This document shows positions 1 through 64,000 of a DNA stretch of 64,000 nucleotides, piece after piece; position 1 is the first letter of the stretch, and the number at the start of each line of letters is the position of its first letter. A program made the translations under genes and the position numbers. The stretch spans positions 434,001-498,000 of the forward strand of contig NZ_CP151792.1 in the NCBI RefSeq assembly GCF_038446525.1. The letters are read 5' to 3'. The notes beneath the pieces are model-generated. The model saw nothing but the letters and a program-made list of their open reading frames with translations, was not told the origin of the DNA and ran no database searches. This stretch comes from Methanolobus sp. ZRKC5. Its GTDB lineage: Archaea; Halobacteriota; Methanosarcinia; Methanosarcinales; Methanosarcinaceae.

Positions 1-293
1 AGATCATCTCCTTTTTCAGTATCGAGGAATTCAAATCCTTCGCCTGCACGTGCAGGAGATTTCTTTTGCAGTTGACCATCACGATAAATGCCGATACTTA
101 CAAAACCATCTTCATTGAAATCTTCAGCTTTTATGGTATAGTCACTTGATGTTAATGTACCGCCCCAATTAAGGGTTCCACTTGCATCAGTACTATCACT
201 CCATTCGATATCATCCAGTTCGTATGCCATTGCAGATGAACTAAACAAAATCAAAACAATAAACAACAGAGAGAAAACTTCTTTTGCTAACAT
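1..293 (-). CDS. Secreted surface protein, N-terminal part only
   Basis: The first 97 codons of a minus-strand gene start at ATG 291-293 and run off the left edge. The protein begins with a typical signal peptide: a short charged start, the hydrophobic run FSLLFIVLILF and a small-residue cleavage region SSSAMA. After it comes a Trp/Gly-rich beta-type segment (WSDS, LNWGGTLTS) followed by DFNEDGF, which could bind calcium. It is probably exported to the S-layer side of the membrane. This kind of N-terminus is common in methanosarcinal surface proteins, but the function cannot be read from this fragment. Confidence 0.7.
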   Translation of the reverse strand, partial: MLAKEVFSLLFIVLILFSSSAMAYELDDIEWSDSTDASGTLNWGGTLTSSDYTIKAEDFNEDGFVSIGIYRDGQLQKKSPARAGEGFEFLDTEKGDD

Positions 294-321
294 AAAAATA
301 CCAGATATAGATTAATGAAAA

Positions 322-828
322 TTATTTGTTTTTAGGGGACAAGGATTTAAATCCTTGCAATTGGGAAGGTCGGTCAAGAGCTCTGGTTCTGGAAGTCGAT
401 TCTGGAAGATTCATAAATGAAGGTTGGCTAATCATGCCAAAAGCATGATCAACGGTCACCAGAGAACTCCTGAACCCTGATTCAATTAGCCTTTCCTGGT
501 GATCCTGGTTGAAAGCATTATAATCAACTTTGGATTCATTGCGCTTTTTTTCAGCTTCTTTTTTAGAAAGACCGGCGTTCATATCCCTTTCTTTAGCTTT
601 TATGCCGCCTTCTTTGCCTTTTGTGTACTGTTCTTTGACCAGATTATCAAGTCCAGCCTCTTTGGCAAGATCCTCAAGCATAGAATATCGCTCACTGACC
701 CATCCGAGTTCAGAATGTTTATGGTACCCTACCTCAAATCCAAGATCATAGGCATTTTTAGAGAGTTCAGCTACCTCGGAATCAGTAAGCTGGGTTTTCT
801 CTTCTTTTTTCGCAAAGAATCGTACCAT
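322..828 (-). CDS. Hypothetical protein paired with KaiC-like ATPase
   Basis: A charged, Lys/Glu-rich soluble protein of 168 residues that I do not recognise. It starts 12 bases after the stop of the upstream KaiC-like gene. ATG 826-828 is preferred over an in-frame TTG two codons earlier because GGTG lies 7 bases before it. The N-terminal half holds helical, highly charged segments (ELSKNAYDLGFEVGYHK; KKEAEKKRNE); the C-terminal 50 residues are Ser/Pro-rich and probably unstructured. No membrane segment or metal motif is visible. Co-transcription with the ATPase suggests a partner or output protein for it, which is inference. Confidence 0.7.
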   Translation of the reverse strand: MVRFFAKKEEKTQLTDSEVAELSKNAYDLGFEVGYHKHSELGWVSERYSMLEDLAKEAGLDNLVKEQYTKGKEGGIKAKERDMNAGLSKKEAEKKRNESKVDYNAFNQDHQERLIESGFRSSLVTVDHAFGMISQPSFMNLPESTSRTRALDRPSQLQGFKSLSPKNK

Positions 829-840
829 TCGCAAACACCA

Positions 841-1584
841 TCATTCAATAAGATCAGTAACTACAAGTCCCTTGTCACTGAAATTTACCGAGCGCATATT
901 ACAATCATGCTGCGTACCCCTCATCTTAATTACCTGTAGTGCACGAGTCATTGTTTTATCATAGAGGAAATTATGCATGAAAATCACTCCGTGGGCTGCA
1001 AACTGTTCCGTAGAGTAAGCTCCTGGATCAGTCATTTCGGAAATGAGTATAGTAGTGCAACCAAGCTTCTTAAGATTCCTGATGAAACGGCTCATTTCTT
1101 TTTCCTGCAGGGACATATCTCTTGTAGTGAACCTTATTGCTGAGACAGAGTCTATAACCAGCCTTTTTACATCATATTCTGATACATAGGCAGCTATTTC
1201 CCTGAATACCATAGCAGGTGAAGGAGCTTCATGTTCTGCTGAAGTTGCTGATACTTCATAATCCGGAGTGATATATTCACTCATTTCATCCATGAAGCCA
1301 TATTCCATTCGTGGACCAAGGTCCGCAAAAAGCAATTTTTTCATTTTTATGAGAGGTAACACGCTAAGAGAATAGTTTGACATATCGTCAATAATATTCT
1401 GCGGACTTTCGAGCAATGTCACATAAAGACCTACTTCCCCAAGTGCTGCACCATGCGCAAGGTACTGCACGGAAAAAGTCGTCTTCCCGCTACCCGGTGG
1501 ACCGCTTACCAGATAAACACGCTCTGCAAGTAACCCGCCTTGCACCATTTCGTCAAAACCTTCTATGCCTGTCTTTATCCTCAT
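841..1584 (-). CDS. KaiC/RadA-like RecA-superfamily ATPase
   Basis: A single-domain KaiC-type ATPase of 247 residues. The N-terminal TGIEGFDEMVQGG is the usual KaiC start, the Walker A is GPPGSGKTT near residue 29, and the Walker B strand is RLVIDSVSAIR near residue 141. Families of this type (COG0467) act as ATP-driven signalling or scaffold proteins in archaea, often next to their partner genes. It is the first gene of a two-gene unit with the downstream hypothetical protein. An AT-rich promoter region separates it from the divergent Nif3-like gene. The specific role is unknown. Confidence 0.88.
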   Translation of the reverse strand: MRIKTGIEGFDEMVQGGLLAERVYLVSGPPGSGKTTFSVQYLAHGAALGEVGLYVTLLESPQNIIDDMSNYSLSVLPLIKMKKLLFADLGPRMEYGFMDEMSEYITPDYEVSATSAEHEAPSPAMVFREIAAYVSEYDVKRLVIDSVSAIRFTTRDMSLQEKEMSRFIRNLKKLGCTTILISEMTDPGAYSTEQFAAHGVIFMHNFLYDKTMTRALQVIKMRGTQHDCNMRSVNFSDKGLVVTDLIE

Positions 1585-1768
1585 GAGCTACCCTCTAATA
1601 TTTATTATTCTGATATAATATATTATTTATATATAAATATACATTTCACCTATTTGAATGCTTCGATTGTATAAACATCTATAAAATAAAATGAAACGAA
1701 TAATTAGTGTGAGAATTATGTAATTATTTTCCGACAGGTTCAAATTGATTCAAAATTATTCCTGTTCT

Positions 1769-2509
1769 ATGCAATTAAAACAGATTATTCCCATTCTCGA
1801 AGAAATAGCTCCTCCTGAGCTTGCTGAAGATTTTGATATTGGAAGAATAGGGCTTACGCTGAACCTGGAAAATGATGTTAGTAAGATAACTGTTGCCCTG
1901 GACCCTACCGAATATGTACTTAACAGAGCTACCAAGATAGGTGCAGACTTACTCATCACACACCATACACTTATTTTCCACCCCATCAACTGTATTGACA
2001 AAAAACTGGCAGACAGCCTCAAAATAGCAATTGACAATGGAATATCACTATATTCCATGCACACGAATTTTGATAAAGCAAAAGGTGGCATAAATGATGC
2101 TCTTGCAAACAGGCTGGGCCTATCAGACATAAAGGAAACTCCCATTGGCAGAATAGGAACAATTACTCCATGTTCAATAGAGACTTTTGCTAACCATGTT
2201 TCAAAGAGCCTTAACACACACATACAATATACAGGCAACAAAGAAGAAATAAAGAAAGTAATGGTTTTCGGAGGCAGTGGTTTCAGGTCAGAGTATATTG
2301 AAACAGCAAGAGAATACGGTGCAGATGCTTATGTATCATCGGAAATTAAACACGATATAATACGCTCGTTCAGTGACATGCTTCTTGTGGATGCAACACA
2401 TTATGCCACGGAAAATCCGGGTATGCAGGACCTTTGTCCAAGACTTGCAGAAAAATTGAAACTCGATGTGGAATTCATAGACCATGACCCCCTTATCAAA
2501 ACCATCTGA
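1769..2509 (+). CDS. Nif3-like dinuclear metal centre protein (DUF34)
   Basis: A 246-residue member of the NIF3/DUF34 family, a toroidal hexamer with a two-metal site of uncertain substrate (some members annotated as GTP cyclohydrolase I type 2). The metal ligands are visible: LLITHHTLIF near residue 71, HTNFDKAKGG near residue 100, and a C-terminal SSEIKHD and DATHYATE. The reading frame extends upstream to a TTG at 1745, but ATG 1769 fits the family start, where homologues begin with M-x-x-x-x-I-I. There is no clear Shine-Dalgarno site, so a short or leaderless transcript is possible. The next small gene follows after 14 bases. Confidence 0.88.
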   Translation: MQLKQIIPILEEIAPPELAEDFDIGRIGLTLNLENDVSKITVALDPTEYVLNRATKIGADLLITHHTLIFHPINCIDKKLADSLKIAIDNGISLYSMHTNFDKAKGGINDALANRLGLSDIKETPIGRIGTITPCSIETFANHVSKSLNTHIQYTGNKEEIKKVMVFGGSGFRSEYIETAREYGADAYVSSEIKHDIIRSFSDMLLVDATHYATENPGMQDLCPRLAEKLKLDVEFIDHDPLIKTI

Positions 2510-2523
2510 GAGCCTGTGATCAC

Positions 2524-2691
2524 ATGCCAGCAGAAGATGAAATGAAAAATAATGATATCGGTGAAGATGAACTCGAGGAGTTATTTGAAAAACAACTTCA
2601 GAAAAAAGGGGACCAAAAGCACCGCGGATATGGTGATTATGAAAGAAGAAGGATATACAGGGGACCCGATGTCAAAAGGGACCCTGAATAA
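2524..2691 (+). CDS. Small charged protein, 55 residues
   Basis: A short open frame 14 bases after the Nif3-like gene. The sequence TGTGATC just upstream of its ATG matches the archaeal anti-Shine-Dalgarno (GGTGATC). The protein is acidic in its first half (GEDELEELFEKQLQ) and basic in its second (HRGYGDYERRRIYRG). No cysteines or membrane segment. It ends three bases before the stop of the convergent Trm56 gene. Support is the ribosome-binding site, operon position and charge-patterned composition; I know no function. Confidence 0.55.
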   Translation: MPAEDEMKNNDIGEDELEELFEKQLQKKGDQKHRGYGDYERRRIYRGPDVKRDPE

Positions 2692-2694
2692 AAC

Positions 2695-3243
2695 CTAATT
2701 GGACAAATCATATTGTCGATTATCGATAACCTGCTTACCACATCTCTCAGGAACTATTGTTAGTTCCCCACCTTCAAATTCATTTCTCAATGGGTCACTT
2801 TTAGCTATCCGGTCCAGAGTGACAGCAACGGCTGCAACTTCAGAATGTGGTTGGTTGCCAACTGCGACATTCCAGTCAGCCATCTCATATATTTCAAATG
2901 GGACCTTTTCCGCACCAACAACGATCATAAGTTTGTCGCATTGACGAATCTCAGGAACGGCGTCCGGCAGGTTTATCCCGTACATGGACAAATGACAGAT
3001 CTTTCCGCCGTCTTCTTTCCATTTCTTTATTTCAGACTTCCAGTTGACATCGTTCTTAACGTAGAAGTCACCGCCCCATCTTGTTGAAACATCATCTATG
3101 TTACCGGCAAGTTTCTTATCCTCGGATGCCAGAAGCATACCTTCTGCACCAAAGGCTCTTGCTGTAAGGCCCACGTGTGTGGTTATCCTCTTGTCTCTCT
3201 GAGGACGGTGGCCAAGTCTTAGTATTACTATCTGTTCAGGCAT
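2695..3243 (-). CDS. trm56: tRNA (cytidine(56)-2'-O)-methyltransferase Trm56
   Basis: A 182-residue SPOUT-class methyltransferase that 2'-O-methylates C56 in the T-loop of archaeal tRNAs, using S-adenosylmethionine. The N-terminus LRLGHRPQRDKRITTHVGL and the C-terminal knot region (IVVGAEKVP, NVAVGNQPHSEVAA) are hallmarks of the family (COG1303); length is normal. It starts 5 bases after the stop of the AMP phosphorylase gene, so the two are probably co-transcribed. Confidence 0.93.
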   Translation of the reverse strand: MPEQIVILRLGHRPQRDKRITTHVGLTARAFGAEGMLLASEDKKLAGNIDDVSTRWGGDFYVKNDVNWKSEIKKWKEDGGKICHLSMYGINLPDAVPEIRQCDKLMIVVGAEKVPFEIYEMADWNVAVGNQPHSEVAAVAVTLDRIAKSDPLRNEFEGGELTIVPERCGKQVIDNRQYDLSN

Positions 3244-3248
3244 AGATA

Positions 3249-4769
3249 TCAGACTTCTGTAACATCTGCTACTTTCTCAAGAAGCATACCCTCAACGATT
3301 ATGGGAAGATTCTCTCTTGCACTTTTAATAGCTTCTGCGAGTTTTTCTTCTTTCTCAGCATATATTGTCAGAACAGGTTGTCCTTCTTCGACAGACTGAC
3401 CACGTTTCTTGTGGATCATAACACCTGCACCCTTATCATTTGGTGCACCCGCAAGTCTTGCTATCTGAACTATGCGTTTGTTGTAGAATTCGAGAATATA
3501 GCCGTTTGTAGGGGCTGTCAGGTCTGCAGTGAACTCACCGACCTTAATATCTTTGTGAGTTACATCCGGATTGCCGCCCTGTATCTCAATTATTTCTTTC
3601 AATTTTGCCAGAGCTTTACCATTCTTCAATGTCTCGATGGCAAGTTCGCGGCCCTGTCCTTTGGCAGCAACCCCGCCCATTTCAAGAAGCATGCCTGCAA
3701 GTACAGCGCTCTTTTCTATGAGACTGTTGGGACCTTCCATTGTTTCAAGGACTTTGAGAGCCTCTATTACTTCTAGTGCCGGGCCTACGGTCCTTCCTAC
3801 AGGAGATGCACCATACGTAAGTGCGCAATCTACGTCCATACCAAGGCGTTCACCAAGACTTATGAGGTCTCTGGCAAGCTTTCTTCCGGCCTTGACATCA
3901 GGTAGTTTAGTGCCTGCACCGGTGGGAAGATCCATAACAACCTTCTGAGCGCCAACTGCACCTTTTTTAGCCATAATGGAAGCCAGCAACTGGCAGTGTG
4001 GGTCTATGGAAAGAGGATATTCGATCTTTATTAGTTTGTCATCTGCAGGTGCTATATTAGTAGCACCACCCCAGACAATGACACCGCCTACTTTTTCTGT
4101 CATTTCCTTTATCTGCTGGGCAGTGAACTCCACCGGAGCAAGTATCTCCATAAGATCTGCTGTGCCTCCAGCACCGGTTATAGCACGAGAGCTGGTCTTT
4201 GGGATAAGCAGGCCGTTAGCTGCAACGATCGGAACAATAAGAAGAGATATCTTATTACCAGGCACACCACCGATTGAATGTTTGTCCATTATAGGAGAGG
4301 TGCTGAATTCTATACGCTCGCCGGTCTCTATCATTGCCTTTGTGAGCCATTCGGTCTCATCTTCACTCATATCCTTAATGTAAGTGGCAGTAAGGAAAGC
4401 TGCAAGTTCGATATCGTTGAGATTTTCCTCAACTATATCCTTTACAAGCTCGTATATCTCGTCCCTTTCAAGCTTGTGCCCATCCATCACTTTCCTGATA
4501 ATGTGGGTGGATGTTGGTTTTTCTGCAGGTTCAACTTCTACAGTTTCTGTCCATTCCCTCTGCAACCGTTCCTGCACCTCGTGATACAGTCCTATCATTC
4601 CCGGAGAAATCATGTCCTCTGTAAAATCAACAATTGCCGTAAGGATTGTGTGGTCTTTGACCCTTACCCTGTCGCCCTCGTTAACTCCCAATTCCTTGGC
4701 GTCAATTGTATTCAACACCACTTTATATTTGCCGACTTTGATATCGATAGGCTGTACTTTTAGCTGCAT
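3249..4769 (-). CDS. deoA: AMP phosphorylase
   Basis: A 506-residue archaeal AMP phosphorylase of the thymidine phosphorylase superfamily. It converts AMP and phosphate to adenine and ribose-1,5-bisphosphate, the first step of the archaeal AMP pathway leading through ribose-1,5-bisphosphate isomerase to type III RuBisCO (neither seen here). The extra N-terminal domain of about 85 residues is present, and the phosphate/nucleoside site KHSIGGVPGNK lies near residue 162, with TSSRAITGAGGTAD following. GGTGGA precedes the ATG. The gene is divergent from the guanine-deaminase-like gene and followed closely by trm56. Confidence 0.94.
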   Translation of the reverse strand: MQLKVQPIDIKVGKYKVVLNTIDAKELGVNEGDRVRVKDHTILTAIVDFTEDMISPGMIGLYHEVQERLQREWTETVEVEPAEKPTSTHIIRKVMDGHKLERDEIYELVKDIVEENLNDIELAAFLTATYIKDMSEDETEWLTKAMIETGERIEFSTSPIMDKHSIGGVPGNKISLLIVPIVAANGLLIPKTSSRAITGAGGTADLMEILAPVEFTAQQIKEMTEKVGGVIVWGGATNIAPADDKLIKIEYPLSIDPHCQLLASIMAKKGAVGAQKVVMDLPTGAGTKLPDVKAGRKLARDLISLGERLGMDVDCALTYGASPVGRTVGPALEVIEALKVLETMEGPNSLIEKSAVLAGMLLEMGGVAAKGQGRELAIETLKNGKALAKLKEIIEIQGGNPDVTHKDIKVGEFTADLTAPTNGYILEFYNKRIVQIARLAGAPNDKGAGVMIHKKRGQSVEEGQPVLTIYAEKEEKLAEAIKSARENLPIIVEGMLLEKVADVTEV

Positions 4770-4929
4770 TGTTCCACCTTTATTTTATACAGAACATGCG
4801 CTAAGGGATAAATAGGTTTATGGTGAGTTTTGGAAATTGAATAGGAATATTGAACTCGGATACTTGCTTTTATGCCAAGACTTCACACCCACCACTGCAC
4901 TTAAAGCCCACAAATTATAATACTGCCTC

Positions 4930-5394
4930 ATGAACGCCTTTATGCAAATGGCCATAGAAGAAGCACGTCACGGTATGGAACACGATCACGGAGGACCATT
5001 CGGGGCGATTATCGTGAAGGACGGCAAGGTATTATCCAGGACCCACAATGAAGTGTTGAGAAGCAATGATCCTACTGCACATGCAGAGATACTTGCCATA
5101 AGGCAGGCATCTACTGTTCTGGAAAGATTTGACCTTTCGGACTGTGAGATATATACAAGTTCACAGCCGTGTCCAATGTGTCTTGCAGCAATTTACTGGG
5201 CACGCATAAAGACCGTGTATTACGGCTCCGATAAAGATGATGTTGCCCTTATTGGTTTTGATGACAATCTTTTTTATGAGTATATTCGGGGAGAAAGTCA
5301 GGATAGTGGAATAAAGCTGATTAATATTGAGAGGGAGGAAGCCCTTAAGTTGCTCAGGCAGTGGTCTGAAAAGGATGATAAACAGACTTACTGA
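4930..5394 (+). CDS. guaD: Guanine deaminase-like nucleoside/base deaminase
   Basis: A 154-residue zinc deaminase of the cytidine deaminase fold. Zinc and catalytic motifs are clear: PTAHAEILAIR and QPCPMCLAAIYWAR. The segment IGFDDNLFYEYI near the C-terminus resembles Bacillus GuaD rather than the tRNA adenosine deaminase TadA, so hydrolytic conversion of guanine to xanthine is the best guess. A TATA-like AAATTATAATA lies only about 10 bases before ATG 4930 and no Shine-Dalgarno site is present. The transcript may therefore start near the fifth codon (ATG 4942) and be leaderless. Head-to-head with AMP phosphorylase, it suggests purine salvage. Confidence 0.85.
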   Translation: MNAFMQMAIEEARHGMEHDHGGPFGAIIVKDGKVLSRTHNEVLRSNDPTAHAEILAIRQASTVLERFDLSDCEIYTSSQPCPMCLAAIYWARIKTVYYGSDKDDVALIGFDDNLFYEYIRGESQDSGIKLINIEREEALKLLRQWSEKDDKQTY

Positions 5395-5421
5395 TATGAG
5401 TTTGCTTGAATTTAAGCTTGA

Positions 5422-5434
5422 GAGGATTTCGATA
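5422..5434 (+). repeat. Left terminal inverted repeat of the IS5-type element
   Basis: GAGGATTTCGATA; matches the reverse complement of the right end without mismatch. The four bases outside it, TTGA, recur outside the right end. Confidence 0.88.
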
Positions 5435-5497
5435 AACTACCATCAATACTCATACAATTTAATAAAATTTAAATAATAGCAAAGCAAATTTACTATT

Positions 5498-6442
5498 ATG
5501 GATTCTTTTACTGATTTTGCCTTAAATGAAGAATATAAGCGTCTCCAATCTGTCGGAGATAAGCTTGCTGAAATTGAATATTTAGTAGATTGGAAGCCTT
5601 TTCGCCCTATTCTGGAGTCAATGTACATAAACAGAACAGCTTCAGGCGGACGGCCTGAAGCTGATGTTATTGTAATGTTCAAGATGCTTGTTCTGCAACA
5701 ATGGCATGGTCTTTCTGATGCTGAGCTTGAAAAGCAGTGTATTGACAGGATATCCTTTAGGAAATTCCTGGGATTTCCTGAATATGTACCAGACAGTACA
5801 ACTGTCTGGTCATTCAGGAAGAGAATTATCGACAATGGTAAAGAAAAAGCGGTGTGGGATGAAATGCAGAATCAGCTTGATGCTCTTGGTTTGAAGATTA
5901 AAAAAGGAATGATCCAGGATGCAACTTTTATTCACTCAGATCCAGGACATGCAAAAGCAGATGTACTCAGAGGAAAAGATGCGAAAACAAGAAGAAGCAA
6001 AGATGGAACCTGGACTAAGAAAAATGGTAAATCTCACTTTGGATACAAACTTCATACAATTATTGATAAGGATTATGAACTAATCAGAAGATTTGAGACA
6101 ACAACTGCATCACTTCACGATTCACAGGTTGATCTGTCTGAAAAGGGTGAAGTGGTGTATAGAGATAAAGGATATTTTGGAGCAATAGCAAAAGGTTTTG
6201 CAGCAACAATGCAACGAGCTGTAAGAGGACATCCTTTAGGAATAATGGATATCCTCAGAAATGAAAGAATAAGTGTGAAAAGAGTCCCTTGCGAAAGAGT
6301 GTATGCAGTGACAAAAGAAATATTTAAAACCAGAAAGGTTCTTGTTACAACTGTAGAAAGAGTGAATGCAAAAATGTTGATGACAGCTTTTTGTTTTAAT
6401 CTGCATCAATTGAGGACACTAAAAACCAAAGGAGTAATTTAG
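5498..6442 (+). CDS. IS5-family DDE transposase
   Basis: A full-length 314-residue transposase. The N-terminal InsH/DUF772-type region (FRPILESMYINRTASGGRP, LSDAELEKQC) is followed by a DDE core. First Asp is in MIQDATFIHSD, the second in VVYRDKGYFG, and the Glu is probably in CERVYAVTKEIF. A basic linker KTRRSKDGTWTKKNGKSHFG is typical of IS5 relatives. No frameshift or internal stop is present and the ends are perfect, so the element may still be active. Confidence 0.93.
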   Translation: MDSFTDFALNEEYKRLQSVGDKLAEIEYLVDWKPFRPILESMYINRTASGGRPEADVIVMFKMLVLQQWHGLSDAELEKQCIDRISFRKFLGFPEYVPDSTTVWSFRKRIIDNGKEKAVWDEMQNQLDALGLKIKKGMIQDATFIHSDPGHAKADVLRGKDAKTRRSKDGTWTKKNGKSHFGYKLHTIIDKDYELIRRFETTTASLHDSQVDLSEKGEVVYRDKGYFGAIAKGFAATMQRAVRGHPLGIMDILRNERISVKRVPCERVYAVTKEIFKTRKVLVTTVERVNAKMLMTAFCFNLHQLRTLKTKGVI

Positions 6443-6554
6443 GATAGCGGAAGCTATACTAAAAATAAGGATTAATGAAGAGAAATAAACAAAATGATAA
6501 AAAATGAGAGGATATAATTGAGTTTGAATACTTTAATGATCTAAAATGAGGGAA

Positions 6555-6567
6555 TATCGAAATCCTC
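6555..6567 (-). repeat. Right terminal inverted repeat of the IS5-type element
   Basis: TATCGAAATCCTC on the plus strand, the exact reverse complement of the left end, followed by the target duplicate TTGA. Confidence 0.88.
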
Positions 6568-6682
6568 TTGAATTTAAGTTTAAATTCAAATTTAAATTAA
6601 TCATAAATATCATCTACTCTATATATATGATAAGATATCATTTATCAGTCAGAAGTGAAAATTACCAGTTGGGAGAGTTAAA

Positions 6683-7879
6683 GTGGATATAGAGCAATTC
6701 ATACCAAGTATCATTTCACTGATCGTAACAATTTCACTTGTCCTGCTATTTGATTTCCTGTTCAGGAAAAGAAAGTTATTTTCAAGGGAAAAAGTGATAC
6801 AGCAACTTATTTTTGTTGTAATTCTAGTCATTGGAATGCTATTCATTATTTTCACCCTTCCGATTTCTGTTGAAGACAAGAATCTGATACTTACCTTTTT
6901 AGGACTGGTAATCGGTGCCATAATCACATTTTCATCCACCACTTTTGTGACAAACGCCATGGCCGGCATTATGCTCAGGCTTATAAATCCTTTTAGAGTA
7001 GGGGACTATATTAAAATCGATGATACTTTTGGAAGAGTTACCGAAATGTACTTCCTGCACACTCAAGTGCAGTCCATGGACAGGGACCTTATAACAATCC
7101 CAAATGCAAAACTTGTTTCCAACCCCCTGAAAACCATTAGATCATCAGGGACTATTATCACTACCAGCGTATCATTGGGATACAATATACCCCGAAAGGA
7201 CATAGAAAAGGACCTCTTAAAAGCAGCTGAGATAACAGGTCTTGAAAATTCATTTGTCCACATTGAAAAGCTTGGGGATTTTTCAATAACATATAAAGTT
7301 GGAGGACTGCTTAAGGATATCGAGGGCCTCATTACAGCAAGGTCTGACTTTAAAAAGAACGTCATGGATACACTACATGATTCTGAAATAGAGATCGTTT
7401 CTCCCACTTACATGAACCAGAGAGTATTCAGCGAAGACTATGTGTGCCTACCACCAAAGGAAACAAAGACTAAAGCAATTAAGATCGACTCTGAGCTTGA
7501 AATTGTGCCTGAGTTCAAAACAGAGGAAATAATCTTTGATAAGGCCATCACAGCACAAATGCTTGACAGAATATACATTACTTCAGAAAACCTGGCTCCG
7601 CGCAGAAAGGACATGGAAGAAAAACTCAAGCAAATTAATGACGAGAACGCCAGGAATGATATAAAAGAGCAACTTACTCTGTTAGCTCTAAAAGAAGAAG
7701 GCATTAAAACTCTTGTACAGGAGCTAAAAACCCTTCCGGACATCACTGCCATGAGTGATGAAAACAAGGATGTGGACGTGGAAGGCATGCTAAATACGGA
7801 AAAAGATGTAGTTGAACTTGCCGACCTTCACAGCAATGTGGAAAAAATGATCGAGAACATACTGAAAAAACAGCAATAA
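6683..7879 (+). CDS. mscS: MscS-family mechanosensitive channel
   Basis: A 398-residue membrane protein that probably releases solutes on osmotic downshock. Three N-terminal membrane segments (near residues 8-28, 40-62, 70-95) lead into the pore helix and the family motif GIMLRLINPFRVGDYIKI, followed by the beta domain (FGRVTEMYFLHTQV, ITIPNAKLVSNPL). After the usual MscS core the protein carries about 130 extra charged, helical residues to the C-terminus, longer than the minimal bacterial channel. GTG start with GGGAG upstream. The stop codon lies in a 9-bp hairpin that precedes pheA. Confidence 0.92.
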   Translation: MDIEQFIPSIISLIVTISLVLLFDFLFRKRKLFSREKVIQQLIFVVILVIGMLFIIFTLPISVEDKNLILTFLGLVIGAIITFSSTTFVTNAMAGIMLRLINPFRVGDYIKIDDTFGRVTEMYFLHTQVQSMDRDLITIPNAKLVSNPLKTIRSSGTIITTSVSLGYNIPRKDIEKDLLKAAEITGLENSFVHIEKLGDFSITYKVGGLLKDIEGLITARSDFKKNVMDTLHDSEIEIVSPTYMNQRVFSEDYVCLPPKETKTKAIKIDSELEIVPEFKTEEIIFDKAITAQMLDRIYITSENLAPRRKDMEEKLKQINDENARNDIKEQLTLLALKEEGIKTLVQELKTLPDITAMSDENKDVDVEGMLNTEKDVVELADLHSNVEKMIENILKKQQ

Positions 7880-7901
7880 TAAGATTTTTCTATATTATTG
7901 C
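7873..7901 (+). promoter_or_regulatory. Hairpin between MscS stop and pheA ribosome-binding site
   Basis: GCAATAATA (7873-7881) and TATTATTGC (7893-7901) pair over 9 bp with an 11-base loop. The stem contains the MscS stop codon and ends three bases before the GGAG of pheA. There is no T-run after it, so it may be a weak terminator, a leader element of pheA or an operator. Inference only. Confidence 0.4.
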
Positions 7902-7915
7902 CATTGGAGAACATA

Positions 7916-8791
7916 ATGATAATTGGCGTACTTGGTCCTAAAGGAACCTATACCGAAAAAGCTGCAAAACAGTGGATACAAGAGAACAGTAGCAATGAAG
8001 AGCATATTCTGGAATATTGTGCAGATATACAGGATGTATTCATTCTTCTGGAAAGCGAAGCATGTGATATCGGAGTAGTGCCTCTGGAAAATTCTATTGA
8101 AGGTTCCGTAGGAGTTACACTTGACCTGCTTCTTGAGCATGGTGTACATATTATTGGTGAGGCGATAGTCACTATAGAACACTGCCTGCTGTCCAGAGGT
8201 AAAAAAGAAGATATCAGGATTATACTTTCACATCCACAGGGTCTGGGACAATGTCGCCAATTTTTGAAAGATCAATTTCCTGCCGTTGAGCTGAGAACCA
8301 CAGGAAGTACATCTCATGCAGCAAAACTTGCCACTGAATTTGAAGAGATGGCAGCTATTGCATCACCTGAAACTGCTGACATGTATGACCTTAATATTGT
8401 CATGCCAAATATTCAGGACAGGAAGCACAATCATACCCGTTTTGTAATAATTACGACAAATAATGTTCCTGAAAATGTTAAAAAATATTCAGATGAACAA
8501 AAGCAAGATGGCCTGTATAAAACATCTATAATAGTCTATCTTGACCGTGACCGCCCGGGTGCTCTTTATGCCATACTGGGTGAATTTGCCAGGTACGATA
8601 TCAATTTGACAAGGATTGAATCGAGACCTTCTAAAAAAGTACTTGGTGACTATGTTTTCTATATTGATTTTGAGGGAAATATAAACGATACTATTATAAA
8701 ACATGCAATGTTTAATATAAAGTCCAACGTAGCAATGTTAAAAATACTTGGATCATATCCTAAATTTGATTCTTATTGTGAATCCAATTAG
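7916..8791 (+). CDS. pheA: Prephenate dehydratase
   Basis: A 291-residue monofunctional prephenate dehydratase (prephenate to phenylpyruvate, phenylalanine biosynthesis). The catalytic domain spans about residues 1-180 with GVLGPKGTYTEKAA at the start, VVPLENSIEGSVGVTLD and the Thr-Arg-Phe catalytic motif in HNHTRFVII. A C-terminal ACT domain (GALYAILGEFARYDINLTRIESRPS) would bind phenylalanine for feedback inhibition. ATG 7916 is chosen over upstream TTG codons because GGAGAA lies 7 bases before it. Confidence 0.95.
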   Translation: MIIGVLGPKGTYTEKAAKQWIQENSSNEEHILEYCADIQDVFILLESEACDIGVVPLENSIEGSVGVTLDLLLEHGVHIIGEAIVTIEHCLLSRGKKEDIRIILSHPQGLGQCRQFLKDQFPAVELRTTGSTSHAAKLATEFEEMAAIASPETADMYDLNIVMPNIQDRKHNHTRFVIITTNNVPENVKKYSDEQKQDGLYKTSIIVYLDRDRPGALYAILGEFARYDINLTRIESRPSKKVLGDYVFYIDFEGNINDTIIKHAMFNIKSNVAMLKILGSYPKFDSYCESN

Positions 8792-8837
8792 ATGAACAAA
8801 TAATCATTATCTACTGAATAAAATAAACGGTGCCACC

Positions 8838-9734
8838 ATGGATATCAGGGATTTCGTAAAAAAACAGGAAGCTGCCCTAAAAAAATACCGCAGGGCCTAT
8901 AAGCTAATAGATTTCCTGACAATTTCACTGGTGCTTTTTACCCTGCTGTTCCTGTTAAGTATGGATAAAGCATTTGCCATGATGAGTACTTTTGAAGTAA
9001 GGGCAGGAACAAGTTACGATTTCGCAGGTATAAGCATTGCATTTGAAACTGTCGCACTGGCATTTATTTCCGCATTTCTGGCTTTGATATTGACCTTCCT
9101 GATACACAGACGTGATGACAGGACCGGTATTTTACTAGTAGTAGAAGAAAAGTATCCAAACCTGCAGGAAAAACTACGTACTGCATACGATAACAGGGAT
9201 ACTGACAACATAATAGTGAAGGACCTGTTAAATATAGTATCCTCAGGCATTTCAAAAGTTCAGTCTTCAGCTTTTCTAAGAAGAAGACGGCTTACACTAG
9301 GCTTGGTGCTGATACTTATCTCTGCTTCAACACTTGGTATCATCATGTCGAATGACATTCGTACAGGTGTTGGTCCGGATGATTTTGAAAAACTTCTGGA
9401 AGATGCGGGGCTTCTGCCAGATGATGACAACACACCTGACGACCTTTATGATATCGACGACCAGACCAGTGACACTGGTGATTCTGGTAATGAAAACCTG
9501 ACCGGAGAGACTGCAATCATTGTTGTAGAGGGAACTGAAGTCGACCTGACACTTCCACCTGGAACAGGAACAGGTTTCTCAAACCAGCAAGAAGCAGAAG
9601 AAGCTGATGAGGACTTTGACCAGTCATCACCCTACGAAATAAGCATCATTTCATCCCAGGCATATTATGAAGAGCTTCCTGAAGGATATGAAAGTGTTAT
9701 CAAATCTTATTTTGAAGAGATGGCTAAAAACTGA
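8838..9734 (+). CDS. Membrane protein, first gene of MoxR/vWA operon
   Basis: A 298-residue protein with three predicted membrane segments: residues about 24-50, 63-88 (VALAFISAFLALILTFL) and 150-170. An acidic extracellular-type tail of about 120 residues is rich in Asp/Thr/Gly and probably disordered. The first part contains a coiled, charged segment between the membrane spans. GGTG precedes the ATG. I recognise it only as the conserved membrane protein that leads MoxR-DUF58-vWA operons in Euryarchaeota. It probably anchors or senses for that complex, which is inference. Confidence 0.75.
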   Translation: MDIRDFVKKQEAALKKYRRAYKLIDFLTISLVLFTLLFLLSMDKAFAMMSTFEVRAGTSYDFAGISIAFETVALAFISAFLALILTFLIHRRDDRTGILLVVEEKYPNLQEKLRTAYDNRDTDNIIVKDLLNIVSSGISKVQSSAFLRRRRLTLGLVLILISASTLGIIMSNDIRTGVGPDDFEKLLEDAGLLPDDDNTPDDLYDIDDQTSDTGDSGNENLTGETAIIVVEGTEVDLTLPPGTGTGFSNQQEAEEADEDFDQSSPYEISIISSQAYYEELPEGYESVIKSYFEEMAKN

Positions 9735-9785
9735 ACATTACATTTATAATTTACATTCATAGGACAAAGACAAAGGAGATAATAA

Positions 9786-10757
9786 ATGGCAAGCGACCTG
9801 AATTCAAGTGACCTGTCGCAAACATACAAAATGGCCGGCGATATGTTTGCAACGCTTTTCAACGAGGTTGGAAAGGTAGTTGTCGGCCAGCATGCTTCAG
9901 TGGAACAGATCATAATTTCAATATTATGCAACGGGCATGCACTGATAGAAAGTAACCCAGGTCTTGGAAAAACACTGACAATTTCAACCATTTCAAAATC
10001 AATGGATCTGAATTTCAGCAGGATACAGTGTACACCAGATCTGATGCCTGCTGATATCACTGGAACGCATATCATCGAAGAAACAGATGGACACAAAGAA
10101 TTCAAGTTTGAGCCAGGACCGATCTTTGCCAATATTGTACTTGCTGATGAGATCAATCGTGCATCTCCAAAGACACAGTCCGCATTGCTTGAGGCAATGC
10201 AGGAGAAGCAAATAACCGTTGGTAATGATACATTCATTCTTGAACAGCCTTTTTTCATATTGGCAACCCAGAACCCTATTGAAATGGAAGGAACCTTCCC
10301 TCTACCGGAAGCACAACTTGACAGATTCCTGCTTAAGATCCTTGTGGATTATCCGAACTACGAAGATGAGATAGAGATCGTTAACCGGTACACAAAGTCC
10401 ATCATGCCCACCGTTGGCAAAGTGGTAAATAAGAATACACTTCTTGACCTGCAAAAACTGACAAGAGATGTACCAATTGCAGATGATATAAAAAGCAGGG
10501 CCATTAAGATCGTCATATCGACACGTATCAAAAGCGAGTTCATCGAATATGGTGCATCCCCCAGGGCTTCAATAGGAATTATACTTGCAGCAAAAGCAAG
10601 GGCTTTGATACAGGGACGCAATTATGTCAGTGCAGAAGATATTGATGCCATGGCATACCCGGTACTCAGGCACAGGATAATTCTAACCTTTGAAGCAGAA
10701 AGAAGAGGAATAAGCACTGACCAGGTTATCAAAAGCTTGCTTGAGAAAATAAAGTAA
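9786..10757 (+). CDS. MoxR-family AAA+ ATPase
   Basis: A 323-residue MoxR ATPase with Walker A in ESNPGLGKTL near residue 57, Walker B in IVLADEINR near residue 120, the family signature TQNPIEMEGTFPLPEAQLDRF and a C-terminal lid domain. MoxR proteins act as chaperone-like motors with vWA proteins, inserting metals or remodelling complexes. The three downstream genes encode the matching DUF58 and vWA partners. A good ribosome-binding site (AAAGGAGAT) precedes the ATG. Confidence 0.95.
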   Translation: MASDLNSSDLSQTYKMAGDMFATLFNEVGKVVVGQHASVEQIIISILCNGHALIESNPGLGKTLTISTISKSMDLNFSRIQCTPDLMPADITGTHIIEETDGHKEFKFEPGPIFANIVLADEINRASPKTQSALLEAMQEKQITVGNDTFILEQPFFILATQNPIEMEGTFPLPEAQLDRFLLKILVDYPNYEDEIEIVNRYTKSIMPTVGKVVNKNTLLDLQKLTRDVPIADDIKSRAIKIVISTRIKSEFIEYGASPRASIGIILAAKARALIQGRNYVSAEDIDAMAYPVLRHRIILTFEAERRGISTDQVIKSLLEKIK

Positions 10758-10794
10758 GGTAGCTTTGACAGGAAACTCAGGCAGAGAACTGGCT

Positions 10795-11679
10795 ATGAGC
10801 GACAAGAGACATACCATAGATGTTGATTTTTTCAGACAGCTTGACCGTTTTACCTTCATGGTAAGAAAAAGAGTGTCAACTGCGTATGCAGGGAGCAGAC
10901 GCTCCATACATAGCGGAAGAGGTCTGGACACCATTGGCTACAGGGAATACAATCGAGGCGATGAGCTCAAAGCCGTGGACTGGAAAGCTTATGCCAGATC
11001 TGAGAAACTCTACATACGCCAGTTCGAGGAAGATAAATCCCTTACAACCCACATCTTACTGGACTCCAGTAAGAGCATGGACTATACTGCCGGAGGTTCT
11101 CCAAGCAAGTTCGAGTATGCTACAATGCTTGCAGCAGGCTTTGCTTACCTGGTTACCAAGGACAACGATAAGTTTGCGATATCAACATTTGCAGAGAATG
11201 TGGACATTACAAAACCCAGGAGAGGAAGAAAATACCTGTTACGTGCTATCGAGCGGCTCGAAACAGCTAAAGCTGGTGGAAAAACAGCTATTGATGAATG
11301 TACGATCCTGTACGGAAAAGCCATCCATTCACGCTCACTTGTGATTATTATCTCTGATTTTCTTCAGGACCCTAAAGAGATCGAATCTGCAATTTACCGT
11401 TTTTCAGATCATGACCTGATGCTTGTCCAGGTACTTGACAGAACAGAGAGCGCCCTTACTATTCATGGCCATAGTCGACTTGTAGACCTTGAATCTGGAG
11501 TTAAGCTTGACACATATATAAGTGAAGACCTGAAAACTGAGTATCAGGAAAAACTCACAAGCCACATAAACCAGATCAAGGATAACTGTGGCAAGGTTGG
11601 TGCCGAATTCTACACTTTCACAACCGATACCCCGATATTTGACGCATTCTTCCATACCATAAGCAGGAGAAGATTGTAA
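10795..11679 (+). CDS. DUF58 / vWA-like protein
   Basis: About 294 residues from ATG 10795; an in-frame TTG at 10765 gives ten more residues but has no supporting site. The DUF58 signature is clear: GRGLDTIGYREYNRGDE, then VDWKAYARSEKLYIRQFEEDK, followed by a vWA-type fold with the metal site DSSKSMD. DUF58 proteins are standard partners of MoxR ATPases. The stop overlaps the start of the next gene (TAATG), indicating translational coupling. Confidence 0.92.
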   Translation: MSDKRHTIDVDFFRQLDRFTFMVRKRVSTAYAGSRRSIHSGRGLDTIGYREYNRGDELKAVDWKAYARSEKLYIRQFEEDKSLTTHILLDSSKSMDYTAGGSPSKFEYATMLAAGFAYLVTKDNDKFAISTFAENVDITKPRRGRKYLLRAIERLETAKAGGKTAIDECTILYGKAIHSRSLVIIISDFLQDPKEIESAIYRFSDHDLMLVQVLDRTESALTIHGHSRLVDLESGVKLDTYISEDLKTEYQEKLTSHINQIKDNCGKVGAEFYTFTTDTPIFDAFFHTISRRRL

Positions 11680-13550
11680 TGCCTTATGATAATCCTCTTG
11701 CACTGGGAGCACTTGCAAGTATTATACCACTGATACTGCTCTATCTTCTCAGGCCAAAACCACTTCAGGTCCAGATCCCATCCCTTATGTTCCTCATGGA
11801 TATAAAGGAAGAGAAAAAACGTTTCTACACATCAATTACAAAACTCATAAAGGATCCGCTTTTCCTTATACAATTACTTGTGCTAATACTTCTTGCACTA
11901 GCCGCAGCATCACCTTTCCTTGAAACACAGGAGGCACTGAGCGGCGAACACACAGTACTTATTATAGATGCATCTGCAAGTATGCAGACTGACAACAGGT
12001 TCAGCGAGGCAATATCAAAAGCTGAAGGTTACGTGAGCAAGAAGAACAGCATCATACTTGCACAGAGCACTCCTGTTACAATACTTGAAAGTGAAAGTTC
12101 GCAGGCAACCTATGACACGCTTGACACGCTTAAAGCAAAAGCAACTGTTGCAGACCTTTCAAGTGCCATTTCAGCTGGCATGAGATTGCTCTCTGATGAG
12201 GGAGGCAATATTGTCGTAGTATCCGATTTTACTAACTGGAATGGTGATGACCCGGTCAATGCCATGAATCTGGCAGAATCATACGGGCTTACTGTGCAGT
12301 TTGTCCTTGTTGGCAGAGAAACTGATAATATAGGGTTCATTCAGGGTAGCATTGAGGCTGTAGATAATAGTTATACCTATACGGGTGTTGTTAAGAATTA
12401 TATGAACAGCAGGCAGGTCGTTGATCTTGAGATAAAGAATCTTGACAATGGCAAAAGCAATGATGTTTCACTTAATATCCCTGCACACTCCACAAAACAA
12501 TTCCAGCTAACAAATCTTGGAACAGGTATTACAGAAGTGGCAATAGCAGATGATGACAGCCTCATGGCCGATAACACTGCCTACATATCCATACCGAGAA
12601 TATCTGACAGACAGCTACTCTTTGTAACAGATGTCGATAATCTTCCCTCACAGGTAGCACTATCGTTGATACCGAACATTAAGCTCAACCAGATTGAAGG
12701 CGTGCCTGAAGACCTGTCCAAATACAGCATGGTAGTAATTGCCAATAAGGAAAGGCCACTCGCAAGTAATGAAATAGCAACCCTTGATAATTATCTCAGT
12801 GGTGGAGGAAGAGCTGTTTTCATTGCCAGTGAAGCACTTTCATCTCAAAATGCTAAAATTGAATTGCAGGAAATTCTTCCGGTAATACCTGCTTCCATAG
12901 AAGATTCAGATTATGGTGTAACCCTTGAAGTTGTTCAGGAAACGCGACTTAGCGAGGATATAAAATACGAGGAAGTTGCTATGTATCGCTTCCTTAATGT
13001 CAGCTCAAGGATCGATTCCACCACTCTTGTAGCTACTGACGACAATATACCTCTGCTAGCATACGATTCTGTAGGGGATGGAACTGTTGTGTATCTTGGC
13101 ATTAATGATATCACAGGCGAAGACGCCTGGAATAATTTCTATAATAAACCGGAGTATCCGGTGTTCTGGTTCAAGCTGGCAGGATGGCTTGGAGGAACCG
13201 GCAGTGTACAGGATTATAATCTAAAGACAGGAACCATCTCAGCACTGGCGAAAGAACAGGATATTCAAACTCCAAATGGTACCCAAACCGTTAGCCGTGT
13301 CCTTTATGATGAGACCGGCACCTATCAGGTAGCAGGAAAGGAAATCGCTGTTAACCTGTATAATGACAGGGAATCTGACACTACTATTGAAGAAGACGTT
13401 ATAGAACGCTCACAGGTACAGGAAGGACCTGAAATAGTGCGTTCCAGCTCCTATACTGCAAAGAACTATCTGGACATTTATATGATAATCATTGTTTTTA
13501 TCCTTGTTGTACTTGAACTCCTTATAATAAGAAAAAGAGGTGAGCTCTGA
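11679..13550 (+). CDS. BatA-like membrane vWA protein
   Basis: A 623-residue membrane protein. The N-terminal aerotolerance-regulator (BatA-type) region has two membrane segments (near residues 8-24 and 60-80). A vWA domain with an intact DxSxS metal site (DASASMQ) spans about residues 90-215. Next are an Ig-like domain, a glutamine-amidotransferase-like domain (near 300-390, with LSGGGRAVFIASEA) and a C-terminal membrane helix (IYMIIIVFILVVLELLI) with a short basic tail. Most of the protein should lie outside the cell. It overlaps both neighbours by one or a few bases, so the set is one operon. Confidence 0.9.
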   Translation: MPYDNPLALGALASIIPLILLYLLRPKPLQVQIPSLMFLMDIKEEKKRFYTSITKLIKDPLFLIQLLVLILLALAAASPFLETQEALSGEHTVLIIDASASMQTDNRFSEAISKAEGYVSKKNSIILAQSTPVTILESESSQATYDTLDTLKAKATVADLSSAISAGMRLLSDEGGNIVVVSDFTNWNGDDPVNAMNLAESYGLTVQFVLVGRETDNIGFIQGSIEAVDNSYTYTGVVKNYMNSRQVVDLEIKNLDNGKSNDVSLNIPAHSTKQFQLTNLGTGITEVAIADDDSLMADNTAYISIPRISDRQLLFVTDVDNLPSQVALSLIPNIKLNQIEGVPEDLSKYSMVVIANKERPLASNEIATLDNYLSGGGRAVFIASEALSSQNAKIELQEILPVIPASIEDSDYGVTLEVVQETRLSEDIKYEEVAMYRFLNVSSRIDSTTLVATDDNIPLLAYDSVGDGTVVYLGINDITGEDAWNNFYNKPEYPVFWFKLAGWLGGTGSVQDYNLKTGTISALAKEQDIQTPNGTQTVSRVLYDETGTYQVAGKEIAVNLYNDRESDTTIEEDVIERSQVQEGPEIVRSSSYTAKNYLDIYMIIIVFILVVLELLIIRKRGEL

Positions 13551-16018
13551 TGGTCAGGCTTGAGAATCCGGAGATGCTCTGGCTGATTATCCCTGCCCTT
13601 ATTGCAGGTTTCTATCTCCTGAAAAAAGGAACAAAGAAAGGACTTATTATTTCACGTATAGTTGTTGCCACACTGCTCATAGTTGCTCTTGCATCACCTT
13701 TTACACTCGTACCAAGAGTAACGACAGATGACAATCCAGACCTTGTGATAATCTCGGATGAAACTGCCAGCATGGAATTATTCGAAAACGGTACGGCAGC
13801 TAAGCTATATGAAGCTCTAAGCGCCAGGACATCTGCATCAATTGTTCGACTCACAGGAGATAATACTGCACTTGGAGATACCGTTATGCAGTATTCCACC
13901 GGAGATAACCAGATAGTACTGGTCACTGACGGTAACAGTAACACAGGCGAAGAACTGGAAGATGCACTGCAATTTGCAAAGGAAACTGGCACTACTGTTT
14001 ACTATGTCCAACCAGAATTGGAAGAGAATGACCTGACCGTTCAGATAGAAGGCGATAAGACCATAATTCTCAGGAACGAGAACCAGTTCAATATCGTTGT
14101 ATCTCAGGCAATGGAACAGGAAATAACGTATAGCTATGAACTCTATATTGATGACAATCTGGAAAGGAGCGGACCGATTATACAAACCACCCGTGAGAAA
14201 AGTATACCTGTGACAAAGGTGATATTCGACAAACCAGGTGCACACACATTAAAGGCTATTATCATACCTTCCGGCTTTGACGTTGACACGATCAACAATC
14301 AATATTATAAATCTGTATATGTTGTCCCGAAACCTACTATTCGCGCCATAGGTCTTGAAACCAATTCTCCGCTTGCAGACATATTGTTAAATCTCTATGA
14401 TGTATCAACTTCCGGAGAACTTGATAATATCGACGATAAGAAGGCAATAATCCTCGATAACACTCATGCAAACACATTCACTAAATCCGAGGTCGAAGAG
14501 CTGAAAGATTATCTCAATGAAGGAAGAGGTATTGTCGTGGTAGGAGGAGAACGCGCCTATAATTATGGAGATTATCTCGATTCCCCTATAGAAGAGATAT
14601 TACCAGTGCTCTCAAAACCTACGGATTGGAGTGGTGGCAGAAATATAGTCTTGCTGCTTGACAATTCACATAGCTCAGTCGATTATGAAACTTATGACTA
14701 TATTATATCAAATGCCATTTTAATCCTAAATAATAAAAACTTCAAGGATTCGTATGCAGGAGTTGTAACTTTTGGTGGTAAAGGTACTGACATATCCAAT
14801 GGACTGGTTTATCTTGGAACTCAATCAAATGCACAGAAACTTGAAGAAGAGCTCAAAAACCTGATAGCTGGCGGCGGTAGTGGTGCTACTCTTTTGCATG
14901 AAGGATTAAATGTAGCTGATAGCTGGCTTGAAGGAGAAGAAGGAAAACTGGATATTATAATACTATCAGATGGTGCCTTCGGACAGACATATGATGAAAC
15001 GTTGCAAGTTGCTAAAAAAATACATGACAAGGGAATTAGCTTTTACTTTATAAAAATCAATTCCGGCGACCCGGGACAATCATACCTTAAAGATGACAAA
15101 AGTAATTATTATGCAGATTTATTAATGGAGAATGTTGAAGGAAAAACAATTTATCTTGAAAAAGGACAGCTTGTAGATGATATTTATTTTGATGAAAGTG
15201 ACACATCATCTGAAAGCCCTGATAATCTGGATGTCGGAGTTTTTCCTCTGGTCAAATACAATACCAAACATTTCATCACCAGAAACATCGAAATAAATGG
15301 CAGTATCACAGGGTACAATGATGTCACTCCAAAAGCCGGAGCTGACAGGCTTATTATTACAAGCACCGGAAAACCGGTACTGACCACATGGAGATACGGG
15401 CTTGGAAGAGTTGCTGCCTTGTCAACCGATAACGGACAGGGAGGAGATAATATGTGGGCCACACAGTTGTACTCGGATAACAATTCAAAGCTGATGTCCT
15501 CAACTGTGAACTGGGCAATCGGTAATCCAAGGGAAGAGACCGGAGCTGTTGTAGATGCACCAGACACATGGTATGGTACACCAGTTACAATCGAACTGAC
15601 AATGTATGATGAAGGTATTCCCACCCTGAAGCTGGACGGCGATGCACTTGACCTCTCACTCACAGGGAATAATGTATATGAAGCCGTTATCGACCCCAGT
15701 CCAATTGGTCTCCATGACCTTTCTGGATATCCGGTGGCAGTGAACTATGCACTTGAATACCGTGATGTGGGACTGAACGAGGACCTTCCCGCACTTATCA
15801 AAGCATATGGAGGAAATACCTTTTCTCCAAATGAAGCAAGGGCTAATTTGTTCGAAGAAGCACAGGGTAAATCTGAAAAACTTGTACGTGACAATGTAAG
15901 TCAGAAGATATACTTCCTGCTTGCAGCTCTTATTATTTTCCTTGGAGAAGTTATACTAAGGAGAATAAAAGAGATAAAAGAAATGAAGAAACTGCAACAA
16001 CAGGAAAGTGATGCATAA
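13550..16018 (+). CDS. Large membrane protein with two vWA domains
   Basis: An 822-residue protein, last of the operon. Two membrane segments lie near residues 10-55 and one near the C-terminus (IYFLLAALIIFLGEVIL). A first vWA-like domain has a variant metal site (SDETAS). An amidotransferase-like segment (LNEGRGIVVVGGERAYNYG) and a second vWA domain with DNSHSS and IIILSDGAFG follow. A late segment (LTTWRYGLGRVAALSTD) is typical of this family. The start ATG overlaps the TGA of the previous gene. Probably a structural partner of the MoxR ATPase on the outer face of the membrane; the client is unknown. Confidence 0.88.
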   Translation: MVRLENPEMLWLIIPALIAGFYLLKKGTKKGLIISRIVVATLLIVALASPFTLVPRVTTDDNPDLVIISDETASMELFENGTAAKLYEALSARTSASIVRLTGDNTALGDTVMQYSTGDNQIVLVTDGNSNTGEELEDALQFAKETGTTVYYVQPELEENDLTVQIEGDKTIILRNENQFNIVVSQAMEQEITYSYELYIDDNLERSGPIIQTTREKSIPVTKVIFDKPGAHTLKAIIIPSGFDVDTINNQYYKSVYVVPKPTIRAIGLETNSPLADILLNLYDVSTSGELDNIDDKKAIILDNTHANTFTKSEVEELKDYLNEGRGIVVVGGERAYNYGDYLDSPIEEILPVLSKPTDWSGGRNIVLLLDNSHSSVDYETYDYIISNAILILNNKNFKDSYAGVVTFGGKGTDISNGLVYLGTQSNAQKLEEELKNLIAGGGSGATLLHEGLNVADSWLEGEEGKLDIIILSDGAFGQTYDETLQVAKKIHDKGISFYFIKINSGDPGQSYLKDDKSNYYADLLMENVEGKTIYLEKGQLVDDIYFDESDTSSESPDNLDVGVFPLVKYNTKHFITRNIEINGSITGYNDVTPKAGADRLIITSTGKPVLTTWRYGLGRVAALSTDNGQGGDNMWATQLYSDNNSKLMSSTVNWAIGNPREETGAVVDAPDTWYGTPVTIELTMYDEGIPTLKLDGDALDLSLTGNNVYEAVIDPSPIGLHDLSGYPVAVNYALEYRDVGLNEDLPALIKAYGGNTFSPNEARANLFEEAQGKSEKLVRDNVSQKIYFLLAALIIFLGEVILRRIKEIKEMKKLQQQESDA

Positions 16019-16313
16019 TGTTGTGCATTTTACATTGAAATTAGGGGGGGTCATACTACAAATTGACCCTCTTCACCAAAGGGTTAATCTTGATATAGCC
16101 GTACATTTTTTGTTTTTATGTTGAATTTATAACTATTGACACCTATGTTTATTAGTTATTAAGTCAAATAATGTTTTTAGTAACAATTACGTAATCAATT
16201 AGACAGTAATTTAGCAATTTGAGATTGATGTCAAACTCCAAATTGAAAGTGGTGGCTTTGAAAGGGTTTTGACTTTATAGTTTCTAAAAAATTTGGTTGA
16301 AATGGGGAATCAA
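16019..16313. other. Intergenic region after the vWA operon
   Basis: About 295 bases without a credible gene. GGGTCA (16047-16052) and TGACCC (16063-16068) form a hairpin that may end the operon, although no T-run follows it. The rest is AT-rich; I see no convincing TATA box close to the histidine kinase start. Confidence 0.5.
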
Positions 16314-18962
16314 ATGACAGAAAATCAGGTATTGAAGATATTGTTTGTTGAAGACATGCCTGAAGATCTGGAATTAGCTAAGAGGAAAATAAAGGATTAT
16401 GGAATCCGATTTGAGACATACTTAGCACAGAACGAAACTGAATTCTTACAAGGTTTATATGAATTTGAACCGGACATCATAATTTCTGATTATTTACTTC
16501 CTGAATTTGATGGGATGCGGGCACTTGAATACTCGCTTACATATGATAACACTGTTCCGTTCATAATTCTAACGGGATTCATAAATGAAGAAATTGCCGT
16601 GGATAGCATAAAAGCAGGAGCAACTGATTACGTACTAAAAGAGCGTATCAGTAGACTGCCCAGTGCCATAAAAGAAGCCATAAAGAAAAAAAGTGTGCTC
16701 CTTGAAAATAAGCAGGCAACTGAATCTCTGGAATTTATGTCGAAAATAATTGAGCAATCTCCTTATTCAATTATTTCGACTGACATGGAAGGAATTATAA
16801 CAAGCTGGAACAAGGGGGCTAAAAGAACCTTTGGTTTTACTTCAGAAGAAGCTTTGGGTCAGCATATATCCCTGCTTTACCATGATACTTATCTTGACAT
16901 TCTGAACAAGGATATAATAGAACCGCTTCTTTTAAATGGATATCATCAGACGCAGGTCAGTTTGAAACGTAAGAGTGGAGAATCATTCATTGGTTCTTTA
17001 TACCTCTGGCTGATTAAAGATATAACCGGACAGGCTTCAGGGATGGTAGGGTACACGCTTGACATTACTAAACGAGTAAAGGCAGAAGAAGAGCTTCGAA
17101 TAAAAGACCAGGCCATAGAATGCAATGTTGATGGTATTGCACTTTTGGAGCTGGACGGCAGGATAAGCTATGCGAACGAAACTGCCTTAAAAATCTGGGG
17201 ATATGAAAACAAGGCCGAGGTAGTTGGAAAGAATGTTGAGGAGTTCTTTGATACTAAATACAAAAGAAGCGAAATATTAGAAATAATAAAAGATAAGGGA
17301 TTCAAAAGTGAACGAAATGCCCTGAGAAAAGATGGAACTATTTTTCCTGTATGGGTATCTACAACGACAATTAAAGATGCTTCAGGCAACTCAATTGCCT
17401 ACATGGGCTCTCTTGTAGATATTACTAAAATAAAGAGATCACAAGAAGCGTTAAAGGAAAGCGAGGAAAAGTATCGCCTCCTCGCTGAAAATACCCTTGA
17501 TTGCATATGGTTAATGGACATGAACATGGCTTTCACTTATGTGAATCCTGCGATTTATTCCATACTTGGTTTTCTGCCGGAAGAATGGATCGGCTCGAAA
17601 CTAAGTGACCATTGTGACGAAAAGAATTTCATGAAAATAATGGATCACGCAAAAATCGGAATGGAAAGTTCACCAGATGTTACCGAACTGACCTTTCAGG
17701 CAGAAATGCTTAATAAAAACGGAGATAACGTACCCATCGAGATCACAGGTAAAATACTACACAGTACTGATGGAATTCCCATTGGCTTTCATGGAAACGC
17801 AAGGGACATAACCAAGAGAATTCTCGCAGAAGAAGCTTTAAAAGAAAGTGAGGACAGACTTAAACTTGCAATGATGGTCTCAGAACATGGTTTTTGGGAA
17901 TGGGAGCTTGACCTTAATGAGTTTTATTTCAGTCCGAATTCATATAATGTGCTCGGCTATGAAGATCAAGAGTTTCCAATGTCACCTGAGATATGGGGTA
18001 AATTACTGCATCCGGAAGACCGGAAGAACATATTGCCAGAAATTATAAGCTCTATAAAAGAAGAGAAAACTTTCACTTTTGAGATACGTATGCTTTCAGG
18101 CTCAGGGAAATGGAGATGGATACTGGCCAAAGGAGCCACATTCAATGGAAACAGAGGTAGCCATAGAGCCATAGGCACTCTTGTTGATATTACTGAAAGG
18201 AAGAAAACTGAAGAACAGATGCTGCTGGCGAGAATAGCTGCTGAAGAGGCAAACCGCTGTAAAAATGGTCTTCTGACTAACATGAACCACGAGTTAAGAA
18301 CTCCCCTTAATTCAGTTATAGGATACTCAGATGTTCTGATAGACCAAAACATCAAAGAACTTGACGATAAACAGAAGAAATACCTGCAGATCATCAATGA
18401 TGCCGGATACAAACTACTTAATCTAATTAATAATGTACTGGACCTGGCACAGATCGAAGCTGAAGGGATGGGACTCAAATTTTCAGCTTTTGAGCCGGCT
18501 GAGTACGTTGAGGAAGTAATTAGAAGTACAAAACTACTGGCCACAAAAAAGAAGATAAATATCAATGTCAACATTGACGAAAGTACCACTGAAATAACTG
18601 CAGATGTTGATAAGTTTAAAGAAATACTCTATAATCTGGTAGAAAATGCTTTGAAGTTCACACCTGAAAAAGGAACCGTTACCGTTAATGTAAAGGTCGA
18701 AAATGAAGAAATTGAAGTATCCGTAGAAGACACCGGCATTGGAATTGCAGAAGAAGATAGAGAACGGATCTTCAATTCCTTTATACAGGTGGATAGCTCC
18801 AACACCAAAAAATACGGAGGAGCAGGTCTTGGACTCGCACTTGTCAAAGAATACCTGAAAATGCAAAGTGGAAATATATGGGTGGAAGGTGAATCAGGGA
18901 AGGGTAGCAAATTCATTTTTCGAATCCCTGTTTATCCAAAGGAAAGAGCTACCGATATATAG
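16314..18962 (+). CDS. Response-regulator/PAS/histidine kinase hybrid
   Basis: An 882-residue soluble sensor kinase. A receiver domain comes first (FVEDMPEDLE acidic pocket; phospho-acceptor Asp in IIISDYLLPEFDGM). Four PAS domains with PAC ends follow, at roughly residues 130-250, 255-375, 380-505 and 510-635. A HisKA domain carries the phosphorylated His in MNHELRTPLNSVIGYS, and the HATPase domain has NLVENALKF, EDTGIGIAEED and GAGLGLALVKEYL. ATG 16314 has GGGG seven bases before it; ATG 16302 and TTG 16293 are alternatives. No membrane segment, so it senses a cytoplasmic cue, perhaps redox or a small ligand. The N-terminal receiver suggests that it is itself downstream of another kinase. 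Confidence 0.93.
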   Translation: MTENQVLKILFVEDMPEDLELAKRKIKDYGIRFETYLAQNETEFLQGLYEFEPDIIISDYLLPEFDGMRALEYSLTYDNTVPFIILTGFINEEIAVDSIKAGATDYVLKERISRLPSAIKEAIKKKSVLLENKQATESLEFMSKIIEQSPYSIISTDMEGIITSWNKGAKRTFGFTSEEALGQHISLLYHDTYLDILNKDIIEPLLLNGYHQTQVSLKRKSGESFIGSLYLWLIKDITGQASGMVGYTLDITKRVKAEEELRIKDQAIECNVDGIALLELDGRISYANETALKIWGYENKAEVVGKNVEEFFDTKYKRSEILEIIKDKGFKSERNALRKDGTIFPVWVSTTTIKDASGNSIAYMGSLVDITKIKRSQEALKESEEKYRLLAENTLDCIWLMDMNMAFTYVNPAIYSILGFLPEEWIGSKLSDHCDEKNFMKIMDHAKIGMESSPDVTELTFQAEMLNKNGDNVPIEITGKILHSTDGIPIGFHGNARDITKRILAEEALKESEDRLKLAMMVSEHGFWEWELDLNEFYFSPNSYNVLGYEDQEFPMSPEIWGKLLHPEDRKNILPEIISSIKEEKTFTFEIRMLSGSGKWRWILAKGATFNGNRGSHRAIGTLVDITERKKTEEQMLLARIAAEEANRCKNGLLTNMNHELRTPLNSVIGYSDVLIDQNIKELDDKQKKYLQIINDAGYKLLNLINNVLDLAQIEAEGMGLKFSAFEPAEYVEEVIRSTKLLATKKKININVNIDESTTEITADVDKFKEILYNLVENALKFTPEKGTVTVNVKVENEEIEVSVEDTGIGIAEEDRERIFNSFIQVDSSNTKKYGGAGLGLALVKEYLKMQSGNIWVEGESGKGSKFIFRIPVYPKERATDI

Positions 18963-19025
18963 CAACAGTAAGAGAATATCAATTGACAGTTTTTAAGTTT
19001 TCAGATGGCATAAGGAGTTCACAAT

Positions 19026-19610
19026 ATGAAAGTAGGCATCATAGGCGGAGCAACAGATAGTGGAAAGACAACAATGATCCTTGATCTCGCTAAATACCTG
19101 AATTCAAAGGGAGAGAAAATAGGAGTTATTGTACAGGAAACCGGGGAAGTGGACTATGATGAAAAAACGCTTGATGGACTGGGAATTAAGACAAAGGAAG
19201 TCAACAGTGTTTGTATCCCTTGCTCCCTTGATACGGACATCAGAAGTAACTTACTGATACTACAGGAAGAATTCAGTCCGGATACGATTTTCATTGAAAC
19301 TGAAGAAACTGTGCTTCCACATAAACTAAAAGCAGACATTGAAAGAATGGCACTTCCAAATACTGAACTGCTTCCAAGTATAGTGCTTATCAATTCAACT
19401 GAATTTGAAATAAAAACAGACCAACTTATAGAGTATTCAAAAAAACAGGTAGAAGGCGCAGAAATAGTATGCATCAATAAGATAGAACTTGATACAAAGG
19501 AACATATAACTGCTGTTAAGAAACTTGTACAAAAGCTGAATTCAACTGCAAAGATACTTAAAAGTCCAAAAGTCAGGGAAGACGCATTTATGGAAACGCT
19601 GCTAGCTTAA
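19026..19610 (+). CDS. CobW/HypB/UreG-like P-loop protein
   Basis: A compact 194-residue nucleotide-binding protein. The P-loop GGATDSGKTT is at residues 6-15. A CxxC pair in VCIPCSLDTDI near residue 62 occupies the place of the metal-binding cysteines in CobW-type metallochaperones, and VCINKIEL near residue 150 resembles the G4 NKxE/D motif. This suggests a GTPase that delivers a metal or activates a metalloenzyme. The client is not evident from the neighbours (histidine kinase before, metY after). Shorter than full CobW; no His-rich metal store. Confidence 0.75.
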   Translation: MKVGIIGGATDSGKTTMILDLAKYLNSKGEKIGVIVQETGEVDYDEKTLDGLGIKTKEVNSVCIPCSLDTDIRSNLLILQEEFSPDTIFIETEETVLPHKLKADIERMALPNTELLPSIVLINSTEFEIKTDQLIEYSKKQVEGAEIVCINKIELDTKEHITAVKKLVQKLNSTAKILKSPKVREDAFMETLLA

Positions 19611-19800
19611 TTCCTTTGCTTCATAAAAGAAAATTGTATCATACCATTATTTTAATTCATAGCTTCTGGCTGTTTTTATTCTTTATTCAATTTAGAAGCG
19701 TGGATTTTTTTATAAGGAGTACTAAAAAACAAAATCTAAACCACAAAACCCCCATTAAAATAACCAATGGTTATAATAAACGTACAGATTATGCAATGTT

Positions 19801-19845
19801 TTATATAAAACGACGACCATTAGCTAATATCACAACAAAGTTGTG
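19801..19845 (+). promoter_or_regulatory. metY promoter with inverted repeat at the predicted start site
   Basis: A TATA box TTATATAAAA lies at 19801-19810. A perfect inverted repeat CACAAC-AAA-GTTGTG occupies 19831-19845, where transcription would start (about 25 bases downstream). GAGG precedes the metY ATG. The repeat could be a repressor site for methionine-biosynthesis control or a hairpin at the 5' end of the mRNA. Confidence 0.5.
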
Positions 19846-19850
19846 CATGA

Positions 19851-22645
<2,795 letters not shown>

Positions 22646-22694
22646 TTTTCCATTCGACTTTTTTTTTAGTACTTCTGTTTTTTTACAGTTATGA

Positions 22695-22742
22695 GCAGTA
22701 CTCACAACCCTTTATATACAGCTGACGCTTTATTGCAGTACT
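22695..22742 (+). promoter_or_regulatory. Promoter with direct repeats before the HTH gene
   Basis: The 8-mer GCAGTACT occurs at 22695-22702 and again at 22735-22742, exactly 40 bases apart. It flanks a TATA box TTTATATACA (22711-22720) and covers the expected transcription start. AGTACT is itself a palindrome. This is a plausible binding site for the HTH protein encoded immediately downstream. GAGGT precedes the ATG. Confidence 0.45.
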
Positions 22743-22763
22743 GTTGAATTAGAGAGGTATTAT

Positions 22764-23126
22764 ATGGTTGATTTTGCCTGCAAAGAGTTTGAGATCGAAG
22801 CTGTCATCAAATGTGGCCTGAACCTTACAAAAGCCGAACTTCAGATATTGAAATATTTCCTTCAATATGGCCAGAACTGGCTTACAACAGAGAGCATAGC
22901 TGAAGAACTTGAACTTAATCTGTCAACTGTCCAGAGAAGTGTAAAGAAACTCTATGAAAGGAAGATACTCATTCGTTCCCAGAACAATATGGACGGCGGA
23001 GGTTACTTCTTTGTTTACAAGATACGCAGCAAGAAGGAGATCCATGAACTTATTATGGAGATTGTGAACAGCTGGGTCAAAAGAGTGGACAGCGAACTCC
23101 AGTCATGGGCGGATGAAAACCAGTGA
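22764..23126 (+). CDS. Winged-helix transcriptional regulator (TrmB-like)
   Basis: A 120-residue protein with one winged-helix domain: LTKAELQILKYFLQYGQ, then TTESIAEELELNLSTVQRSV as the recognition part and the wing GGGYFFVYKI. The last 30 residues form a helical dimerisation tail (IHELIMEIVNSWVKRVDSEL). It resembles the short TrmB/MarR-type regulators frequent in methanosarcinal genomes. It lies 70 bases before a membrane iron-sulfur protein gene and probably controls it and itself. Confidence 0.88.
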   Translation: MVDFACKEFEIEAVIKCGLNLTKAELQILKYFLQYGQNWLTTESIAEELELNLSTVQRSVKKLYERKILIRSQNNMDGGGYFFVYKIRSKKEIHELIMEIVNSWVKRVDSELQSWADENQ

Positions 23127-23196
23127 AACTAACAGGGTTTCACATACCAATTTCAACTAATCAAATTAAAAACATCATTTATAATGGGTGAAAAAA

Positions 23197-23811
23197 GTGC
23201 TAAAAATTACTCCACATCTTGGAATACTTGTCATTATCGTATCAATCGCAGGACTATGGTTCCCACTGCTCGGATATTTCCTGATGCTTGTATTTGCAAC
23301 ACTACTTGTCACAAGCTACTTCAGAGGAAGATGGTTCTGCGGAAATCTCTGTCCCAGAGGAAGTTTTAACGATTTCTGGGTTGGCAAAATAACACGCAAT
23401 AAAAAGATACCTGCAATTCTCAGAAGTTTCTGGATCAGGGTTCCATTATTCCTTATGATGATGGGATTCATGGGTTACAGACTGCTCAGCACACAGGGCC
23501 TTATCAATCAGATTGGCATGGTTTTCGTAATCATGTGCCTTGTTACAACAACTATTGCACTAATTGCCGGAACCACTGTCAGTCCACGTACCTGGTGTAC
23601 ATTCTGTCCAATGGGAACAGTCCAGAACTTCATCGGTGGTCACAAATACCAGTTGAAGCTCGATGAATCAAAGTGCATCAGCTGTAAGAAATGCGATAAG
23701 AGTTGCCCAATGCAGCTTGAAGTCCATAACAACAGTAAGAAACCGGACTGTATCAAGTGCGGAAGATGCATAACTGCATGTCCTACAAAGGCACTTTCAT
23801 TTGAAGCCTGA
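23197..23811 (+). CDS. Membrane 4Fe-4S ferredoxin-type protein
   Basis: About 204 residues. Four membrane segments are interrupted by two CxxxCP-type motifs on the cytoplasmic side (CGNLCPRGSFN and CTFCPMGT), as in NapH/CcoG/NosR proteins. A C-terminal domain has two 4Fe-4S motifs (CISCKKCDKSCP and CIKCGRCITACP). It should move electrons to or from a membrane partner. GTG 23197 is chosen because GGGTGA lies 6 bases before it; GTG 23188 is the alternative. The paired HTH gene suggests redox-related control. Confidence 0.88.
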   Translation: MLKITPHLGILVIIVSIAGLWFPLLGYFLMLVFATLLVTSYFRGRWFCGNLCPRGSFNDFWVGKITRNKKIPAILRSFWIRVPLFLMMMGFMGYRLLSTQGLINQIGMVFVIMCLVTTTIALIAGTTVSPRTWCTFCPMGTVQNFIGGHKYQLKLDESKCISCKKCDKSCPMQLEVHNNSKKPDCIKCGRCITACPTKALSFEA

Positions 23812-23845
23812 ACTTGAGGTTCAGGCACTATTTTCTATTTTTCAT
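23806..23845 (+). terminator. Terminator hairpin overlapping the ferredoxin-type gene's stop
   Basis: GCCTGAAC (23806-23813) pairs perfectly with GTTCAGGC (23819-23826) over a 5-base loop; a T-rich stretch follows. The stop TGA is inside the stem. Confidence 0.75.
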
Positions 23846-23913
23846 TTTTAGCAAACATCTCTGCAGAATCCTTCTAATTGAAACTTTGAACTCAGCATTT
23901 TTCAATAACTGAA

Positions 23914-23984
23914 CTATTTAAATAGTCCTCAGAATGGAAGCGAAGGTACGTGCCGCCTACGGCGGATGTTTGCACTGTTTTTTT
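23914..23984 (+). ncRNA. Candidate small RNA with GC-rich hairpin
   Basis: In the 413-base gap 23812-24224, a TATA-like palindrome CTATTTAAATAG (23914-23925) is followed about 25-30 bases later by a GC-rich segment. CCGCC-TAC-GGCGG (23953-23965) forms a tight hairpin, enclosed by GTGC (23950-23953) and GCAC (23972-23975), and the segment ends in a run of seven T (23978-23984). GC-rich structure in an AT-rich genome, with its own promoter and T-run, fits a small RNA of roughly 40 bases. A repeat-type element is the alternative. Confidence 0.35.
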
Positions 23985-24100
23985 GTCAATGACCTTTTGT
24001 AGAACTATCAGAAACACAAGACAAGGGAACAACAAACTTTATTGATCAGAAGTCATGAATAGCTAAGAACATCCCGGAGGGCTCCGGCGAAGCCGGCACG
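23949..24100. repeat. Inverted pair of REP-like hairpin elements
   Basis: The 18-mer at 23949-23966 matches the reverse complement of 24083-24100 at 15 of 18 positions. Two of the three differences exchange both sides of the same stem pair (CCGCC/GGCGG against CCGGC/GCCGG), and the third is in the loop, so both copies keep a 5-bp hairpin. A further hairpin CCGGAG/CTCCGG lies at 24074-24087. This layout resembles paired REP elements of bacteria. Confidence 0.45.
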
Positions 24101-24224
24101 GTCCGAAAAGATAAAAAGAATAAAGTGCTAAACTTTTTTCCTTCATACCGATAATTAAAAGCCGTGATGTTTCTCATGAAATTGACAATCTGCAACCGTT
24201 TTTCCAGTTAATCATTCTGTCCAC

Positions 24225-24752
24225 TCATCCCAATTCAGAACTGTCCTTACAGATACAGAACTCACAGAATGAGATATTGGTCTCTGCTTGCTTATCCTTG
24301 ACCGGACAATAACAATCCAGTTCTTTCTGAGTTATCTTCGCGCCTCCCGGGAAAAGCATTCCTACAGGATGCAGTGGCTCTTTCACTATGAAGACCAGAT
24401 ATGCAAGCACAAGACTGGTGAGTCTTGTTAAAGCCTCTCTTTTTTTGTCTGGAGAAACGTTTTTGTCCTTTATGCTATCCAGAAGAGAACTGTAGTCCAT
24501 TGCATCAATTTCTTCTTCAGTCTGAATCTGCTCATGTCTTTTCAATCTGAGAAAACTCTCGTAAAGGAAAATGAAATAATCAGATGAATAGATCGTCTTG
24601 TAAGGTTCAGGAATGTTCTCTGCAGCTTCCATTATGGCAGCCCGTGCAAGGCTCAGGTCATCGTTGGAGATGTATCTGGCTTTTTTTTGGAGTTCAGTGA
24701 ATAAGTCTGATCTGTTCATCCTGTTCAGGACTAATCTTGGGTGAAAGTACAT
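24225..24752 (-). CDS. DUF2115 (UPF0305) family protein
   Basis: A 175-residue protein of a family largely restricted to methanogens and of unknown function. The helical first part (LARAAIMEAAENIPEPYKTIY, YFIFLYESFLRL) is followed by the family hallmark HPVGMLFPGGAKI and a C-terminal cysteine set: DCYCPVKDKQ and FCEFCIC, which could bind zinc or an iron-sulfur cluster. The alternative start at Met 12 (24719) cannot be excluded; neither has a clear ribosome-binding site. Confidence 0.85.
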   Translation of the reverse strand: MYFHPRLVLNRMNRSDLFTELQKKARYISNDDLSLARAAIMEAAENIPEPYKTIYSSDYFIFLYESFLRLKRHEQIQTEEEIDAMDYSSLLDSIKDKNVSPDKKREALTRLTSLVLAYLVFIVKEPLHPVGMLFPGGAKITQKELDCYCPVKDKQAETNISFCEFCICKDSSELG

Positions 24753-24887
24753 AAGTGTTTTTTCAACAAAGGACTGGAAAATCGCCAGATTCCTTTTTGT
24801 TCATTGAAAGCAATAACTCCCAATTAAGCATTTAATCCATTAGATACAATGCATATTTGGGGCAGAATATTAAAAGGGGAGTTTAAT

Positions 24888-25985
24888 ATGAGAACACAGT
24901 TTAGGATTTTATTAGAACTACTTGTAATTTTCTTTGTGCTTAGTTATCCTGCATCAGCTTTCACTACCATTGAAGGTGGGGATACAATAATCATAGACGA
25001 TATTATAGAAGATGATGTGGTAGTGGCTGGCAATAATATCATCATCAGGGGAACAGTTATCGGAGACGTTATAGCTGCCGGTGGACAGGTAGATGTCCAG
25101 GGAAATATAACACAGGATCTGATAGTTGCTGCCGGGGACGTTACAATAACAGGTAACGTTGGTGATGATGTCAGGGTTGCAGCCGGGACACTGACAATCG
25201 ATGGAACCGTTCAGGATGACCTAATATCGCTTTCAGGTGACACAAAAATATCCAATACCGGCTCCATTGGTGGTGACCTCACATCTGCAACAGGTCAGCT
25301 AAGCCTGCTCGGAGATGTGGAGGGAAATGTCACAGGTTCAGGTGGTGAAGTTACACTCGGTGGTGCAGTTGGTGGAAATGTTGACCTGAGTACAGGACAG
25401 CTTGTAATACTGCCAGATGCATACATCACTGGCGATCTTAAATACCGAAGCCCTCAAAGTGCAGATGTTCCTGCAGGAACAGTAGGAAAAGAGACTGACT
25501 TCCTTCTAGAAGAATATGAGGAAAAGGACGATGGCAAATTTTCCATTATTTCATGGTTCATAGGATATCTTTCACTTGTGCTGATAGGTCTTCTGGGAAT
25601 AGCGATCTGGCCGGAACAGATAAAGAATATAGTTTCAAAGACTCCTGAAGTACCAGGAAAAACATTTCTCATCGGTCTTGCAATATTTATAGCAGCCATG
25701 ATACTTACGCTCATGCTACTTATCACAGTGATAGGCATACCTCTTGGATTGATACTCATGGCATTGATATTTGCAGGTCTCTACATTGCAAGGATATTCA
25801 CTGGTATATGGCTTGGAAAGTATTTGCTCATGAAAATGGATAAAGAATCAAAACCATGGATCGAGCTGGCACTGGGAATGTTTGTCCTGCTTCTGGTGAG
25901 TGAGATTCCTGTCATAGGAGCCCTTGTCTATATAGCTGCCACTTGCATACCTGTTGGGAATATATATTATGCAGCGAGAAAATAA
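24888..25985 (+). CDS. Exported bactofilin-like beta-helix membrane protein
   Basis: About 365 residues from ATG 24888, chosen because GGGGAG lies 7 bases before it. A signal peptide (LLELLVIFFVLSYPASA) leads to about 150 residues of regular short repeats (GNIIIRGTVIGDVIAAGG, GDVTITGNVGDDVRVAAG), which look like a right-handed beta-helix of bactofilin type. A C-terminal block of four membrane segments follows (SWFIGYLSLVLIGLLGIA, IGLAIFIAAMILTLMLL and two more). It probably forms a scaffold on the outer face of the membrane. Single gene with its own terminator. Confidence 0.85.
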   Translation: MRTQFRILLELLVIFFVLSYPASAFTTIEGGDTIIIDDIIEDDVVVAGNNIIIRGTVIGDVIAAGGQVDVQGNITQDLIVAAGDVTITGNVGDDVRVAAGTLTIDGTVQDDLISLSGDTKISNTGSIGGDLTSATGQLSLLGDVEGNVTGSGGEVTLGGAVGGNVDLSTGQLVILPDAYITGDLKYRSPQSADVPAGTVGKETDFLLEEYEEKDDGKFSIISWFIGYLSLVLIGLLGIAIWPEQIKNIVSKTPEVPGKTFLIGLAIFIAAMILTLMLLITVIGIPLGLILMALIFAGLYIARIFTGIWLGKYLLMKMDKESKPWIELALGMFVLLLVSEIPVIGALVYIAATCIPVGNIYYAARK

Positions 25986-25986
25986 T

Positions 25987-26016
25987 AAAGGACGTAACTG
26001 TCCTTTTAATTTTTTA
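25987..26016 (+). terminator. Terminator after the bactofilin-like gene
   Basis: AAAGGAC (25987-25993) and GTCCTTT (26000-26006) pair over a 6-base loop, followed by AATTTTTT. It starts two bases after the stop codon. Confidence 0.8.
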
Positions 26017-26172
26017 CTGATTTTGCACTCTCATAATAGAATAATATTTAATTCAACGTTATCTTTGCTTTTAATAATTAAACAACTTTTTTTAAAAATA
26101 GTTTAGCATCAAATATGGATATTTTTACCTGCAAAAGACTGCAAAAGTTTTATTCTTCCACTTTTTTAAAGA

Positions 26173-26183
26173 AATTTATATAA
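26173..26183 (+). promoter_or_regulatory. TATA box far upstream of gyrB
   Basis: AATTTATATAAA is a good archaeal TATA element. Transcription would start near 26201-26208, about 160 bases before the gyrB ATG, leaving a long leader in the 383-base gap between the bactofilin-like gene and gyrB. A nearer promoter cannot be excluded. Confidence 0.5.
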
Positions 26184-26200
26184 ACATTTAATAAGCATGA

Positions 26201-26317
26201 ATGCGTAATGAAGAGCCAGATGTTCTAGACCAAAATAAGAACCAAGAGATTCAAAATAATTATTTCTTAGACTATATTTTTGAGGGACGACTAAGTATAC
26301 ATTTTAGACATATTTGA
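26201..26317 (+). CDS. Possible 38-residue leader ORF before gyrB
   Basis: An open frame of 38 codons starts at ATG 26201, almost exactly where the TATA box at 26173-26183 predicts the transcription start, so it could be read as a leaderless ORF. The product is charged (RNEEPDVLDQNKNQE) with an aromatic second half. No homologue is known to me, and chance is quite possible in an AT-rich leader. Confidence 0.22.
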   Translation: MRNEEPDVLDQNKNQEIQNNYFLDYIFEGRLSIHFRHI

Positions 26318-26368
26318 TTAGACTTTATTTATGTGGTAATTATGAATTTTTCACGGAGCGGTATTTAA

Positions 26369-28273
<1,905 letters not shown>

Positions 28274-28284
28274 GGTGAGAAAAA

Positions 28285-30798
28285 ATGGCAGATAATATTG
28301 ATAATGAAAATGTTCAGGATAACGATTCATCAAATACATCCGAAGATGAGATTCCTTTTGACATCCAGCTTACGGATACAGGTGAAAAGATAGTCCCTAT
28401 TCTCATTGAAGATGAAATGAAAAAGTCATTCATGGACTATGCGATGAGTGTAATCGTGAGTCGTGCATTACCTGATGCAAGGGACGGCCTGAAGCCTGTT
28501 CACCGCAGGATACTCTATGCAATGAAAGAGGCAGGCATCACTTATGACAAAGCCTACAAGAAGTCAGCCCGTGTAGTGGGAGACGTTCTTGGTAAGTACC
28601 ACCCACATGGTGATACTGCGGTTTATGACTCTCTTGTCAGAATGGTTCAGGAATTCTCTTTGAGATATCCATTCATAGACGGACAGGGTAACTTCGGTTC
28701 AATTGATGGTGACTCCGCTGCAGCCATGCGTTACACTGAAGTTCGCATGGACAAGATATGCGATGAGATGCTTTTGGATATCGATAAAGAGACAATTTCC
28801 ACACGCCCCAACTATGATGGTTCCCTTCAGGAACCCGTCGTACTTCCGGCAAAACTTCCAAATCTCCTCATCAATGGTTCCACAGGTATTGCTGTGGGTA
28901 TGGCCACCAATATGGCACCTCACAATCTTACTGAGGTTATCAATGCAACTTTAATGCTTATTGATGATTCCGAAGTGACAATTCCTCAATTGATGACAGC
29001 GGTCAAAGGACCTGATTTCCCTACCGCCGGTATCATACTTGGCACTCAGGGAATAAAGTCAGCCTATGAAACTGGTCGTGGAAAAGTAAGGATCAGAGCT
29101 GTTGCTGAAATAGATGAGATGAAAAAGGACAAGTACCGTATAATTGTCACAGAACTCCCTTACCAGGTTAACAAGGCAAAACTCATTGAGGATATAGCGT
29201 CCCTCGTCAGGGAAAAGAGAGTCATTGGTGTAACAGACCTGCGTGATGAATCTGATCGTGAGGGAATACGTGTTGTTGTGGAACTGAGCCGTGGTACCAA
29301 TGCAAACATAGTACTGAACCAGCTCTACAAGCACACCCAGATGCAGACAACCTTTGGTATAATCAATCTTGCACTTGTGGATAATGTGCCTCGGGAGCTT
29401 AACTTAAAAGAAATACTGAAAATATATCTGGAACACCGCATTGATGTTATCCAGAGGCGCACGCAGTTCCTACTGAAAAAAGCAGAAGACAGGGCCCATA
29501 TACTGAAAGGCTTGAAGATTGCTCTGGACCACCTGGATGAGGTCATATCACTCATACGCTCTTCCAAAGCGGTGGAAGATGCAAGGGCAGGACTCATTTC
29601 CAGGTTTGGGCTTGATGAACTACAGGCAAAGGCTATTCTGGATATGCGCCTGCAGAAGCTCACTGGTCTTGAAAGGCAAAAGATTGATGATGAGTATAAT
29701 GAACTTATCAAGCGCATTGCTGAATTGAAAAATATCATTGAAAGCGATGAAAAGAAATATGGTATGATCAGGGAAGAACTGGAAGATCTGAAGGAACGCT
29801 TTGGGGATGAACGCAGAACCGCTATCATAGCCTCTGAAGAGGAACTGGAAAATGAAGATCTGATTCCTGTAGAGGATATGGTAGTGACCATTACTAATAG
29901 CGGTTACATCAAGAGACTTCCTGTGGATACATATTCCCAACAGCACAGAGGCGGAAAAGGCGTGATCGGCATGGACACCAAAGATGAAGATTTCGTGGTT
30001 GACATCTTCGTTGCCTCAACGCATGATTATATCATGTTCTTCACAAATCGAGGACGTGTACACTGGCGTAAGGTGTATGAAATACCAGAGGGCAGCAGAC
30101 AGGCTCGTGGTAAGGCCATTGTTAACCTGCTCGAACTTGGCGACGGTGAACTGGTAACAGCCATGATACCTGTAAGCGAGTTCAAAGAGGATGAATACCT
30201 CTTTATGGCTACGCGCATGGGTACGGTCAAGAAGAGCCAGTTATCCGATTTCAGCAATCCACGCAAAAAGGGTATAATTGCCATAAGCCTTCTTGATGAT
30301 GATGAACTTGTAAATGTGGCCCTCACTGACGGTTTCAGAGATATGGTCATGGTTTCAAGACACGGAAAAGCAATACGATTCGCCGAGGATGAAGTACGTG
30401 TAATGGGTCGCAGTGCCAGAGGTGTCCGGGGAATGAACCTGGAAGCCGGTGATATGGTAGTTAGCCTTGATATTGTGGATGAAAGCGCTTCGCTTCTCAC
30501 AGTAACCGAGAATGGTTTTGGTAAGAGAACGGAATTCGGAGAATACAGATCAATGCACAGGGGCGGCCGTGGTGTTATAACCATTGTTACAAGTCTGCGC
30601 AACGGACCGGTCATCAATGTCAAAGCAGTCCACGAAGATGACGACATAATTCTGACGAGTTCCGAAGGCATCATCATTCGCATTCCGGTGAAGGATGTTC
30701 GTGTCCAGGGAAGGAACACACAAGGAGTTAAGATAATGAATGTTCGAGCCAGCGACACAGTCGTTGGTGTAGCGAGATTAAAAGCTGAAGAAGACTAG
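28285..30798 (+). CDS. gyrA: DNA gyrase subunit A
   Basis: An 837-residue gyrase A subunit. The winged-helix breakage-reunion domain carries the catalytic Tyr in [10 protein letters not shown]. The coiled-coil arm is followed by the six-bladed C-terminal DNA-wrapping domain starting with the gyrase box variant QHRGGKG (usual QRRGGKG), which supports true gyrase rather than topoisomerase IV. An acidic N-terminal extension of about 35 residues precedes the core. A strong GAGGTGA site precedes the ATG. The stop codon is part of a nested hairpin. Confidence 0.97.
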
Positions 30799-30831
30799 AT
30801 GTAAATGCTTTTAAGCATTAACTTTATCTAG
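30795..30831 (+). other. Nested hairpin at the gyrA 3' end
   Basis: An outer stem CTAGAT (30795-30800) with ATCTAG (30826-30831) encloses an inner 7-bp stem AATGCTT/AAGCATT (30804-30819). The gyrA stop codon is in the outer stem. No strong T-run follows, so it may be a partial terminator, an mRNA-end stabiliser or a processing site before pdxS. Confidence 0.5.
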
Positions 30832-30882
30832 TAATCTGAGTAGCTAGGCATAAAAATTCGTAAACTTAATCAGGATGATATT

Positions 30883-31779
30883 ATGGAACTTGAAAAATTA
30901 AGACACGGTACAGAGCTTATTAAACGCGGCTTTGCAAAGATGCAGAAAGGCGGTGTGATAATGGATGTCACAAACCCTGAGCAGGCAAAGATAGCAGAAG
31001 AGGCTGGAGCTGTTGCTGTTATGGCACTTCAGACTGTGCCTGCAGATATCAGAAAGGAAGGCGGAGTTGCCAGAATGGCAGATCCTCAGATAGTTGCAGA
31101 CATAATTTCTACTGTAACTATTCCTGTTATGGGAAAGGCACGTATCGGTCACTTTGTAGAAGCTGAAATATTAGAGGCTCTTGGTGTCGACATGGTTGAT
31201 GAGTCCGAAGTACTCACACCTGCTGACAATAGCTATCACATTGACAAGACCCAGTTCACTGTGCCATTTGTTTGTGGTGCAAGAAACCTTGGTGAGGCAC
31301 TTCGCAGAATTAACGAAGGCGCTGCAATGATACGCACAAAGGGCGAAGCTGGAACTGGTGATGTTAGTGAAGCCGTAAAGCACATGAAGCAGATACTTGG
31401 TGAGATTCGCATGTTAAAAGGCATGAGCAAGGAAGAACTCATTGCTGTTGCTCGCGATATTGAAGCTCCAATAGAACTTGTGATAGAAACAGCAGAAATG
31501 CAGCGTATTCCTGTTGTCAACTTTGCAGCAGGCGGTGTTGCAACACCAGCAGATGCAGCCCTTATGATGCGCATGGGTGCAGATGGTGTGTTTGTAGGCT
31601 CTGGAATCTTCAAGTCAGAGAGTCCTGAACTCATGGCAAAGGCTATTGTTGAGGCTGTTAACAACTACGACAATCCTGAAGTGCTTGCAAAGGTATCAAA
31701 GGGTATCGGAACCGGCATGAAAGGTATCAGTGTTGATTCCATTCCTGATGAAGATATTTTACAGAACCGTGGATGGTAA
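30883..31779 (+). CDS. pdxS: Pyridoxal 5'-phosphate synthase, PdxS subunit
   Basis: A 298-residue (beta/alpha)8 synthase subunit that assembles pyridoxal phosphate from ribose 5-phosphate, glyceraldehyde 3-phosphate and ammonia. Nearly invariant family segments are visible: [47 protein letters not shown]-type loop and [12 protein letters not shown]. It forms a dodecamer with PdxT, encoded 31 bases downstream. Confidence 0.98.
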
Positions 31780-31796
31780 TCCCATCCAACTTTTTT
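31771..31796 (+). terminator. Hairpin and T-run at the pdxS stop
   Basis: GGATGG (31771-31776) and CCATCC (31782-31787) pair around the stop codon TAA; six T follow at 31791-31796. It would attenuate rather than block pdxT expression, giving more synthase than glutaminase transcript. Confidence 0.65.
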
Positions 31797-31810
31797 AATA
31801 CGGGATTTTT

Positions 31811-32404
31811 ATGTTAATTGGTGTTATTGCTATTCAGGGAGATGTTTCTGAACACGTCGAGGCTCTTGAAAGAGCACTCATGCAGCGTGGTAAAGAAGCT
31901 GAAATCGTTAGCATTAAACACATGGGCACTGTTCCTGAATGTGATGCACTCATACTTCCAGGTGGAGAAAGCACGACCCTTGGAAAACTGCTGATACGAG
32001 AAGGTATCGCAGATGAGATACGAGATATGAAAGATGCCGGTAAACCCATAATGGGCACATGTGCAGGTCTCATCTTGCTTGCAACAGCAGGCGATGAACA
32101 AGTTGCAAAAACACATCAACATCTTCTTGGCCTCATGGATACAAAGGTCAACAGGAATGCTTTTGGAAGACAGCGCGATTCTTTTGAGATTGAGCTTGAA
32201 CTTCCATTTCTGAGTTCACCTTATAATGCCGTTTTTATTAGAGCACCTGGAATTGTAAAATCAGGAAATGATGTTAAAGTCCTGGCAAAGATCGATGATA
32301 TGATCGTTGCTGCCGAACAAGGAAACGTTCTGGCATTGGCATTCCATCCTGAACTTACACTTGATACGAGAGTTCACCAGTATTTCTTGGATAAACTATT
32401 CTAA
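31811..32404 (+). CDS. pdxT: Pyridoxal 5'-phosphate synthase glutaminase, PdxT
   Basis: A 197-residue class I glutaminase that supplies ammonia to PdxS. The motif LPGGESTTLGKL, the nucleophilic Cys in MGTCAGLILLA, the R-A-P segment FIRAPGI and the His-Glu pair in FHPELTLD form the complete triad. Normal family length. Confidence 0.97.
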   Translation: MLIGVIAIQGDVSEHVEALERALMQRGKEAEIVSIKHMGTVPECDALILPGGESTTLGKLLIREGIADEIRDMKDAGKPIMGTCAGLILLATAGDEQVAKTHQHLLGLMDTKVNRNAFGRQRDSFEIELELPFLSSPYNAVFIRAPGIVKSGNDVKVLAKIDDMIVAAEQGNVLALAFHPELTLDTRVHQYFLDKLF

Positions 32405-32547
32405 TCCTTTTTTTTATTTCACATTTTTATTTTTTCTTTGACATATAGTCTTTTTATCATTCAGGAATATCACTGATGAAAAAGTTTAAGCTGCATCAGC
32501 GTGTACACTAACTGTAATGTTAATTTTGATATGCAGAGGTGACATCA

Positions 32548-32955
32548 ATGGTAAAACTAACTGACGAGATGAAAGAAGAATTCGCAAAGATGAAGATATT
32601 CCCATTCGCAACAGCTTCAAAGGACGGCGTACCAAACGTTATTCCTATTGGCATGTGCATGCTCCAGGAAGATTCAGAGACTGTCTGGATTGTGGACAAC
32701 TATTTCCTCAAGACAAAAGAGAACATCATGGCAAATCCAAAAGGTGCTATCTATGTGTGGGGACCGGAGATCAAAGGATGTTTCCAGATAAAAGGTGATA
32801 TCGGAGTCATCGATAGCGGAGAGGAATATGAGGCAATGCGCAAGATCGTAAAAGGAATAGGTGAGCGTTTTCCTGCAAAGTTGCTCATGAAAATGACAAT
32901 TACTGAAGTCTTTGAGTGTAAAAGCGGAGATGATGCCGGAAAGAAGTTAATTTAA
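32548..32955 (+). CDS. Pyridoxamine 5'-phosphate oxidase-fold protein
   Basis: A 135-residue split-barrel protein (IFPFATASKDGVPNVIPIGM, VWIVDNYFLKTKENI). Such proteins bind FMN, F420 or haem; the substrate cannot be deduced. ATG 32548 is chosen over GTG 32539 because GAGGTGA lies 6 bases before it. Its position after pdxST is probably incidental, as a promoter-sized gap separates them. Confidence 0.82.
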   Translation: MVKLTDEMKEEFAKMKIFPFATASKDGVPNVIPIGMCMLQEDSETVWIVDNYFLKTKENIMANPKGAIYVWGPEIKGCFQIKGDIGVIDSGEEYEAMRKIVKGIGERFPAKLLMKMTITEVFECKSGDDAGKKLI

Positions 32956-33254
32956 TCGTATCTTCAAACTTCTTTTTTTCTTTTTTGACATCGTTTTAGA
33001 TAATATGTGTAGCAAATGCTTTGAGTAAAAGCAGAATGTATGTTATGCCCTTTCGAGCATAGCATCATCCGAAGTAGCAATGTTTGGACCGTTATGTCCG
33101 ACAAAACATAACGACACTTCCTTGGTATGTCTTATATAATAAAGTATCCATCAGAAGATTCTATTAAGTTAAAAAACAGTCAAAAAGATAGGTTTCTAAA
33201 TAAGTACTATTCAAAAAAGATAACGAGTCTTAAAAAAGAGATATCAGGAAATGT
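32956..33254. other. Intergenic region with hairpins, no gene seen
   Basis: About 300 bases. A T-rich stretch just after the oxidase-fold gene could end its transcript. CGTTATG (33090-33096) pairs with CATAACG (33107-33113). A TATA-like CTTATATAATA at 33131-33141 has no gene downstream on the plus strand. A small RNA is possible but not supported further. Confidence 0.4.
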
Positions 33255-33725
33255 TCATTCACATTCCTCTAAAGAATCTCTAATTGAGGGTATCTTTTCC
33301 TGATCGAACAATCCCTCAACTGAATCGCACATTGACAGAATCCTATCAGCATCGGATAGCTCAGGTTCACCATGATAATAATCGTCAATAGAACAAATAC
33401 CGAATATCTTATCCATAGACCTAATCTCTTTGTTCAATTCTTCCGGTACATCGATAATCATTTCCACAGTATCCATCAAGCAGGTGTAATTGTGATTAAA
33501 TGGTTCCACGTCATACAAATAACACAAAGCAACAAGATAACGTTCAAGTGCGAGTGAGGATACGTTGAATACAACACTATGATCCTGTCCTTCTGTCTGG
33601 AACTGTCTTGCTCTACGAAGGTATGCCTTTGAGTCACGGTATTCCTGTTCAAATTCGTCAAATCTCGACTTTTTTCCATAAATTCCAGCCTCATCTGATA
33701 ACCTCCTATTGTGATTAAAAAACAT
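33255..33725 (-). CDS. HEPN-like helical protein
   Basis: A 156-residue soluble all-helical protein. The segment VFNVSSLALERYLVALCYLYDVEPFNHNYTCLMD resembles the core of HEPN domains (a helix with conserved Ser-Leu-E then a His-containing second helix). The RxxxxH nuclease motif of active HEPN RNases is not visible, so a binding role is more likely. It lies 139 bases beyond the zinc-ribbon gene of the ESCRT/SPFH region, in the same direction, and may or may not belong to it. Confidence 0.6.
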   Translation of the reverse strand: MFFNHNRRLSDEAGIYGKKSRFDEFEQEYRDSKAYLRRARQFQTEGQDHSVVFNVSSLALERYLVALCYLYDVEPFNHNYTCLMDTVEMIIDVPEELNKEIRSMDKIFGICSIDDYYHGEPELSDADRILSMCDSVEGLFDQEKIPSIRDSLEECE

Positions 33726-33864
33726 ACACGTTTTGTAGTATATGCGGAATGTTATTTCCGTATCATATTATTTAAATTTTGTGTTTATGTAGTTCAACAA
33801 AAGAAAATCAAATAAGACAAAAATCCAGTCCTAATCTAGGAAGAATAACTCTTTAAAACAATTA

Positions 33865-35394
33865 TTAATCAAGTTTCTGCCCACAATTAATACAGAACTT
33901 TTCACTGCCAGCAACTTCCCGTCCACACTGAGGACACGTTCTTTTACCGTTACCAATATTCGAGCGCTGAATAACACTGTCCTGTATTGTGGTGTTGCTT
34001 ATATTATACTGGGTTACAGAATCATCAACAAAAAGTTTGATATCAGTTCTTTTTTCAATCTCTTCAAGTATCTTATGATAGAAACCTGTAAGCGCTTCTT
34101 CTTTTTCAGCCCATGCTTTTACTATTAGCCTTGATTTACGTTTACCCACCACTTCAACATATGCAGCATACTTCAAACCAGCCACACCTTCGCCGTAAAA
34201 CCTTGCCACACCGGTGAACAGTTGTTGTGTGGACGTTACCTCAGGTACTATCATAAACATGTTCATATCTTTCAGGATGCGTGTGGCCATATCAAAAAGG
34301 TTCTCAGCCGGAATTACAAGATCCTTGGTATCTTCTTCTGCAATCATCATAGAACTGATATTTAGTCTCCATTCAGCCTCATCGACCTCTTTAACCTTGA
34401 GCACCGGGCAGACTATATCCACCATTTTGTTACTAAGATCGAACTGAACATGCTTTTTCTGTATGTAATCATAATAACGAATATTTCCTGCCAATATACA
34501 ATTCCCGCACTCACCAGTTGGCCTGATCAAAAAAGTTGCAGTTTTTCCCTCCCTTGGCTGAAGCATAGGTATTGTCTTCTGATTATCCTTGATGCAGAAG
34601 ACCTCGGGAACAAAGAGACTTATGGTTATATCACCCATCGGCTCTTCTGAAGTGTTTTCAACCTTGATCTTGTAAAGAATATTTGCGCCTTTGTACTGGA
34701 GAGCTGATTTGATTACCACAGGGTCACGTTTTGAAGTTGCTGTCGTCACAATTCCAGCTTCAGTATTTACAGCTGTTTTTGAACTCTTCTCTTTCCCATA
34801 TGAAGAGGAAAACGCAGCTTTCTTTTTTTCCTTTTTGAGAGCTTTTTTATCTTTGCCTTTCTTTGATACTTTACGCATCAGTAAAACTGCCACAATAACT
34901 ACGGCAAGAATTGCAAATATTTCATATAATTTATCTTCTGCAGAAGTATCGGAGTAATAGGAAGAATCCGCATAGTCAGTTGAGTAATCAAGCTGCTGGT
35001 CATCTGCATTTTCATCGTAAGTAACGGTATAATCAGGATAGATGTAGGTATCTGAAAGAACTACGTAATCATAACCATAGAATGAATCATAATATACATC
35101 ATCAATTTTGAATTGAAGGGTCAAATGGTCATCCTGGTAAGAAAAGTACCCCCCTCGCGAGTAATACTGGTCCCAGACCATAGTGTCATAATATGACACC
35201 ACAAATCTTACAGTTTCATCGTAGGTATCAATATCCATTACAGTCAGGTAGTAACCATCCTGAATCTCTGCTATCTCACCTTCAGAAAGTGTAATTTCAT
35301 AGTCGTCTGCAAATGCAGAACCAGCATTCAGGCAAAAGATGCTGCATGCAAGAAGCAGTATAATCAGAGCTTTGGAAGATTTTTGTACCAACAT
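33865..35394 (-). CDS. Exported Ig-like membrane protein with C-terminal zinc ribbon
   Basis: A 509-residue protein. A signal peptide (ALIILLLACSIFCLNAGSAFA) leads to a Tyr/Asp-rich extracellular domain of about 115 residues, one membrane helix (FAILAVVIVAVLLM, near 168) and a Lys-rich stop-transfer. The cytoplasmic part has an Ig-like domain (about 230-330), an alpha/beta domain (about 340-465) and a zinc ribbon CPQCGREVAGSEKFCINCG. The motif DSVIQRSN before the ribbon also occurs in the protein at 38862-40595, with similar Ig and C-terminal domains, so the two are paralogues. GGTGA is unusually close to the ATG; TTG one codon later is an alternative start. Confidence 0.85.
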   Translation of the reverse strand: MLVQKSSKALIILLLACSIFCLNAGSAFADDYEITLSEGEIAEIQDGYYLTVMDIDTYDETVRFVVSYYDTMVWDQYYSRGGYFSYQDDHLTLQFKIDDVYYDSFYGYDYVVLSDTYIYPDYTVTYDENADDQQLDYSTDYADSSYYSDTSAEDKLYEIFAILAVVIVAVLLMRKVSKKGKDKKALKKEKKKAAFSSSYGKEKSSKTAVNTEAGIVTTATSKRDPVVIKSALQYKGANILYKIKVENTSEEPMGDITISLFVPEVFCIKDNQKTIPMLQPREGKTATFLIRPTGECGNCILAGNIRYYDYIQKKHVQFDLSNKMVDIVCPVLKVKEVDEAEWRLNISSMMIAEEDTKDLVIPAENLFDMATRILKDMNMFMIVPEVTSTQQLFTGVARFYGEGVAGLKYAAYVEVVGKRKSRLIVKAWAEKEEALTGFYHKILEEIEKRTDIKLFVDDSVTQYNISNTTIQDSVIQRSNIGNGKRTCPQCGREVAGSEKFCINCGQKLD

Positions 35395-35498
35395 TTCACC
35401 TTTATCTTTCCATATTACTGTTTTACTGTTTTTAGCCTTAGTGATATTTAACCTTCGCTTAAAAAAAGTAAGTATGAACTAAGTTCATACAATCAGTA

Positions 35499-36791
35499 TC
35501 AAATATCAGTAAGTTTTTTACCACACTGGCTACAAAAGCTCGATTCGGAAGGAAGTGTTGAACCACAACCTGGACATTTTCTCACGGTTGATGATATCTT
35601 GCCCTGCGCTGCCCCCATCAGAGAAGCATCAAGCTCCTTTCTTCGATATGAATCAGCGCGTTCCCTGTCCTCAACTTCCATCATAAAACTAACCTTGTCC
35701 TCCTTTGCAACAGCCTCACTCTGTTTGACCTTTGCAAGTGCTTCCAGTTGCTCTGGCGACATACGTCCGTATTCACGACCCTCACTCACAGTCTTGGCGA
35801 CATCGACTCCACCAGCTTCTGTAATATGTTTGAGGTATTCCATATCACGACCATGATCACGGTCTTTCATGTCCTGTTCGACTTCAAGCTCCGCCCGCAT
35901 TCCTCGAGCCTTTGCAAGTTTTAATTCTTCCTTAAGGCCAATGGCTTCCCTGGCTTCCCGCATGTCTGCTTCATGTTGCAACCTTTCGATATCAATATCA
36001 GACTTGGCATCCCCCAACTTTTGATTGCGTTGAAAATCCCTTTCTGTTGAAATTGTTGCATGACCTGCACGTATTTCTGCTACTTCTTCTCTTCCCCTGC
36101 GCTCAGAATACCCCTCTGTTGTAAGAGTATCAAGCTCAGCAAGTTCTTCCTTTGTCTGAAAATCATTGGTCGCCTGCATAACCTTTCCATAAGAACCAAG
36201 GTCCCACTGGACTGTATATTTCAGCATTTCCAGCCCCCACATAGACAATGTGGACCGAACCCTCATTTCAAGCTCGTTCTCTATATTAAGGCAAAGGTTC
36301 CTGTTCCCATACAGTTTTTCTATGTCTTCCTGCCTGACCTCAGGTTCAAGGACAAGGGTAAGCACTTCATCCTCAAGGCGAGAATATATATCCTGTACGG
36401 AAAGTACTCGGGTTCCCTTTTTATCAGGTGTTGTATAAGCATAGAGCATCTGGAAGAAACGTTTTGGATCCTGTACCCTGAACCTGAGTAGTCCACTGCA
36501 AGCTACCTTCTGATTATCCCTGGTCCATAGTTCGGATTGCGTCCATTGCAAATCCTTTGAAGAGGTGTCCATCAGGACAACATCCACATCTTTCCCAATA
36601 TTGCCCGGTTTTAAAAGGCCACCAACCTTCAATTTACCGCTGTCTACAATCTCATCAACAACTCCATTCTTTACCATGGCTGCCTTTTCATTCGGAGAGA
36701 GGATTACTGCTTTACTGAAAAAACCTCCAACTTCCTTTTTAGGAACCACCCTGGCAACATCATCTGCTTCTCTTTTCCATTTGAACGCCAT
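35499..36791 (-). CDS. SPFH (band 7/flotillin-like) protein with zinc ribbon
   Basis: A 430-residue protein. The SPFH domain spans about residues 20-210 (AVILSPNEKAAMVKNG, LLRFRVQDPKRFF, RVRSTLSMWGLEMLKY), followed by a long highly charged coiled coil (about 215-370, ERLQHEADMREAREAIG) and a C-terminal zinc ribbon CPGCGSTLPSESSFCSQCG. No membrane helix is present, so membrane binding would be peripheral, as in related YdjI/YdjO-type SPFH proteins. SPFH proteins form ring or cage scaffolds on membranes. It heads the minus-strand arm divergent from the ESCRT-III/Vps4 arm. Confidence 0.9.
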   Translation of the reverse strand: MAFKWKREADDVARVVPKKEVGGFFSKAVILSPNEKAAMVKNGVVDEIVDSGKLKVGGLLKPGNIGKDVDVVLMDTSSKDLQWTQSELWTRDNQKVACSGLLRFRVQDPKRFFQMLYAYTTPDKKGTRVLSVQDIYSRLEDEVLTLVLEPEVRQEDIEKLYGNRNLCLNIENELEMRVRSTLSMWGLEMLKYTVQWDLGSYGKVMQATNDFQTKEELAELDTLTTEGYSERRGREEVAEIRAGHATISTERDFQRNQKLGDAKSDIDIERLQHEADMREAREAIGLKEELKLAKARGMRAELEVEQDMKDRDHGRDMEYLKHITEAGGVDVAKTVSEGREYGRMSPEQLEALAKVKQSEAVAKEDKVSFMMEVEDRERADSYRRKELDASLMGAAQGKISSTVRKCPGCGSTLPSESSFCSQCGKKLTDI

Positions 36792-36850
36792 GATATTTAC
36801 ACCTTTTTTGTTAATGTTTAATTTTTACTTCTATTTAGGTATTGAGGAAG

Positions 36851-36891
36851 TATTATATATATTGTTTTCCATTGTATACATAAGCATACAA
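36851..36891. promoter_or_regulatory. Divergent promoter with TTGTAT-N8-ATACAA operator candidate
   Basis: A TATA-type run TATTATATATATTG (36851-36864) lies between the divergent SPFH and ribbon-helix-helix genes. Just downstream, TTGTAT (36872-36877) and ATACAA (36886-36891) form a 20-bp inverted repeat over the expected plus-strand start. The ribbon-helix-helix protein encoded immediately downstream is the natural candidate to bind it and control both arms. Confidence 0.5.
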
Positions 36892-36914
36892 AGCGACGCA
36901 AAGTTGGAATAACA

Positions 36915-37070
36915 ATGGCTAATTCGTACCCGGTGAGTGCAAGAATCTCAGAAGACAGTAAACTATATCTGGATACATTAGTAGAAATGGGAATAGCTAT
37001 CAATAAATCTGAAGCTATGAAACTGTGTATACGATATGCAAAACAGAAAAGAATGGAAGAGGAATTGTAA
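36915..37070 (+). CDS. Ribbon-helix-helix (CopG/Arc-type) small DNA-binding protein
   Basis: A 51-residue protein. A short beta strand (YPVSARIS) is followed by two helices (EDSKLYLDTLVEMGI and NKSEAMKLCIRYAKQKRM), the standard ribbon-helix-helix plan with the N-cap NKSEA. The stop TAA shares its last base with the ATG of the ESCRT-III-like gene, so translation is coupled. Likely autoregulator of the cluster. Confidence 0.72.
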   Translation: MANSYPVSARISEDSKLYLDTLVEMGIAINKSEAMKLCIRYAKQKRMEEEL

Positions 37071-37639
37071 TGGCATTAAAGAATCCATTTAAGAAGGTAT
37101 CACCCGAAGAGCTGAAAACAAAACTTAGCATTTCCGAGCAAAGACTAACAAGCCGTGAAAAGGAACTGATGAAAAAACAACAGAAATCCAGGGAACAGGC
37201 TAAAGAAGCTCTTGCAAATGGAAACGACAGAGAATTCAGAGTTGCATCACGAAGACATTCCCTTGTTGAGGGTCAGGTCAACACCATTAGCAGCATGGTA
37301 GAGATGGCACAATCCATGACCGATGTAATTGAGATGCAAACCGGCCTAAAGGAAGTTGTTGAAATTGGCGAGGACCTGGGAAAATGGCAAAAACAACTTG
37401 GCTTTGATACCAATAAACTCGAAGGTGCTGTAACAAACATAAGAACCTCCATGGAAAAAGTAAATACAGCAACAAGTATGATGACATCCTCCATGGATGC
37501 AGCAATGAGTGGTGGGAATGAACTCTCTGATATGCAGGATTCATTAAGATCAGAACTCCTTGCAGAGCTATCAAGCGAGACACCAGAAAAAGATGAGCTT
37601 TCAAAGAAGATCGAATCCGAAATGGCAGATACCGAATAA
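37070..37639 (+). CDS. ESCRT-III/Snf7-like protein
   Basis: A 189-residue, almost entirely helical, charged protein. A short basic N-terminus (KNPFKK) precedes a long Lys/Glu/Gln-rich helix (LKTKLSISEQRLTSREKE) and a second helix with the Snf7-type pattern of basic residues and LxxQ (SRRHSLVEGQVNTISSMVEM). Shorter helices, a Ser/Met-rich linker and an acidic C-terminal tail (LLAELSSETPEKDELSKKI) follow. Basic core with acidic tail and family length match ESCRT-III/CdvB. ATG 37070 is supported by GAGGA and by overlap with the previous stop. The Vps4-like ATPase follows 53 bases later, which is the usual genomic partner. No unambiguous MIM motif is seen. Confidence 0.78.
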   Translation: MALKNPFKKVSPEELKTKLSISEQRLTSREKELMKKQQKSREQAKEALANGNDREFRVASRRHSLVEGQVNTISSMVEMAQSMTDVIEMQTGLKEVVEIGEDLGKWQKQLGFDTNKLEGAVTNIRTSMEKVNTATSMMTSSMDAAMSGGNELSDMQDSLRSELLAELSSETPEKDELSKKIESEMADTE

Positions 37640-37692
37640 TCTGGAATTTTGTTTTCTGAAATCAGCCAGATTCGTAATTTTGAGGTGCTTAT

Positions 37693-38856
37693 TTGAACTC
37701 AGCCATCACATTTGCTGCACAAGCGCGCGGTTATGCAAAAGCTGCAAAGGACCTGGAAGACAGAGGTCAATCTGAAAGAGCGCGTGAATTATACCTGAAA
37801 GCTGCCAAGCTCTACAACGATGCTTCCAATATGCTTGGTGATGGTATTGACCGCAACACACAGCGCGACCTTGCAGAACATCTTTTTGCCAGAGCCCAAG
37901 CGCTTAAAAGAGGTTCTGCTGTTTTGTCTTCTGACGGAAATAACCAGAGCAGAAAGGATTCCGGAAGCAACGATGAATCTTCTCTTTCAAAAGATGATGT
38001 TTTTCTCAAAGAAATGCCTGACATTGGATTTTCAGACATCGGTGGCCTTGAACAGGTGAAAGAGGAAATACGAAAAGCTATAATTTACCCGTTCACACAT
38101 AAAGAACTCTACAATATGTACGGCCAAAAAGCCGGCGAAGGGATTTTACTATATGGTCCCCCTGGTTGTGGTAAAACCATGATGGCAAAAGCAGCTGCAA
38201 AAGAATGCGGAGCTGAGTTCATCAGTGTCAAGACCAGCAGTATTGTAAGTAAATGGGTGGGTGCTTCGGAAAAGAATGTAAAGCAGGTTTTTGACATTGC
38301 CCGCAAGGGAAAGAGATCCATTATCTTTTTTGACGAGATTGATTCTATTGCCGGAAGACGCAGTGAAAGTGAAGACTATGCAAAGAGAGTTGTAAACGAA
38401 CTTTTAGCGCAAATGGATGGTGTGGATACTGATTCTGATAATCTTCTGGTGCTTGCAGCTACAAATGAACCATGGGCAATCGACCCTGCCCTGAGACGCC
38501 CGGGGCGTTTCAGCAAACTTGTCTTTGTTCCTGAGCCAGACACTGATGCTAGGATAGCGATTCTAAATATACATTTGAAAAAGCGACCCGTTGATAATGA
38601 TGTCGATATAAATCGTCTGGCTACAATTACAAATTCCTACTCCGGTGCAGATCTGGCGGCTATATGCAAGGAAGCTGCAGACATTCCACTTGGAGAAGCT
38701 TTGAGAGGTAGCGAACCAAGAAAAATAAGACTTCAGGACTTCGAAGCCGTATTACAAAAGAGAAAACCATCCATCGTTAGCTGGTATATAGAAGCCAGAT
38801 CCTCTATCCAGAAGACTGGTGAAGAAGATGTCTTTTCTGAACTACTAAAAAAGTGA
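37693..38856 (+). CDS. Vps4/CdvC-like MIT-AAA ATPase
   Basis: A 387-residue protein. Residues 1-75 form a three-helix MIT domain (YAKAAKDLEDRGQSERAREL, YLKAAKLYNDASNML). The AAA domain has Walker A GPPGCGKT (155-162), the Vps4-type pore loop SSIVSKWVGASE (182-193), Walker B IIFFDEID (210-217) with Glu 215, and arginine fingers in LRRPGRF (267-273). The C-terminal KPSIVSWYI helix matches Vps4. The Vps4 beta domain is absent, as in archaeal CdvC. It should disassemble ESCRT-III polymers. The start is TTG, backed by GAGGTG 6 bases before it; no upstream ATG exists and the next Met would cut the MIT domain. Confidence 0.93.
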   Translation: MNSAITFAAQARGYAKAAKDLEDRGQSERARELYLKAAKLYNDASNMLGDGIDRNTQRDLAEHLFARAQALKRGSAVLSSDGNNQSRKDSGSNDESSLSKDDVFLKEMPDIGFSDIGGLEQVKEEIRKAIIYPFTHKELYNMYGQKAGEGILLYGPPGCGKTMMAKAAAKECGAEFISVKTSSIVSKWVGASEKNVKQVFDIARKGKRSIIFFDEIDSIAGRRSESEDYAKRVVNELLAQMDGVDTDSDNLLVLAATNEPWAIDPALRRPGRFSKLVFVPEPDTDARIAILNIHLKKRPVDNDVDINRLATITNSYSGADLAAICKEAADIPLGEALRGSEPRKIRLQDFEAVLQKRKPSIVSWYIEARSSIQKTGEEDVFSELLKK

Positions 38857-38861
38857 TTCTA

Positions 38862-40595
38862 ATGCCGCTGAAATGGTCATATTTCGACCCCCGTGATAAC
38901 CTGCGTATAGGTATTTACATAGGCCTCTTCTTTGGTCTAGGAGGAGGATTTCCCCGTATAATAGCAAGTGGAATGATAGGGTTTATACTTGCAGCTATCA
39001 CTGCATATATTGTTCCAAAAGTGATTAGCGGAAATGCTAAAAATGAACAAACTGAAGATAGCATTCTTCCCCATGCAATTTTTACAGGAGTTATAATAGC
39101 AATATTCGGTGCTTTGGTCTTCTCTTCATTTGAACCAGTTCCTTTAATCGCAATTTTTGTCTGCCCTCTGGTTTCACTTCGATCGGGTTCCAGAGTCAGA
39201 ACAGCTATAAAAGAAATGAATGCGGAAAAAGAAATCAAAAGAATAAAAAAACTCGAGCACGAAAAACAGATTAATGAAGCACTTAATATTGCCATAGACA
39301 TACAACAACCTTTGAAAGCAGAAACGGAAAATCCAGTAAAGGTAACCATCATAAATCCTTCTGACATACCAATAACGAACGTCTCAATACGAGCGGAGTG
39401 TTCCCGTCTCGTTCGATGTGAAGAAAACGTGGTAAGTATTGACGTTATAAATGCAGAATCATCCGGCTATACTGCTATTTTTCTGTACCCCAGACTTCCA
39501 GATAATATCGATCTTGGTAAAATATATGTTTCCTACCTAGTCAATGGAAATTATTATAAAAAGGAGCCTATTGACATAGGAATTTATGAAGTATCAAAAG
39601 GCAGCCCAGTAATGGATAGCAATAATCCTGAATTAAGAACTCAGATACAGGTATTCAGGGAAACTGAATTCTACCAGGGTTTTGTCCGTTTGAAAATGTC
39701 TGTTAACAATGTATCCGCTCTTGTGGTTAATGATGTAGCATTGGATTTTGATTTTGATGAACACCTTTTCAGGATAGACAGATTTGAACCGATGTATTCC
39801 GCAAAGAATGACAAATTGCTACTCGGAAACATAGAAGGTAACAATTCAAAGTCGGTTATGATTTATTTCGATCCCCTCATCTGTTCGAAGTCCTCTGAGA
39901 TAAAATGCAGAATATTCTACAAGGATGCAAAAGGGAAACTGCAGAACACAGAGATGGAAACAAAAAGAATTGCAGTGACATGTCCTATTATGAAAACAAA
40001 TTCTAACATAAATATCGGAATGCTTCGGGAACTTTTGGCTGCGCTTCCTTTCAGGGATAGTAAAGTATATCATATCAAATCAGACTTTGATATTGTAACA
40101 CTTATGAACATGTGTCGCGAGATGGTGCAGCATCATGATATAAGACATGTTCGGACCTTGAGAAACAAAGATGGAAATCATTATGAAACCTGGTACTATG
40201 GCAACACAAAGGTGAATGACCATGACATCATCCTGAAGATCACAATCTCTGGAGATACAGGTAGTATCGAACTTTTTGGTGCAACGCAGACAGCCGAGTC
40301 ACTTGTAGGTATGCTTGCAGAATTCGGTCGTGAACTTTGCAGGGAGATGAAATCGAGTTTGAATGGAAAAAACGATGTTAAGCAGATAGTAAATGTAACC
40401 ATAAAAGATTCCATAATCCAACGCAGCAACTTGCTGAACTCATGTGATCTTAATGGCAATTGTGAAGACAATGTTATTGTAGAGGATAGCGTGATACAAA
40501 AATCAGAGTTTATGGTTAATTATTGTCCTTCATGCGGTTCTAAAATTTCCCAAGGTGCAAACTTTTGCAGTGAATGCGGAATGAAGATTACATAA
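38862..40595 (+). CDS. Membrane protein with Ig-like domains and zinc ribbon
   Basis: A 577-residue protein. Four N-terminal membrane segments in two hairpins (residues about 16-50 and 66-105) lead to a basic coiled segment (NAEKEIKRIKKLEHEKQ). Two Ig-like domains (about 135-250 and 265-375, the second ending in AVTCPIMK), an alpha/beta domain (about 385-505), two DSxIQxS motifs and a zinc ribbon CPSCGSKISQGANFCSECG follow. The last 300 residues match the protein at 33865-35394 in order and motif. It starts 5 bases after the Vps4-like stop with GTGAT upstream. Likely a cytoplasm-facing membrane platform of the ESCRT-type system. Confidence 0.85.
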   Translation: MPLKWSYFDPRDNLRIGIYIGLFFGLGGGFPRIIASGMIGFILAAITAYIVPKVISGNAKNEQTEDSILPHAIFTGVIIAIFGALVFSSFEPVPLIAIFVCPLVSLRSGSRVRTAIKEMNAEKEIKRIKKLEHEKQINEALNIAIDIQQPLKAETENPVKVTIINPSDIPITNVSIRAECSRLVRCEENVVSIDVINAESSGYTAIFLYPRLPDNIDLGKIYVSYLVNGNYYKKEPIDIGIYEVSKGSPVMDSNNPELRTQIQVFRETEFYQGFVRLKMSVNNVSALVVNDVALDFDFDEHLFRIDRFEPMYSAKNDKLLLGNIEGNNSKSVMIYFDPLICSKSSEIKCRIFYKDAKGKLQNTEMETKRIAVTCPIMKTNSNINIGMLRELLAALPFRDSKVYHIKSDFDIVTLMNMCREMVQHHDIRHVRTLRNKDGNHYETWYYGNTKVNDHDIILKITISGDTGSIELFGATQTAESLVGMLAEFGRELCREMKSSLNGKNDVKQIVNVTIKDSIIQRSNLLNSCDLNGNCEDNVIVEDSVIQKSEFMVNYCPSCGSKISQGANFCSECGMKIT

Positions 40596-40669
40596 GACAA
40601 TTGATTCAATAATATATTTATAATCAAACTTCCATAAACTAATTATTCACTTATGGCTAGGCGATTTAG

Positions 40670-41932
40670 ATGAAATTCGGACCTCTAGAGGATGTAGCTA
40701 AATCACTTGCTCATGCGCTTCAGAACAAAGCAGGTGGTCGGAGTGGACTTTTCTTCCAGATATATTCATTTTTATGGATTGTACTTTCCACATACTTGAT
40801 AGCAAGTCTCATACTATCCATTAATAGTAAACTTGATCTAATATATGCTGCCAGTGCACCGATATACATTTTTCTTCTTTATATCATAATCTACATTTTC
40901 TGGACATATGAAAAGAGAGTCGGTATTGAAAGCAGAAGAGTAAAAGAGTTACAAATTGTTGATTCCGTAAATCTAGAATATAAATTTACAGAACCTGCGG
41001 AACTCGGATTTAGCAATATGCTTTTCTTCAGGGTAAATAATCCCACTGAAAAAATGATAGAGAACATCTGGATAAGGGCAGCATTTCCCGGAACCATTCG
41101 ATGCGATAAACCTGTTTTGAATCTTGGAGATATTGAGCCAATCTCTTCGGTGTCGTCTTCTTTCTCTTTTATACCCCTGGTAGCAGGAACTATGTCCATG
41201 GGCTATTGTGACCTTTACCTTGAGGTTAACAATAACAAACACCAAAAACATCCAATCTTTTTTGGGAATATTGACATTGTCCATTCATTCTTTGAATTAA
41301 AATTTGAGCAACTTGAAACACTTCGACTTGGGCAAAGTTCTACAATATCCATTAAAATGAAAAACACCTTAAATGTTGATCTGATTAATCTGCATGTGAA
41401 ATCTTCTTTCCCAAAAGGACTGAAATATGATACAGCGTTTTCAGATACAAAGAATATGGCACCTGATTCATCTTATGGCGTCACATATCAGATCATGCCA
41501 ACAATTGCAGGCATATTGGATATTGGATATTTTGAAATTATATTTACCCTGGGTAACAACAATTGCAAGATAGGCCCCGTGGCTTTTGGAGAGCAACACA
41601 TACAGATCCCTGATGTGAATGTTAAGATCAATGTTCCTGAAACACTATATAGTGAGGTTGGGAACACACTGAATATTTATGTAGAGAACAGATCGGATGA
41701 AACTGTCAGCAATGTTTGCTTTAATAGCTGCTTCTCTTCTTTTGTAGAATGTCAGAATACTGATGCTTGCATACCTGAAATACAGCCACATTCCTCAGCA
41801 TATACGTCCCTTGCAATAAAACCGATCAACGCTGGAAAAATCGATCTTGGAAACCTCAATTTTTCCTTTGAGGTGAATGAAGTTCTTTGCCAGCAAGAAC
41901 CCATTGATCTTGGAACACATGAAATAGCATGA
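40670..41932 (+). CDS. Membrane protein with three Ig-like repeats
   Basis: A 420-residue protein with two membrane segments (about 28-52 and 58-80) followed by three repeats of roughly 105 residues. Each repeat is beta-rich and has the pattern N-P/T/R-x-x-x-V-x-N-V with a closing Gly-x-I-D-L/I-G strand (SMGYCDLYLEV, DIGYFEIIF, IDLGNLNFSFEV). The repeats resemble the first Ig-like domain of the upstream membrane protein (PIDIGIYEVSKG against PIDLGTHEIA). It lacks the zinc ribbon. No enzyme motif. Fourth structural gene of the ESCRT-type arm. Confidence 0.8.
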   Translation: MKFGPLEDVAKSLAHALQNKAGGRSGLFFQIYSFLWIVLSTYLIASLILSINSKLDLIYAASAPIYIFLLYIIIYIFWTYEKRVGIESRRVKELQIVDSVNLEYKFTEPAELGFSNMLFFRVNNPTEKMIENIWIRAAFPGTIRCDKPVLNLGDIEPISSVSSSFSFIPLVAGTMSMGYCDLYLEVNNNKHQKHPIFFGNIDIVHSFFELKFEQLETLRLGQSSTISIKMKNTLNVDLINLHVKSSFPKGLKYDTAFSDTKNMAPDSSYGVTYQIMPTIAGILDIGYFEIIFTLGNNNCKIGPVAFGEQHIQIPDVNVKINVPETLYSEVGNTLNIYVENRSDETVSNVCFNSCFSSFVECQNTDACIPEIQPHSSAYTSLAIKPINAGKIDLGNLNFSFEVNEVLCQQEPIDLGTHEIA

Positions 41933-42047
41933 ATATGCAAAATTAGTCTCCTAATTATTAAATCATAAAACATCTAATTGATAGTTATAAAAATTTGTAT
42001 TTTAGATGAAGTTGACTATGCTCTAAAATAATCAGGAAACGATAAAG

Positions 42048-43319
42048 ATGGAAGTACTAAAAGACCCCGAAGCTCTGGAAAAGAATAATCGGCAAATTGT
42101 GGTCAGGAACCTGAACGATGTTTATAGCTCTATTGAAAAACTTATCCAGCGAACGTATGCACAAAAAGAGACAGACATCAATTTCCAGCTTCGCAATATC
42201 AGGACAAATGTATCCCAACTTCTTTCAGATATAAAAAATAAAGAACTTGTTGGATTTTCTGATAGAAAAGGTACATTAGAGGATTTTTACAGGACAGAAA
42301 ACAACTTGTTGGAAGAATCTGCCACAGTGAAAGACGTTTTCTCCTCACTTGTCAGTCCAACAAAGTCTATTGATATTTTTCTGTTGGAAGATCTTCTTGA
42401 GAACTTAAAAAAAGACATTGATCAGCGCATTATTGTAGACAAGAATATGCTCAAAGAGTTCAAACTAAAACAAATGGAAGCAAAGAGTGCAGAACATGTA
42501 ATCTCCGGTGAGAAACAGATTTCAATTGAAACTGATGATGATGCTTCAATTCCCTCCCAAGTAAAGAATATAGGAAGGTCATCTGGATCTTCAAGCTCCT
42601 CCAAAAATATATTAGCGCCTTCAATGAATTCTGGTAGAATAGTTTCAGGTGAAATTAAGAAAAATGTAGAGGAAAGTATCAATACTGAAATGCTTTCAAA
42701 ACTCTATAATTACATGAACGCACAGGAACACAAATATTCTATACACCAGGCTGAAATATCATTCAATGGAGAATATATCGGAGATAAAAAATGGAAAGTT
42801 AACAAATCGGACAAATTCATTTCCGGAAGCATAATGAATACTGTTTTAAAGCCTCTTCTCACATTTGAGACATACTGGCATCCATTTGATGACCTCAGAA
42901 CTATTATGCAGTTTGTACAGAGAGAAGCAAACGCCGTTCCAAAAGGCCAATATAAAAGTATTTGTATTTTGAATTCAGAGTGGAAAAGTGATATTAAAAT
43001 CTGGTCACAAAATTATGTACATCCACGCATGATTCTCTATCTTTATAATCTTGAGAATGATGAGTTACTATTTGATAAGAACGTGGAACGTGCAGACCAA
43101 CTTAAAGTATGGCATAATTTAGATACCTACATAACTCTTGAGAATGAAATTTTATCCCTGATAGAACAAACTGAATCATTTGATGCTGAAGATGTAGCTG
43201 AAAACACAGGATTAAGTATCAACGGAGCTAAAAAATTAATTTCAATAATGCTTTCCAGAAACAAAATAATTGATCTGGGATTTGGAACATCCAGCTATAC
43301 TGGAATTAAAAATAAATAA
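42048..43319 (+). CDS. Coiled-coil protein with C-terminal winged helix
   Basis: A 423-residue soluble protein I do not recognise. The N-terminal 150 residues are helical with likely coiled coil (YSSIEKLIQRTYAQKETDIN, LEDLLENLKKDIDQRI). A Ser-rich linker (SSGSSSSSKN) leads to an alpha/beta domain (about 230-360, KSICILNSEWKSDIKIW; RMILYLYN) and a C-terminal winged helix (IEQTESFDAEDVAENTGLS, NGAKKLISIMLSRNKI). It is last in the plus-strand arm and 115 bases after its neighbour. ESCRT-III proteins of archaea and Asgards often bind winged-helix partners, so an adaptor role is one possibility. Confidence 0.75.
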   Translation: MEVLKDPEALEKNNRQIVVRNLNDVYSSIEKLIQRTYAQKETDINFQLRNIRTNVSQLLSDIKNKELVGFSDRKGTLEDFYRTENNLLEESATVKDVFSSLVSPTKSIDIFLLEDLLENLKKDIDQRIIVDKNMLKEFKLKQMEAKSAEHVISGEKQISIETDDDASIPSQVKNIGRSSGSSSSSKNILAPSMNSGRIVSGEIKKNVEESINTEMLSKLYNYMNAQEHKYSIHQAEISFNGEYIGDKKWKVNKSDKFISGSIMNTVLKPLLTFETYWHPFDDLRTIMQFVQREANAVPKGQYKSICILNSEWKSDIKIWSQNYVHPRMILYLYNLENDELLFDKNVERADQLKVWHNLDTYITLENEILSLIEQTESFDAEDVAENTGLSINGAKKLISIMLSRNKIIDLGFGTSSYTGIKNK

Positions 43320-43330
43320 AAATGCATCAG

Positions 43331-43349
43331 AGAGTGAGAAACTCACTCT
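43331..43349. terminator. Shared hairpin between convergent genes
   Basis: AGAGTGAG (43331-43338) and CTCACTCT (43342-43349) pair over a 3-base loop. It lies between the stop of the winged-helix gene and the end of the S6e gene and includes the S6e stop. T-rich sequence follows on the minus strand. Confidence 0.7.
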
Positions 43350-43759
43350 GCTGCTGCTTCAACGTCCTCAGCTGGCTCTTCGTCGCCACCAAGGATCCTT
43401 TCTATAGTCTTGTCACCATGCTCTACAACAACTGTGTTGATCTGAATGATGTCAGGTGCAATTTCCTTTCCGCGCATCATCTTTCTGCGGCGTACACCTT
43501 TTGCAACTGGTGAATAACCAGTTCCTTCTGCAACGAGTACTTTTCTTCTGCTTGGTCCTGGAAGGTCCGGTCTCATGACCATTCCACTCTTGTCGCTTCC
43601 GCCAGTAATCTTAAGTGTGTATCCGGGTAAACCAGCGATTGCTCCATCTACGGTTTCTCCAATAGATTTACCAACTAATTTATTAGCTTCAGCGCCTGTG
43701 ACATCGATCTGATATGATTTTGTCTTTGGGTCTGCTACCACTACTTTGAAATCTGCCAT
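43343..43759 (-). CDS. rps6e: Ribosomal protein S6e
   Basis: A 138-residue archaeal S6e of the 30S subunit. The N-terminal [19 protein letters not shown], the glycine-rich centre [15 protein letters not shown] and the basic [17 protein letters not shown] segment are diagnostic. The C-terminus is a short acidic tail. Gene order S6e downstream of nothing but upstream-adjacent aIF5B is common in archaea. Confidence 0.96.
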
Positions 43760-43826
43760 ATTTTTTCCTCCTTATTAGTTTATTGTTCCTGTTGTTATGA
43801 TCAGTCTTTATGAATATGCATTTGAA

Positions 43827-45605
43827 TTATTTTGCCCAGAAAGCATTATCCCTTCTCTTGATTGCAAGAAACGCATCCAGTGCTTCTAATTCATCTGCCG
43901 TCATTGAATCGTAAATATCATGTTCGATTCTTTTTGCGTGTCTTTCAGGGACATTCACAAAGAGTGTATCCTCTTCCTTTATCTGTCTTCCAACCGTCGG
44001 TCCTTCAAGAGCCATTGCAACTTCCATACCAATCTTAGCCTCGGAAATGTTCTCTCCCCTTAGCTGAAGACCTTTGACCTTACCAACGACTTCACCATCT
44101 GTGTTTACCACATCTACGTTCGTCTTCACCGTTCCGCTAACGATCTTAACACCAACCACAGCCGGTTTGCTCTGGCGGAATATACAATCTGGCATTATCT
44201 GGAATCGTCCAGGTTTGATGATGGTATCGGATATCTCTTTCTCCGCAAGTTCCTTCTGCTTCTTGGCCCAGTCTTTGTAATCATCTATCAGGCGATATAT
44301 CACATCGTTCCTGAAAAGTGTTACTTCCGTAGTAGTCTGGAGCTTCTCTTTTGCATCAGGAAGAACCTTTACGTTGAATCCGATAATTACCGAATAGAAT
44401 GGGTCTTCAATTGCTGAAACTTCCACGATATCCCTGTTGCTGACGTCACCTACATGTGCTTTTCTTATAGGGATCTCTTCTTTCTTGAGCTCATTTACAA
44501 GAGCTTCAAGAGAACCTATGGTATCAGCTTTTATTGTGACACCAACAGAATCGGTATCTATCTGAACATCTGCTATCTCGCTTTTTACTTCTGCAGTAAT
44601 AGCGTCGATGGTTTCCAGACTTACAACCCTTACAGGAGCTCCTGCAAGTGCACCTTCAAGATTCGGAGCTGATATCTTAACACCAACCGCAGCTGTGACT
44701 TCAGCTACCTGCTGGAATTTTTCCTCAGCTTTGATCTCTGAAAGCGGACGTGGTTTCAATAATGCCCTTATCTTTGTCTGAATGGGGTCGCCAAGGCTTC
44801 CCACAACTATAGTGTCACCTTTTTTGATGATTCCATCATAAAGTATAGTATCAATAGTTGTTCCAAGACCTTTCTCTTCTTTTACTTCAAGAACTGTTCC
44901 AATTCCAGGGCTCTTTGCATTATAATGCAGGCTTCCCTCGAGGAATTTCTGAGCGAGTCCGAGAAGGATCATGAGCACATCAGCAACACCTTCGCCAGTT
45001 ACCGCACTTATAGGAATGACTCCGATATTGCGTTGGAAATCATTGACCCGGTCGTATCTTTCAGAATTGAATCCAAGATTGTACAGCTCACCAACAATTT
45101 CATAGAATTTGTTGTCAAGATCAGTCTTTACACGTTCACTCTGCTTGTTATATGTAGCAAGGAAAGGTGTATTCTTATTGGGCTCCCAACCGTGTATCCT
45201 GTCGATTTTATTTGCAACAACTACAAAAGGAGTCTTGAATCTCTTAAGTATGTGAAGACTTTCGATCGTCTGAGGCATAAAACCCTCATTGATGTCAACG
45301 ATCACAATAGCGAGGTCTGCAAGCGCGCCTCCCCTGCTTCTCAGGGACGTGAACGCATGATGCCCGGGCGTGTCAATGAACAAAAGTCCCGGGACAATGA
45401 ACCTCTCCTTAAGTGATGGATCCCCACATTTGTTAACAATATTATCAATAGGAACCTCAGTTGCACCTATGTGCTGAGTAATGGCACCTGCCTCTCCTTC
45501 GGCAACAGCACTTCCCCTGATTATATCAAGCAAAGTCGTTTTTCCGTGATCGACATGTCCCATCACAGAAACTATTGGTGTACGTAGATCTTCATTTACA
45601 GCCAT
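43827..45605 (-). CDS. infB: Translation initiation factor aIF5B
   Basis: A 592-residue archaeal/eukaryotic-type IF5B GTPase, which promotes subunit joining and Met-tRNA positioning. G1 is GHVDHGKTTLLD (residues 16-27), G3 DTPGH, G4 NKID (NKIDRIHGWE). The following beta-barrel II, the alpha/beta/alpha domain III and the C-terminal barrel IV (GRFQIMPDCIFRQSKPAVVG) are all present. No intein is inserted, unlike in some archaeal homologues. Confidence 0.97.
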   Translation of the reverse strand: MAVNEDLRTPIVSVMGHVDHGKTTLLDIIRGSAVAEGEAGAITQHIGATEVPIDNIVNKCGDPSLKERFIVPGLLFIDTPGHHAFTSLRSRGGALADLAIVIVDINEGFMPQTIESLHILKRFKTPFVVVANKIDRIHGWEPNKNTPFLATYNKQSERVKTDLDNKFYEIVGELYNLGFNSERYDRVNDFQRNIGVIPISAVTGEGVADVLMILLGLAQKFLEGSLHYNAKSPGIGTVLEVKEEKGLGTTIDTILYDGIIKKGDTIVVGSLGDPIQTKIRALLKPRPLSEIKAEEKFQQVAEVTAAVGVKISAPNLEGALAGAPVRVVSLETIDAITAEVKSEIADVQIDTDSVGVTIKADTIGSLEALVNELKKEEIPIRKAHVGDVSNRDIVEVSAIEDPFYSVIIGFNVKVLPDAKEKLQTTTEVTLFRNDVIYRLIDDYKDWAKKQKELAEKEISDTIIKPGRFQIMPDCIFRQSKPAVVGVKIVSGTVKTNVDVVNTDGEVVGKVKGLQLRGENISEAKIGMEVAMALEGPTVGRQIKEEDTLFVNVPERHAKRIEHDIYDSMTADELEALDAFLAIKRRDNAFWAK

Positions 45606-45710
45606 GAAAAAGCCCCTTCAAAGATATTTAGATGATTGGAAAATAATTTACAGTAAAGGATACTTCAGGATATTTGCCATTATAATTGCAAACATCCCGA
45701 CTGTCCATAC

Positions 45711-46160
45711 TTACTCGTAGAGACAGACCTCATCGATCTTTGAATAGTTAACTATCTCTGAGTCCTTGAAGTGGATAGCTATCTCACGCTGTGCGGATTC
45801 TGTCGAATCTGAAGCATGTACTACATTCCTGCCTGTTTCAATTGCAAGGTCTCCCCTTATTGTACCTGGGAGTGCATCAACAGGATTTGTTGCACCGTTC
45901 ACTGCACGCATGATAGCAATGGAATTCTTTCCTTCCACCACCATGGAAACAGAAGGACCTGATGTCACATATTCTATAAGTGAAGCAAAGAAGGGCCTTT
46001 CAGCATGCTCCTTGTAGTGCTCCTTTGCACTCTCTTCACTCATGACACACAGTCTCATAGCTGCAATCTTAAGACCACGGTTCTCTATCCTTGAGATGAT
46101 CTCACCCATCAGTCCACGCTGTACTGCATCAGGTTTGATCATAATGTATGTTTGTTCCAT
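45711..46160 (-). CDS. ndk: Nucleoside diphosphate kinase
   Basis: A 149-residue kinase equalising nucleoside triphosphate pools. N-terminal TYIMIKPDAVQRGLMGEI and the active-site histidine in NVVHASDSTESAQREI are intact. Encoded just downstream of the ribosomal protein genes L7Ae, S28e and L24e, a conserved archaeal arrangement. Confidence 0.97.
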   Translation of the reverse strand: MEQTYIMIKPDAVQRGLMGEIISRIENRGLKIAAMRLCVMSEESAKEHYKEHAERPFFASLIEYVTSGPSVSMVVEGKNSIAIMRAVNGATNPVDALPGTIRGDLAIETGRNVVHASDSTESAQREIAIHFKDSEIVNYSKIDEVCLYE

Positions 46161-46173
46161 TTAGAACACCCAA

Positions 46174-46371
46174 TTATGCTTTCTTCAAGTAAATTCTGCC
46201 CTGTTCGGTCCAGACTGTACGTCTTGGTAACCTTCCAAGCTCGAAGTTGCTTTCGCATTTGGATGAACAGAAATAATAGGTAGAGCCATCCTTCTTTACA
46301 AAGAGCTTACCGGTTCCGGGTTCAAGAAATTCACCGCAAAAAGAACATTTTCTTTGTTCCATTGTAGTCAC
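46174..46371 (-). CDS. rpl24e: Ribosomal protein L24e
   Basis: A 65-residue 50S protein with a four-cysteine zinc site: [13 protein letters not shown] followed by YYFCSSKCE. It starts one base after the S28e stop and ends 13 bases before ndk. Confidence 0.96.
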
Positions 46372-46372
46372 C

Positions 46373-46588
46373 TCATCTGGTAGTCAGTTTTTTAGCCTCT
46401 CTGGAAGTCTCGATTAACATCATAATGTCACCGATCCTTACAGCACCAACACAATTTCGGGTGATTATACGGCCCTTATCACGGCCTTCAAGCACACGGC
46501 ACTGGATCTGGCTGGCTTCACCATGCATACCGGTATTACCGATAACATCGATGACTTCAGCCGCATAGCCTGTATCTTCATCTGCCAT
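46373..46588 (-). CDS. rps28e: Ribosomal protein S28e
   Basis: A 71-residue 30S protein. [20 protein letters not shown] and the end motif [16 protein letters not shown] are diagnostic. Lies between L7Ae and L24e in one transcription unit. Confidence 0.96.
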
Positions 46589-46610
46589 AGCGATACCTCA
46601 CGTATCAGAA

Positions 46611-46967
46611 TTATTTAAGCGCACTTACTTTCTGTGCAATGTCTTCAACAAGTTCGCCGCCCTTGCCAGCGTCGATAATAGCGACAGCGGAGCAAGCAAC
46701 ACCTATTCCACAAGCAGCACCGAGCTCTTTCTGCTCTTTAACATAGATGTAAGCAGCATTCTTCTCTTCACAGAGTGGTGCAATGTGTGCAATAACTTCA
46801 GCAGGATCAACATCTTCTGCAATTACTGCAAGCTTTGTGATGCCTCTCTCGATAGCTTTTGTCACTTCATTTATGCCTTTTTTTAATTTGCCTGTGTCTC
46901 TCGCCAGTTCTACACTCTCAAGTGCTTTATTTACAAGTTCTTCTGGAACATCAAATTTAGCTGCCAT
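46611..46967 (-). CDS. rpl7ae: Ribosomal protein L7Ae
   Basis: A 118-residue kink-turn RNA-binding protein of the 50S subunit, also a core part of archaeal C/D and H/ACA RNPs and RNase P. Signature segments: [25 protein letters not shown] and [21 protein letters not shown] precedes the ATG by 8 bases. First gene of the L7Ae-S28e-L24e-Ndk run; a perfect inverted repeat lies just upstream. Confidence 0.97.
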
Positions 46968-46983
46968 ATTATATTCTCCTTCG

Positions 46984-47007
46984 AAACCATATTATATGCT
47001 ATGGTTT
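46984..47007 (-). promoter_or_regulatory. Perfect inverted repeat before rpl7ae
   Basis: AAACCATA (46984-46991) and TATGGTTT (47000-47007) pair over 8 bp around the AT-rich centre TTATATGC. The repeat starts 17 bases before the ATG. On the minus strand the centre reads as a TATA-like GCATATAA, so it may be an operator around a TATA box; otherwise it is a hairpin in the leader just before the ribosome-binding site. A second small hairpin, GCCGG/CCGGC, lies further upstream near 47025-47040. Confidence 0.45.
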
Positions 47008-47210
47008 TTCATTATTCATTGTATGCCGGTAATCCCGGCTAATTTGGCCAATTATGATTGCAATAATATTATCAATAATTAACTGACACAAAGTTCAATG
47101 CCAAATATTGGCTTTGAATTACTACATCCAAACAAATAATAATCTGCTGAATGCGCAATTGGAATCAATTAATAACTTGTTCAGGTATAAAGCTTGTGGC
47201 AGAAAAATAA

Positions 47211-47245
47211 ACAAAAAAAAGAGAAAACGGTGATAAGATATCACC
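47211..47245 (-). terminator. Terminator of the exported protein gene
   Basis: GGTGATA (47229-47235) and TATCACC (47239-47245) form a 7-bp hairpin containing the stop codon; a T-rich tract follows on the minus strand (47211-47228). Confidence 0.8.
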
Positions 47246-48095
47246 AGTATTGTTCCATTGCAAGGTTGAAGAAATTTGATTCATTACTCGTAACAACAAC
47301 TGTTACAATCCTTCCATCATCCTCAATAGTCGTATCATATAACAGACCCCGTTCAGTACTGTTGGCTTCAAAGCCCGCGATTGTACTAATCGTGCCTTCC
47401 AATGGATTCAGGAATATCTCCGTCTTTGTGTAATTTCCATCTTCCATATTTCTGAATTCCAGATAGTGTTGCTCAGCAATGAGATCCTCAGAGCTCAGCA
47501 TCTGATATTCAGCCCCTGGTACCACATATCCAAGTATTTCATCATATTCTGTAGAAGAGTTGGACATACCTGATGAGACATCGATAACAGATTCAAGACT
47601 ACTGGAAGTACCTAATAGAGTAGGAGTACCTATCACATTAAAAAGTTCTCCGCCTCTTGAGAGAAGTTGATATCCATTATAAGTTCCTGCCCCTATATAC
47701 TGGAAATTGATGACCTCTGGTGAAAGCACATGTGCTTCAAATGCAAAGCCCTCATCATCATAAGCTGAATACCTTTTGATTATCAGAGTATTGTATACTG
47801 AATACAGATCAGTGATATTAGGTGCAAAAGCCTGAAGCGGAGTACCATATACCTTTGAGTAATCAATATATGCTGCATTTGACACACCCTGCGGGCTAAT
47901 TGTAAGCCCTTCAGCAATTGAATTTATTTCTGCATCAAAATGTGTTCCGTCAATAATCTCAAAACCCGGTGCATCCTCCAGACCTGTAACTTCTTCACTT
48001 GTATTGGAATCGTTTGCATCGCCGCTGAAAAAAAATGGTAATATTGACATTACCATTATAGCAGCCAGAAAAATAGCCACATATTTTTGATTCAT
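47241..48095 (-). CDS. Exported protein of unknown function
   Basis: A 284-residue protein with an N-terminal hydrophobic segment (YVAIFLAAIMVMSILPFFF) that may be a signal anchor or cleaved peptide. An acidic, Ser/Thr/Asn-rich extracellular domain with strand-like segments follows (AYIDYSKVYGTPLQAFAPN, VIGTPTLLGTSSSLESVIDV). There is no lipobox, cysteine or C-terminal anchor. Several N-x-S/T sites could be glycosylated. I do not recognise the family. Single gene, own terminator. Confidence 0.75.
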   Translation of the reverse strand: MNQKYVAIFLAAIMVMSILPFFFSGDANDSNTSEEVTGLEDAPGFEIIDGTHFDAEINSIAEGLTISPQGVSNAAYIDYSKVYGTPLQAFAPNITDLYSVYNTLIIKRYSAYDDEGFAFEAHVLSPEVINFQYIGAGTYNGYQLLSRGGELFNVIGTPTLLGTSSSLESVIDVSSGMSNSSTEYDEILGYVVPGAEYQMLSSEDLIAEQHYLEFRNMEDGNYTKTEIFLNPLEGTISTIAGFEANSTERGLLYDTTIEDDGRIVTVVVTSNESNFFNLAMEQYW

Positions 48096-48120
48096 TCATT
48101 CTCCTCAGATAATTGATTAA

Positions 48121-48155
48121 TTTAAAAATGAGAGAAATGTCAAATAGCATTCTCT
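48121..48155 (-). terminator. Terminator hairpin at the smsB stop
   Basis: AGAGAATG and CATTTCTCT on the minus strand pair with one bulge (48131-48155), with the stop codon in the loop, followed by CATTTTTAAA. Confidence 0.6.
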
Positions 48156-49363
48156 CCGATCTTTGCTATTGTGGCATCGATATCAGCTTTTAGCTCATCT
48201 GGAATACCCTGGATACCAACATCAAGGAATCCCCTTACGATCATACCCACAGATTCTTCTTCTGAGAGTCCCCTCGCCATAAGATACTCTATCTGCTCCC
48301 GTGCTATCCTGCCAACAGCAGCTTCATGAGATAGTTCGATATCTTCAACATTTGCCTCAAGTATAGGAATAGCTCTTTGCATACCACCGCCAAGTACGAG
48401 TCCGTGGCATTCCAGGTGCCCTTTGGCATTGTTTGCATTACCTATCATCTCACCCCGGGCAATTGCATTGCCTCCTGTAGTGATTGTCCTTGATATAAGT
48501 TCAGCCTTTGTATCCTCTGCGTTAAAGATGACCCTGCTTCCAAGATCAAGCTCGGAACCCGGATGTGCCACAGCTATTGTATTCAATCTTGCAAAGGCAC
48601 CTTTACCTTCAAGGATAACAGTTGGATAGGCCTGTACGGATTTGACAGGTTTAAGAGTAATATAATTACTGATGTATGTACCGCCTTCTTCCACATGAAC
48701 AACAGTCCTTGGTCTGACACCTATCTGTTCTGCCCAATTGTGGATCATAGTGAAATTAAGGGTTGCACCCTTTTTAACATACATCTCTGAAATTCCAAGG
48801 TGAAGACCCTTGTCAATTCCATGTCTTGTAGAGCATCCGGTAATAACATCAAGCTCTGCACCTTCCTCAACGATGACTATATTGTGAACCGTCTGAGAAA
48901 CCTGCTTTGAACCTATGAGCAAACATGTCTGGACTGGCATCTTTGATTTTTTGCCTTCTGGTGCCCTTATAAAATACCCGTTTGCTTCCTGAAGATAACT
49001 CATTGCAGTGTATTTGTCTGTATCCGGCTTAACCAGCTTCCACATATAATCCTTAACCCATTCATGGGTTTTCATTGCATCCTCAAGGGACATCAGTTCT
49101 ACAACATCCTCGTTACGCAGGGATGTGTGTGTCACTGTATTGTCAAGCATGATCAGACTGCCTGACCTATTGTCTTCAGATGGCGTGAATCCCACGTTCA
49201 GGAGTGTTCTCTGATCCTCTTCACTAAGCTCTTCGAGGTCATCGGCCTTTTCAGCATTATCTGGCGCAATACCATATTCATCAAGATCGAAATCCTCCCC
49301 GTAGGCAGCTTTCTTCCCGAGTGCGGCTTCTGCCTTCTTTTTTATATCCTCATCAGCTTGCAT
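48140..49363 (-). CDS. smsB: Fe-S cluster scaffold SmsB (SufB/SufD-like)
   Basis: A 407-residue SufBD-type beta-helix protein that, with its ATPase, forms the minimal two-gene SUF (SMS) iron-sulfur assembly scaffold of methanogens. Family features include the repeat region (VVHVEEGGTYISNYITLK, LDLGSRVIF) and the C-terminal SHEAAVGRIAREQIEYLMARG. ATG 49363 is chosen: GAGGAG lies 8 bases before it, while the upstream GTG 49372 abuts that site. The start lies inside the end of smsC, so the genes overlap by 22 bases. Confidence 0.93.
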   Translation of the reverse strand: MQADEDIKKKAEAALGKKAAYGEDFDLDEYGIAPDNAEKADDLEELSEEDQRTLLNVGFTPSEDNRSGSLIMLDNTVTHTSLRNEDVVELMSLEDAMKTHEWVKDYMWKLVKPDTDKYTAMSYLQEANGYFIRAPEGKKSKMPVQTCLLIGSKQVSQTVHNIVIVEEGAELDVITGCSTRHGIDKGLHLGISEMYVKKGATLNFTMIHNWAEQIGVRPRTVVHVEEGGTYISNYITLKPVKSVQAYPTVILEGKGAFARLNTIAVAHPGSELDLGSRVIFNAEDTKAELISRTITTGGNAIARGEMIGNANNAKGHLECHGLVLGGGMQRAIPILEANVEDIELSHEAAVGRIAREQIEYLMARGLSEEESVGMIVRGFLDVGIQGIPDELKADIDATIAKIGENAI

Positions 49364-50088
49364 TTGATACACTCCTCATACCCTTGCTCTTTGATCTCTG
49401 TCAGCATCTCACGTGGGTTTCCTGAACACATGACCGTTCCATTGCACAGTATATACCCTCTGTCCGCTTCAATGTAATCAAGAACCTGTCCTGTATGTGT
49501 GATTACCAGTGCAGATTTACCGTGTTTGCATCTATCACCAGCACATTTGCAGTCTTTCTGTAAGAGTTCCTTTATAGTATGGCCAAGTTGCTCAATGCTT
49601 ACGAGATCCACGCCGGATTCTGGTTCGTCAAGAAGGATAAAATCCGGGTTCTGTGCAGAAAGCTGGAGAAGCTCTGATCTTTTGATCTCCCCTCCTGAGA
49701 ATCCGACATTTACATCCCTTTCAAAGAACCGCACCATGTCCAATGTTTCAGCAAGACTATCTGTATCCATCGGTTCTTTTGAAATGACATTCAGAAGATC
49801 ATGAAGTTTTACACCACTCATATTAGGAGGCCTTTGTGTCATGATACCCATGCCCATCTGTGCCCTTTCAAAGACCGACATATTGGTAATATCCTCCCCT
49901 TTGAAAATGATCTCTCCTTCTACAACATTATAACCACTAAAACCCATCAGCGTCATAAGAAGTGCGGATTTGCCTGCTCCGTTTGGTCCGAAAAGAACGT
50001 TAGTGTAACCGGCTTGAACATCAAGGTCAACACCTTTCAGTATCCTTCGGCCGCCGATTTCAACTGTTAGATTATTGATCTCCAGCAT
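49342..50088 (-). CDS. smsC: Fe-S assembly ATPase SmsC (SufC-like) with extra cysteines
   Basis: A 248-residue ABC ATPase. Walker A GPNGAGKS (34-41), Q-loop TQRPP, signature FSGGE and Walker B FILLDEPESGVD are intact. Unlike bacterial SufC it carries an insertion before the switch His, with three cysteines (DCKCAGDRCKHGKS, near residue 180), and a C-terminal CxxC (ECIKCKLM). These could bind an iron-sulfur cluster or zinc. Energises transfer from the SmsB scaffold. Confidence 0.93.
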   Translation of the reverse strand: MLEINNLTVEIGGRRILKGVDLDVQAGYTNVLFGPNGAGKSALLMTLMGFSGYNVVEGEIIFKGEDITNMSVFERAQMGMGIMTQRPPNMSGVKLHDLLNVISKEPMDTDSLAETLDMVRFFERDVNVGFSGGEIKRSELLQLSAQNPDFILLDEPESGVDLVSIEQLGHTIKELLQKDCKCAGDRCKHGKSALVITHTGQVLDYIEADRGYILCNGTVMCSGNPREMLTEIKEQGYEECIKCKLMRI

Positions 50089-50263
50089 AATATGGCCTCC
50101 TTTTATGATAATTTATATCCATGAACTACAAAATTCACGAAATCCAGCTTTATTATACAGGTTATCGGTTAAAAACCTATTGAAATTCAAAAAATACCCT
50201 GCGAATCCAACGCCATGCTAATGATATAAAATAGATAGTGGAGTTACAAGAAATTCAATGGAT

Positions 50264-50461
50264 TCACAAACCTAGTTCCTTAGCAACCTCTTGAAACTCG
50301 TTACCTTTATCAGTTGTGACATAAAGATTACCTTTTTGCTCGATCAACCCATTTTCCTTTAAAAGGGAAAGGTATCTGTTCACAACTTCAAAGTTTAAAT
50401 TTGCACGGTACACAATATGTGTTTTTTTTGCCCCCTCTAATGCAGCCCTTAATATTTCCAC
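50264..50461 (-). CDS. Small winged-helix protein with uncertain start
   Basis: A 65-residue winged-helix protein if read from GTG 50461 (EILRAALEGAKKTHIVY, NRYLSLLKENGLIEQKGN, LYVTTDKG). It is a close paralogue of the protein at 59858-60133. In-frame codons homologous to that paralogue continue upstream (CGVIVRRSKTTIS) to an in-frame stop, with no ATG, GTG or TTG; the position where family members begin M-V-R-R-S reads ATA (50489-50491). The gene may use a non-standard start, may be N-terminally truncated, or may be decaying. Confidence 0.6.
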   Translation of the reverse strand: MEILRAALEGAKKTHIVYRANLNFEVVNRYLSLLKENGLIEQKGNLYVTTDKGNEFQEVAKELGL

Positions 50462-50643
50462 ACTTATGGTTGTTTTACTTCTTCTTACTATAACACCACA
50501 TCCACACTCAAATGCATAATTGAAAGATTATGTTTTTCGTGCTTTCCAGATAAAACTTTTATTGAAAGTTATATCATTTCAGACAAACTGTTCATAACAC
50601 AATTTTTAATCACCCTTTACCCATCAGCAAATTTGCCCATATC

Positions 50644-51234
50644 CTAAATATTCTCGCCCTTCACTACCTTTTCTATCCACAGTAACATGAGCATCACTAT
50701 TAGGAAAATGAACGTTATCTGCCACAGATAATAATGTACATAGCTAAAAAGCGCAGGGTACATCAATCCTACAAAAGACAAGAATACAAGCCTGAACATA
50801 TTTATAATTAGCATTGCAGGCACACCCAAAACTACACCGAGCAACTTGTTACGTAATGTAGTAGGATAGGCAAGCACACACCCGGCATAAACAAGCAGTT
50901 CATACATCCCCGTGCATTCATCTATGACCATTACAGAAAAGTCGTTCATGTAAACAGACTGACCATATGACGAACTTTCAACTCCTAAGATGGACATAAT
51001 GTCTGAAAGAGCATTCGCGGTCATTGTACTCAGGAAAATAAATTTCTCCTGGAAAAGTACATAGGTTCCTGTGAAAAGTGATATGAATAACAGATAAGGT
51101 CCAATGAATCTAATAACCTGTTCATTCTTTTTCAGAAAATCCTTCACATATATAAAGTAAGGCAAAGGATCAGCCGTCTTTTCTATAGTTTTATGTTTCC
51201 TGGCACCTTTTAAATTTCTGCTTTTTTTAGTCAT
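50644..51234 (-). CDS. artB: Archaeosortase, probably ArtB type
   Basis: A 196-residue membrane protein of the exosortase/archaeosortase family with about five membrane segments after a basic cytoplasmic N-terminus. The catalytic triad is visible: Cys in VIDECTGMYELL, Arg in IINMFRLVFLS and His in SYVHYYLWQ. It starts 45 bases after the stop of a gene whose product carries a VPxxxP C-terminal signal, with GGAGGG upstream. The pairing fits archaeosortase B and VPXXXP-CTERM substrates. It should cut the C-terminal signal and probably attach the protein to a lipid. Confidence 0.88.
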   Translation of the reverse strand: MTKKSRNLKGARKHKTIEKTADPLPYFIYVKDFLKKNEQVIRFIGPYLLFISLFTGTYVLFQEKFIFLSTMTANALSDIMSILGVESSSYGQSVYMNDFSVMVIDECTGMYELLVYAGCVLAYPTTLRNKLLGVVLGVPAMLIINMFRLVFLSFVGLMYPALFSYVHYYLWQITFIFLIVMLMLLWIEKVVKGENI

Positions 51235-51279
51235 ATTCCCTCCAAGAACAAAGAAACTACGGAAAATAAAAATATGGAA

Positions 51280-52821
51280 TTAATCACGACGTCTAAGCGT
51301 GATAATTCCAAGAGCTCCAAGTGCACCGACCATAACCAGTATACCAACAGGTGTCAATAATGGGACAACTGGCTGGCAGTGGAAGTGGCTTGGATCCTCA
51401 TCCGTTACGACGGTTCCTTCGTCATCCTCACCGGTTACAACGGCAATGTTCTCATATTGAGGAATACACTCCTCCAATGTGTCAGTAACCACATAGGTCC
51501 ACGTTTCTCCTATATCCAGAATATTATCATTGTTCATACTCTTGGAAACGATCTTATCATCCCCAATCGTACCAATAACATCATCCACGACGACGATATT
51601 CTCCAGTGGTACATCACCAGTGTTGGTTACGAAGTATTCCCACTCAATGGTTTGTCCTACCTCAATCTGAGGACCAAGTGGATAATCTGCATCCTGACCA
51701 TTTGTATGCTTTTCAATGTCAATGTCAGGTTCACACCTTACAATGTAATGGCTTGGATCTTCGTCAGTCACCGGGATGACACCATAGTAGCCTACGACGT
51801 CAGCAACATTAGCATACTGTCCACATACTGCTGTACCTGTTGCCTCATAGGTCCAGACTTCATCAACATCCAGTATATCGTCATCGTTACCCTGATCTAC
51901 AATTGTGGTAATTACACCAAGTTTATCGTCTGTAACAACTACATCTTCCAGTGGTACATTTCCAGTATTGGTAACAACATAGGTCCATGTTACATCATCC
52001 CCAGAATCAAGTTCAGGGCCTGTTGGATTATCTGCATCAAAACCGTTGGTTGCCTTTTCGATATCTATCTCCGGGTTTGGTATAGCAACGACGATACGTG
52101 CCTGATCCTCACCAGGAATATCAAGGTTTCCTCCGGCAATTACTCTGACTTCAAATTCCTGACCAGGAACAAGATTGAAATGGTCAGCGATACCACTTAC
52201 CGATATTTCATACACCGCATTTGCGGCTTGACTGTTGGCTGCTTCTACATTTGCCTCTGTGAAACCTGGGAAAGAACCAGCAAGTGGAGAAACGGTCCAG
52301 TTATTTCCGGAAACGGTTATAAGTAAGCTTTGAGTATCCTGTGTTATCGTGATACTGAACTGTTCGGCAACACCAACTCCATTGATTGACTTCCCTGTTA
52401 CAGGACCGACTGTGTCACCATTAAGAGCAACAGTTGATATGCTTCCATCACCATCAAGATCTCCTGGCAGACCATATACAGTGGCCATACCATAGAGAGT
52501 GTCAGATGCGATATCATAATTCGCATATATTGCATTCAAATCGTACCCACTTTCAAAAGGACCTTCGGTAGCCATATTATCATTAAAAAGCGTACCAGAA
52601 TCCCTCATAGGATCATCATCATACCAAGTTCCAGCTTGGGAAATTACCATTTTGTCTCCAAACGGACCAGTTGGATCATACGTTGTAGCATCTGCCTGTC
52701 CAAAAGCCCAGTTTTCATTCCACTCCCCAACTCCACGCACCCCATCCACGGATATTGCCATGACGCTAGGGACAGAGAATAAAACAATCAATACACCGAA
52801 CATTACATGTAATTTGTTCAT
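51280..52821 (-). CDS. Surface protein with two Ig-like repeats and VPxxxP sorting signal
   Basis: A 513-residue exported protein. Signal peptide (MFGVLIVLFSVPSVMA); N-terminal domain of about 230 residues (SVDGVRGVGEWNENWAFGQ, YGLPGDLDGDGS); two DUF11-type repeats of about 110 residues starting IDIEKATNGFDAD and IDIEKHTNGQDAD, each ending DEDPSHY. The C-terminus has VPLLTP, a hydrophobic helix and RRRD, the tripartite archaeosortase signal. Same architecture as the 1544-residue protein at 53069-57703. In an operon with the archaeosortase. Confidence 0.9.
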   Translation of the reverse strand: MNKLHVMFGVLIVLFSVPSVMAISVDGVRGVGEWNENWAFGQADATTYDPTGPFGDKMVISQAGTWYDDDPMRDSGTLFNDNMATEGPFESGYDLNAIYANYDIASDTLYGMATVYGLPGDLDGDGSISTVALNGDTVGPVTGKSINGVGVAEQFSITITQDTQSLLITVSGNNWTVSPLAGSFPGFTEANVEAANSQAANAVYEISVSGIADHFNLVPGQEFEVRVIAGGNLDIPGEDQARIVVAIPNPEIDIEKATNGFDADNPTGPELDSGDDVTWTYVVTNTGNVPLEDVVVTDDKLGVITTIVDQGNDDDILDVDEVWTYEATGTAVCGQYANVADVVGYYGVIPVTDEDPSHYIVRCEPDIDIEKHTNGQDADYPLGPQIEVGQTIEWEYFVTNTGDVPLENIVVVDDVIGTIGDDKIVSKSMNNDNILDIGETWTYVVTDTLEECIPQYENIAVVTGEDDEGTVVTDEDPSHFHCQPVVPLLTPVGILVMVGALGALGIITLRRRD

Positions 52822-53040
52822 TATTTTCTGCTCCCTTCTTATAAAGAATATATTATCAATAATGAATTAGTCACCACAATATATATCGATGCAACAAACT
52901 AAGTTTAGTATCTTTGCTCAGTAAAAAAATTCAGTATAAAGCCTTTTTATTTGAAATTACATAAAAGGATATCTGAACTTTATAAAAATAATAATGAGTA
53001 AGTGTACTTTTTAATGCTAGACGAAATCAGAATTAATTGT

Positions 53041-53083
53041 AAAAAAGAAAAGAAAAGAAAAGAAGGAATTAATCCTTCCTTCT
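53041..53083 (-). terminator. Terminator of the giant surface protein gene
   Basis: AGAAGGAA (53061-53068) and TTCCTTCT (53076-53083) pair over 8 bp; the stop codon is in the 7-base loop. A T-rich run of TTTTC repeats follows on the minus strand. Confidence 0.85.
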
Positions 53084-56000
53084 TAGGTAGAATGTTCCTA
53101 CAAGTCCAAGAGAGGCAACGAATACCATCATTCCAACAGGACTTAGCAGTGGCACCACAGGCTGACAGTAATAATGGGCTGCATCTTCATCTGTAACCTC
53201 ATCACCTTCAAATTCGCCAGTGGCTGTTGCAATGTTCTTGTGCTGAGGTACGCATTCTTCAACACTATCCACGAGTTCATATGTCCAGACCTCTCCAGAG
53301 TCCAGGATATTATCATTGTTGATACTCTTTGAGATAATGCTCGATTCAGGAATTACTCCAAGCTTATCATCAACAACAACTATGTTTTCCAGTGGTACAT
53401 CACCTGTATTCTCCACTACAAAGGTCCATATGATCTCATCACCCACAGCAAGCATAATTCCTGGCTGCTGATCAGCATCCTTTCCATTGATGTATTTCTC
53501 GATATCGATGTCTGGTCCACAGTTCACATTGTAATGACTGGGATCATTGTCAGTTACCGGAGTGGCACCATAGTAGCCTATAGTGTCTGCAATGTTAGCA
53601 TACTGACCACATTCCGCAACTCCTGTTGCCTGATAGGTCCATACCTCACCTGGAAGAAGCGTGTCATCACCATTTCCTTTGTCAACAATGTTGCTAATGA
53701 TACCAAGCTGATCGTCAGTGACAGTCACATTGGTAAGATGCACATTTCCAGTGTTAGTTACAACATACTCCCAAGTGACATTTGACCCATATTCCAGTGT
53801 TGGTCCTGGAGCCGTATCAGCATCGACACCATTGGTTGACTTCTCAATATCGATACGTGGTATGCAGACAACATTATAGTGGCTTGGATCCTCATCACTA
53901 ACTGTGACCGTATTATAGTCACCCGTCACCGTACCAAGATTGGCATAGTCACCACATGAAGCACTGCCTGTTGCTTGATATGTCCAGATCTCGGCAAGGT
54001 CAAGGATGCCATCACCATTGGTATCACCGCTTTGGTAGACAGGGATAACACCCTTGTCATCGGTAACGACAACATTGTCAAGTGGGACATTACCTGTGTT
54101 TGTGACAACATAGGTCCACATTACAGAGTCCCCAACATCTAGTGATGGGCCAGGACCAACATCAGCATCCTCACCATTGGTAGCTTTCTCTATGTCAATG
54201 GCAGGACATTCACCGAAGTAGTGACTTGGGTCTTCATCGGTTACTGTAACTGCACCATGATCACCGGTAACATTACCAATGTTAGCATACTGACCACATT
54301 CAGCTGTACCTTCTGCTTCATAGGTCCAGGTCTCAGTAAGGTCAAGGAGGCCATCACCATTGGTATCGCCACTCTGGAATACAGGGGTAACACCCTGATC
54401 ATCGCTGACCACGACATTGCTAAGAGGAACATTACCTGGGTTAGTAACAACATAGGTCCAAATTACTGTACCATTTTCCAGGATACTTGGGCCAGGACCA
54501 ACATCAGCATCCTCACCATTGGTAGCTTTCTCTATGTCAATGGCAGGACATTCACCGAAGTAGTGACTTGGGTCTTCATCGGTTACTGTAACTGCACCAT
54601 GATCACCGGTAACATTACCAATGTTAGCATACTGACCACATTCAGCTGTACCTTCTGCTTCATAGGTCCAGGTCTCAGTAAGGTCAAGGAGGCCATCACC
54701 ATTGGTATCGCCACTCTGGAATACAGGGGTAACACCCTGATCATCGCTGACCACGACATTGCTAAGAGGAACATTACCTGGGTTAGTAACAACATAGGTC
54801 CAAATTACTGTACCATTTTCCAGGATACTTGGGCCAGGACCAACATCAGCATCCTCACCATTGGTAGCTTTCTCTATGTCAATGGCAGGACATTCACCGA
54901 AGTAGTGACTTGGGTCTTCATCGGTTACTGTAACTGCACCATGATCACCGGTAACATTACCAATGTTAGCATACTGACCACATTCAGCTGTACCTTCTGC
55001 TTCATAGGTCCAGGTCTCAGTAAGGTCAAGGAGGCCATCACCATTGGTATCGCCACTCTGGAATACAGGGGTAACACCCTGATCATCGCTGACCACGACA
55101 TTGCTAAGAGGAACATTACCTGGGTTAGTAACAACATAGGTCCAAATTACTGTACCATTTTCCAGGATACTTGGGCCAGGACCAACATCAGCATCCTCAC
55201 CATTGGTAGCTTTCTCTATGTCAATGGCAGGACATTCACCGAAGTAGTGACTTGGGTCTTCATCGGTTACTGTAACTGCACCATGATCACCGGTAACATT
55301 ACCAATGTTAGCATACTGACCACATTCAGCTGTACCTTCTGCTTCATAGGTCCAGGTCTCAGTAAGGTCAAGGAGGCCATCACCATTGGTATCGCCACTC
55401 TGGAATACAGGGGTAACACCCTGATCATCGCTGACCACGACATTGCTAAGAGGAACATTACCTGGGTTAGTAACAACATAGGTCCAAATTACTGTACCAT
55501 TTTCCAGGATACTTGGGCCAGGACCAACATCAGCATCCTCACCATTAGTGGCTTTCTCAATATCAATACCAGGACATTCACCGAAGTAATGACTTGGGTC
55601 TTCATCGGTTACTGTAACTGCACCATGATCACCGGTAACATTACCAATGTTAGCATACTGACCACATTCAGCTGTACCTTCTGCTTCATAGGTCCAGGTC
55701 TCAGTAAGGTCAAGGAGGCCATCACCATTGGTATCGCCACTCTGGAATACAGGGGTAACACCCTGATCATCGCTGACCACGACATTGCTAAGAGGAACAT
55801 TACCTGGGTTAGTAACAACATAGGTCCAAATTACTGTACCATTTTCCAGGATACTTGGGCCAGGACCAACATCAGCATCCTCACCATTAGTGGCTTTCTC
55901 AATATCAATACCAGGACATTCACCGAAGTAATGACTTGGGTCTTCATCGGTTACTGTAACTGCACCATGATCACCGGTAACATTACCAATGTTAGCATAC

Positions 56001-57703
56001 TGACCACATTCAGCTGTACCTTCTGCTTCATAGGTCCAGGTCTCAGTAAGGTCAAGGAGGCCATCACCATTGGTATCGCCACTCTGGAATACAGGGGTAA
56101 CACCCTGATCATCGCTGACCACGACATTGCTAAGAGGAACATTACCTGGGTTAGTAACAACATAGGTCCAAATTACTGTACCATTTTCCAGGATACTTGG
56201 GCCAGGACCAACATCAGCATCCTCACCATTGGTAGCTTTCTCTATGTCAATGGCAGGACATTCACCGAAGTAGTGACTTGGGTCTTCATCGGTTACTGTA
56301 ACTGCACCATGATCACCGGTAACATTACCAATGTTAGCATACTGACCACATTCAGCTGTACCTTCTGCTTCATAGGTCCAGGTCTCAGTAAGGTCAAGGA
56401 GGCCATCACCATTGGTATCGCCACTCTGGAATACAGGGGTAACACCCTGATCATCGCTGACCACGACATTGCTAAGAGGAACATTACCTGGGTTAGTAAC
56501 AACATAGGTCCAAATTACTGTACCATTTTCCAGGATACTTGGGCCAGGACCAACATCAGCATCCTCACCATTAGTGGCTTTCTCAATATCAATACCAGGA
56601 CATTCACCGAAGTAATGACTTGGGTCTGTATCAAACACCGGAATAACATCAAAGAAACCAACTACTGTGGCATTGTTCTCGTACTGGCCACACTCGGCAA
56701 TTCCTGTTACTGCATATATCCATGTCTCTCCGATATCTAGTATACTATCACCGTTACCATTGCTTATGATGTCCGTTATGGGACCCAGTTTATCGTCATT
56801 AACGGATACATTCTCCAATGGCACATTGCCCGAGTTTGTTACAACATAGGTCCACAGGAATTCATCACCTTGCGGAATTCCAGGACCAGGTGCTGTATCA
56901 GCATCAACTCCTTTGGTTGATTTTTCAATATCAATAATTGGATTTGGTATGTCAAAGAACACAGCCGCAATGTCCTCACCAACAATATCAAGGTTTCCAC
57001 CCGCGCTTGTGGCTACACTGAACCTTTGTCCAGGAGTCATATTGAAGTACTGGCCCAGGTTTTGTATTGATATTTCATACACACAGTTGCTACAATTATC
57101 GGGGCCACCTGCATTTCTATTTGCAGCGACTACATCATTTTCATCTATTCCCGTAAAGCCTATCGTGTTGACAGCCCAGTCATTATCTGAAATGACTATA
57201 ATTATCGCTTTTTCGTCCTGGGATATTATGATGCTCCATTGTTCCCCGGGACCGATACCAGTGATCTGCTTTCCACTAACGTTTCCAGCTATGTCACCTT
57301 TTTCTGCAAGACCAATAATGTCCCCATTACCATCAAGATCACCAGGCAAACCATATACAGTTGGCATACCATACAGCGTATCGTTGATTATATCATAATG
57401 GGCATATAGCCCCTTTATATCGTATCCGCTGGGATATGGCCCTTCGGTACTCAGGTTCTCATTAAAATTAGTACCTGCATCAGCAGCAGGATCCTCATCA
57501 TACCAGCTTCCATTCTGGAACACAACCATCTTGTCTCCATAAGGACCATTGGAATCATAGCCAGTACCATTTATCTGACCAAAGTTCCAGTTCTCATCCC
57601 ATTCACCTATGCTTCGTTCTCCATCTACAGTAATAGCTCCTGCGGTACCTGAAATAATGAGTAACACCAACGCTATCACAAAAAGTATACTACATTTTGT
57701 CAT
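53069..57703 (-). CDS. Giant repeat surface protein with VPxxxP sorting signal
   Basis: A 1544-residue exported protein. Signal peptide (ILFVIALVLLIISGTAGA); N-terminal domain to about residue 260, paralogous to that of the 513-residue protein. Eleven DUF11-like repeats of about 114 residues follow, each starting I-D-I-E-K and ending D-E/T-D-P-S-H-Y. Repeats 2-8 are almost identical; 1 and 9-11 are diverged. The C-terminus carries VPLLSP, a hydrophobic helix and RRKD. Repeats contain Ca-binding-like DTNGDGLLDL. Probably a long extracellular stalk or adhesin anchored by archaeosortase. GGTGGGG precedes the ATG. Confidence 0.93.
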   Translation of the reverse strand: MTKCSILFVIALVLLIISGTAGAITVDGERSIGEWDENWNFGQINGTGYDSNGPYGDKMVVFQNGSWYDEDPAADAGTNFNENLSTEGPYPSGYDIKGLYAHYDIINDTLYGMPTVYGLPGDLDGNGDIIGLAEKGDIAGNVSGKQITGIGPGEQWSIIISQDEKAIIIVISDNDWAVNTIGFTGIDENDVVAANRNAGGPDNCSNCVYEISIQNLGQYFNMTPGQRFSVATSAGGNLDIVGEDIAAVFFDIPNPIIDIEKSTKGVDADTAPGPGIPQGDEFLWTYVVTNSGNVPLENVSVNDDKLGPITDIISNGNGDSILDIGETWIYAVTGIAECGQYENNATVVGFFDVIPVFDTDPSHYFGECPGIDIEKATNGEDADVGPGPSILENGTVIWTYVVTNPGNVPLSNVVVSDDQGVTPVFQSGDTNGDGLLDLTETWTYEAEGTAECGQYANIGNVTGDHGAVTVTDEDPSHYFGECPAIDIEKATNGEDADVGPGPSILENGTVIWTYVVTNPGNVPLSNVVVSDDQGVTPVFQSGDTNGDGLLDLTETWTYEAEGTAECGQYANIGNVTGDHGAVTVTDEDPSHYFGECPGIDIEKATNGEDADVGPGPSILENGTVIWTYVVTNPGNVPLSNVVVSDDQGVTPVFQSGDTNGDGLLDLTETWTYEAEGTAECGQYANIGNVTGDHGAVTVTDEDPSHYFGECPGIDIEKATNGEDADVGPGPSILENGTVIWTYVVTNPGNVPLSNVVVSDDQGVTPVFQSGDTNGDGLLDLTETWTYEAEGTAECGQYANIGNVTGDHGAVTVTDEDPSHYFGECPAIDIEKATNGEDADVGPGPSILENGTVIWTYVVTNPGNVPLSNVVVSDDQGVTPVFQSGDTNGDGLLDLTETWTYEAEGTAECGQYANIGNVTGDHGAVTVTDEDPSHYFGECPAIDIEKATNGEDADVGPGPSILENGTVIWTYVVTNPGNVPLSNVVVSDDQGVTPVFQSGDTNGDGLLDLTETWTYEAEGTAECGQYANIGNVTGDHGAVTVTDEDPSHYFGECPAIDIEKATNGEDADVGPGPSILENGTVIWTYVVTNPGNVPLSNVVVSDDQGVTPVFQSGDTNGDGLLDLTETWTYEAEGTAECGQYANIGNVTGDHGAVTVTDEDPSHYFGECPAIDIEKATNGEDADVGPGPSLDVGDSVMWTYVVTNTGNVPLDNVVVTDDKGVIPVYQSGDTNGDGILDLAEIWTYQATGSASCGDYANLGTVTGDYNTVTVSDEDPSHYNVVCIPRIDIEKSTNGVDADTAPGPTLEYGSNVTWEYVVTNTGNVHLTNVTVTDDQLGIISNIVDKGNGDDTLLPGEVWTYQATGVAECGQYANIADTIGYYGATPVTDNDPSHYNVNCGPDIDIEKYINGKDADQQPGIMLAVGDEIIWTFVVENTGDVPLENIVVVDDKLGVIPESSIISKSINNDNILDSGEVWTYELVDSVEECVPQHKNIATATGEFEGDEVTDEDAAHYYCQPVVPLLSPVGMMVFVASLGLVGTFYLRRKD
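54147..56627 (-). repeat. Seven tandem near-identical 342-bp repeats
   Basis: The period is exactly 342 bp (114 codons), repeating from about 54241 to 56634. Copies are near-identical at DNA level except at the linker, which exists in two forms: one encoding GECPA with GGTAGCTTTCTCTATGTC, the other encoding GECPG with AGTGGCTTTCTCAATATC on the plus strand. Along the protein the linker order is G,A,G,G,A,A,A,A. Such identity implies recent expansion or gene conversion, and assembly length should be treated with care. Confidence 0.95.
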
Positions 57704-57876
57704 ACTTTCCCCACCTTTATAAATAAAAGATTTATTTCTATTAGGGAATAATTTGGTTTAGTCAGTATTTATCATTGCAGTAAACATAAATCAGTAGAAA
57801 TTATCCTAAGCATAGTGAAGTATCATAGTTTCAAAACATAGGACAGGAACAAGAATAATCAAACTATTTTTTTTGC

Positions 57877-58551
57877 TCATCTCATTTTCAGATTGAGCTT
57901 TCCATAAAATATATCCTCAATTACCTTAAGTGATTCATCACTTATCTTTGTTCTTTTACCCCTATCAGTTTTTTCCATGTTGTTGTAATCAAAAATACTT
58001 TTGCATACACCATTACTTTTGTCCGAAGGGTCATTATCCTGAAGGAACACAATGCAACCTTCCAAACCAATCTCTTTTTGGATATACTTCAATGCATAAC
58101 CTACACCATAATGGCATCCAACGCCAGGAAGAAAATATTTGTAACCTTCACTCTTTTTCTCCTCAAGCCAGGGAAAAAGATTGGAATCACTATCAATTAT
58201 CAATATTCGGTCTTTTGTAAAACCTTGTTCCTTTAGTAACGCTATCATATTACCCAGGGAACAGGGGACATTACAAACTTTACCATCCAGTTTTAAACAG
58301 TTTCTATTTTTCCTTAACTTAAGGTTATCAGAAACCGGACACAACGAATTGCCTAATGGTTTGGCACAGTAAGGAAGAAAAGATATGCAACTATCCAGCT
58401 CATCCTCAACGATCTTCTGCAAGTCAACGGCAGGTGAGGAGACAGCTACACTGTAACTGAGCAAATGTTTATTTACCTGATTGGAATTCAATCTCTTTTC
58501 TACCAATCTCTTGTTTAAAGAATATGGAACAAATGAGTAGAATCTCTCCAA
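57877..58551 (-). CDS. DUF116 family cysteine-rich protein
   Basis: A 224-residue soluble protein with the DUF116 cysteine pattern: FLPYCAKPLGNSLCP, NCLKLDGKVCNVPCSLG and later GVGCHYGVG. The cysteines are placed as in proteins that could bind an iron-sulfur cluster or zinc. About half its residues match the neighbouring paralogue at 58819-59547. Function unknown; the gene stands alone with AT-rich gaps on both sides. Confidence 0.8.
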   Translation of the reverse strand: MERFYSFVPYSLNKRLVEKRLNSNQVNKHLLSYSVAVSSPAVDLQKIVEDELDSCISFLPYCAKPLGNSLCPVSDNLKLRKNRNCLKLDGKVCNVPCSLGNMIALLKEQGFTKDRILIIDSDSNLFPWLEEKKSEGYKYFLPGVGCHYGVGYALKYIQKEIGLEGCIVFLQDNDPSDKSNGVCKSIFDYNNMEKTDRGKRTKISDESLKVIEDIFYGKLNLKMR

Positions 58552-58818
58552 AGCTGATATTTTCGTTAATTACTCCCCCCTTTACTGCTAGATTCATTGG
58601 AATATGCGTATATCCCAACCATTCAATAATAGCTGAACCATTGTTCTAAAATCTTGGCGTTGCAATAAAATATCGAATAAGGTATCTTTTTTTGTGGAAA
58701 CAAAAAAATATACAAATATACCCCACAAATCTAAAAACTATCTACATTAAATGAATAAAAAAGTAAGTAAGTAAGAAATTATATAAAAAATAATGGAAGA
58801 TTCTCAAAAGTAGAAGAA

Positions 58819-59547
58819 TCAAGTACAAGAAGGATGTTCGTTCGTATTAGGAGAGTTATGAGGAACATCCACCATATTTGGATAATCCCCTGAGAGAATA
58901 CGATCCATCAGAACAATTGTTTCTTTGTGAACCTTAGTCATTTTTCCCTTGTCAATACCTTCCATTGCCAGATAATCGTTCATGCATTTACAAACGCCAT
59001 TCTCTTTATCTTCCTGGCAATAATCATCAACAAAGGCGATACACCCTTTGTAACCAAGTTTCTTTCCAACATAATCTATGGCATAAGATACTCCATATTT
59101 GCAGCCTATGCCCGGCATGAAATATTCATAGCCTTCCTTTCTTTTTTGCTGAAGCCACGGGAAGAGATTTGAGTCACGGTCTATTATGAATATCTGATCT
59201 TTTTTGAAACCATGTTTCATGAGAACATCTACCATCTCACCCAGAGAACATGGTACGTCACACCTACCACCAGATACCTTAATACATTTCTGATTTTTAC
59301 GTTTGTGAATCTTGTCTGATGCAGGACATGTATGCTCACCCATAGGCTTTGCACAATATGGTAAAAAAGCAACACACTTATCCAAATCTTCCCTCACCAC
59401 TTTATTTATGTCCAAAGAGTGAGGATATAATGCCAAATTGTTTTCTATAAGAACATTCTCTTGTTTTTTGAATTTACATTTCCATTTAACAATCTTTTGA
59501 TGAATTGAATAGGGAAGTAATCCATATATTAATTCTCGGCTCAACAT
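58819..59547 (-). CDS. DUF116 family protein, paralogue
   Basis: A 242-residue paralogue of the protein at 57877-58551, with FLPYCAKPMGEHTCP, KCIKVSGGRCDVPCSLG and GIGCKYGVSYAI conserved, and a C-terminal extension ending in HPSCT. GGAGG precedes the ATG by 7 bases. The 267-base gap to the second copy is AT-rich without a gene. The pair probably arose by tandem duplication followed by considerable divergence. Confidence 0.8.
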   Translation of the reverse strand: MLSRELIYGLLPYSIHQKIVKWKCKFKKQENVLIENNLALYPHSLDINKVVREDLDKCVAFLPYCAKPMGEHTCPASDKIHKRKNQKCIKVSGGRCDVPCSLGEMVDVLMKHGFKKDQIFIIDRDSNLFPWLQQKRKEGYEYFMPGIGCKYGVSYAIDYVGKKLGYKGCIAFVDDYCQEDKENGVCKCMNDYLAMEGIDKGKMTKVHKETIVLMDRILSGDYPNMVDVPHNSPNTNEHPSCT

Positions 59548-59857
59548 TTTTTTCCTCCGTTCGGTTTTGGACCATACTTCCGTGGAGTAATCCAGAGTAA
59601 ATTATAATGCCCAATTTGAACTTTTATCAAGCATTTGTTTGATTGGTCATCCCTATAAACATCATGACCATATATACATTTATTCATGTACATGAATTTT
59701 ATTAAAAAATATATACTGTGACCATCGTAGTAAATATTTAAAAAAGACACTATAAAAAGTGTCTATATTTTATATATAAGTTATATAGGAAAAATAATGC
59801 TTCTGAACTTTAAAAATGTCAGTGAATATTCACTAATTAGCTTATTGATAGCGGAGA
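59548..59857. other. Intergenic region with perfect terminator hairpin
   Basis: About 310 AT-rich bases. AGACACT (59745-59751) and AGTGTCT (59758-59764) form a 7-bp hairpin; on the minus strand a T-run follows, so it probably ends the transcript of the upstream HTH gene. A TATA-rich stretch lies at 59765-59785. A weak 50-69 codon minus-strand frame (59541-59750) overlaps the DUF116 start and is not convincing. Confidence 0.55.
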
Positions 59858-60133
59858 CTAAAGACCCAATTCCTTTGCAATCTCCTGAAACTCCCTACCC
59901 TTTGCAGTTGTTACATACAGGTTCCCTTTATGTTCAAGCAGCCCTTTTTCTTCTAACATTACAAGATACCTGTTAACCATATCAAAGTTCAGATTTGCAT
60001 TGTAAACTATGTGTGTTTTTTTCGCCCCCTCCAATGCAGCTTTTAATATCTCCACACTAATGGCAGTTCTGCTTCGTCTAATATCACCACATCCATTAGT
60101 TACAGCCTTTCCGTCAATCCCAATACTGCTCAT
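59858..60133 (-). CDS. Small winged-helix protein, paralogue of 50264-50461
   Basis: A winged-helix protein of about 91 residues from ATG 60133; ATG 60172 would add a hydrophobic stretch that looks non-native. The domain RRSRTAISVEILKAALEGAK, NRYLVMLEEKGLLEHKG and the end EFQEIAKELGL match the paralogue almost throughout. These proteins bracket the archaeosortase/surface-protein region at both ends and may regulate it. Neither candidate start has a good ribosome-binding site. Confidence 0.72.
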   Translation of the reverse strand: MSSIGIDGKAVTNGCGDIRRSRTAISVEILKAALEGAKKTHIVYNANLNFDMVNRYLVMLEEKGLLEHKGNLYVTTAKGREFQEIAKELGL

Positions 60134-60183
60134 GATGAATAAAAGTTGGAAGGAAACAACCCATCCCAACATGCAAATCCAAT

Positions 60184-60822
60184 TTATTTTTTAGATCTGT
60201 ATCCATAAGAAACTACAACAACTCCTGCAAGGACGAGACCAAATACAGCAATTATGCCCTTACTCTCAGGAGTAGTTACAGGTGAGGTTTCATCATCCAT
60301 CACTTCATCTTCTGTGCTTGGAAGTGCTTTTTCCTGAGGTACTGATTCTGATTCTTCTGCAATTGTCTCTTCTTCAATAGTTTCCGTAGTAGCAACGCTA
60401 CTAAAACCTCCCCCACCACCTGATGATTTGGTTTCAGTCGTAGTAGTAGGAGGTGCAGGATTAGTTGCACTAAGATCCATGGAAATTACTTCACCGCTCT
60501 GATAGCTACTAAGGTCCAATGTCGTTGTTTCCACATCATTTACATAGACAGTAACCACACTATAATCAGAACTAACTCCCAGCCTGTTGCTTCGTTCATC
60601 ACCGAACATACCCGTATTAGTTACAATTGTTTCACCAACTGTCTGGCCATCAACAACGAGTGCCACTTCTGTTCCCACAGGTGCCGGACTTCCATCAACC
60701 ATTAAACTCCCTTCTAGTACGACTGGAGGACTAACGGCTGCAGCAGGTACAGCTACTACCATGAATGAGAATAAAATTATTAAAACCTGTAATGAAACAC
60801 CATATTTTTTATCGCTTATCAT
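60184..60822 (-). CDS. Surface protein with C-terminal membrane anchor
   Basis: About 212 residues from ATG 60822, which has GGTGGGA upstream; an earlier in-frame start lacks support. Signal peptide (LQVLIILFSFMVVAVPAAA), a small beta domain (EGSLMVDGSPAPVGTEVALV), a Thr/Gly/Glu-rich low-complexity stalk (TTTTETKSSGGGGGFSS), then a C-terminal helix (GIIAVFGLVLAGVVVVSY) with a basic tail RSKK. The tail could be a sorting signal of another class or a plain anchor; no VPxxxP motif. Follows the cohesin gene in the same direction. Confidence 0.8.
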   Translation of the reverse strand: MISDKKYGVSLQVLIILFSFMVVAVPAAAVSPPVVLEGSLMVDGSPAPVGTEVALVVDGQTVGETIVTNTGMFGDERSNRLGVSSDYSVVTVYVNDVETTTLDLSSYQSGEVISMDLSATNPAPPTTTTETKSSGGGGGFSSVATTETIEEETIAEESESVPQEKALPSTEDEVMDDETSPVTTPESKGIIAVFGLVLAGVVVVSYGYRSKK

Positions 60823-60892
60823 ACGTCCCACCTTTGATAAATCAAAAAAGCAGTGAGAAATCTCACTGCAAATTTTACATGTTCCTTTCACC

Positions 60893-63136
60893 TCAGGCCA
60901 ATACACACTCCTCGTTCACGAATACGTAATATCCTTCATACATATTCATTTCAAAGACATCTGTACCTATCTGGTTGCCGTTGAGGGGTCCTTCCTGCCC
61001 ATTGTTGCCTACGTAAGCAAACTCATTTGCAGAGGTTACCCATGGTCCTATGACCTTGAAGTAGCAGTCATCGATCGTTGCGAGACTGATCTCTGCAGAC
61101 AGTTCTACCTTGGCGTTGTGACCAATCGCATTCCATCCCGGATAAAGTGTCAGTGATGGAGGCGTAGATGGTACCTTTGGTGTGAAATAGTCCTCGAGTA
61201 TGACAACTTCCTCAGACAGATTGTTGTGTACCCAATATGCCTTCAATGGCTCAAAGGTAGTTGGTACAATCATCGCAGTTCCATTGTCATAGAATACATC
61301 ATCAACCTCTACGTCGGTAAAGTCCTGAAGTACATAGTCGATAGTTGCATTCTCAAGTGTCTCTGGGACTGAGATCAGGTTCCATCCTGGCAGGAGTATT
61401 ATTCCTTGTGGATTATATACTGCTACACAGACGATATTGAACGCTGAATCTGTTCCATCATCCAATGTTGCCTTTATCAGGTACTTACCATCAGGTACAC
61501 TTGTCGTATCAAGCACAGCTGTCCAGCCATCGGAGCTATCATTGTCCGTTGCGAACTCGGTCCAGACCTCACCAACGTCATCATCAGCACAGTTACCGTT
61601 GGTATCTGCAAAGATAGCAAACGTTGCCGTTATGATATCATCCTGACTGGAGTTGTCCACAACCTCGACGATCTGTGTCTTTGAGACCACATCACCATCG
61701 GAATGAGAGATGATCTCTGGTACTGGAACTACATTAGGTACTGTTACTATCTCAACTGTACCGTCTGTAACTACCACTCCGGCGATAGCTGTATTGCTTT
61801 CATCCTTGAGAACTACAGCGTTCAGGTCAAGGTCATAGGTTCCATCTGTTGCACCAGCCTTCACTTCGAACTCAATGGTTAACATTGTCCCGGCTTCCGG
61901 CGTATAGACGCCACCAGTGGCAGCAAGACCATAGGATATTGTACCTGCTGCGTCATCACCACTTCCAGGTGCTACGAGTGCTCCGGCTCCGAGCAGATCC
62001 TCATTGATAACATCATTTACCATGAGTACTGCAGGATCATAGGATAGCTGCAGGTTCACACCACGAAGGTTCTCATCAGCTGAATCAACATCAACTTCCA
62101 CCAGGAACGTGTCACCGATATCGACAGGTCCACTTGTTACTGGAGATATTATAACCTCCGGCACGTCAGAGACCACTCCGTCAGCTACCTGAACGGTAGC
62201 ATCCGTGACACTTACTCCAGCGATAGCTGTATTGGTTTCATCCTTGAGAACTACAGTGTTCAGGTCAAGGTCATAGGTTCCGTCTGTTGCACCAGCCTTC
62301 ACTTCGAACTCAATGGTTAACATTGTTCCGGCTTCTGGTGTGTAGGTTCCGGCAGTGGAAGCGATACCACATGCTATGGTGCCTGCTCCGTCATCACCAC
62401 AAGATATAGTGAGTGTGTCGGATCCAAACAGTTCATCGTTGGTAACGTCATTTACCATGAGTACTGCAGGATCATAGGCTAGCTGTAGGTTCACACCACG
62501 AAGATTCTCGTCGGCTGAATCGACTTCAACCTCTACCACGAACGTGTCACCAGGGCCAACAGGACCGCTTGTTGCAGGAGTTATTTTCACTTCTGGTTCA
62601 TCAGGTGTAGGTACTACAACATCATCCCCTACTTTCAATGTTCCATCTGTGACCCCAACTCCAACGATAGGTTCATTGGCTTCATCCTTAAGAACAACAC
62701 CATTTAGATCAAGGTCGTAAGTGCCATTTGCTGCACCTGCCTTTACCTCGAAATCAACGGTTAACATTGTTCCGGCTTCTGGTGTGTAGGTTCCGGCGGT
62801 GGAAGCGATACCACATGCTATGGTGCCTGCTCCGTCGTCACCACACGATATAGTGAGTGTGTCGGTTCCAAACAGTTCCTCATTGGTAACGTCATTCACC
62901 ACGAGCACTGAAGGATCATAGGCTAGTTGCAGGTTCACGCCACGAAGGTTAGCGGTCTCAGAATCGACCATAACACTAACCTGGAACGTATCGCCTGCAT
63001 CATACTCATTTGTCTGCGGATCTACTGACACTGAAGGTGCTGCTGCTGCAAGTCCTACGCCTACCATGAAACATGCACAAAATATTAAAAGGATGGCAGT
63101 TGATCCTGCCATTCCCTTACGTGTTGTTTTTGTCAT
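60893..63136 (-). CDS. Exported protein with three cohesin-like domains
   Basis: About 747 residues from ATG 63136 (GAGGTGA upstream). Signal peptide (AILLIFCACFMVGVGLAAAA). Three cohesin-type repeats of about 145 residues each (DTFQVSVMVDS, NLRGVNLQLAYDPSVL, TYTPEAGTMLTVDFEVKAG). An Ig-like linker region and a C-terminal domain with two LxPGWNLISVP/LYPGWNAIGH segments, seen in many methanosarcinal surface proteins. No membrane anchor at the C-terminus. The upstream neighbour ends in a dockerin, so the two products may bind each other. Confidence 0.9.
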   Translation of the reverse strand: MTKTTRKGMAGSTAILLIFCACFMVGVGLAAAAPSVSVDPQTNEYDAGDTFQVSVMVDSETANLRGVNLQLAYDPSVLVVNDVTNEELFGTDTLTISCGDDGAGTIACGIASTAGTYTPEAGTMLTVDFEVKAGAANGTYDLDLNGVVLKDEANEPIVGVGVTDGTLKVGDDVVVPTPDEPEVKITPATSGPVGPGDTFVVEVEVDSADENLRGVNLQLAYDPAVLMVNDVTNDELFGSDTLTISCGDDGAGTIACGIASTAGTYTPEAGTMLTIEFEVKAGATDGTYDLDLNTVVLKDETNTAIAGVSVTDATVQVADGVVSDVPEVIISPVTSGPVDIGDTFLVEVDVDSADENLRGVNLQLSYDPAVLMVNDVINEDLLGAGALVAPGSGDDAAGTISYGLAATGGVYTPEAGTMLTIEFEVKAGATDGTYDLDLNAVVLKDESNTAIAGVVVTDGTVEIVTVPNVVPVPEIISHSDGDVVSKTQIVEVVDNSSQDDIITATFAIFADTNGNCADDDVGEVWTEFATDNDSSDGWTAVLDTTSVPDGKYLIKATLDDGTDSAFNIVCVAVYNPQGIILLPGWNLISVPETLENATIDYVLQDFTDVEVDDVFYDNGTAMIVPTTFEPLKAYWVHNNLSEEVVILEDYFTPKVPSTPPSLTLYPGWNAIGHNAKVELSAEISLATIDDCYFKVIGPWVTSANEFAYVGNNGQEGPLNGNQIGTDVFEMNMYEGYYVFVNEECVLA

Positions 63137-63158
63137 GATTTCACCTCTTACATCAGGC

Positions 63159-64000
63159 TTAAGACTGATATACTCCTGCAAACTCTACGAAGTCATCGAA
63201 GTCTACGTCACCGTCGTCATCGAAGTCGAAGATTGCATTGTAGTTGCTGTCACCAATTACTGAGTTGTAGGATGCTGCAAATTCAACAAAGTCGTCGAAG
63301 TTGACAACCTTATCACCGTTGATATCACCCTTTATCTCCTCGACTGGTGGCTCTACAACTGCAGCGCCGCCGTTCATGTAGATACCAGTACCATCTGTTG
63401 GATCATGTGTGAACATCATCCTTGGATAGACTGGTGGAATCTCGACATTGTCACACAGTACAGTGTTTGGTGCTGTGAATGAACTGGTCAGCAGATAGTC
63501 ACCATTTCCACCTGCATTTGGCACATCTGGATAGACAAACTCCTTGTAGAAGTCTGGCATTGTCCTGATGTGCAGCCACTTCCATGTCTCGAATGAGTCA
63601 GCTGGAACTGAGTCTGCTGTACCAACTATACCACAGCCTTCTCTGAGAATTTCCAGGAGGTTGGTATGGAACCTTGCCTCATAGTCCTTACCTGTGAAGT
63701 AGATCTCTGTTGCTGGCACGTCAAACATGCGTTCTGCAACTGTATCGTAAACACTGCTGATGTACATGTCATGATACCAGAGCAGATCATCTGTTGCGCT
63801 GTAATCGCGTGACTGTCCGTAGTAGCATGTTGTAATTGGATTCACCTTGAATGTAGGTACGTCGATGTCATCGATCATAATGTGGTCACCATTGAATGGT
63901 GGCAGCACAGGAATGATATCACCGTCATACACAGCCTTCTTGACAACTGAAAGGTCATTCAGGGAAACATCCTGGTGTTCTGGCAGTGGATTCCTTATAG
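63159..64000 (-). CDS. Dockerin-domain protein, C-terminal part
   Basis: The last 280 codons of a minus-strand gene whose start is beyond the right edge. The visible body (FKVNPITTCYYGQSRDYSA, MFTHDPTDGTGIYMNGG) is unknown to me. A Pro/Glu linker (VEPPVEEIKG) precedes a type I dockerin with two calcium-binding F-hand loops: DINGDKVVNFDDFVEFA and FDDDGDVDFDDFVEFAG. It ends 22 bases before the cohesin gene starts, so they are co-transcribed. Confidence 0.9.
   Translation of the reverse strand, partial: IRNPLPEHQDVSLNDLSVVKKAVYDGDIIPVLPPFNGDHIMIDDIDVPTFKVNPITTCYYGQSRDYSATDDLLWYHDMYISSVYDTVAERMFDVPATEIYFTGKDYEARFHTNLLEILREGCGIVGTADSVPADSFETWKWLHIRTMPDFYKEFVYPDVPNAGGNGDYLLTSSFTAPNTVLCDNVEIPPVYPRMMFTHDPTDGTGIYMNGGAAVVEPPVEEIKGDINGDKVVNFDDFVEFAASYNSVIGDSNYNAIFDFDDDGDVDFDDFVEFAGVYQS

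Follow-up and report, generated by a model that had tools for sequence, protein, structure and literature searches.

The membrane-remodelling machine encoded by the gene cluster described here is of a type related to the vesicle-budding machinery of human cells. Its closest described counterpart is the 'Meth_adaptin' ESCRT system (Makarova et al., 2024, mBio, PMC10936438), for which the text of that paper lists a Vps4 ATPase with a MIT domain, an ESCRT-III protein, two appendage-type membrane proteins with a zinc ribbon, and an SPFH-coiled-coil-zinc-ribbon protein; GOLD and ProX fusions are accessory, variable, and outside the definition of the clade. We analysed a 64,000-nucleotide stretch of DNA from Methanolobus sp. 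ZRKC5 (hereafter the window), and the cluster that it contains (Table 1) is a system of this already described class. Specifically, the window matches Meth_adaptin in its MIT-Vps4 gene adjoining ESCRT-III, its SPFH-coiled-coil-zinc-ribbon protein, and its two zinc-ribbon proteins (A and F) with a predicted adaptin appendage (IG + TBP). An initial annotation had proposed a membrane-remodelling module of ESCRT-III, Vps4, SPFH, and zinc-ribbon proteins in a euryarchaeon, encoded in two divergent arms. This proposal is supported by Pfam, by AlphaFold2 and Foldseek, and by gene neighbourhoods; ORFs A through H are confirmed at their coordinates, and one divergent layout recurs across orthologous loci.

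Table 1. Features of the ESCRT cluster and its neighbours (positions within the window).
Feature	Coordinates	Strand	Details
HEPN-domain protein, left-hand neighbour	33255..33725	-	Pfam HEPN 5.4e-4
A: membrane adaptor	33865..35394	-	509 aa; Pfam, hydropathy, alignment
B: SPFH/Band 7 + coiled coil + C-terminal zinc ribbon	35499..36791	-	430 aa
Divergent promoter/putative operator block common to both arms	36850..36890	.	TATA box, then palindrome
C: RHH-like putative DNA-binding protein	36915..37070	+	51 aa
D: ESCRT-III (Snf7-like) protein	37070..37639	+	189 aa
E: Vps4/CdvC-type MIT-AAA ATPase	37693..38856	+	387 aa, TTG start
F: second membrane adaptor	38853..40595	+	580 aa
G: membrane protein, three Ig-like repeats; neighbour	40670..41932	+	
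H: coiled-coil/winged-helix protein	42048..43319	+	423 aa
Ribosomal protein S6e, fixed neighbour on the right	43343..43759	-	

The Vps4-like identity given to E in the initial annotation is borne out by matches to Pfam AAA (2.8e-45) and AAA_lid_3 and by the NCBIfam CdvC model, which covers residues 2-368 with an E-value of 9e-74. The predicted MIT domain is supported by a Pfam match of 0.005 in the window protein and of 1.8e-6 in an ortholog. Orthologs of E score above 650 bits, and the next AAA proteins in 296 genomes fall below 331; single-AAA proteins at L109 and L104-L106 have no other recognised cluster gene adjoining them, apart from a short zinc-ribbon match in L106. At a related locus in genome G031 (L052), the ESCRT-III and Vps4 proteins are 80% and 66% identical, respectively, to those of the window, and the Vps4 is an ortholog of E.

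Recognition of D depends on structure, because single-sequence Pfam searches are too weak: a six-frame search of the genome with Snf7 yields nothing at 0.001. The Snf7 match of D itself (0.005) lies under the curated cut-off, as do the matches seen in 18 of 21 orthologs, the best of which reaches 2.7e-4. A medium-confidence AlphaFold2 model (pLDDT 73.5) finds S. islandicus CdvB, Asgard ESCRT-IIIB, and CHMP1B/IST1 as its best Foldseek matches in the PDB, with Vipp1 and Snf7 also among the matches; the match to CdvB has a probability of 1.00, but an E-value of 0.015 and a modest TM-score. The model thus supports the ESCRT-III fold that had been claimed for this small helical protein, with archaeal CdvB and Asgard ESCRT-IIIB as its best matches. 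A profile search of the PDB with the ESCRT-III family returned chance matches only, and a direct hhalign comparison with main-clade ESCRT-III proteins was not significant, so the two families are joined by fold and context only.

Protein A comprises a signal peptide, an extracellular beta-rich domain, one transmembrane segment (about residues 155-173 by hydropathy), and a cytosolic part with an Ig-like plus helix-grip adaptin-appendage region, a DSVIQRSN motif, and a C-terminal zinc ribbon (Pfam Zn_Ribbon_1, 1.2e-5). Homology suggests that the helix-grip portion is TBP-like; Alpha_adaptinC2 is matched in two members of the A family (1.9e-4), and A aligns over its whole appendage region with the L052 protein in which an appendage is fused to GOLD (E = 9e-9). 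Protein F has N-terminal transmembrane segments, Ig-like domains, an appendage region, DSVIQ(R/K)S motifs, and a zinc ribbon recognised by Pfam, and is 47% identical over 303 aa to the product of L052 5814-7232. The SPFH-zinc-ribbon identity of B holds, with Band_7 at 1.1e-7, Zn_Ribbon_1 at 2.6e-5, and a CxxC...CxxC pattern that is invariant in 19 orthologs.

Across 13 orthologs of A, identity is 0.64-0.74 in the cytosolic half versus 0.35 in the extracellular half, and within the adaptor family the cytosolic half remains constant while extracellular halves (PEGA, GOLD, ProX) are exchanged. The L052 locus encodes one appendage fused to OpuAC/ProX (2.3e-70) and another fused to GOLD (1.8e-5), exactly the fusions described in the text of PMC10936438. 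By contrast, Pfam recognises neither GOLD nor OpuAC/ProX in the window's cluster, where the outer domain of A is lineage-specific and beta-rich; it has no recognised fold, and any ligand is therefore speculative. These exchanged halves are receptor-like and support the earlier suggestion that the zinc-ribbon proteins, which match the adaptin-appendage proteins of that text, serve as receptors.

The divergent promoter holds a 27-bp block, TTATATATA(N2)GTTTTC(C/T)ATTGTATAC, in which a palindrome with GTATAC at its centre comes after a TATA box. This block is present in 22 of 23 loci, where the remaining intergenic sequence does not align, and it is unique in its own genome. In a wider survey, 20 system-bearing genomes each contained exactly one site, and 40 others contained none. 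The adjacent small protein C, whose stop codon overlaps the ESCRT-III start (TAATG), has 23 of 51 positions invariant across 19 orthologs, and its sequence pattern suggests a putative DNA-binding regulator of ribbon-helix-helix (RHH) type. Its library matches are all weak (RelB at 0.06, and AbmR at 1.6e-6, below the curated cut-off), and no RHH structure emerged when the PDB was searched with its profile. Alternatively, the block could be conserved because of the core promoter and a regulator other than the RHH protein.

Protein H consists of a helical/coiled-coil domain, a disordered linker, a central alpha/beta domain, and a C-terminal winged helix. Its AlphaFold2 model (pLDDT 79) has winged-helix matches in Foldseek, in agreement with the coiled-coil/winged-helix description first given to it, and a profile search of the PDB gave nothing informative. 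H aligns with L097 by hhalign (95.6%, E = 1e-8), L097 in turn matches L108 by BLASTP (2e-7), and the link to arCOG09748-type winged-helix proteins reaches 90% (A3 versus A6, E = 1.6e-6), or 58% (E = 1e-4) when the bridge is omitted. Winged-helix proteins that adjoin ESCRT-III and Vps4 in other euryarchaea are distantly homologous to H; from position and architecture, we infer that those at L108, L113, and L115 are arCOG09748. The Ig-like character of G, also part of the initial annotation, is reflected in a Transglut_C match (9.8e-10). Its place in the system is not: G persists where the unit is deleted and was ruled out as a component.

The unit comprises A-B-C-D-E-H, with F as an optional member that is missing from several loci where the core is retained. 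As had been anticipated, the genes are kept together in relatives, and the core of SPFH, small protein, ESCRT-III, and Vps4 has a single divergent layout in genomes that range from Methanolobus to the Methanoperedens type, which excludes chance. The unit occupies one locus beside S6e. Its inheritance is vertical, with recurrent losses that include some clean deletions, and this repeated loss identifies it as accessory. Among genomes that keep the neighbours of the S6e locus, the parts of the cluster are shown to be inherited together and lost together for the most part. A mobile-element reading was rejected because trees of IF2 and of ESCRT-III plus Vps4 are broadly concordant and the locus is fixed. 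The HEPN-domain neighbour is found both with and without the unit. Two close pairs, L071/L102 and L060/L021, differ in whether the unit is present, and constitute natural knock-out comparisons. Among the sampled genomes of the same family that resemble Methanosarcina acetivorans in size and kind, none yielded a homolog.

A core of ESCRT-III and Vps4/CdvC would also suit a Cdv cell-division system. However, this is scarcely credible in a genome with three tubulin/FtsZ-family genes (FtsZ/CetZ) and a cluster in which no CdvA is recognised. The unit is absent from a large share of genomes of the same genus, and its natural deletion makes an essential division role very unlikely; we rejected the division reading on these grounds. 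Patchy occurrence among close relatives is what a defence module, sealing or killing at the membrane upon phage or plasmid entry, might also produce, and such a role had been suggested at the outset. We consider it highly improbable and set it aside: the chromosomal locus is fixed and vertically inherited, no mobile or defence neighbours were seen, and no defence family is matched above cut-off, since PADLOC returned only generic AAA (IetA and similar ATPases) and coiled-coil matches and NCBIfam IetA scored 131.7 against a cut-off of 510.

The genome's one PspA gene lies at 80 kb, outside the cluster, and together with the FtsZ/CetZ genes this argues against any role of the cluster in division or in the Psp system. 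A Psp-like stress or repair response, in which SPFH would recruit ESCRT-III to damaged membrane, Vps4 would recycle it, and the outer domains would sense damage instead of carrying cargo, is rather unlikely for further reasons. D matches Snf7 and not PspA_IM30 in Pfam, the adaptin-appendage, GOLD, and ProX fusions favour cargo or ligand recognition, and the system is dispensable. Nonetheless, there is a parallel in the Bacillus ydj operon (PMC11237479), where an SPFH-zinc-ribbon protein likewise accompanies an ESCRT-III-superfamily protein and YdjI recruits PspA (as cited in the text of PMC10936438), and the dedicated putative regulator suggests an inducible response.

On balance, we think it probable that the cluster represents the Meth_adaptin ESCRT type in Methanosarcinales and acts as an accessory, receptor-coupled membrane-remodelling module with proposed RHH autoregulation. 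Its predicted and most likely function is receptor-triggered sorting, budding, or repair of membranes. The outer domains of the adaptors would bind to a ligand, to cargo, or to a surface component that is damaged, and the appendage region and zinc ribbon would gather the SPFH scaffold. D would then polymerise at the inner membrane face, perhaps with the winged-helix protein as its nucleator in the manner of ESCRT-II, and Vps4 would remodel and recycle the polymer to sort, bud, or seal the membrane. A dimer of the RHH protein may bind the palindrome, between the TATA box and the start site, and repress both arms, in which case expression would be autoregulated and possibly inducible. Extracellular-vesicle biogenesis specifically, by analogy with ESCRT in Sulfolobales, is doubtful: the same core is present, and vesicle formation and protein sorting are proposed in the text of PMC10936438, but no specific marker accompanies the cluster.

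More tentatively, the family may represent self-regulated, ligand-sensing ESCRT systems in which exchangeable outer domains (PEGA, GOLD, ProX, and others) act through one constant cytosolic appendage-zinc-ribbon/SPFH/ESCRT-III/Vps4 core, turned on by a dedicated single-operator RHH switch. If true, receptor-triggered ESCRT budding would have an analogue in prokaryotes, possibly near the ancestral archaeal state. In the text of Makarova et al. (PMC10936438), the ancestral ESCRT of archaea is suggested to have had roughly the complexity of the Meth_adaptin type, and systems of this kind in methanogens are therefore suited to testing early ESCRT function. Specifically, a dispensable, non-division ESCRT with GOLD, adaptin, and SPFH partners in culturable methanogens permits tests of the role that ESCRT had prior to eukaryotes and prior to its co-option for division. 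The putative operator offers a direct handle, in that whatever lifts repression would reveal the stimulus of the system.

Other described systems share only parts of this arrangement. Main-clade euryarchaeal ESCRT loci (arCOG09748/arCOG08177, STK/STP) have ESCRT-III, MIT-Vps4, and a winged-helix protein with the same helical/coiled-coil and central domains, but they carry kinases (seen in L107 and L108) and lack SPFH and appendage-zinc-ribbon proteins. The Bacillus ydjFGHI and PspA-SPFH arrangement likewise pairs an SPFH-zinc-ribbon partner with an ESCRT-III-superfamily protein, whereas that protein is of the PspA branch, Vps4 is absent, and the partners are bacterial (TPM, YdjG). CdvABC of TACK archaea has ESCRT-III and Vps4/CdvC in common with the window, which differs in its appendage and SPFH partners, its dispensability, the presence of FtsZ, and the lack of a recognised CdvA in the cluster. 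Relative to Meth_adaptin itself, the text of PMC10936438 labels the clade Methanobacteriales, whereas all relatives found here are Methanosarcinales, and it names no winged-helix protein for the clade. Its main text mentions neither the small RHH-like regulator nor the promoter block, nor loss as a unit. The RHH-like gene, the near-invariant putative switch site, and unit-wise loss are additions to the class described in 2024.

The genome that contains the window is complete (3.05 Mb), and its closest relatives are Methanolobus. Two divergent arms share one 123-bp intergenic region, and the stop codon of gene C overlaps the start of gene D (TAATG). The presence of this cluster, as reported in the initial annotation, is confirmed. 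A HEPN-domain protein adjoins the unit and is retained in relatives both with and without the ESCRT genes.

Features of the cluster in the window and of two compared loci (positions are those of the sequence named)
Sequence	Feature	Positions	Strand	Arm	Description
Window	HEPN	33255-33725	-		HEPN-domain protein, flank
Window	A	33865-35394	-	leftward, after B	signal peptide, one transmembrane (TM) segment, cytosolic Ig and helix-grip region, zinc ribbon
Window	B	35499-36791	-	leftward, first gene	SPFH, coiled-coil, zinc-ribbon protein
Window	C	36915-37070	+	rightward, first gene	51-aa ribbon-helix-helix (RHH)-like protein
Window	D	37070-37639	+	rightward	ESCRT-III, 189 aa
Window	E	37693-38856	+	rightward	Vps4/CdvC ATPase
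Window	F	38853-40595	+	rightward, overlaps E	second TM/Ig/zinc-ribbon protein
Window	G	40670-41932	+	rightward	TM/Ig-repeat protein
Window	H	42048-43319	+	rightward	helical/winged-helix (wH) protein
Window	S6e	43343-43759	-		ribosomal S6e, flank
L063	remnant	1760-7532			H, F and A fragments around G; decaying copy of the unit
L097	two genes	2109-3761 and 4275-5477			SPFH-zinc-ribbon protein near H-like wH protein

The Pfam Snf7 match of D (0.005) lies under the cut-off and is weak as sequence evidence taken alone, and it is seen again in 18 of 21 D orthologs. In an AlphaFold2 model (189 aa, pLDDT 73.5), alpha1 and alpha2 form a long hairpin, and the helices after it are shorter. The top PDB matches of the model are S. 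islandicus CdvB, Asgard ESCRT-IIIB and CHMP1B/IST1; Vipp1 and the Snf7 core rank lower. E-values are only 0.01-1, but the highest ranks are mostly ESCRT-III entries, mixed with a few BAR and IncA proteins. E carries a MIT domain and aligns with CdvC over its full length. Among 296 genomes, a sharp gap separates its orthologs (>650 bits) from other AAA proteins (≤330 bits). A role in cell division was set aside in view of three tubulin/FtsZ-family genes in the genome, as was a Psp-system role given that PspA is located elsewhere in it.

Between the arms, 22 of 23 intergenic regions share the block TTATATATA-NN-GTTTTC(C/T)ATTGTATAC in essentially invariant form, and outside it these regions do not align across loci. 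The block comprises a TATA box and then a palindrome, which reads ATTGTATACAAT in many loci and TTGTAT-N8-ATACAA in the window and lies near the predicted transcription start. The site occurs once in the whole genome. When 60 relatives were surveyed with up to two mismatches tolerated, exactly one site was present in each of the 20 that carry the ESCRT-III gene, versus none of the 40 that lack it. C adjoins the block at every locus examined (mean conservation 80%). Library matches of C are weak, and a PDB profile search with it returned no RHH structure. The economical reading would make C an RHH autorepressor of both arms, and it probably binds the conserved block. The running text of Makarova et al., 2024 (PMC10936438) uses none of the terms 'ribbon-helix-helix', 'RHH' and 'promoter'.

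The B-C-D-E layout is constant from Methanolobus and Methanococcoides through Methanoperedens-type genomes, except for some ANME-like loci where E lies several kb from B-C-D. In Methanolobus and Methanococcoides the unit adjoins S6e, which genomes without the unit retain, along with PNPOx in most cases and G in Methanolobus. Comparison of loci L060 and L021 reveals a clean loss of ~6.4 kb (A, B, C, D, E and H) that leaves G and HEPN in place. L071 and L102 have nearly the same IF2 sequence; between them the loss is again clean, at ~6.1 kb, and a piece of A is left behind. B-C-D-E are gone from L063. Trees of IF2 and of D plus E agree broadly, and on the IF2 tree absences are scattered over four or more places. 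These patterns show vertical inheritance with repeated loss, which makes the system dispensable, as the text of Makarova et al., 2024 (PMC10936438) states for archaeal ESCRT generally. Elsewhere, the H homolog of genome G273 (locus L086) contains an in-frame TAA and is probably another decaying copy; no Meth_adaptin Vps4 was found in that genome.

Among 13 orthologs of A, identity to the window protein is 64-74% for the cytosolic half (Ig, helix-grip, DSVIQRSN motif and zinc ribbon) and 35% for the outer half. In relatives the outer half is swapped outright for PEGA domains (n=4) or a multi-TM DUF975 region (n=1), and in genome G031 ProX or GOLD is attached to the equivalent appendage regions. 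Members of the F family carry, in single cases each, beta-propeller, TPR, PH or VTT domains. With its constant inner and variable outer half, A resembles a ligand or cargo receptor, and this pattern, although inferential, is the strongest clue to the function of the system. In nearly all adaptors, the stretch that links the appendage region to the zinc ribbon holds a repeated, beta-strand-like motif, (T/I)IxDS(V/I)IQRSN. The motif is seen in the C-terminal parts of A and F and in the G031 ESCRT locus (L052), and is possibly a short oligomerizing element.

Beyond the parts and their architecture, which are shown, we infer all interactions: the outer domain would sense or capture, the appendage/zinc-ribbon regions and SPFH would gather, H would nucleate, D would polymerize, E would carry out recycling and C would limit expression. 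The competing reading is pure damage repair; we lean slightly toward receptor-coupled sorting or budding.

From N- to C-terminus, the H model (pLDDT 79) shows a helical domain, a disordered linker, an alpha/beta domain at the center and a wH. H is homologous to a protein on the distant archaeal contig L097 (hhalign 95.6%, E 1e-8), which in turn matches proteins adjoining ESCRT-III/Vps4 in other euryarchaeal loci; with the L097 bridge left out, the H-side and these proteins match at 58%. The wH proteins of these other loci have the architecture given for arCOG09748, whose members the text of Makarova et al., 2024 (PMC10936438) likens to ESCRT-II. L097 also encodes TPR/coiled-coil and beta-propeller proteins; neither ESCRT-III nor Vps4 was recognized on that contig, which perhaps holds a related system with a different motor. 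In the main-clade-like loci L113 and L115, a wH protein precedes a short ESCRT-III-like coiled-coil protein, and in L113 a PEGA-like/Ig membrane protein lies next to this pair.

Our text search of the literature found the name 'Meth_adaptin' in no paper other than Makarova et al., 2024 (PMC10936438), and no paper joining ESCRT with Methanolobus. To what is described there, the present analysis adds the regulatory block and the link to wH proteins, together with the unit borders, dispensability and the receptor-like swapping of domains. As Makarova et al. describe them, Meth_adaptin ESCRT systems contain Vps4, ESCRT-III, an SPFH/coiled-coil/zinc-ribbon protein, ProX and two adaptin-appendage proteins, of which one has a zinc ribbon and the other is joined to GOLD via a TM segment (PMC10936438). 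The G031 locus, with its appendage-OpuAC/ProX (2.3e-70) and appendage-GOLD (1.8e-5) proteins, is exactly of the type so described. Its ESCRT-III and Vps4 are 80% and 66% identical to those of the window, and across the appendage region A can be aligned with the appendage-GOLD protein of that locus. The window cluster therefore almost certainly belongs to this class: the membrane-remodeling interpretation in the initial annotation was essentially right, and the class is one already known (PMC10936438).

Follow-up and report, generated by a model that had tools for sequence, protein, structure and literature searches.

A putative ESCRT-III subunit encoded between a ribbon-helix-helix-like gene and a Vps4-like ATPase gene in Methanolobus sp. 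ZRKC5

What role do ESCRT machines have in archaea for which FtsZ already provides a means of division? This question is raised by a locus in Methanolobus sp. ZRKC5, whose genome is a near-complete, single contig of 3.05 Mb. In the 64,000-nucleotide stretch of this contig that was analysed (here, referred to as the window), a first-pass annotation made from the letters alone had read the forward-strand ORF at 37070-37639 (ATG start, 189 aa) as an ESCRT-III-like polymer subunit located directly before its ATPase. The type of system in question, Meth_adaptin, is already known from genomics, having been described by a comparative analysis in the main text of Makarova et al. 2024 (PMC10936438), and our literature search found no experimental work on it. 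To this, the present analysis adds a ribbon-helix-helix (RHH)-like gene, an operator-like DNA element, a distinction between core and accessory genes and a wider distribution. The locus is compact and patchily inherited within one cultured genus, which is itself close to methanogens with genetics, and a direct comparison of strains with and without it would therefore be feasible.

Conservation and predicted fold of the ESCRT-III-like protein

The ORF is a genuine gene and not a chance reading frame. Homologues occur in 30 members of a set of 100 related genomes, ranging from Methanolobus through Methanoperedens, with sequence identities of about 65-96% and a mean column identity of 84% in an alignment of 19 homologues. 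The alpha2-alpha3 core is the best-conserved region of the protein and the C-terminal 20 residues are the least conserved. The basic N-terminus and core and the acidic tail noted in the annotation were recovered as a net charge of +8 at residues 1-62 and of -9 at residues 148-189, and its remark that a clear MIM motif is absent also holds: a strict MIM1/MIM2 scan of the window protein returned zero matches, as did a relaxed MIM1 scan of the 19 homologues. The C-terminus does carry a conserved amphipathic helix (L177-I181-M185) which resembles MIM1 without matching it, and this helix is the likely, putative MIT ligand of the protein.

An AlphaFold model of the protein, built with 19 homologues, contains helices at residues 12-49, 53-109, 115-147, 149-169 and 173-188, with a pLDDT of about 80-90 for the core (helices 12-49 and 53-109) and poorer values for the tail. 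The first two helices are predicted to form the long alpha1-alpha2 hairpin on whose absence the annotation was to be given up. When the model was searched against the PDB using Foldseek, ESCRT-III family members headed the list, which supports the original reading of the ORF as an ESCRT-III-like subunit. The top match was S. islandicus CdvB (probability 1.00), and the leading matches further included the Snf7 core/N-terminal domain (probability 0.99, rmsd 2.6 across about 101 residues), Asgard ESCRT-IIIB (probability 0.98), CHMP1B/IST1 and Vipp1. The leading ESCRT-III matches (CdvB, Asgard ESCRT-IIIB, Snf7 and CHMP1B) have probabilities of 0.9-1.0 with E-values all >0.001, and BAR proteins and designed bundles, which long helical hairpins match too, are also in the list; the case from the fold therefore lies in the concentration of ESCRT-III entries and not in any single score.

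At the sequence level, the Pfam Snf7 model matches 17 of the 19 homologues (best value 2.7e-4), all below the curated cut-off. In the window protein, residues 17-172 are aligned to positions 4-164 of the 171 in the model, likewise below the cut-off. In the same test, the Snf7 model left unmatched those euryarchaeal main-clade proteins whose gene context is ESCRT-III-like, and a profile-profile comparison, based on shallow alignments, with four ESCRT-III proteins of that clade was not significant; homology to ESCRT-III at the sequence level is thus weak. Sequence searches of the PDB with the single sequence and with the profile produced chance matches only. The Snf7 model was also run on 295 genomes of the phylum, where it returned a mixed set of matches that included PspA-like haloarchaeal-type proteins, and its matches are therefore unusable as a clean family census. 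Short Pfam matches to Stathmin and Flagellin_C were judged to be coiled-coil noise.

The Vps4-like ATPase and the conserved neighbourhood

The next ORF on the same strand (37693-38856, TTG start, 387 aa) begins after a spacing of 53 bp and encodes an AAA ATPase (Pfam AAA, E = 2.8e-45) with an MIT-like domain at residues 4-73 and a linker at 74-101. MIT-AAA proteins have three N-terminal helices followed by a disordered linker, and the ATPase is predicted to have the same arrangement (helices 4-23, 27-46 and 54-73, then a disordered linker). The Pfam MIT model is spanned by a match at residues 10-72 (E = 0.0051) that is below the cut-off, as is the match to Vps4_C (E = 0.046), and the NCBIfam CdvC profile aligned end to end with the protein, again below its own cut-off. 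For the AAA core, the Cdc48 and PAN models score slightly above CdvC, and p97/Cdc48 proteins are the best sequence and structure matches. In a tree with long branches, in which TACK and eukaryotic sequences were not included, the ATPase clusters with the main-clade euryarchaeal Vps4-like ATPases (clade 96/90) and apart from the Cdc48/PAN of the host. The Vps4-like neighbour on which the annotation had leaned is thereby upheld through the predicted three-helix MIT, the weak Pfam MIT match and the placement in the tree.

Among the 100 related genomes, ESCRT-III and the MIT domain were found together in 26. In four genomes ESCRT-III was found alone, either as a partial match or on a contig that is short or broken; four matches to MIT alone are weak and lie in shorter frames. 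Another family of the phylum has an MIT-AAA ATPase 51% identical to the window Vps4, encoded at 9422-10576 on the reverse strand of L116, and no ESCRT-III was seen on this short contig.

The gene order around the two ORFs is also conserved. A divergent gene on the reverse strand (35499-36791) encodes an SPFH/Band 7 protein with a C-terminal zinc ribbon (Pfam Band_7 1.1e-7, plus the zinc ribbon) and is kept at all 22 named loci. The ATPase is found downstream of ESCRT-III at 18 of these loci; three of the remaining four end at a contig end, and at the other (L052) no ATPase >100 bits was detected within about 7 kb of ESCRT-III. Beyond the SPFH gene, the reverse-strand ORF at 33865-35394 encodes a membrane-anchored protein, conserved at most loci, with an N-terminal extracytoplasmic domain, a TM segment (signal/TM called from sequence), an adaptin-appendage-like region with a weak BBS1 GAE-domain match, and a zinc ribbon; by analogy with PMC10936438, its extracytoplasmic domain may be GOLD-like. 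Downstream of the ATPase, the forward-strand ORF at 38868-40595 encodes a membrane protein with an Ig/appendage-like region and a C-terminal zinc ribbon (Zn_Ribbon_1 8e-8), conserved at many loci but not all. Further along the same strand, the ORF at 42048-43319 encodes a coiled-coil protein with a putative C-terminal winged helix (wH), recognised by alignment and ESCRT-III-adjacent at most loci. Weak single-member Pfam matches in this family (EAP30/Vps36 0.0086, PCI 0.012 and HTH) include EAP30/Vps36 and PCI hits that suggest an ESCRT-II-like candidate. The protein is fast-evolving.

Five Methanolobus genomes without ESCRT have the same neighbourhood but lack the SPFH, ESCRT-III, Vps4 and wH genes, while retaining an Ig-repeat membrane protein gene, which in the window is on the forward strand at 40670-41932 (Transglut_C Ig-like 9.8e-10, TRAPPC13_C 1.9e-6). 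This pattern suggests joint gain or loss of the core genes as one unit. Three of the five also retain a HEPN-like gene, located at 33255-33725 in the window. As the Ig gene, in some genomes together with the HEPN gene, persists at the same site without ESCRT, the two are probably not core parts, and the Ig gene is probably accessory or independent.

The small upstream gene and its DNA element

Immediately before the ESCRT-III-like gene, the forward strand encodes a 51-aa RHH-like protein (36915-37070), the TAA stop of which overlaps the ATG start of ESCRT-III (TAATG). The RHH-like ORF is directly upstream of ESCRT-III at 22 of the 22 named loci. Each of the 29 genomes in which it occurs, out of the 100 relatives, also carries ESCRT-III, and in the one ESCRT-III carrier that lacks it the ESCRT-III match is no more than partial. 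Its matches to known families are weak: Pfam RHH_1 matches 8 of 15 members (best 9.9e-4), NCBIfam AbmR matches 15 of 15 (best 2.5e-7) in the C-terminal region and below the whole-protein cut-off, and NCBIfam CdrS weakly matches 4 of 15. The gene is unmentioned in the main text of Makarova et al. 2024 (PMC10936438) and, given its small size, is probably easy for annotators to miss; it has apparently been overlooked before and is probably new here.

Upstream of this gene, between the SPFH and ESCRT-III genes, lies a promoter/operator-like element at 36851-36891 consisting of a TATA-box-like TATTATATATA followed by TTTTCCATTGTATACATAAGCATACAA, with a palindromic core TGTATACA at 36873-36880. The TATA-like box and the TTTTCCATTGTATACA element are conserved upstream of the RHH-like gene as far as Methanoperedens. 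At 22 of 22 homologous loci the element was found 18-93 bp before the RHH start with 17-27 of 27 consensus matches. Its right half differs between clades; L032 and L039 contain an exact 16-bp palindrome, CCATTGTATACAATGG, and in L045 and L046 the core of the element has diverged. One copy is present in the window against 0.00 expected, and the version found in the window is unique in the whole genome. A scan with a sigma-70 promoter model, which is not applicable to archaea, found nothing.

The 51-aa protein is probably an autoregulator of the ESCRT operon, a putative function for which there is precedent: RHH proteins regulate division genes, namely CdrS in Haloarchaea and aCcr1, which acts on cdvA in Saccharolobus (Sulfolobales) (PMC7617429). 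Combining these elements, we lean, with modest confidence, towards the view that methanogens and Methanoperedens carry their ESCRT operon as a self-regulated module. In it, an RHH protein translationally coupled to ESCRT-III would bind a single palindromic operator next to the TATA box that drives the operon, and perhaps also the divergent SPFH gene, such that vesiculation would be switched on as a unit, and the MIT domain would release ESCRT-III via a non-canonical C-terminal helix. The RHH gene and the operator-like element provide a handle on the timing of ESCRT use.

Proposed role, rival explanations and relation to known systems

By analogy with the families involved, we infer a cycle in which the basic N-terminus and alpha1 would recruit ESCRT-III monomers to the inner face of the membrane, at sites that the SPFH protein, together with the adaptin-appendage proteins anchored in the membrane, may organise. 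The monomers would then polymerise by opening their alpha1-alpha2/3 hairpin. The adjacent ATPase would bind the amphipathic helix at their C-terminus (about residues 173-188) through its MIT domain, and its hexamer would thread and remove ESCRT-III subunits, with the membrane being remodelled or cut as a result. The RHH protein, translated just before ESCRT-III, would probably repress the operon promoter. The host genome has three tubulin-family genes over the cut-off, and because FtsZ/tubulin-family genes are present, the output of the methanogen ESCRT is likely to be vesicle formation or protein sorting and not division.

The alternative of a cell-division machine like the Cdv of TACK archaea has in its favour that the Cdv core is also ESCRT-III plus Vps4 and that the RHH regulators CdrS (Haloarchaea) and aCcr1 (Sulfolobales) control division genes. 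We consider it unlikely in view of the tubulin/FtsZ-family genes in the genome, of the SPFH and adaptin-like partners, which suggest sorting, and of the many close relatives that are missing the ESCRT module, on which division across the genus therefore cannot depend in general. It is very unlikely that the protein is a PspA/Vipp1-type membrane-stress protein with an acquired AAA partner instead of a CdvB/Snf7-type ESCRT-III: Pfam PspA is unmatched whereas Snf7 is the recurrent family, CdvB is the closest structure and the MIT-AAA partner is co-inherited, although Vipp1 appears among the Foldseek matches, PspA-type proteins are present in Methanosarcinales (PMC8281802) and bacterial PspA has known SPFH partners. 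The mechanism under such a reading would be close anyway, since PspA/Vipp1 and ESCRT-III belong to the same superfamily. The chance is slimmer still that the gene product is a helical protein unrelated to ESCRT-III which lacks polymer activity and serves a Cdc48-like ATPase as adaptor or substrate; the ATPase core closest to Cdc48/p97 and the low sequence similarity to known ESCRT-III would fit such a protein, but the fold, the Snf7 signal, the MIT-like domain and the tree argue against it. We regard it as highly probable that the product of 37070-37639 is the ESCRT-III subunit in an archaeal ESCRT system of the Meth_adaptin type.

With the Meth_adaptin systems, as presented in the main text of PMC10936438, the locus has in common an MIT-bearing Vps4 with ESCRT-III upstream of it, an SPFH protein with a coiled coil and a zinc ribbon, and two adaptin-appendage-like membrane proteins (appendage regions judged from sequence), one with a zinc ribbon and the other with an extracytoplasmic domain and a TM linker. 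A Pfam scan of genes at the locus did not detect the ProX-like gene of Meth_adaptin; by the methods in PMC10936438, a locus qualifies if most of the components, or all of them, are present. That main text places Meth_adaptin in Methanobacteriales, whereas the family described here occurs in Methanosarcinaceae and Methanoperedens.

In the euryarchaeal 'Main' clade, ESCRT-III is also directly 5' of Vps4 (L118), the N-termini are similar (MGLKNYFKRK versus MGLTNPFKKV) and an acidic C-terminal helix is shared (e.g. L118, L115), but the loci of that clade have kinases in place of the SPFH and adaptin-like proteins. The main-clade-like locus at L118:4913-11649 has two helical (ESCRT-III-like) genes with an AAA ATPase near each. 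With the CdvB/CdvC of TACK archaea, used in Sulfolobus cell division, the locus shares an ESCRT-III hairpin fold beside an MIT-AAA ATPase; it differs in that no CdvA was seen, in having neither a fused winged helix nor a proline-rich MIM2, and in the presence of FtsZ-family genes. Finally, a small RHH-type protein tied to division or ESCRT genes is a feature in common with CdrS and aCcr1 (PMC7617429), but the RHH-like gene described here, of putative function, is located inside the ESCRT operon itself, with its stop codon overlapping the ESCRT-III start.
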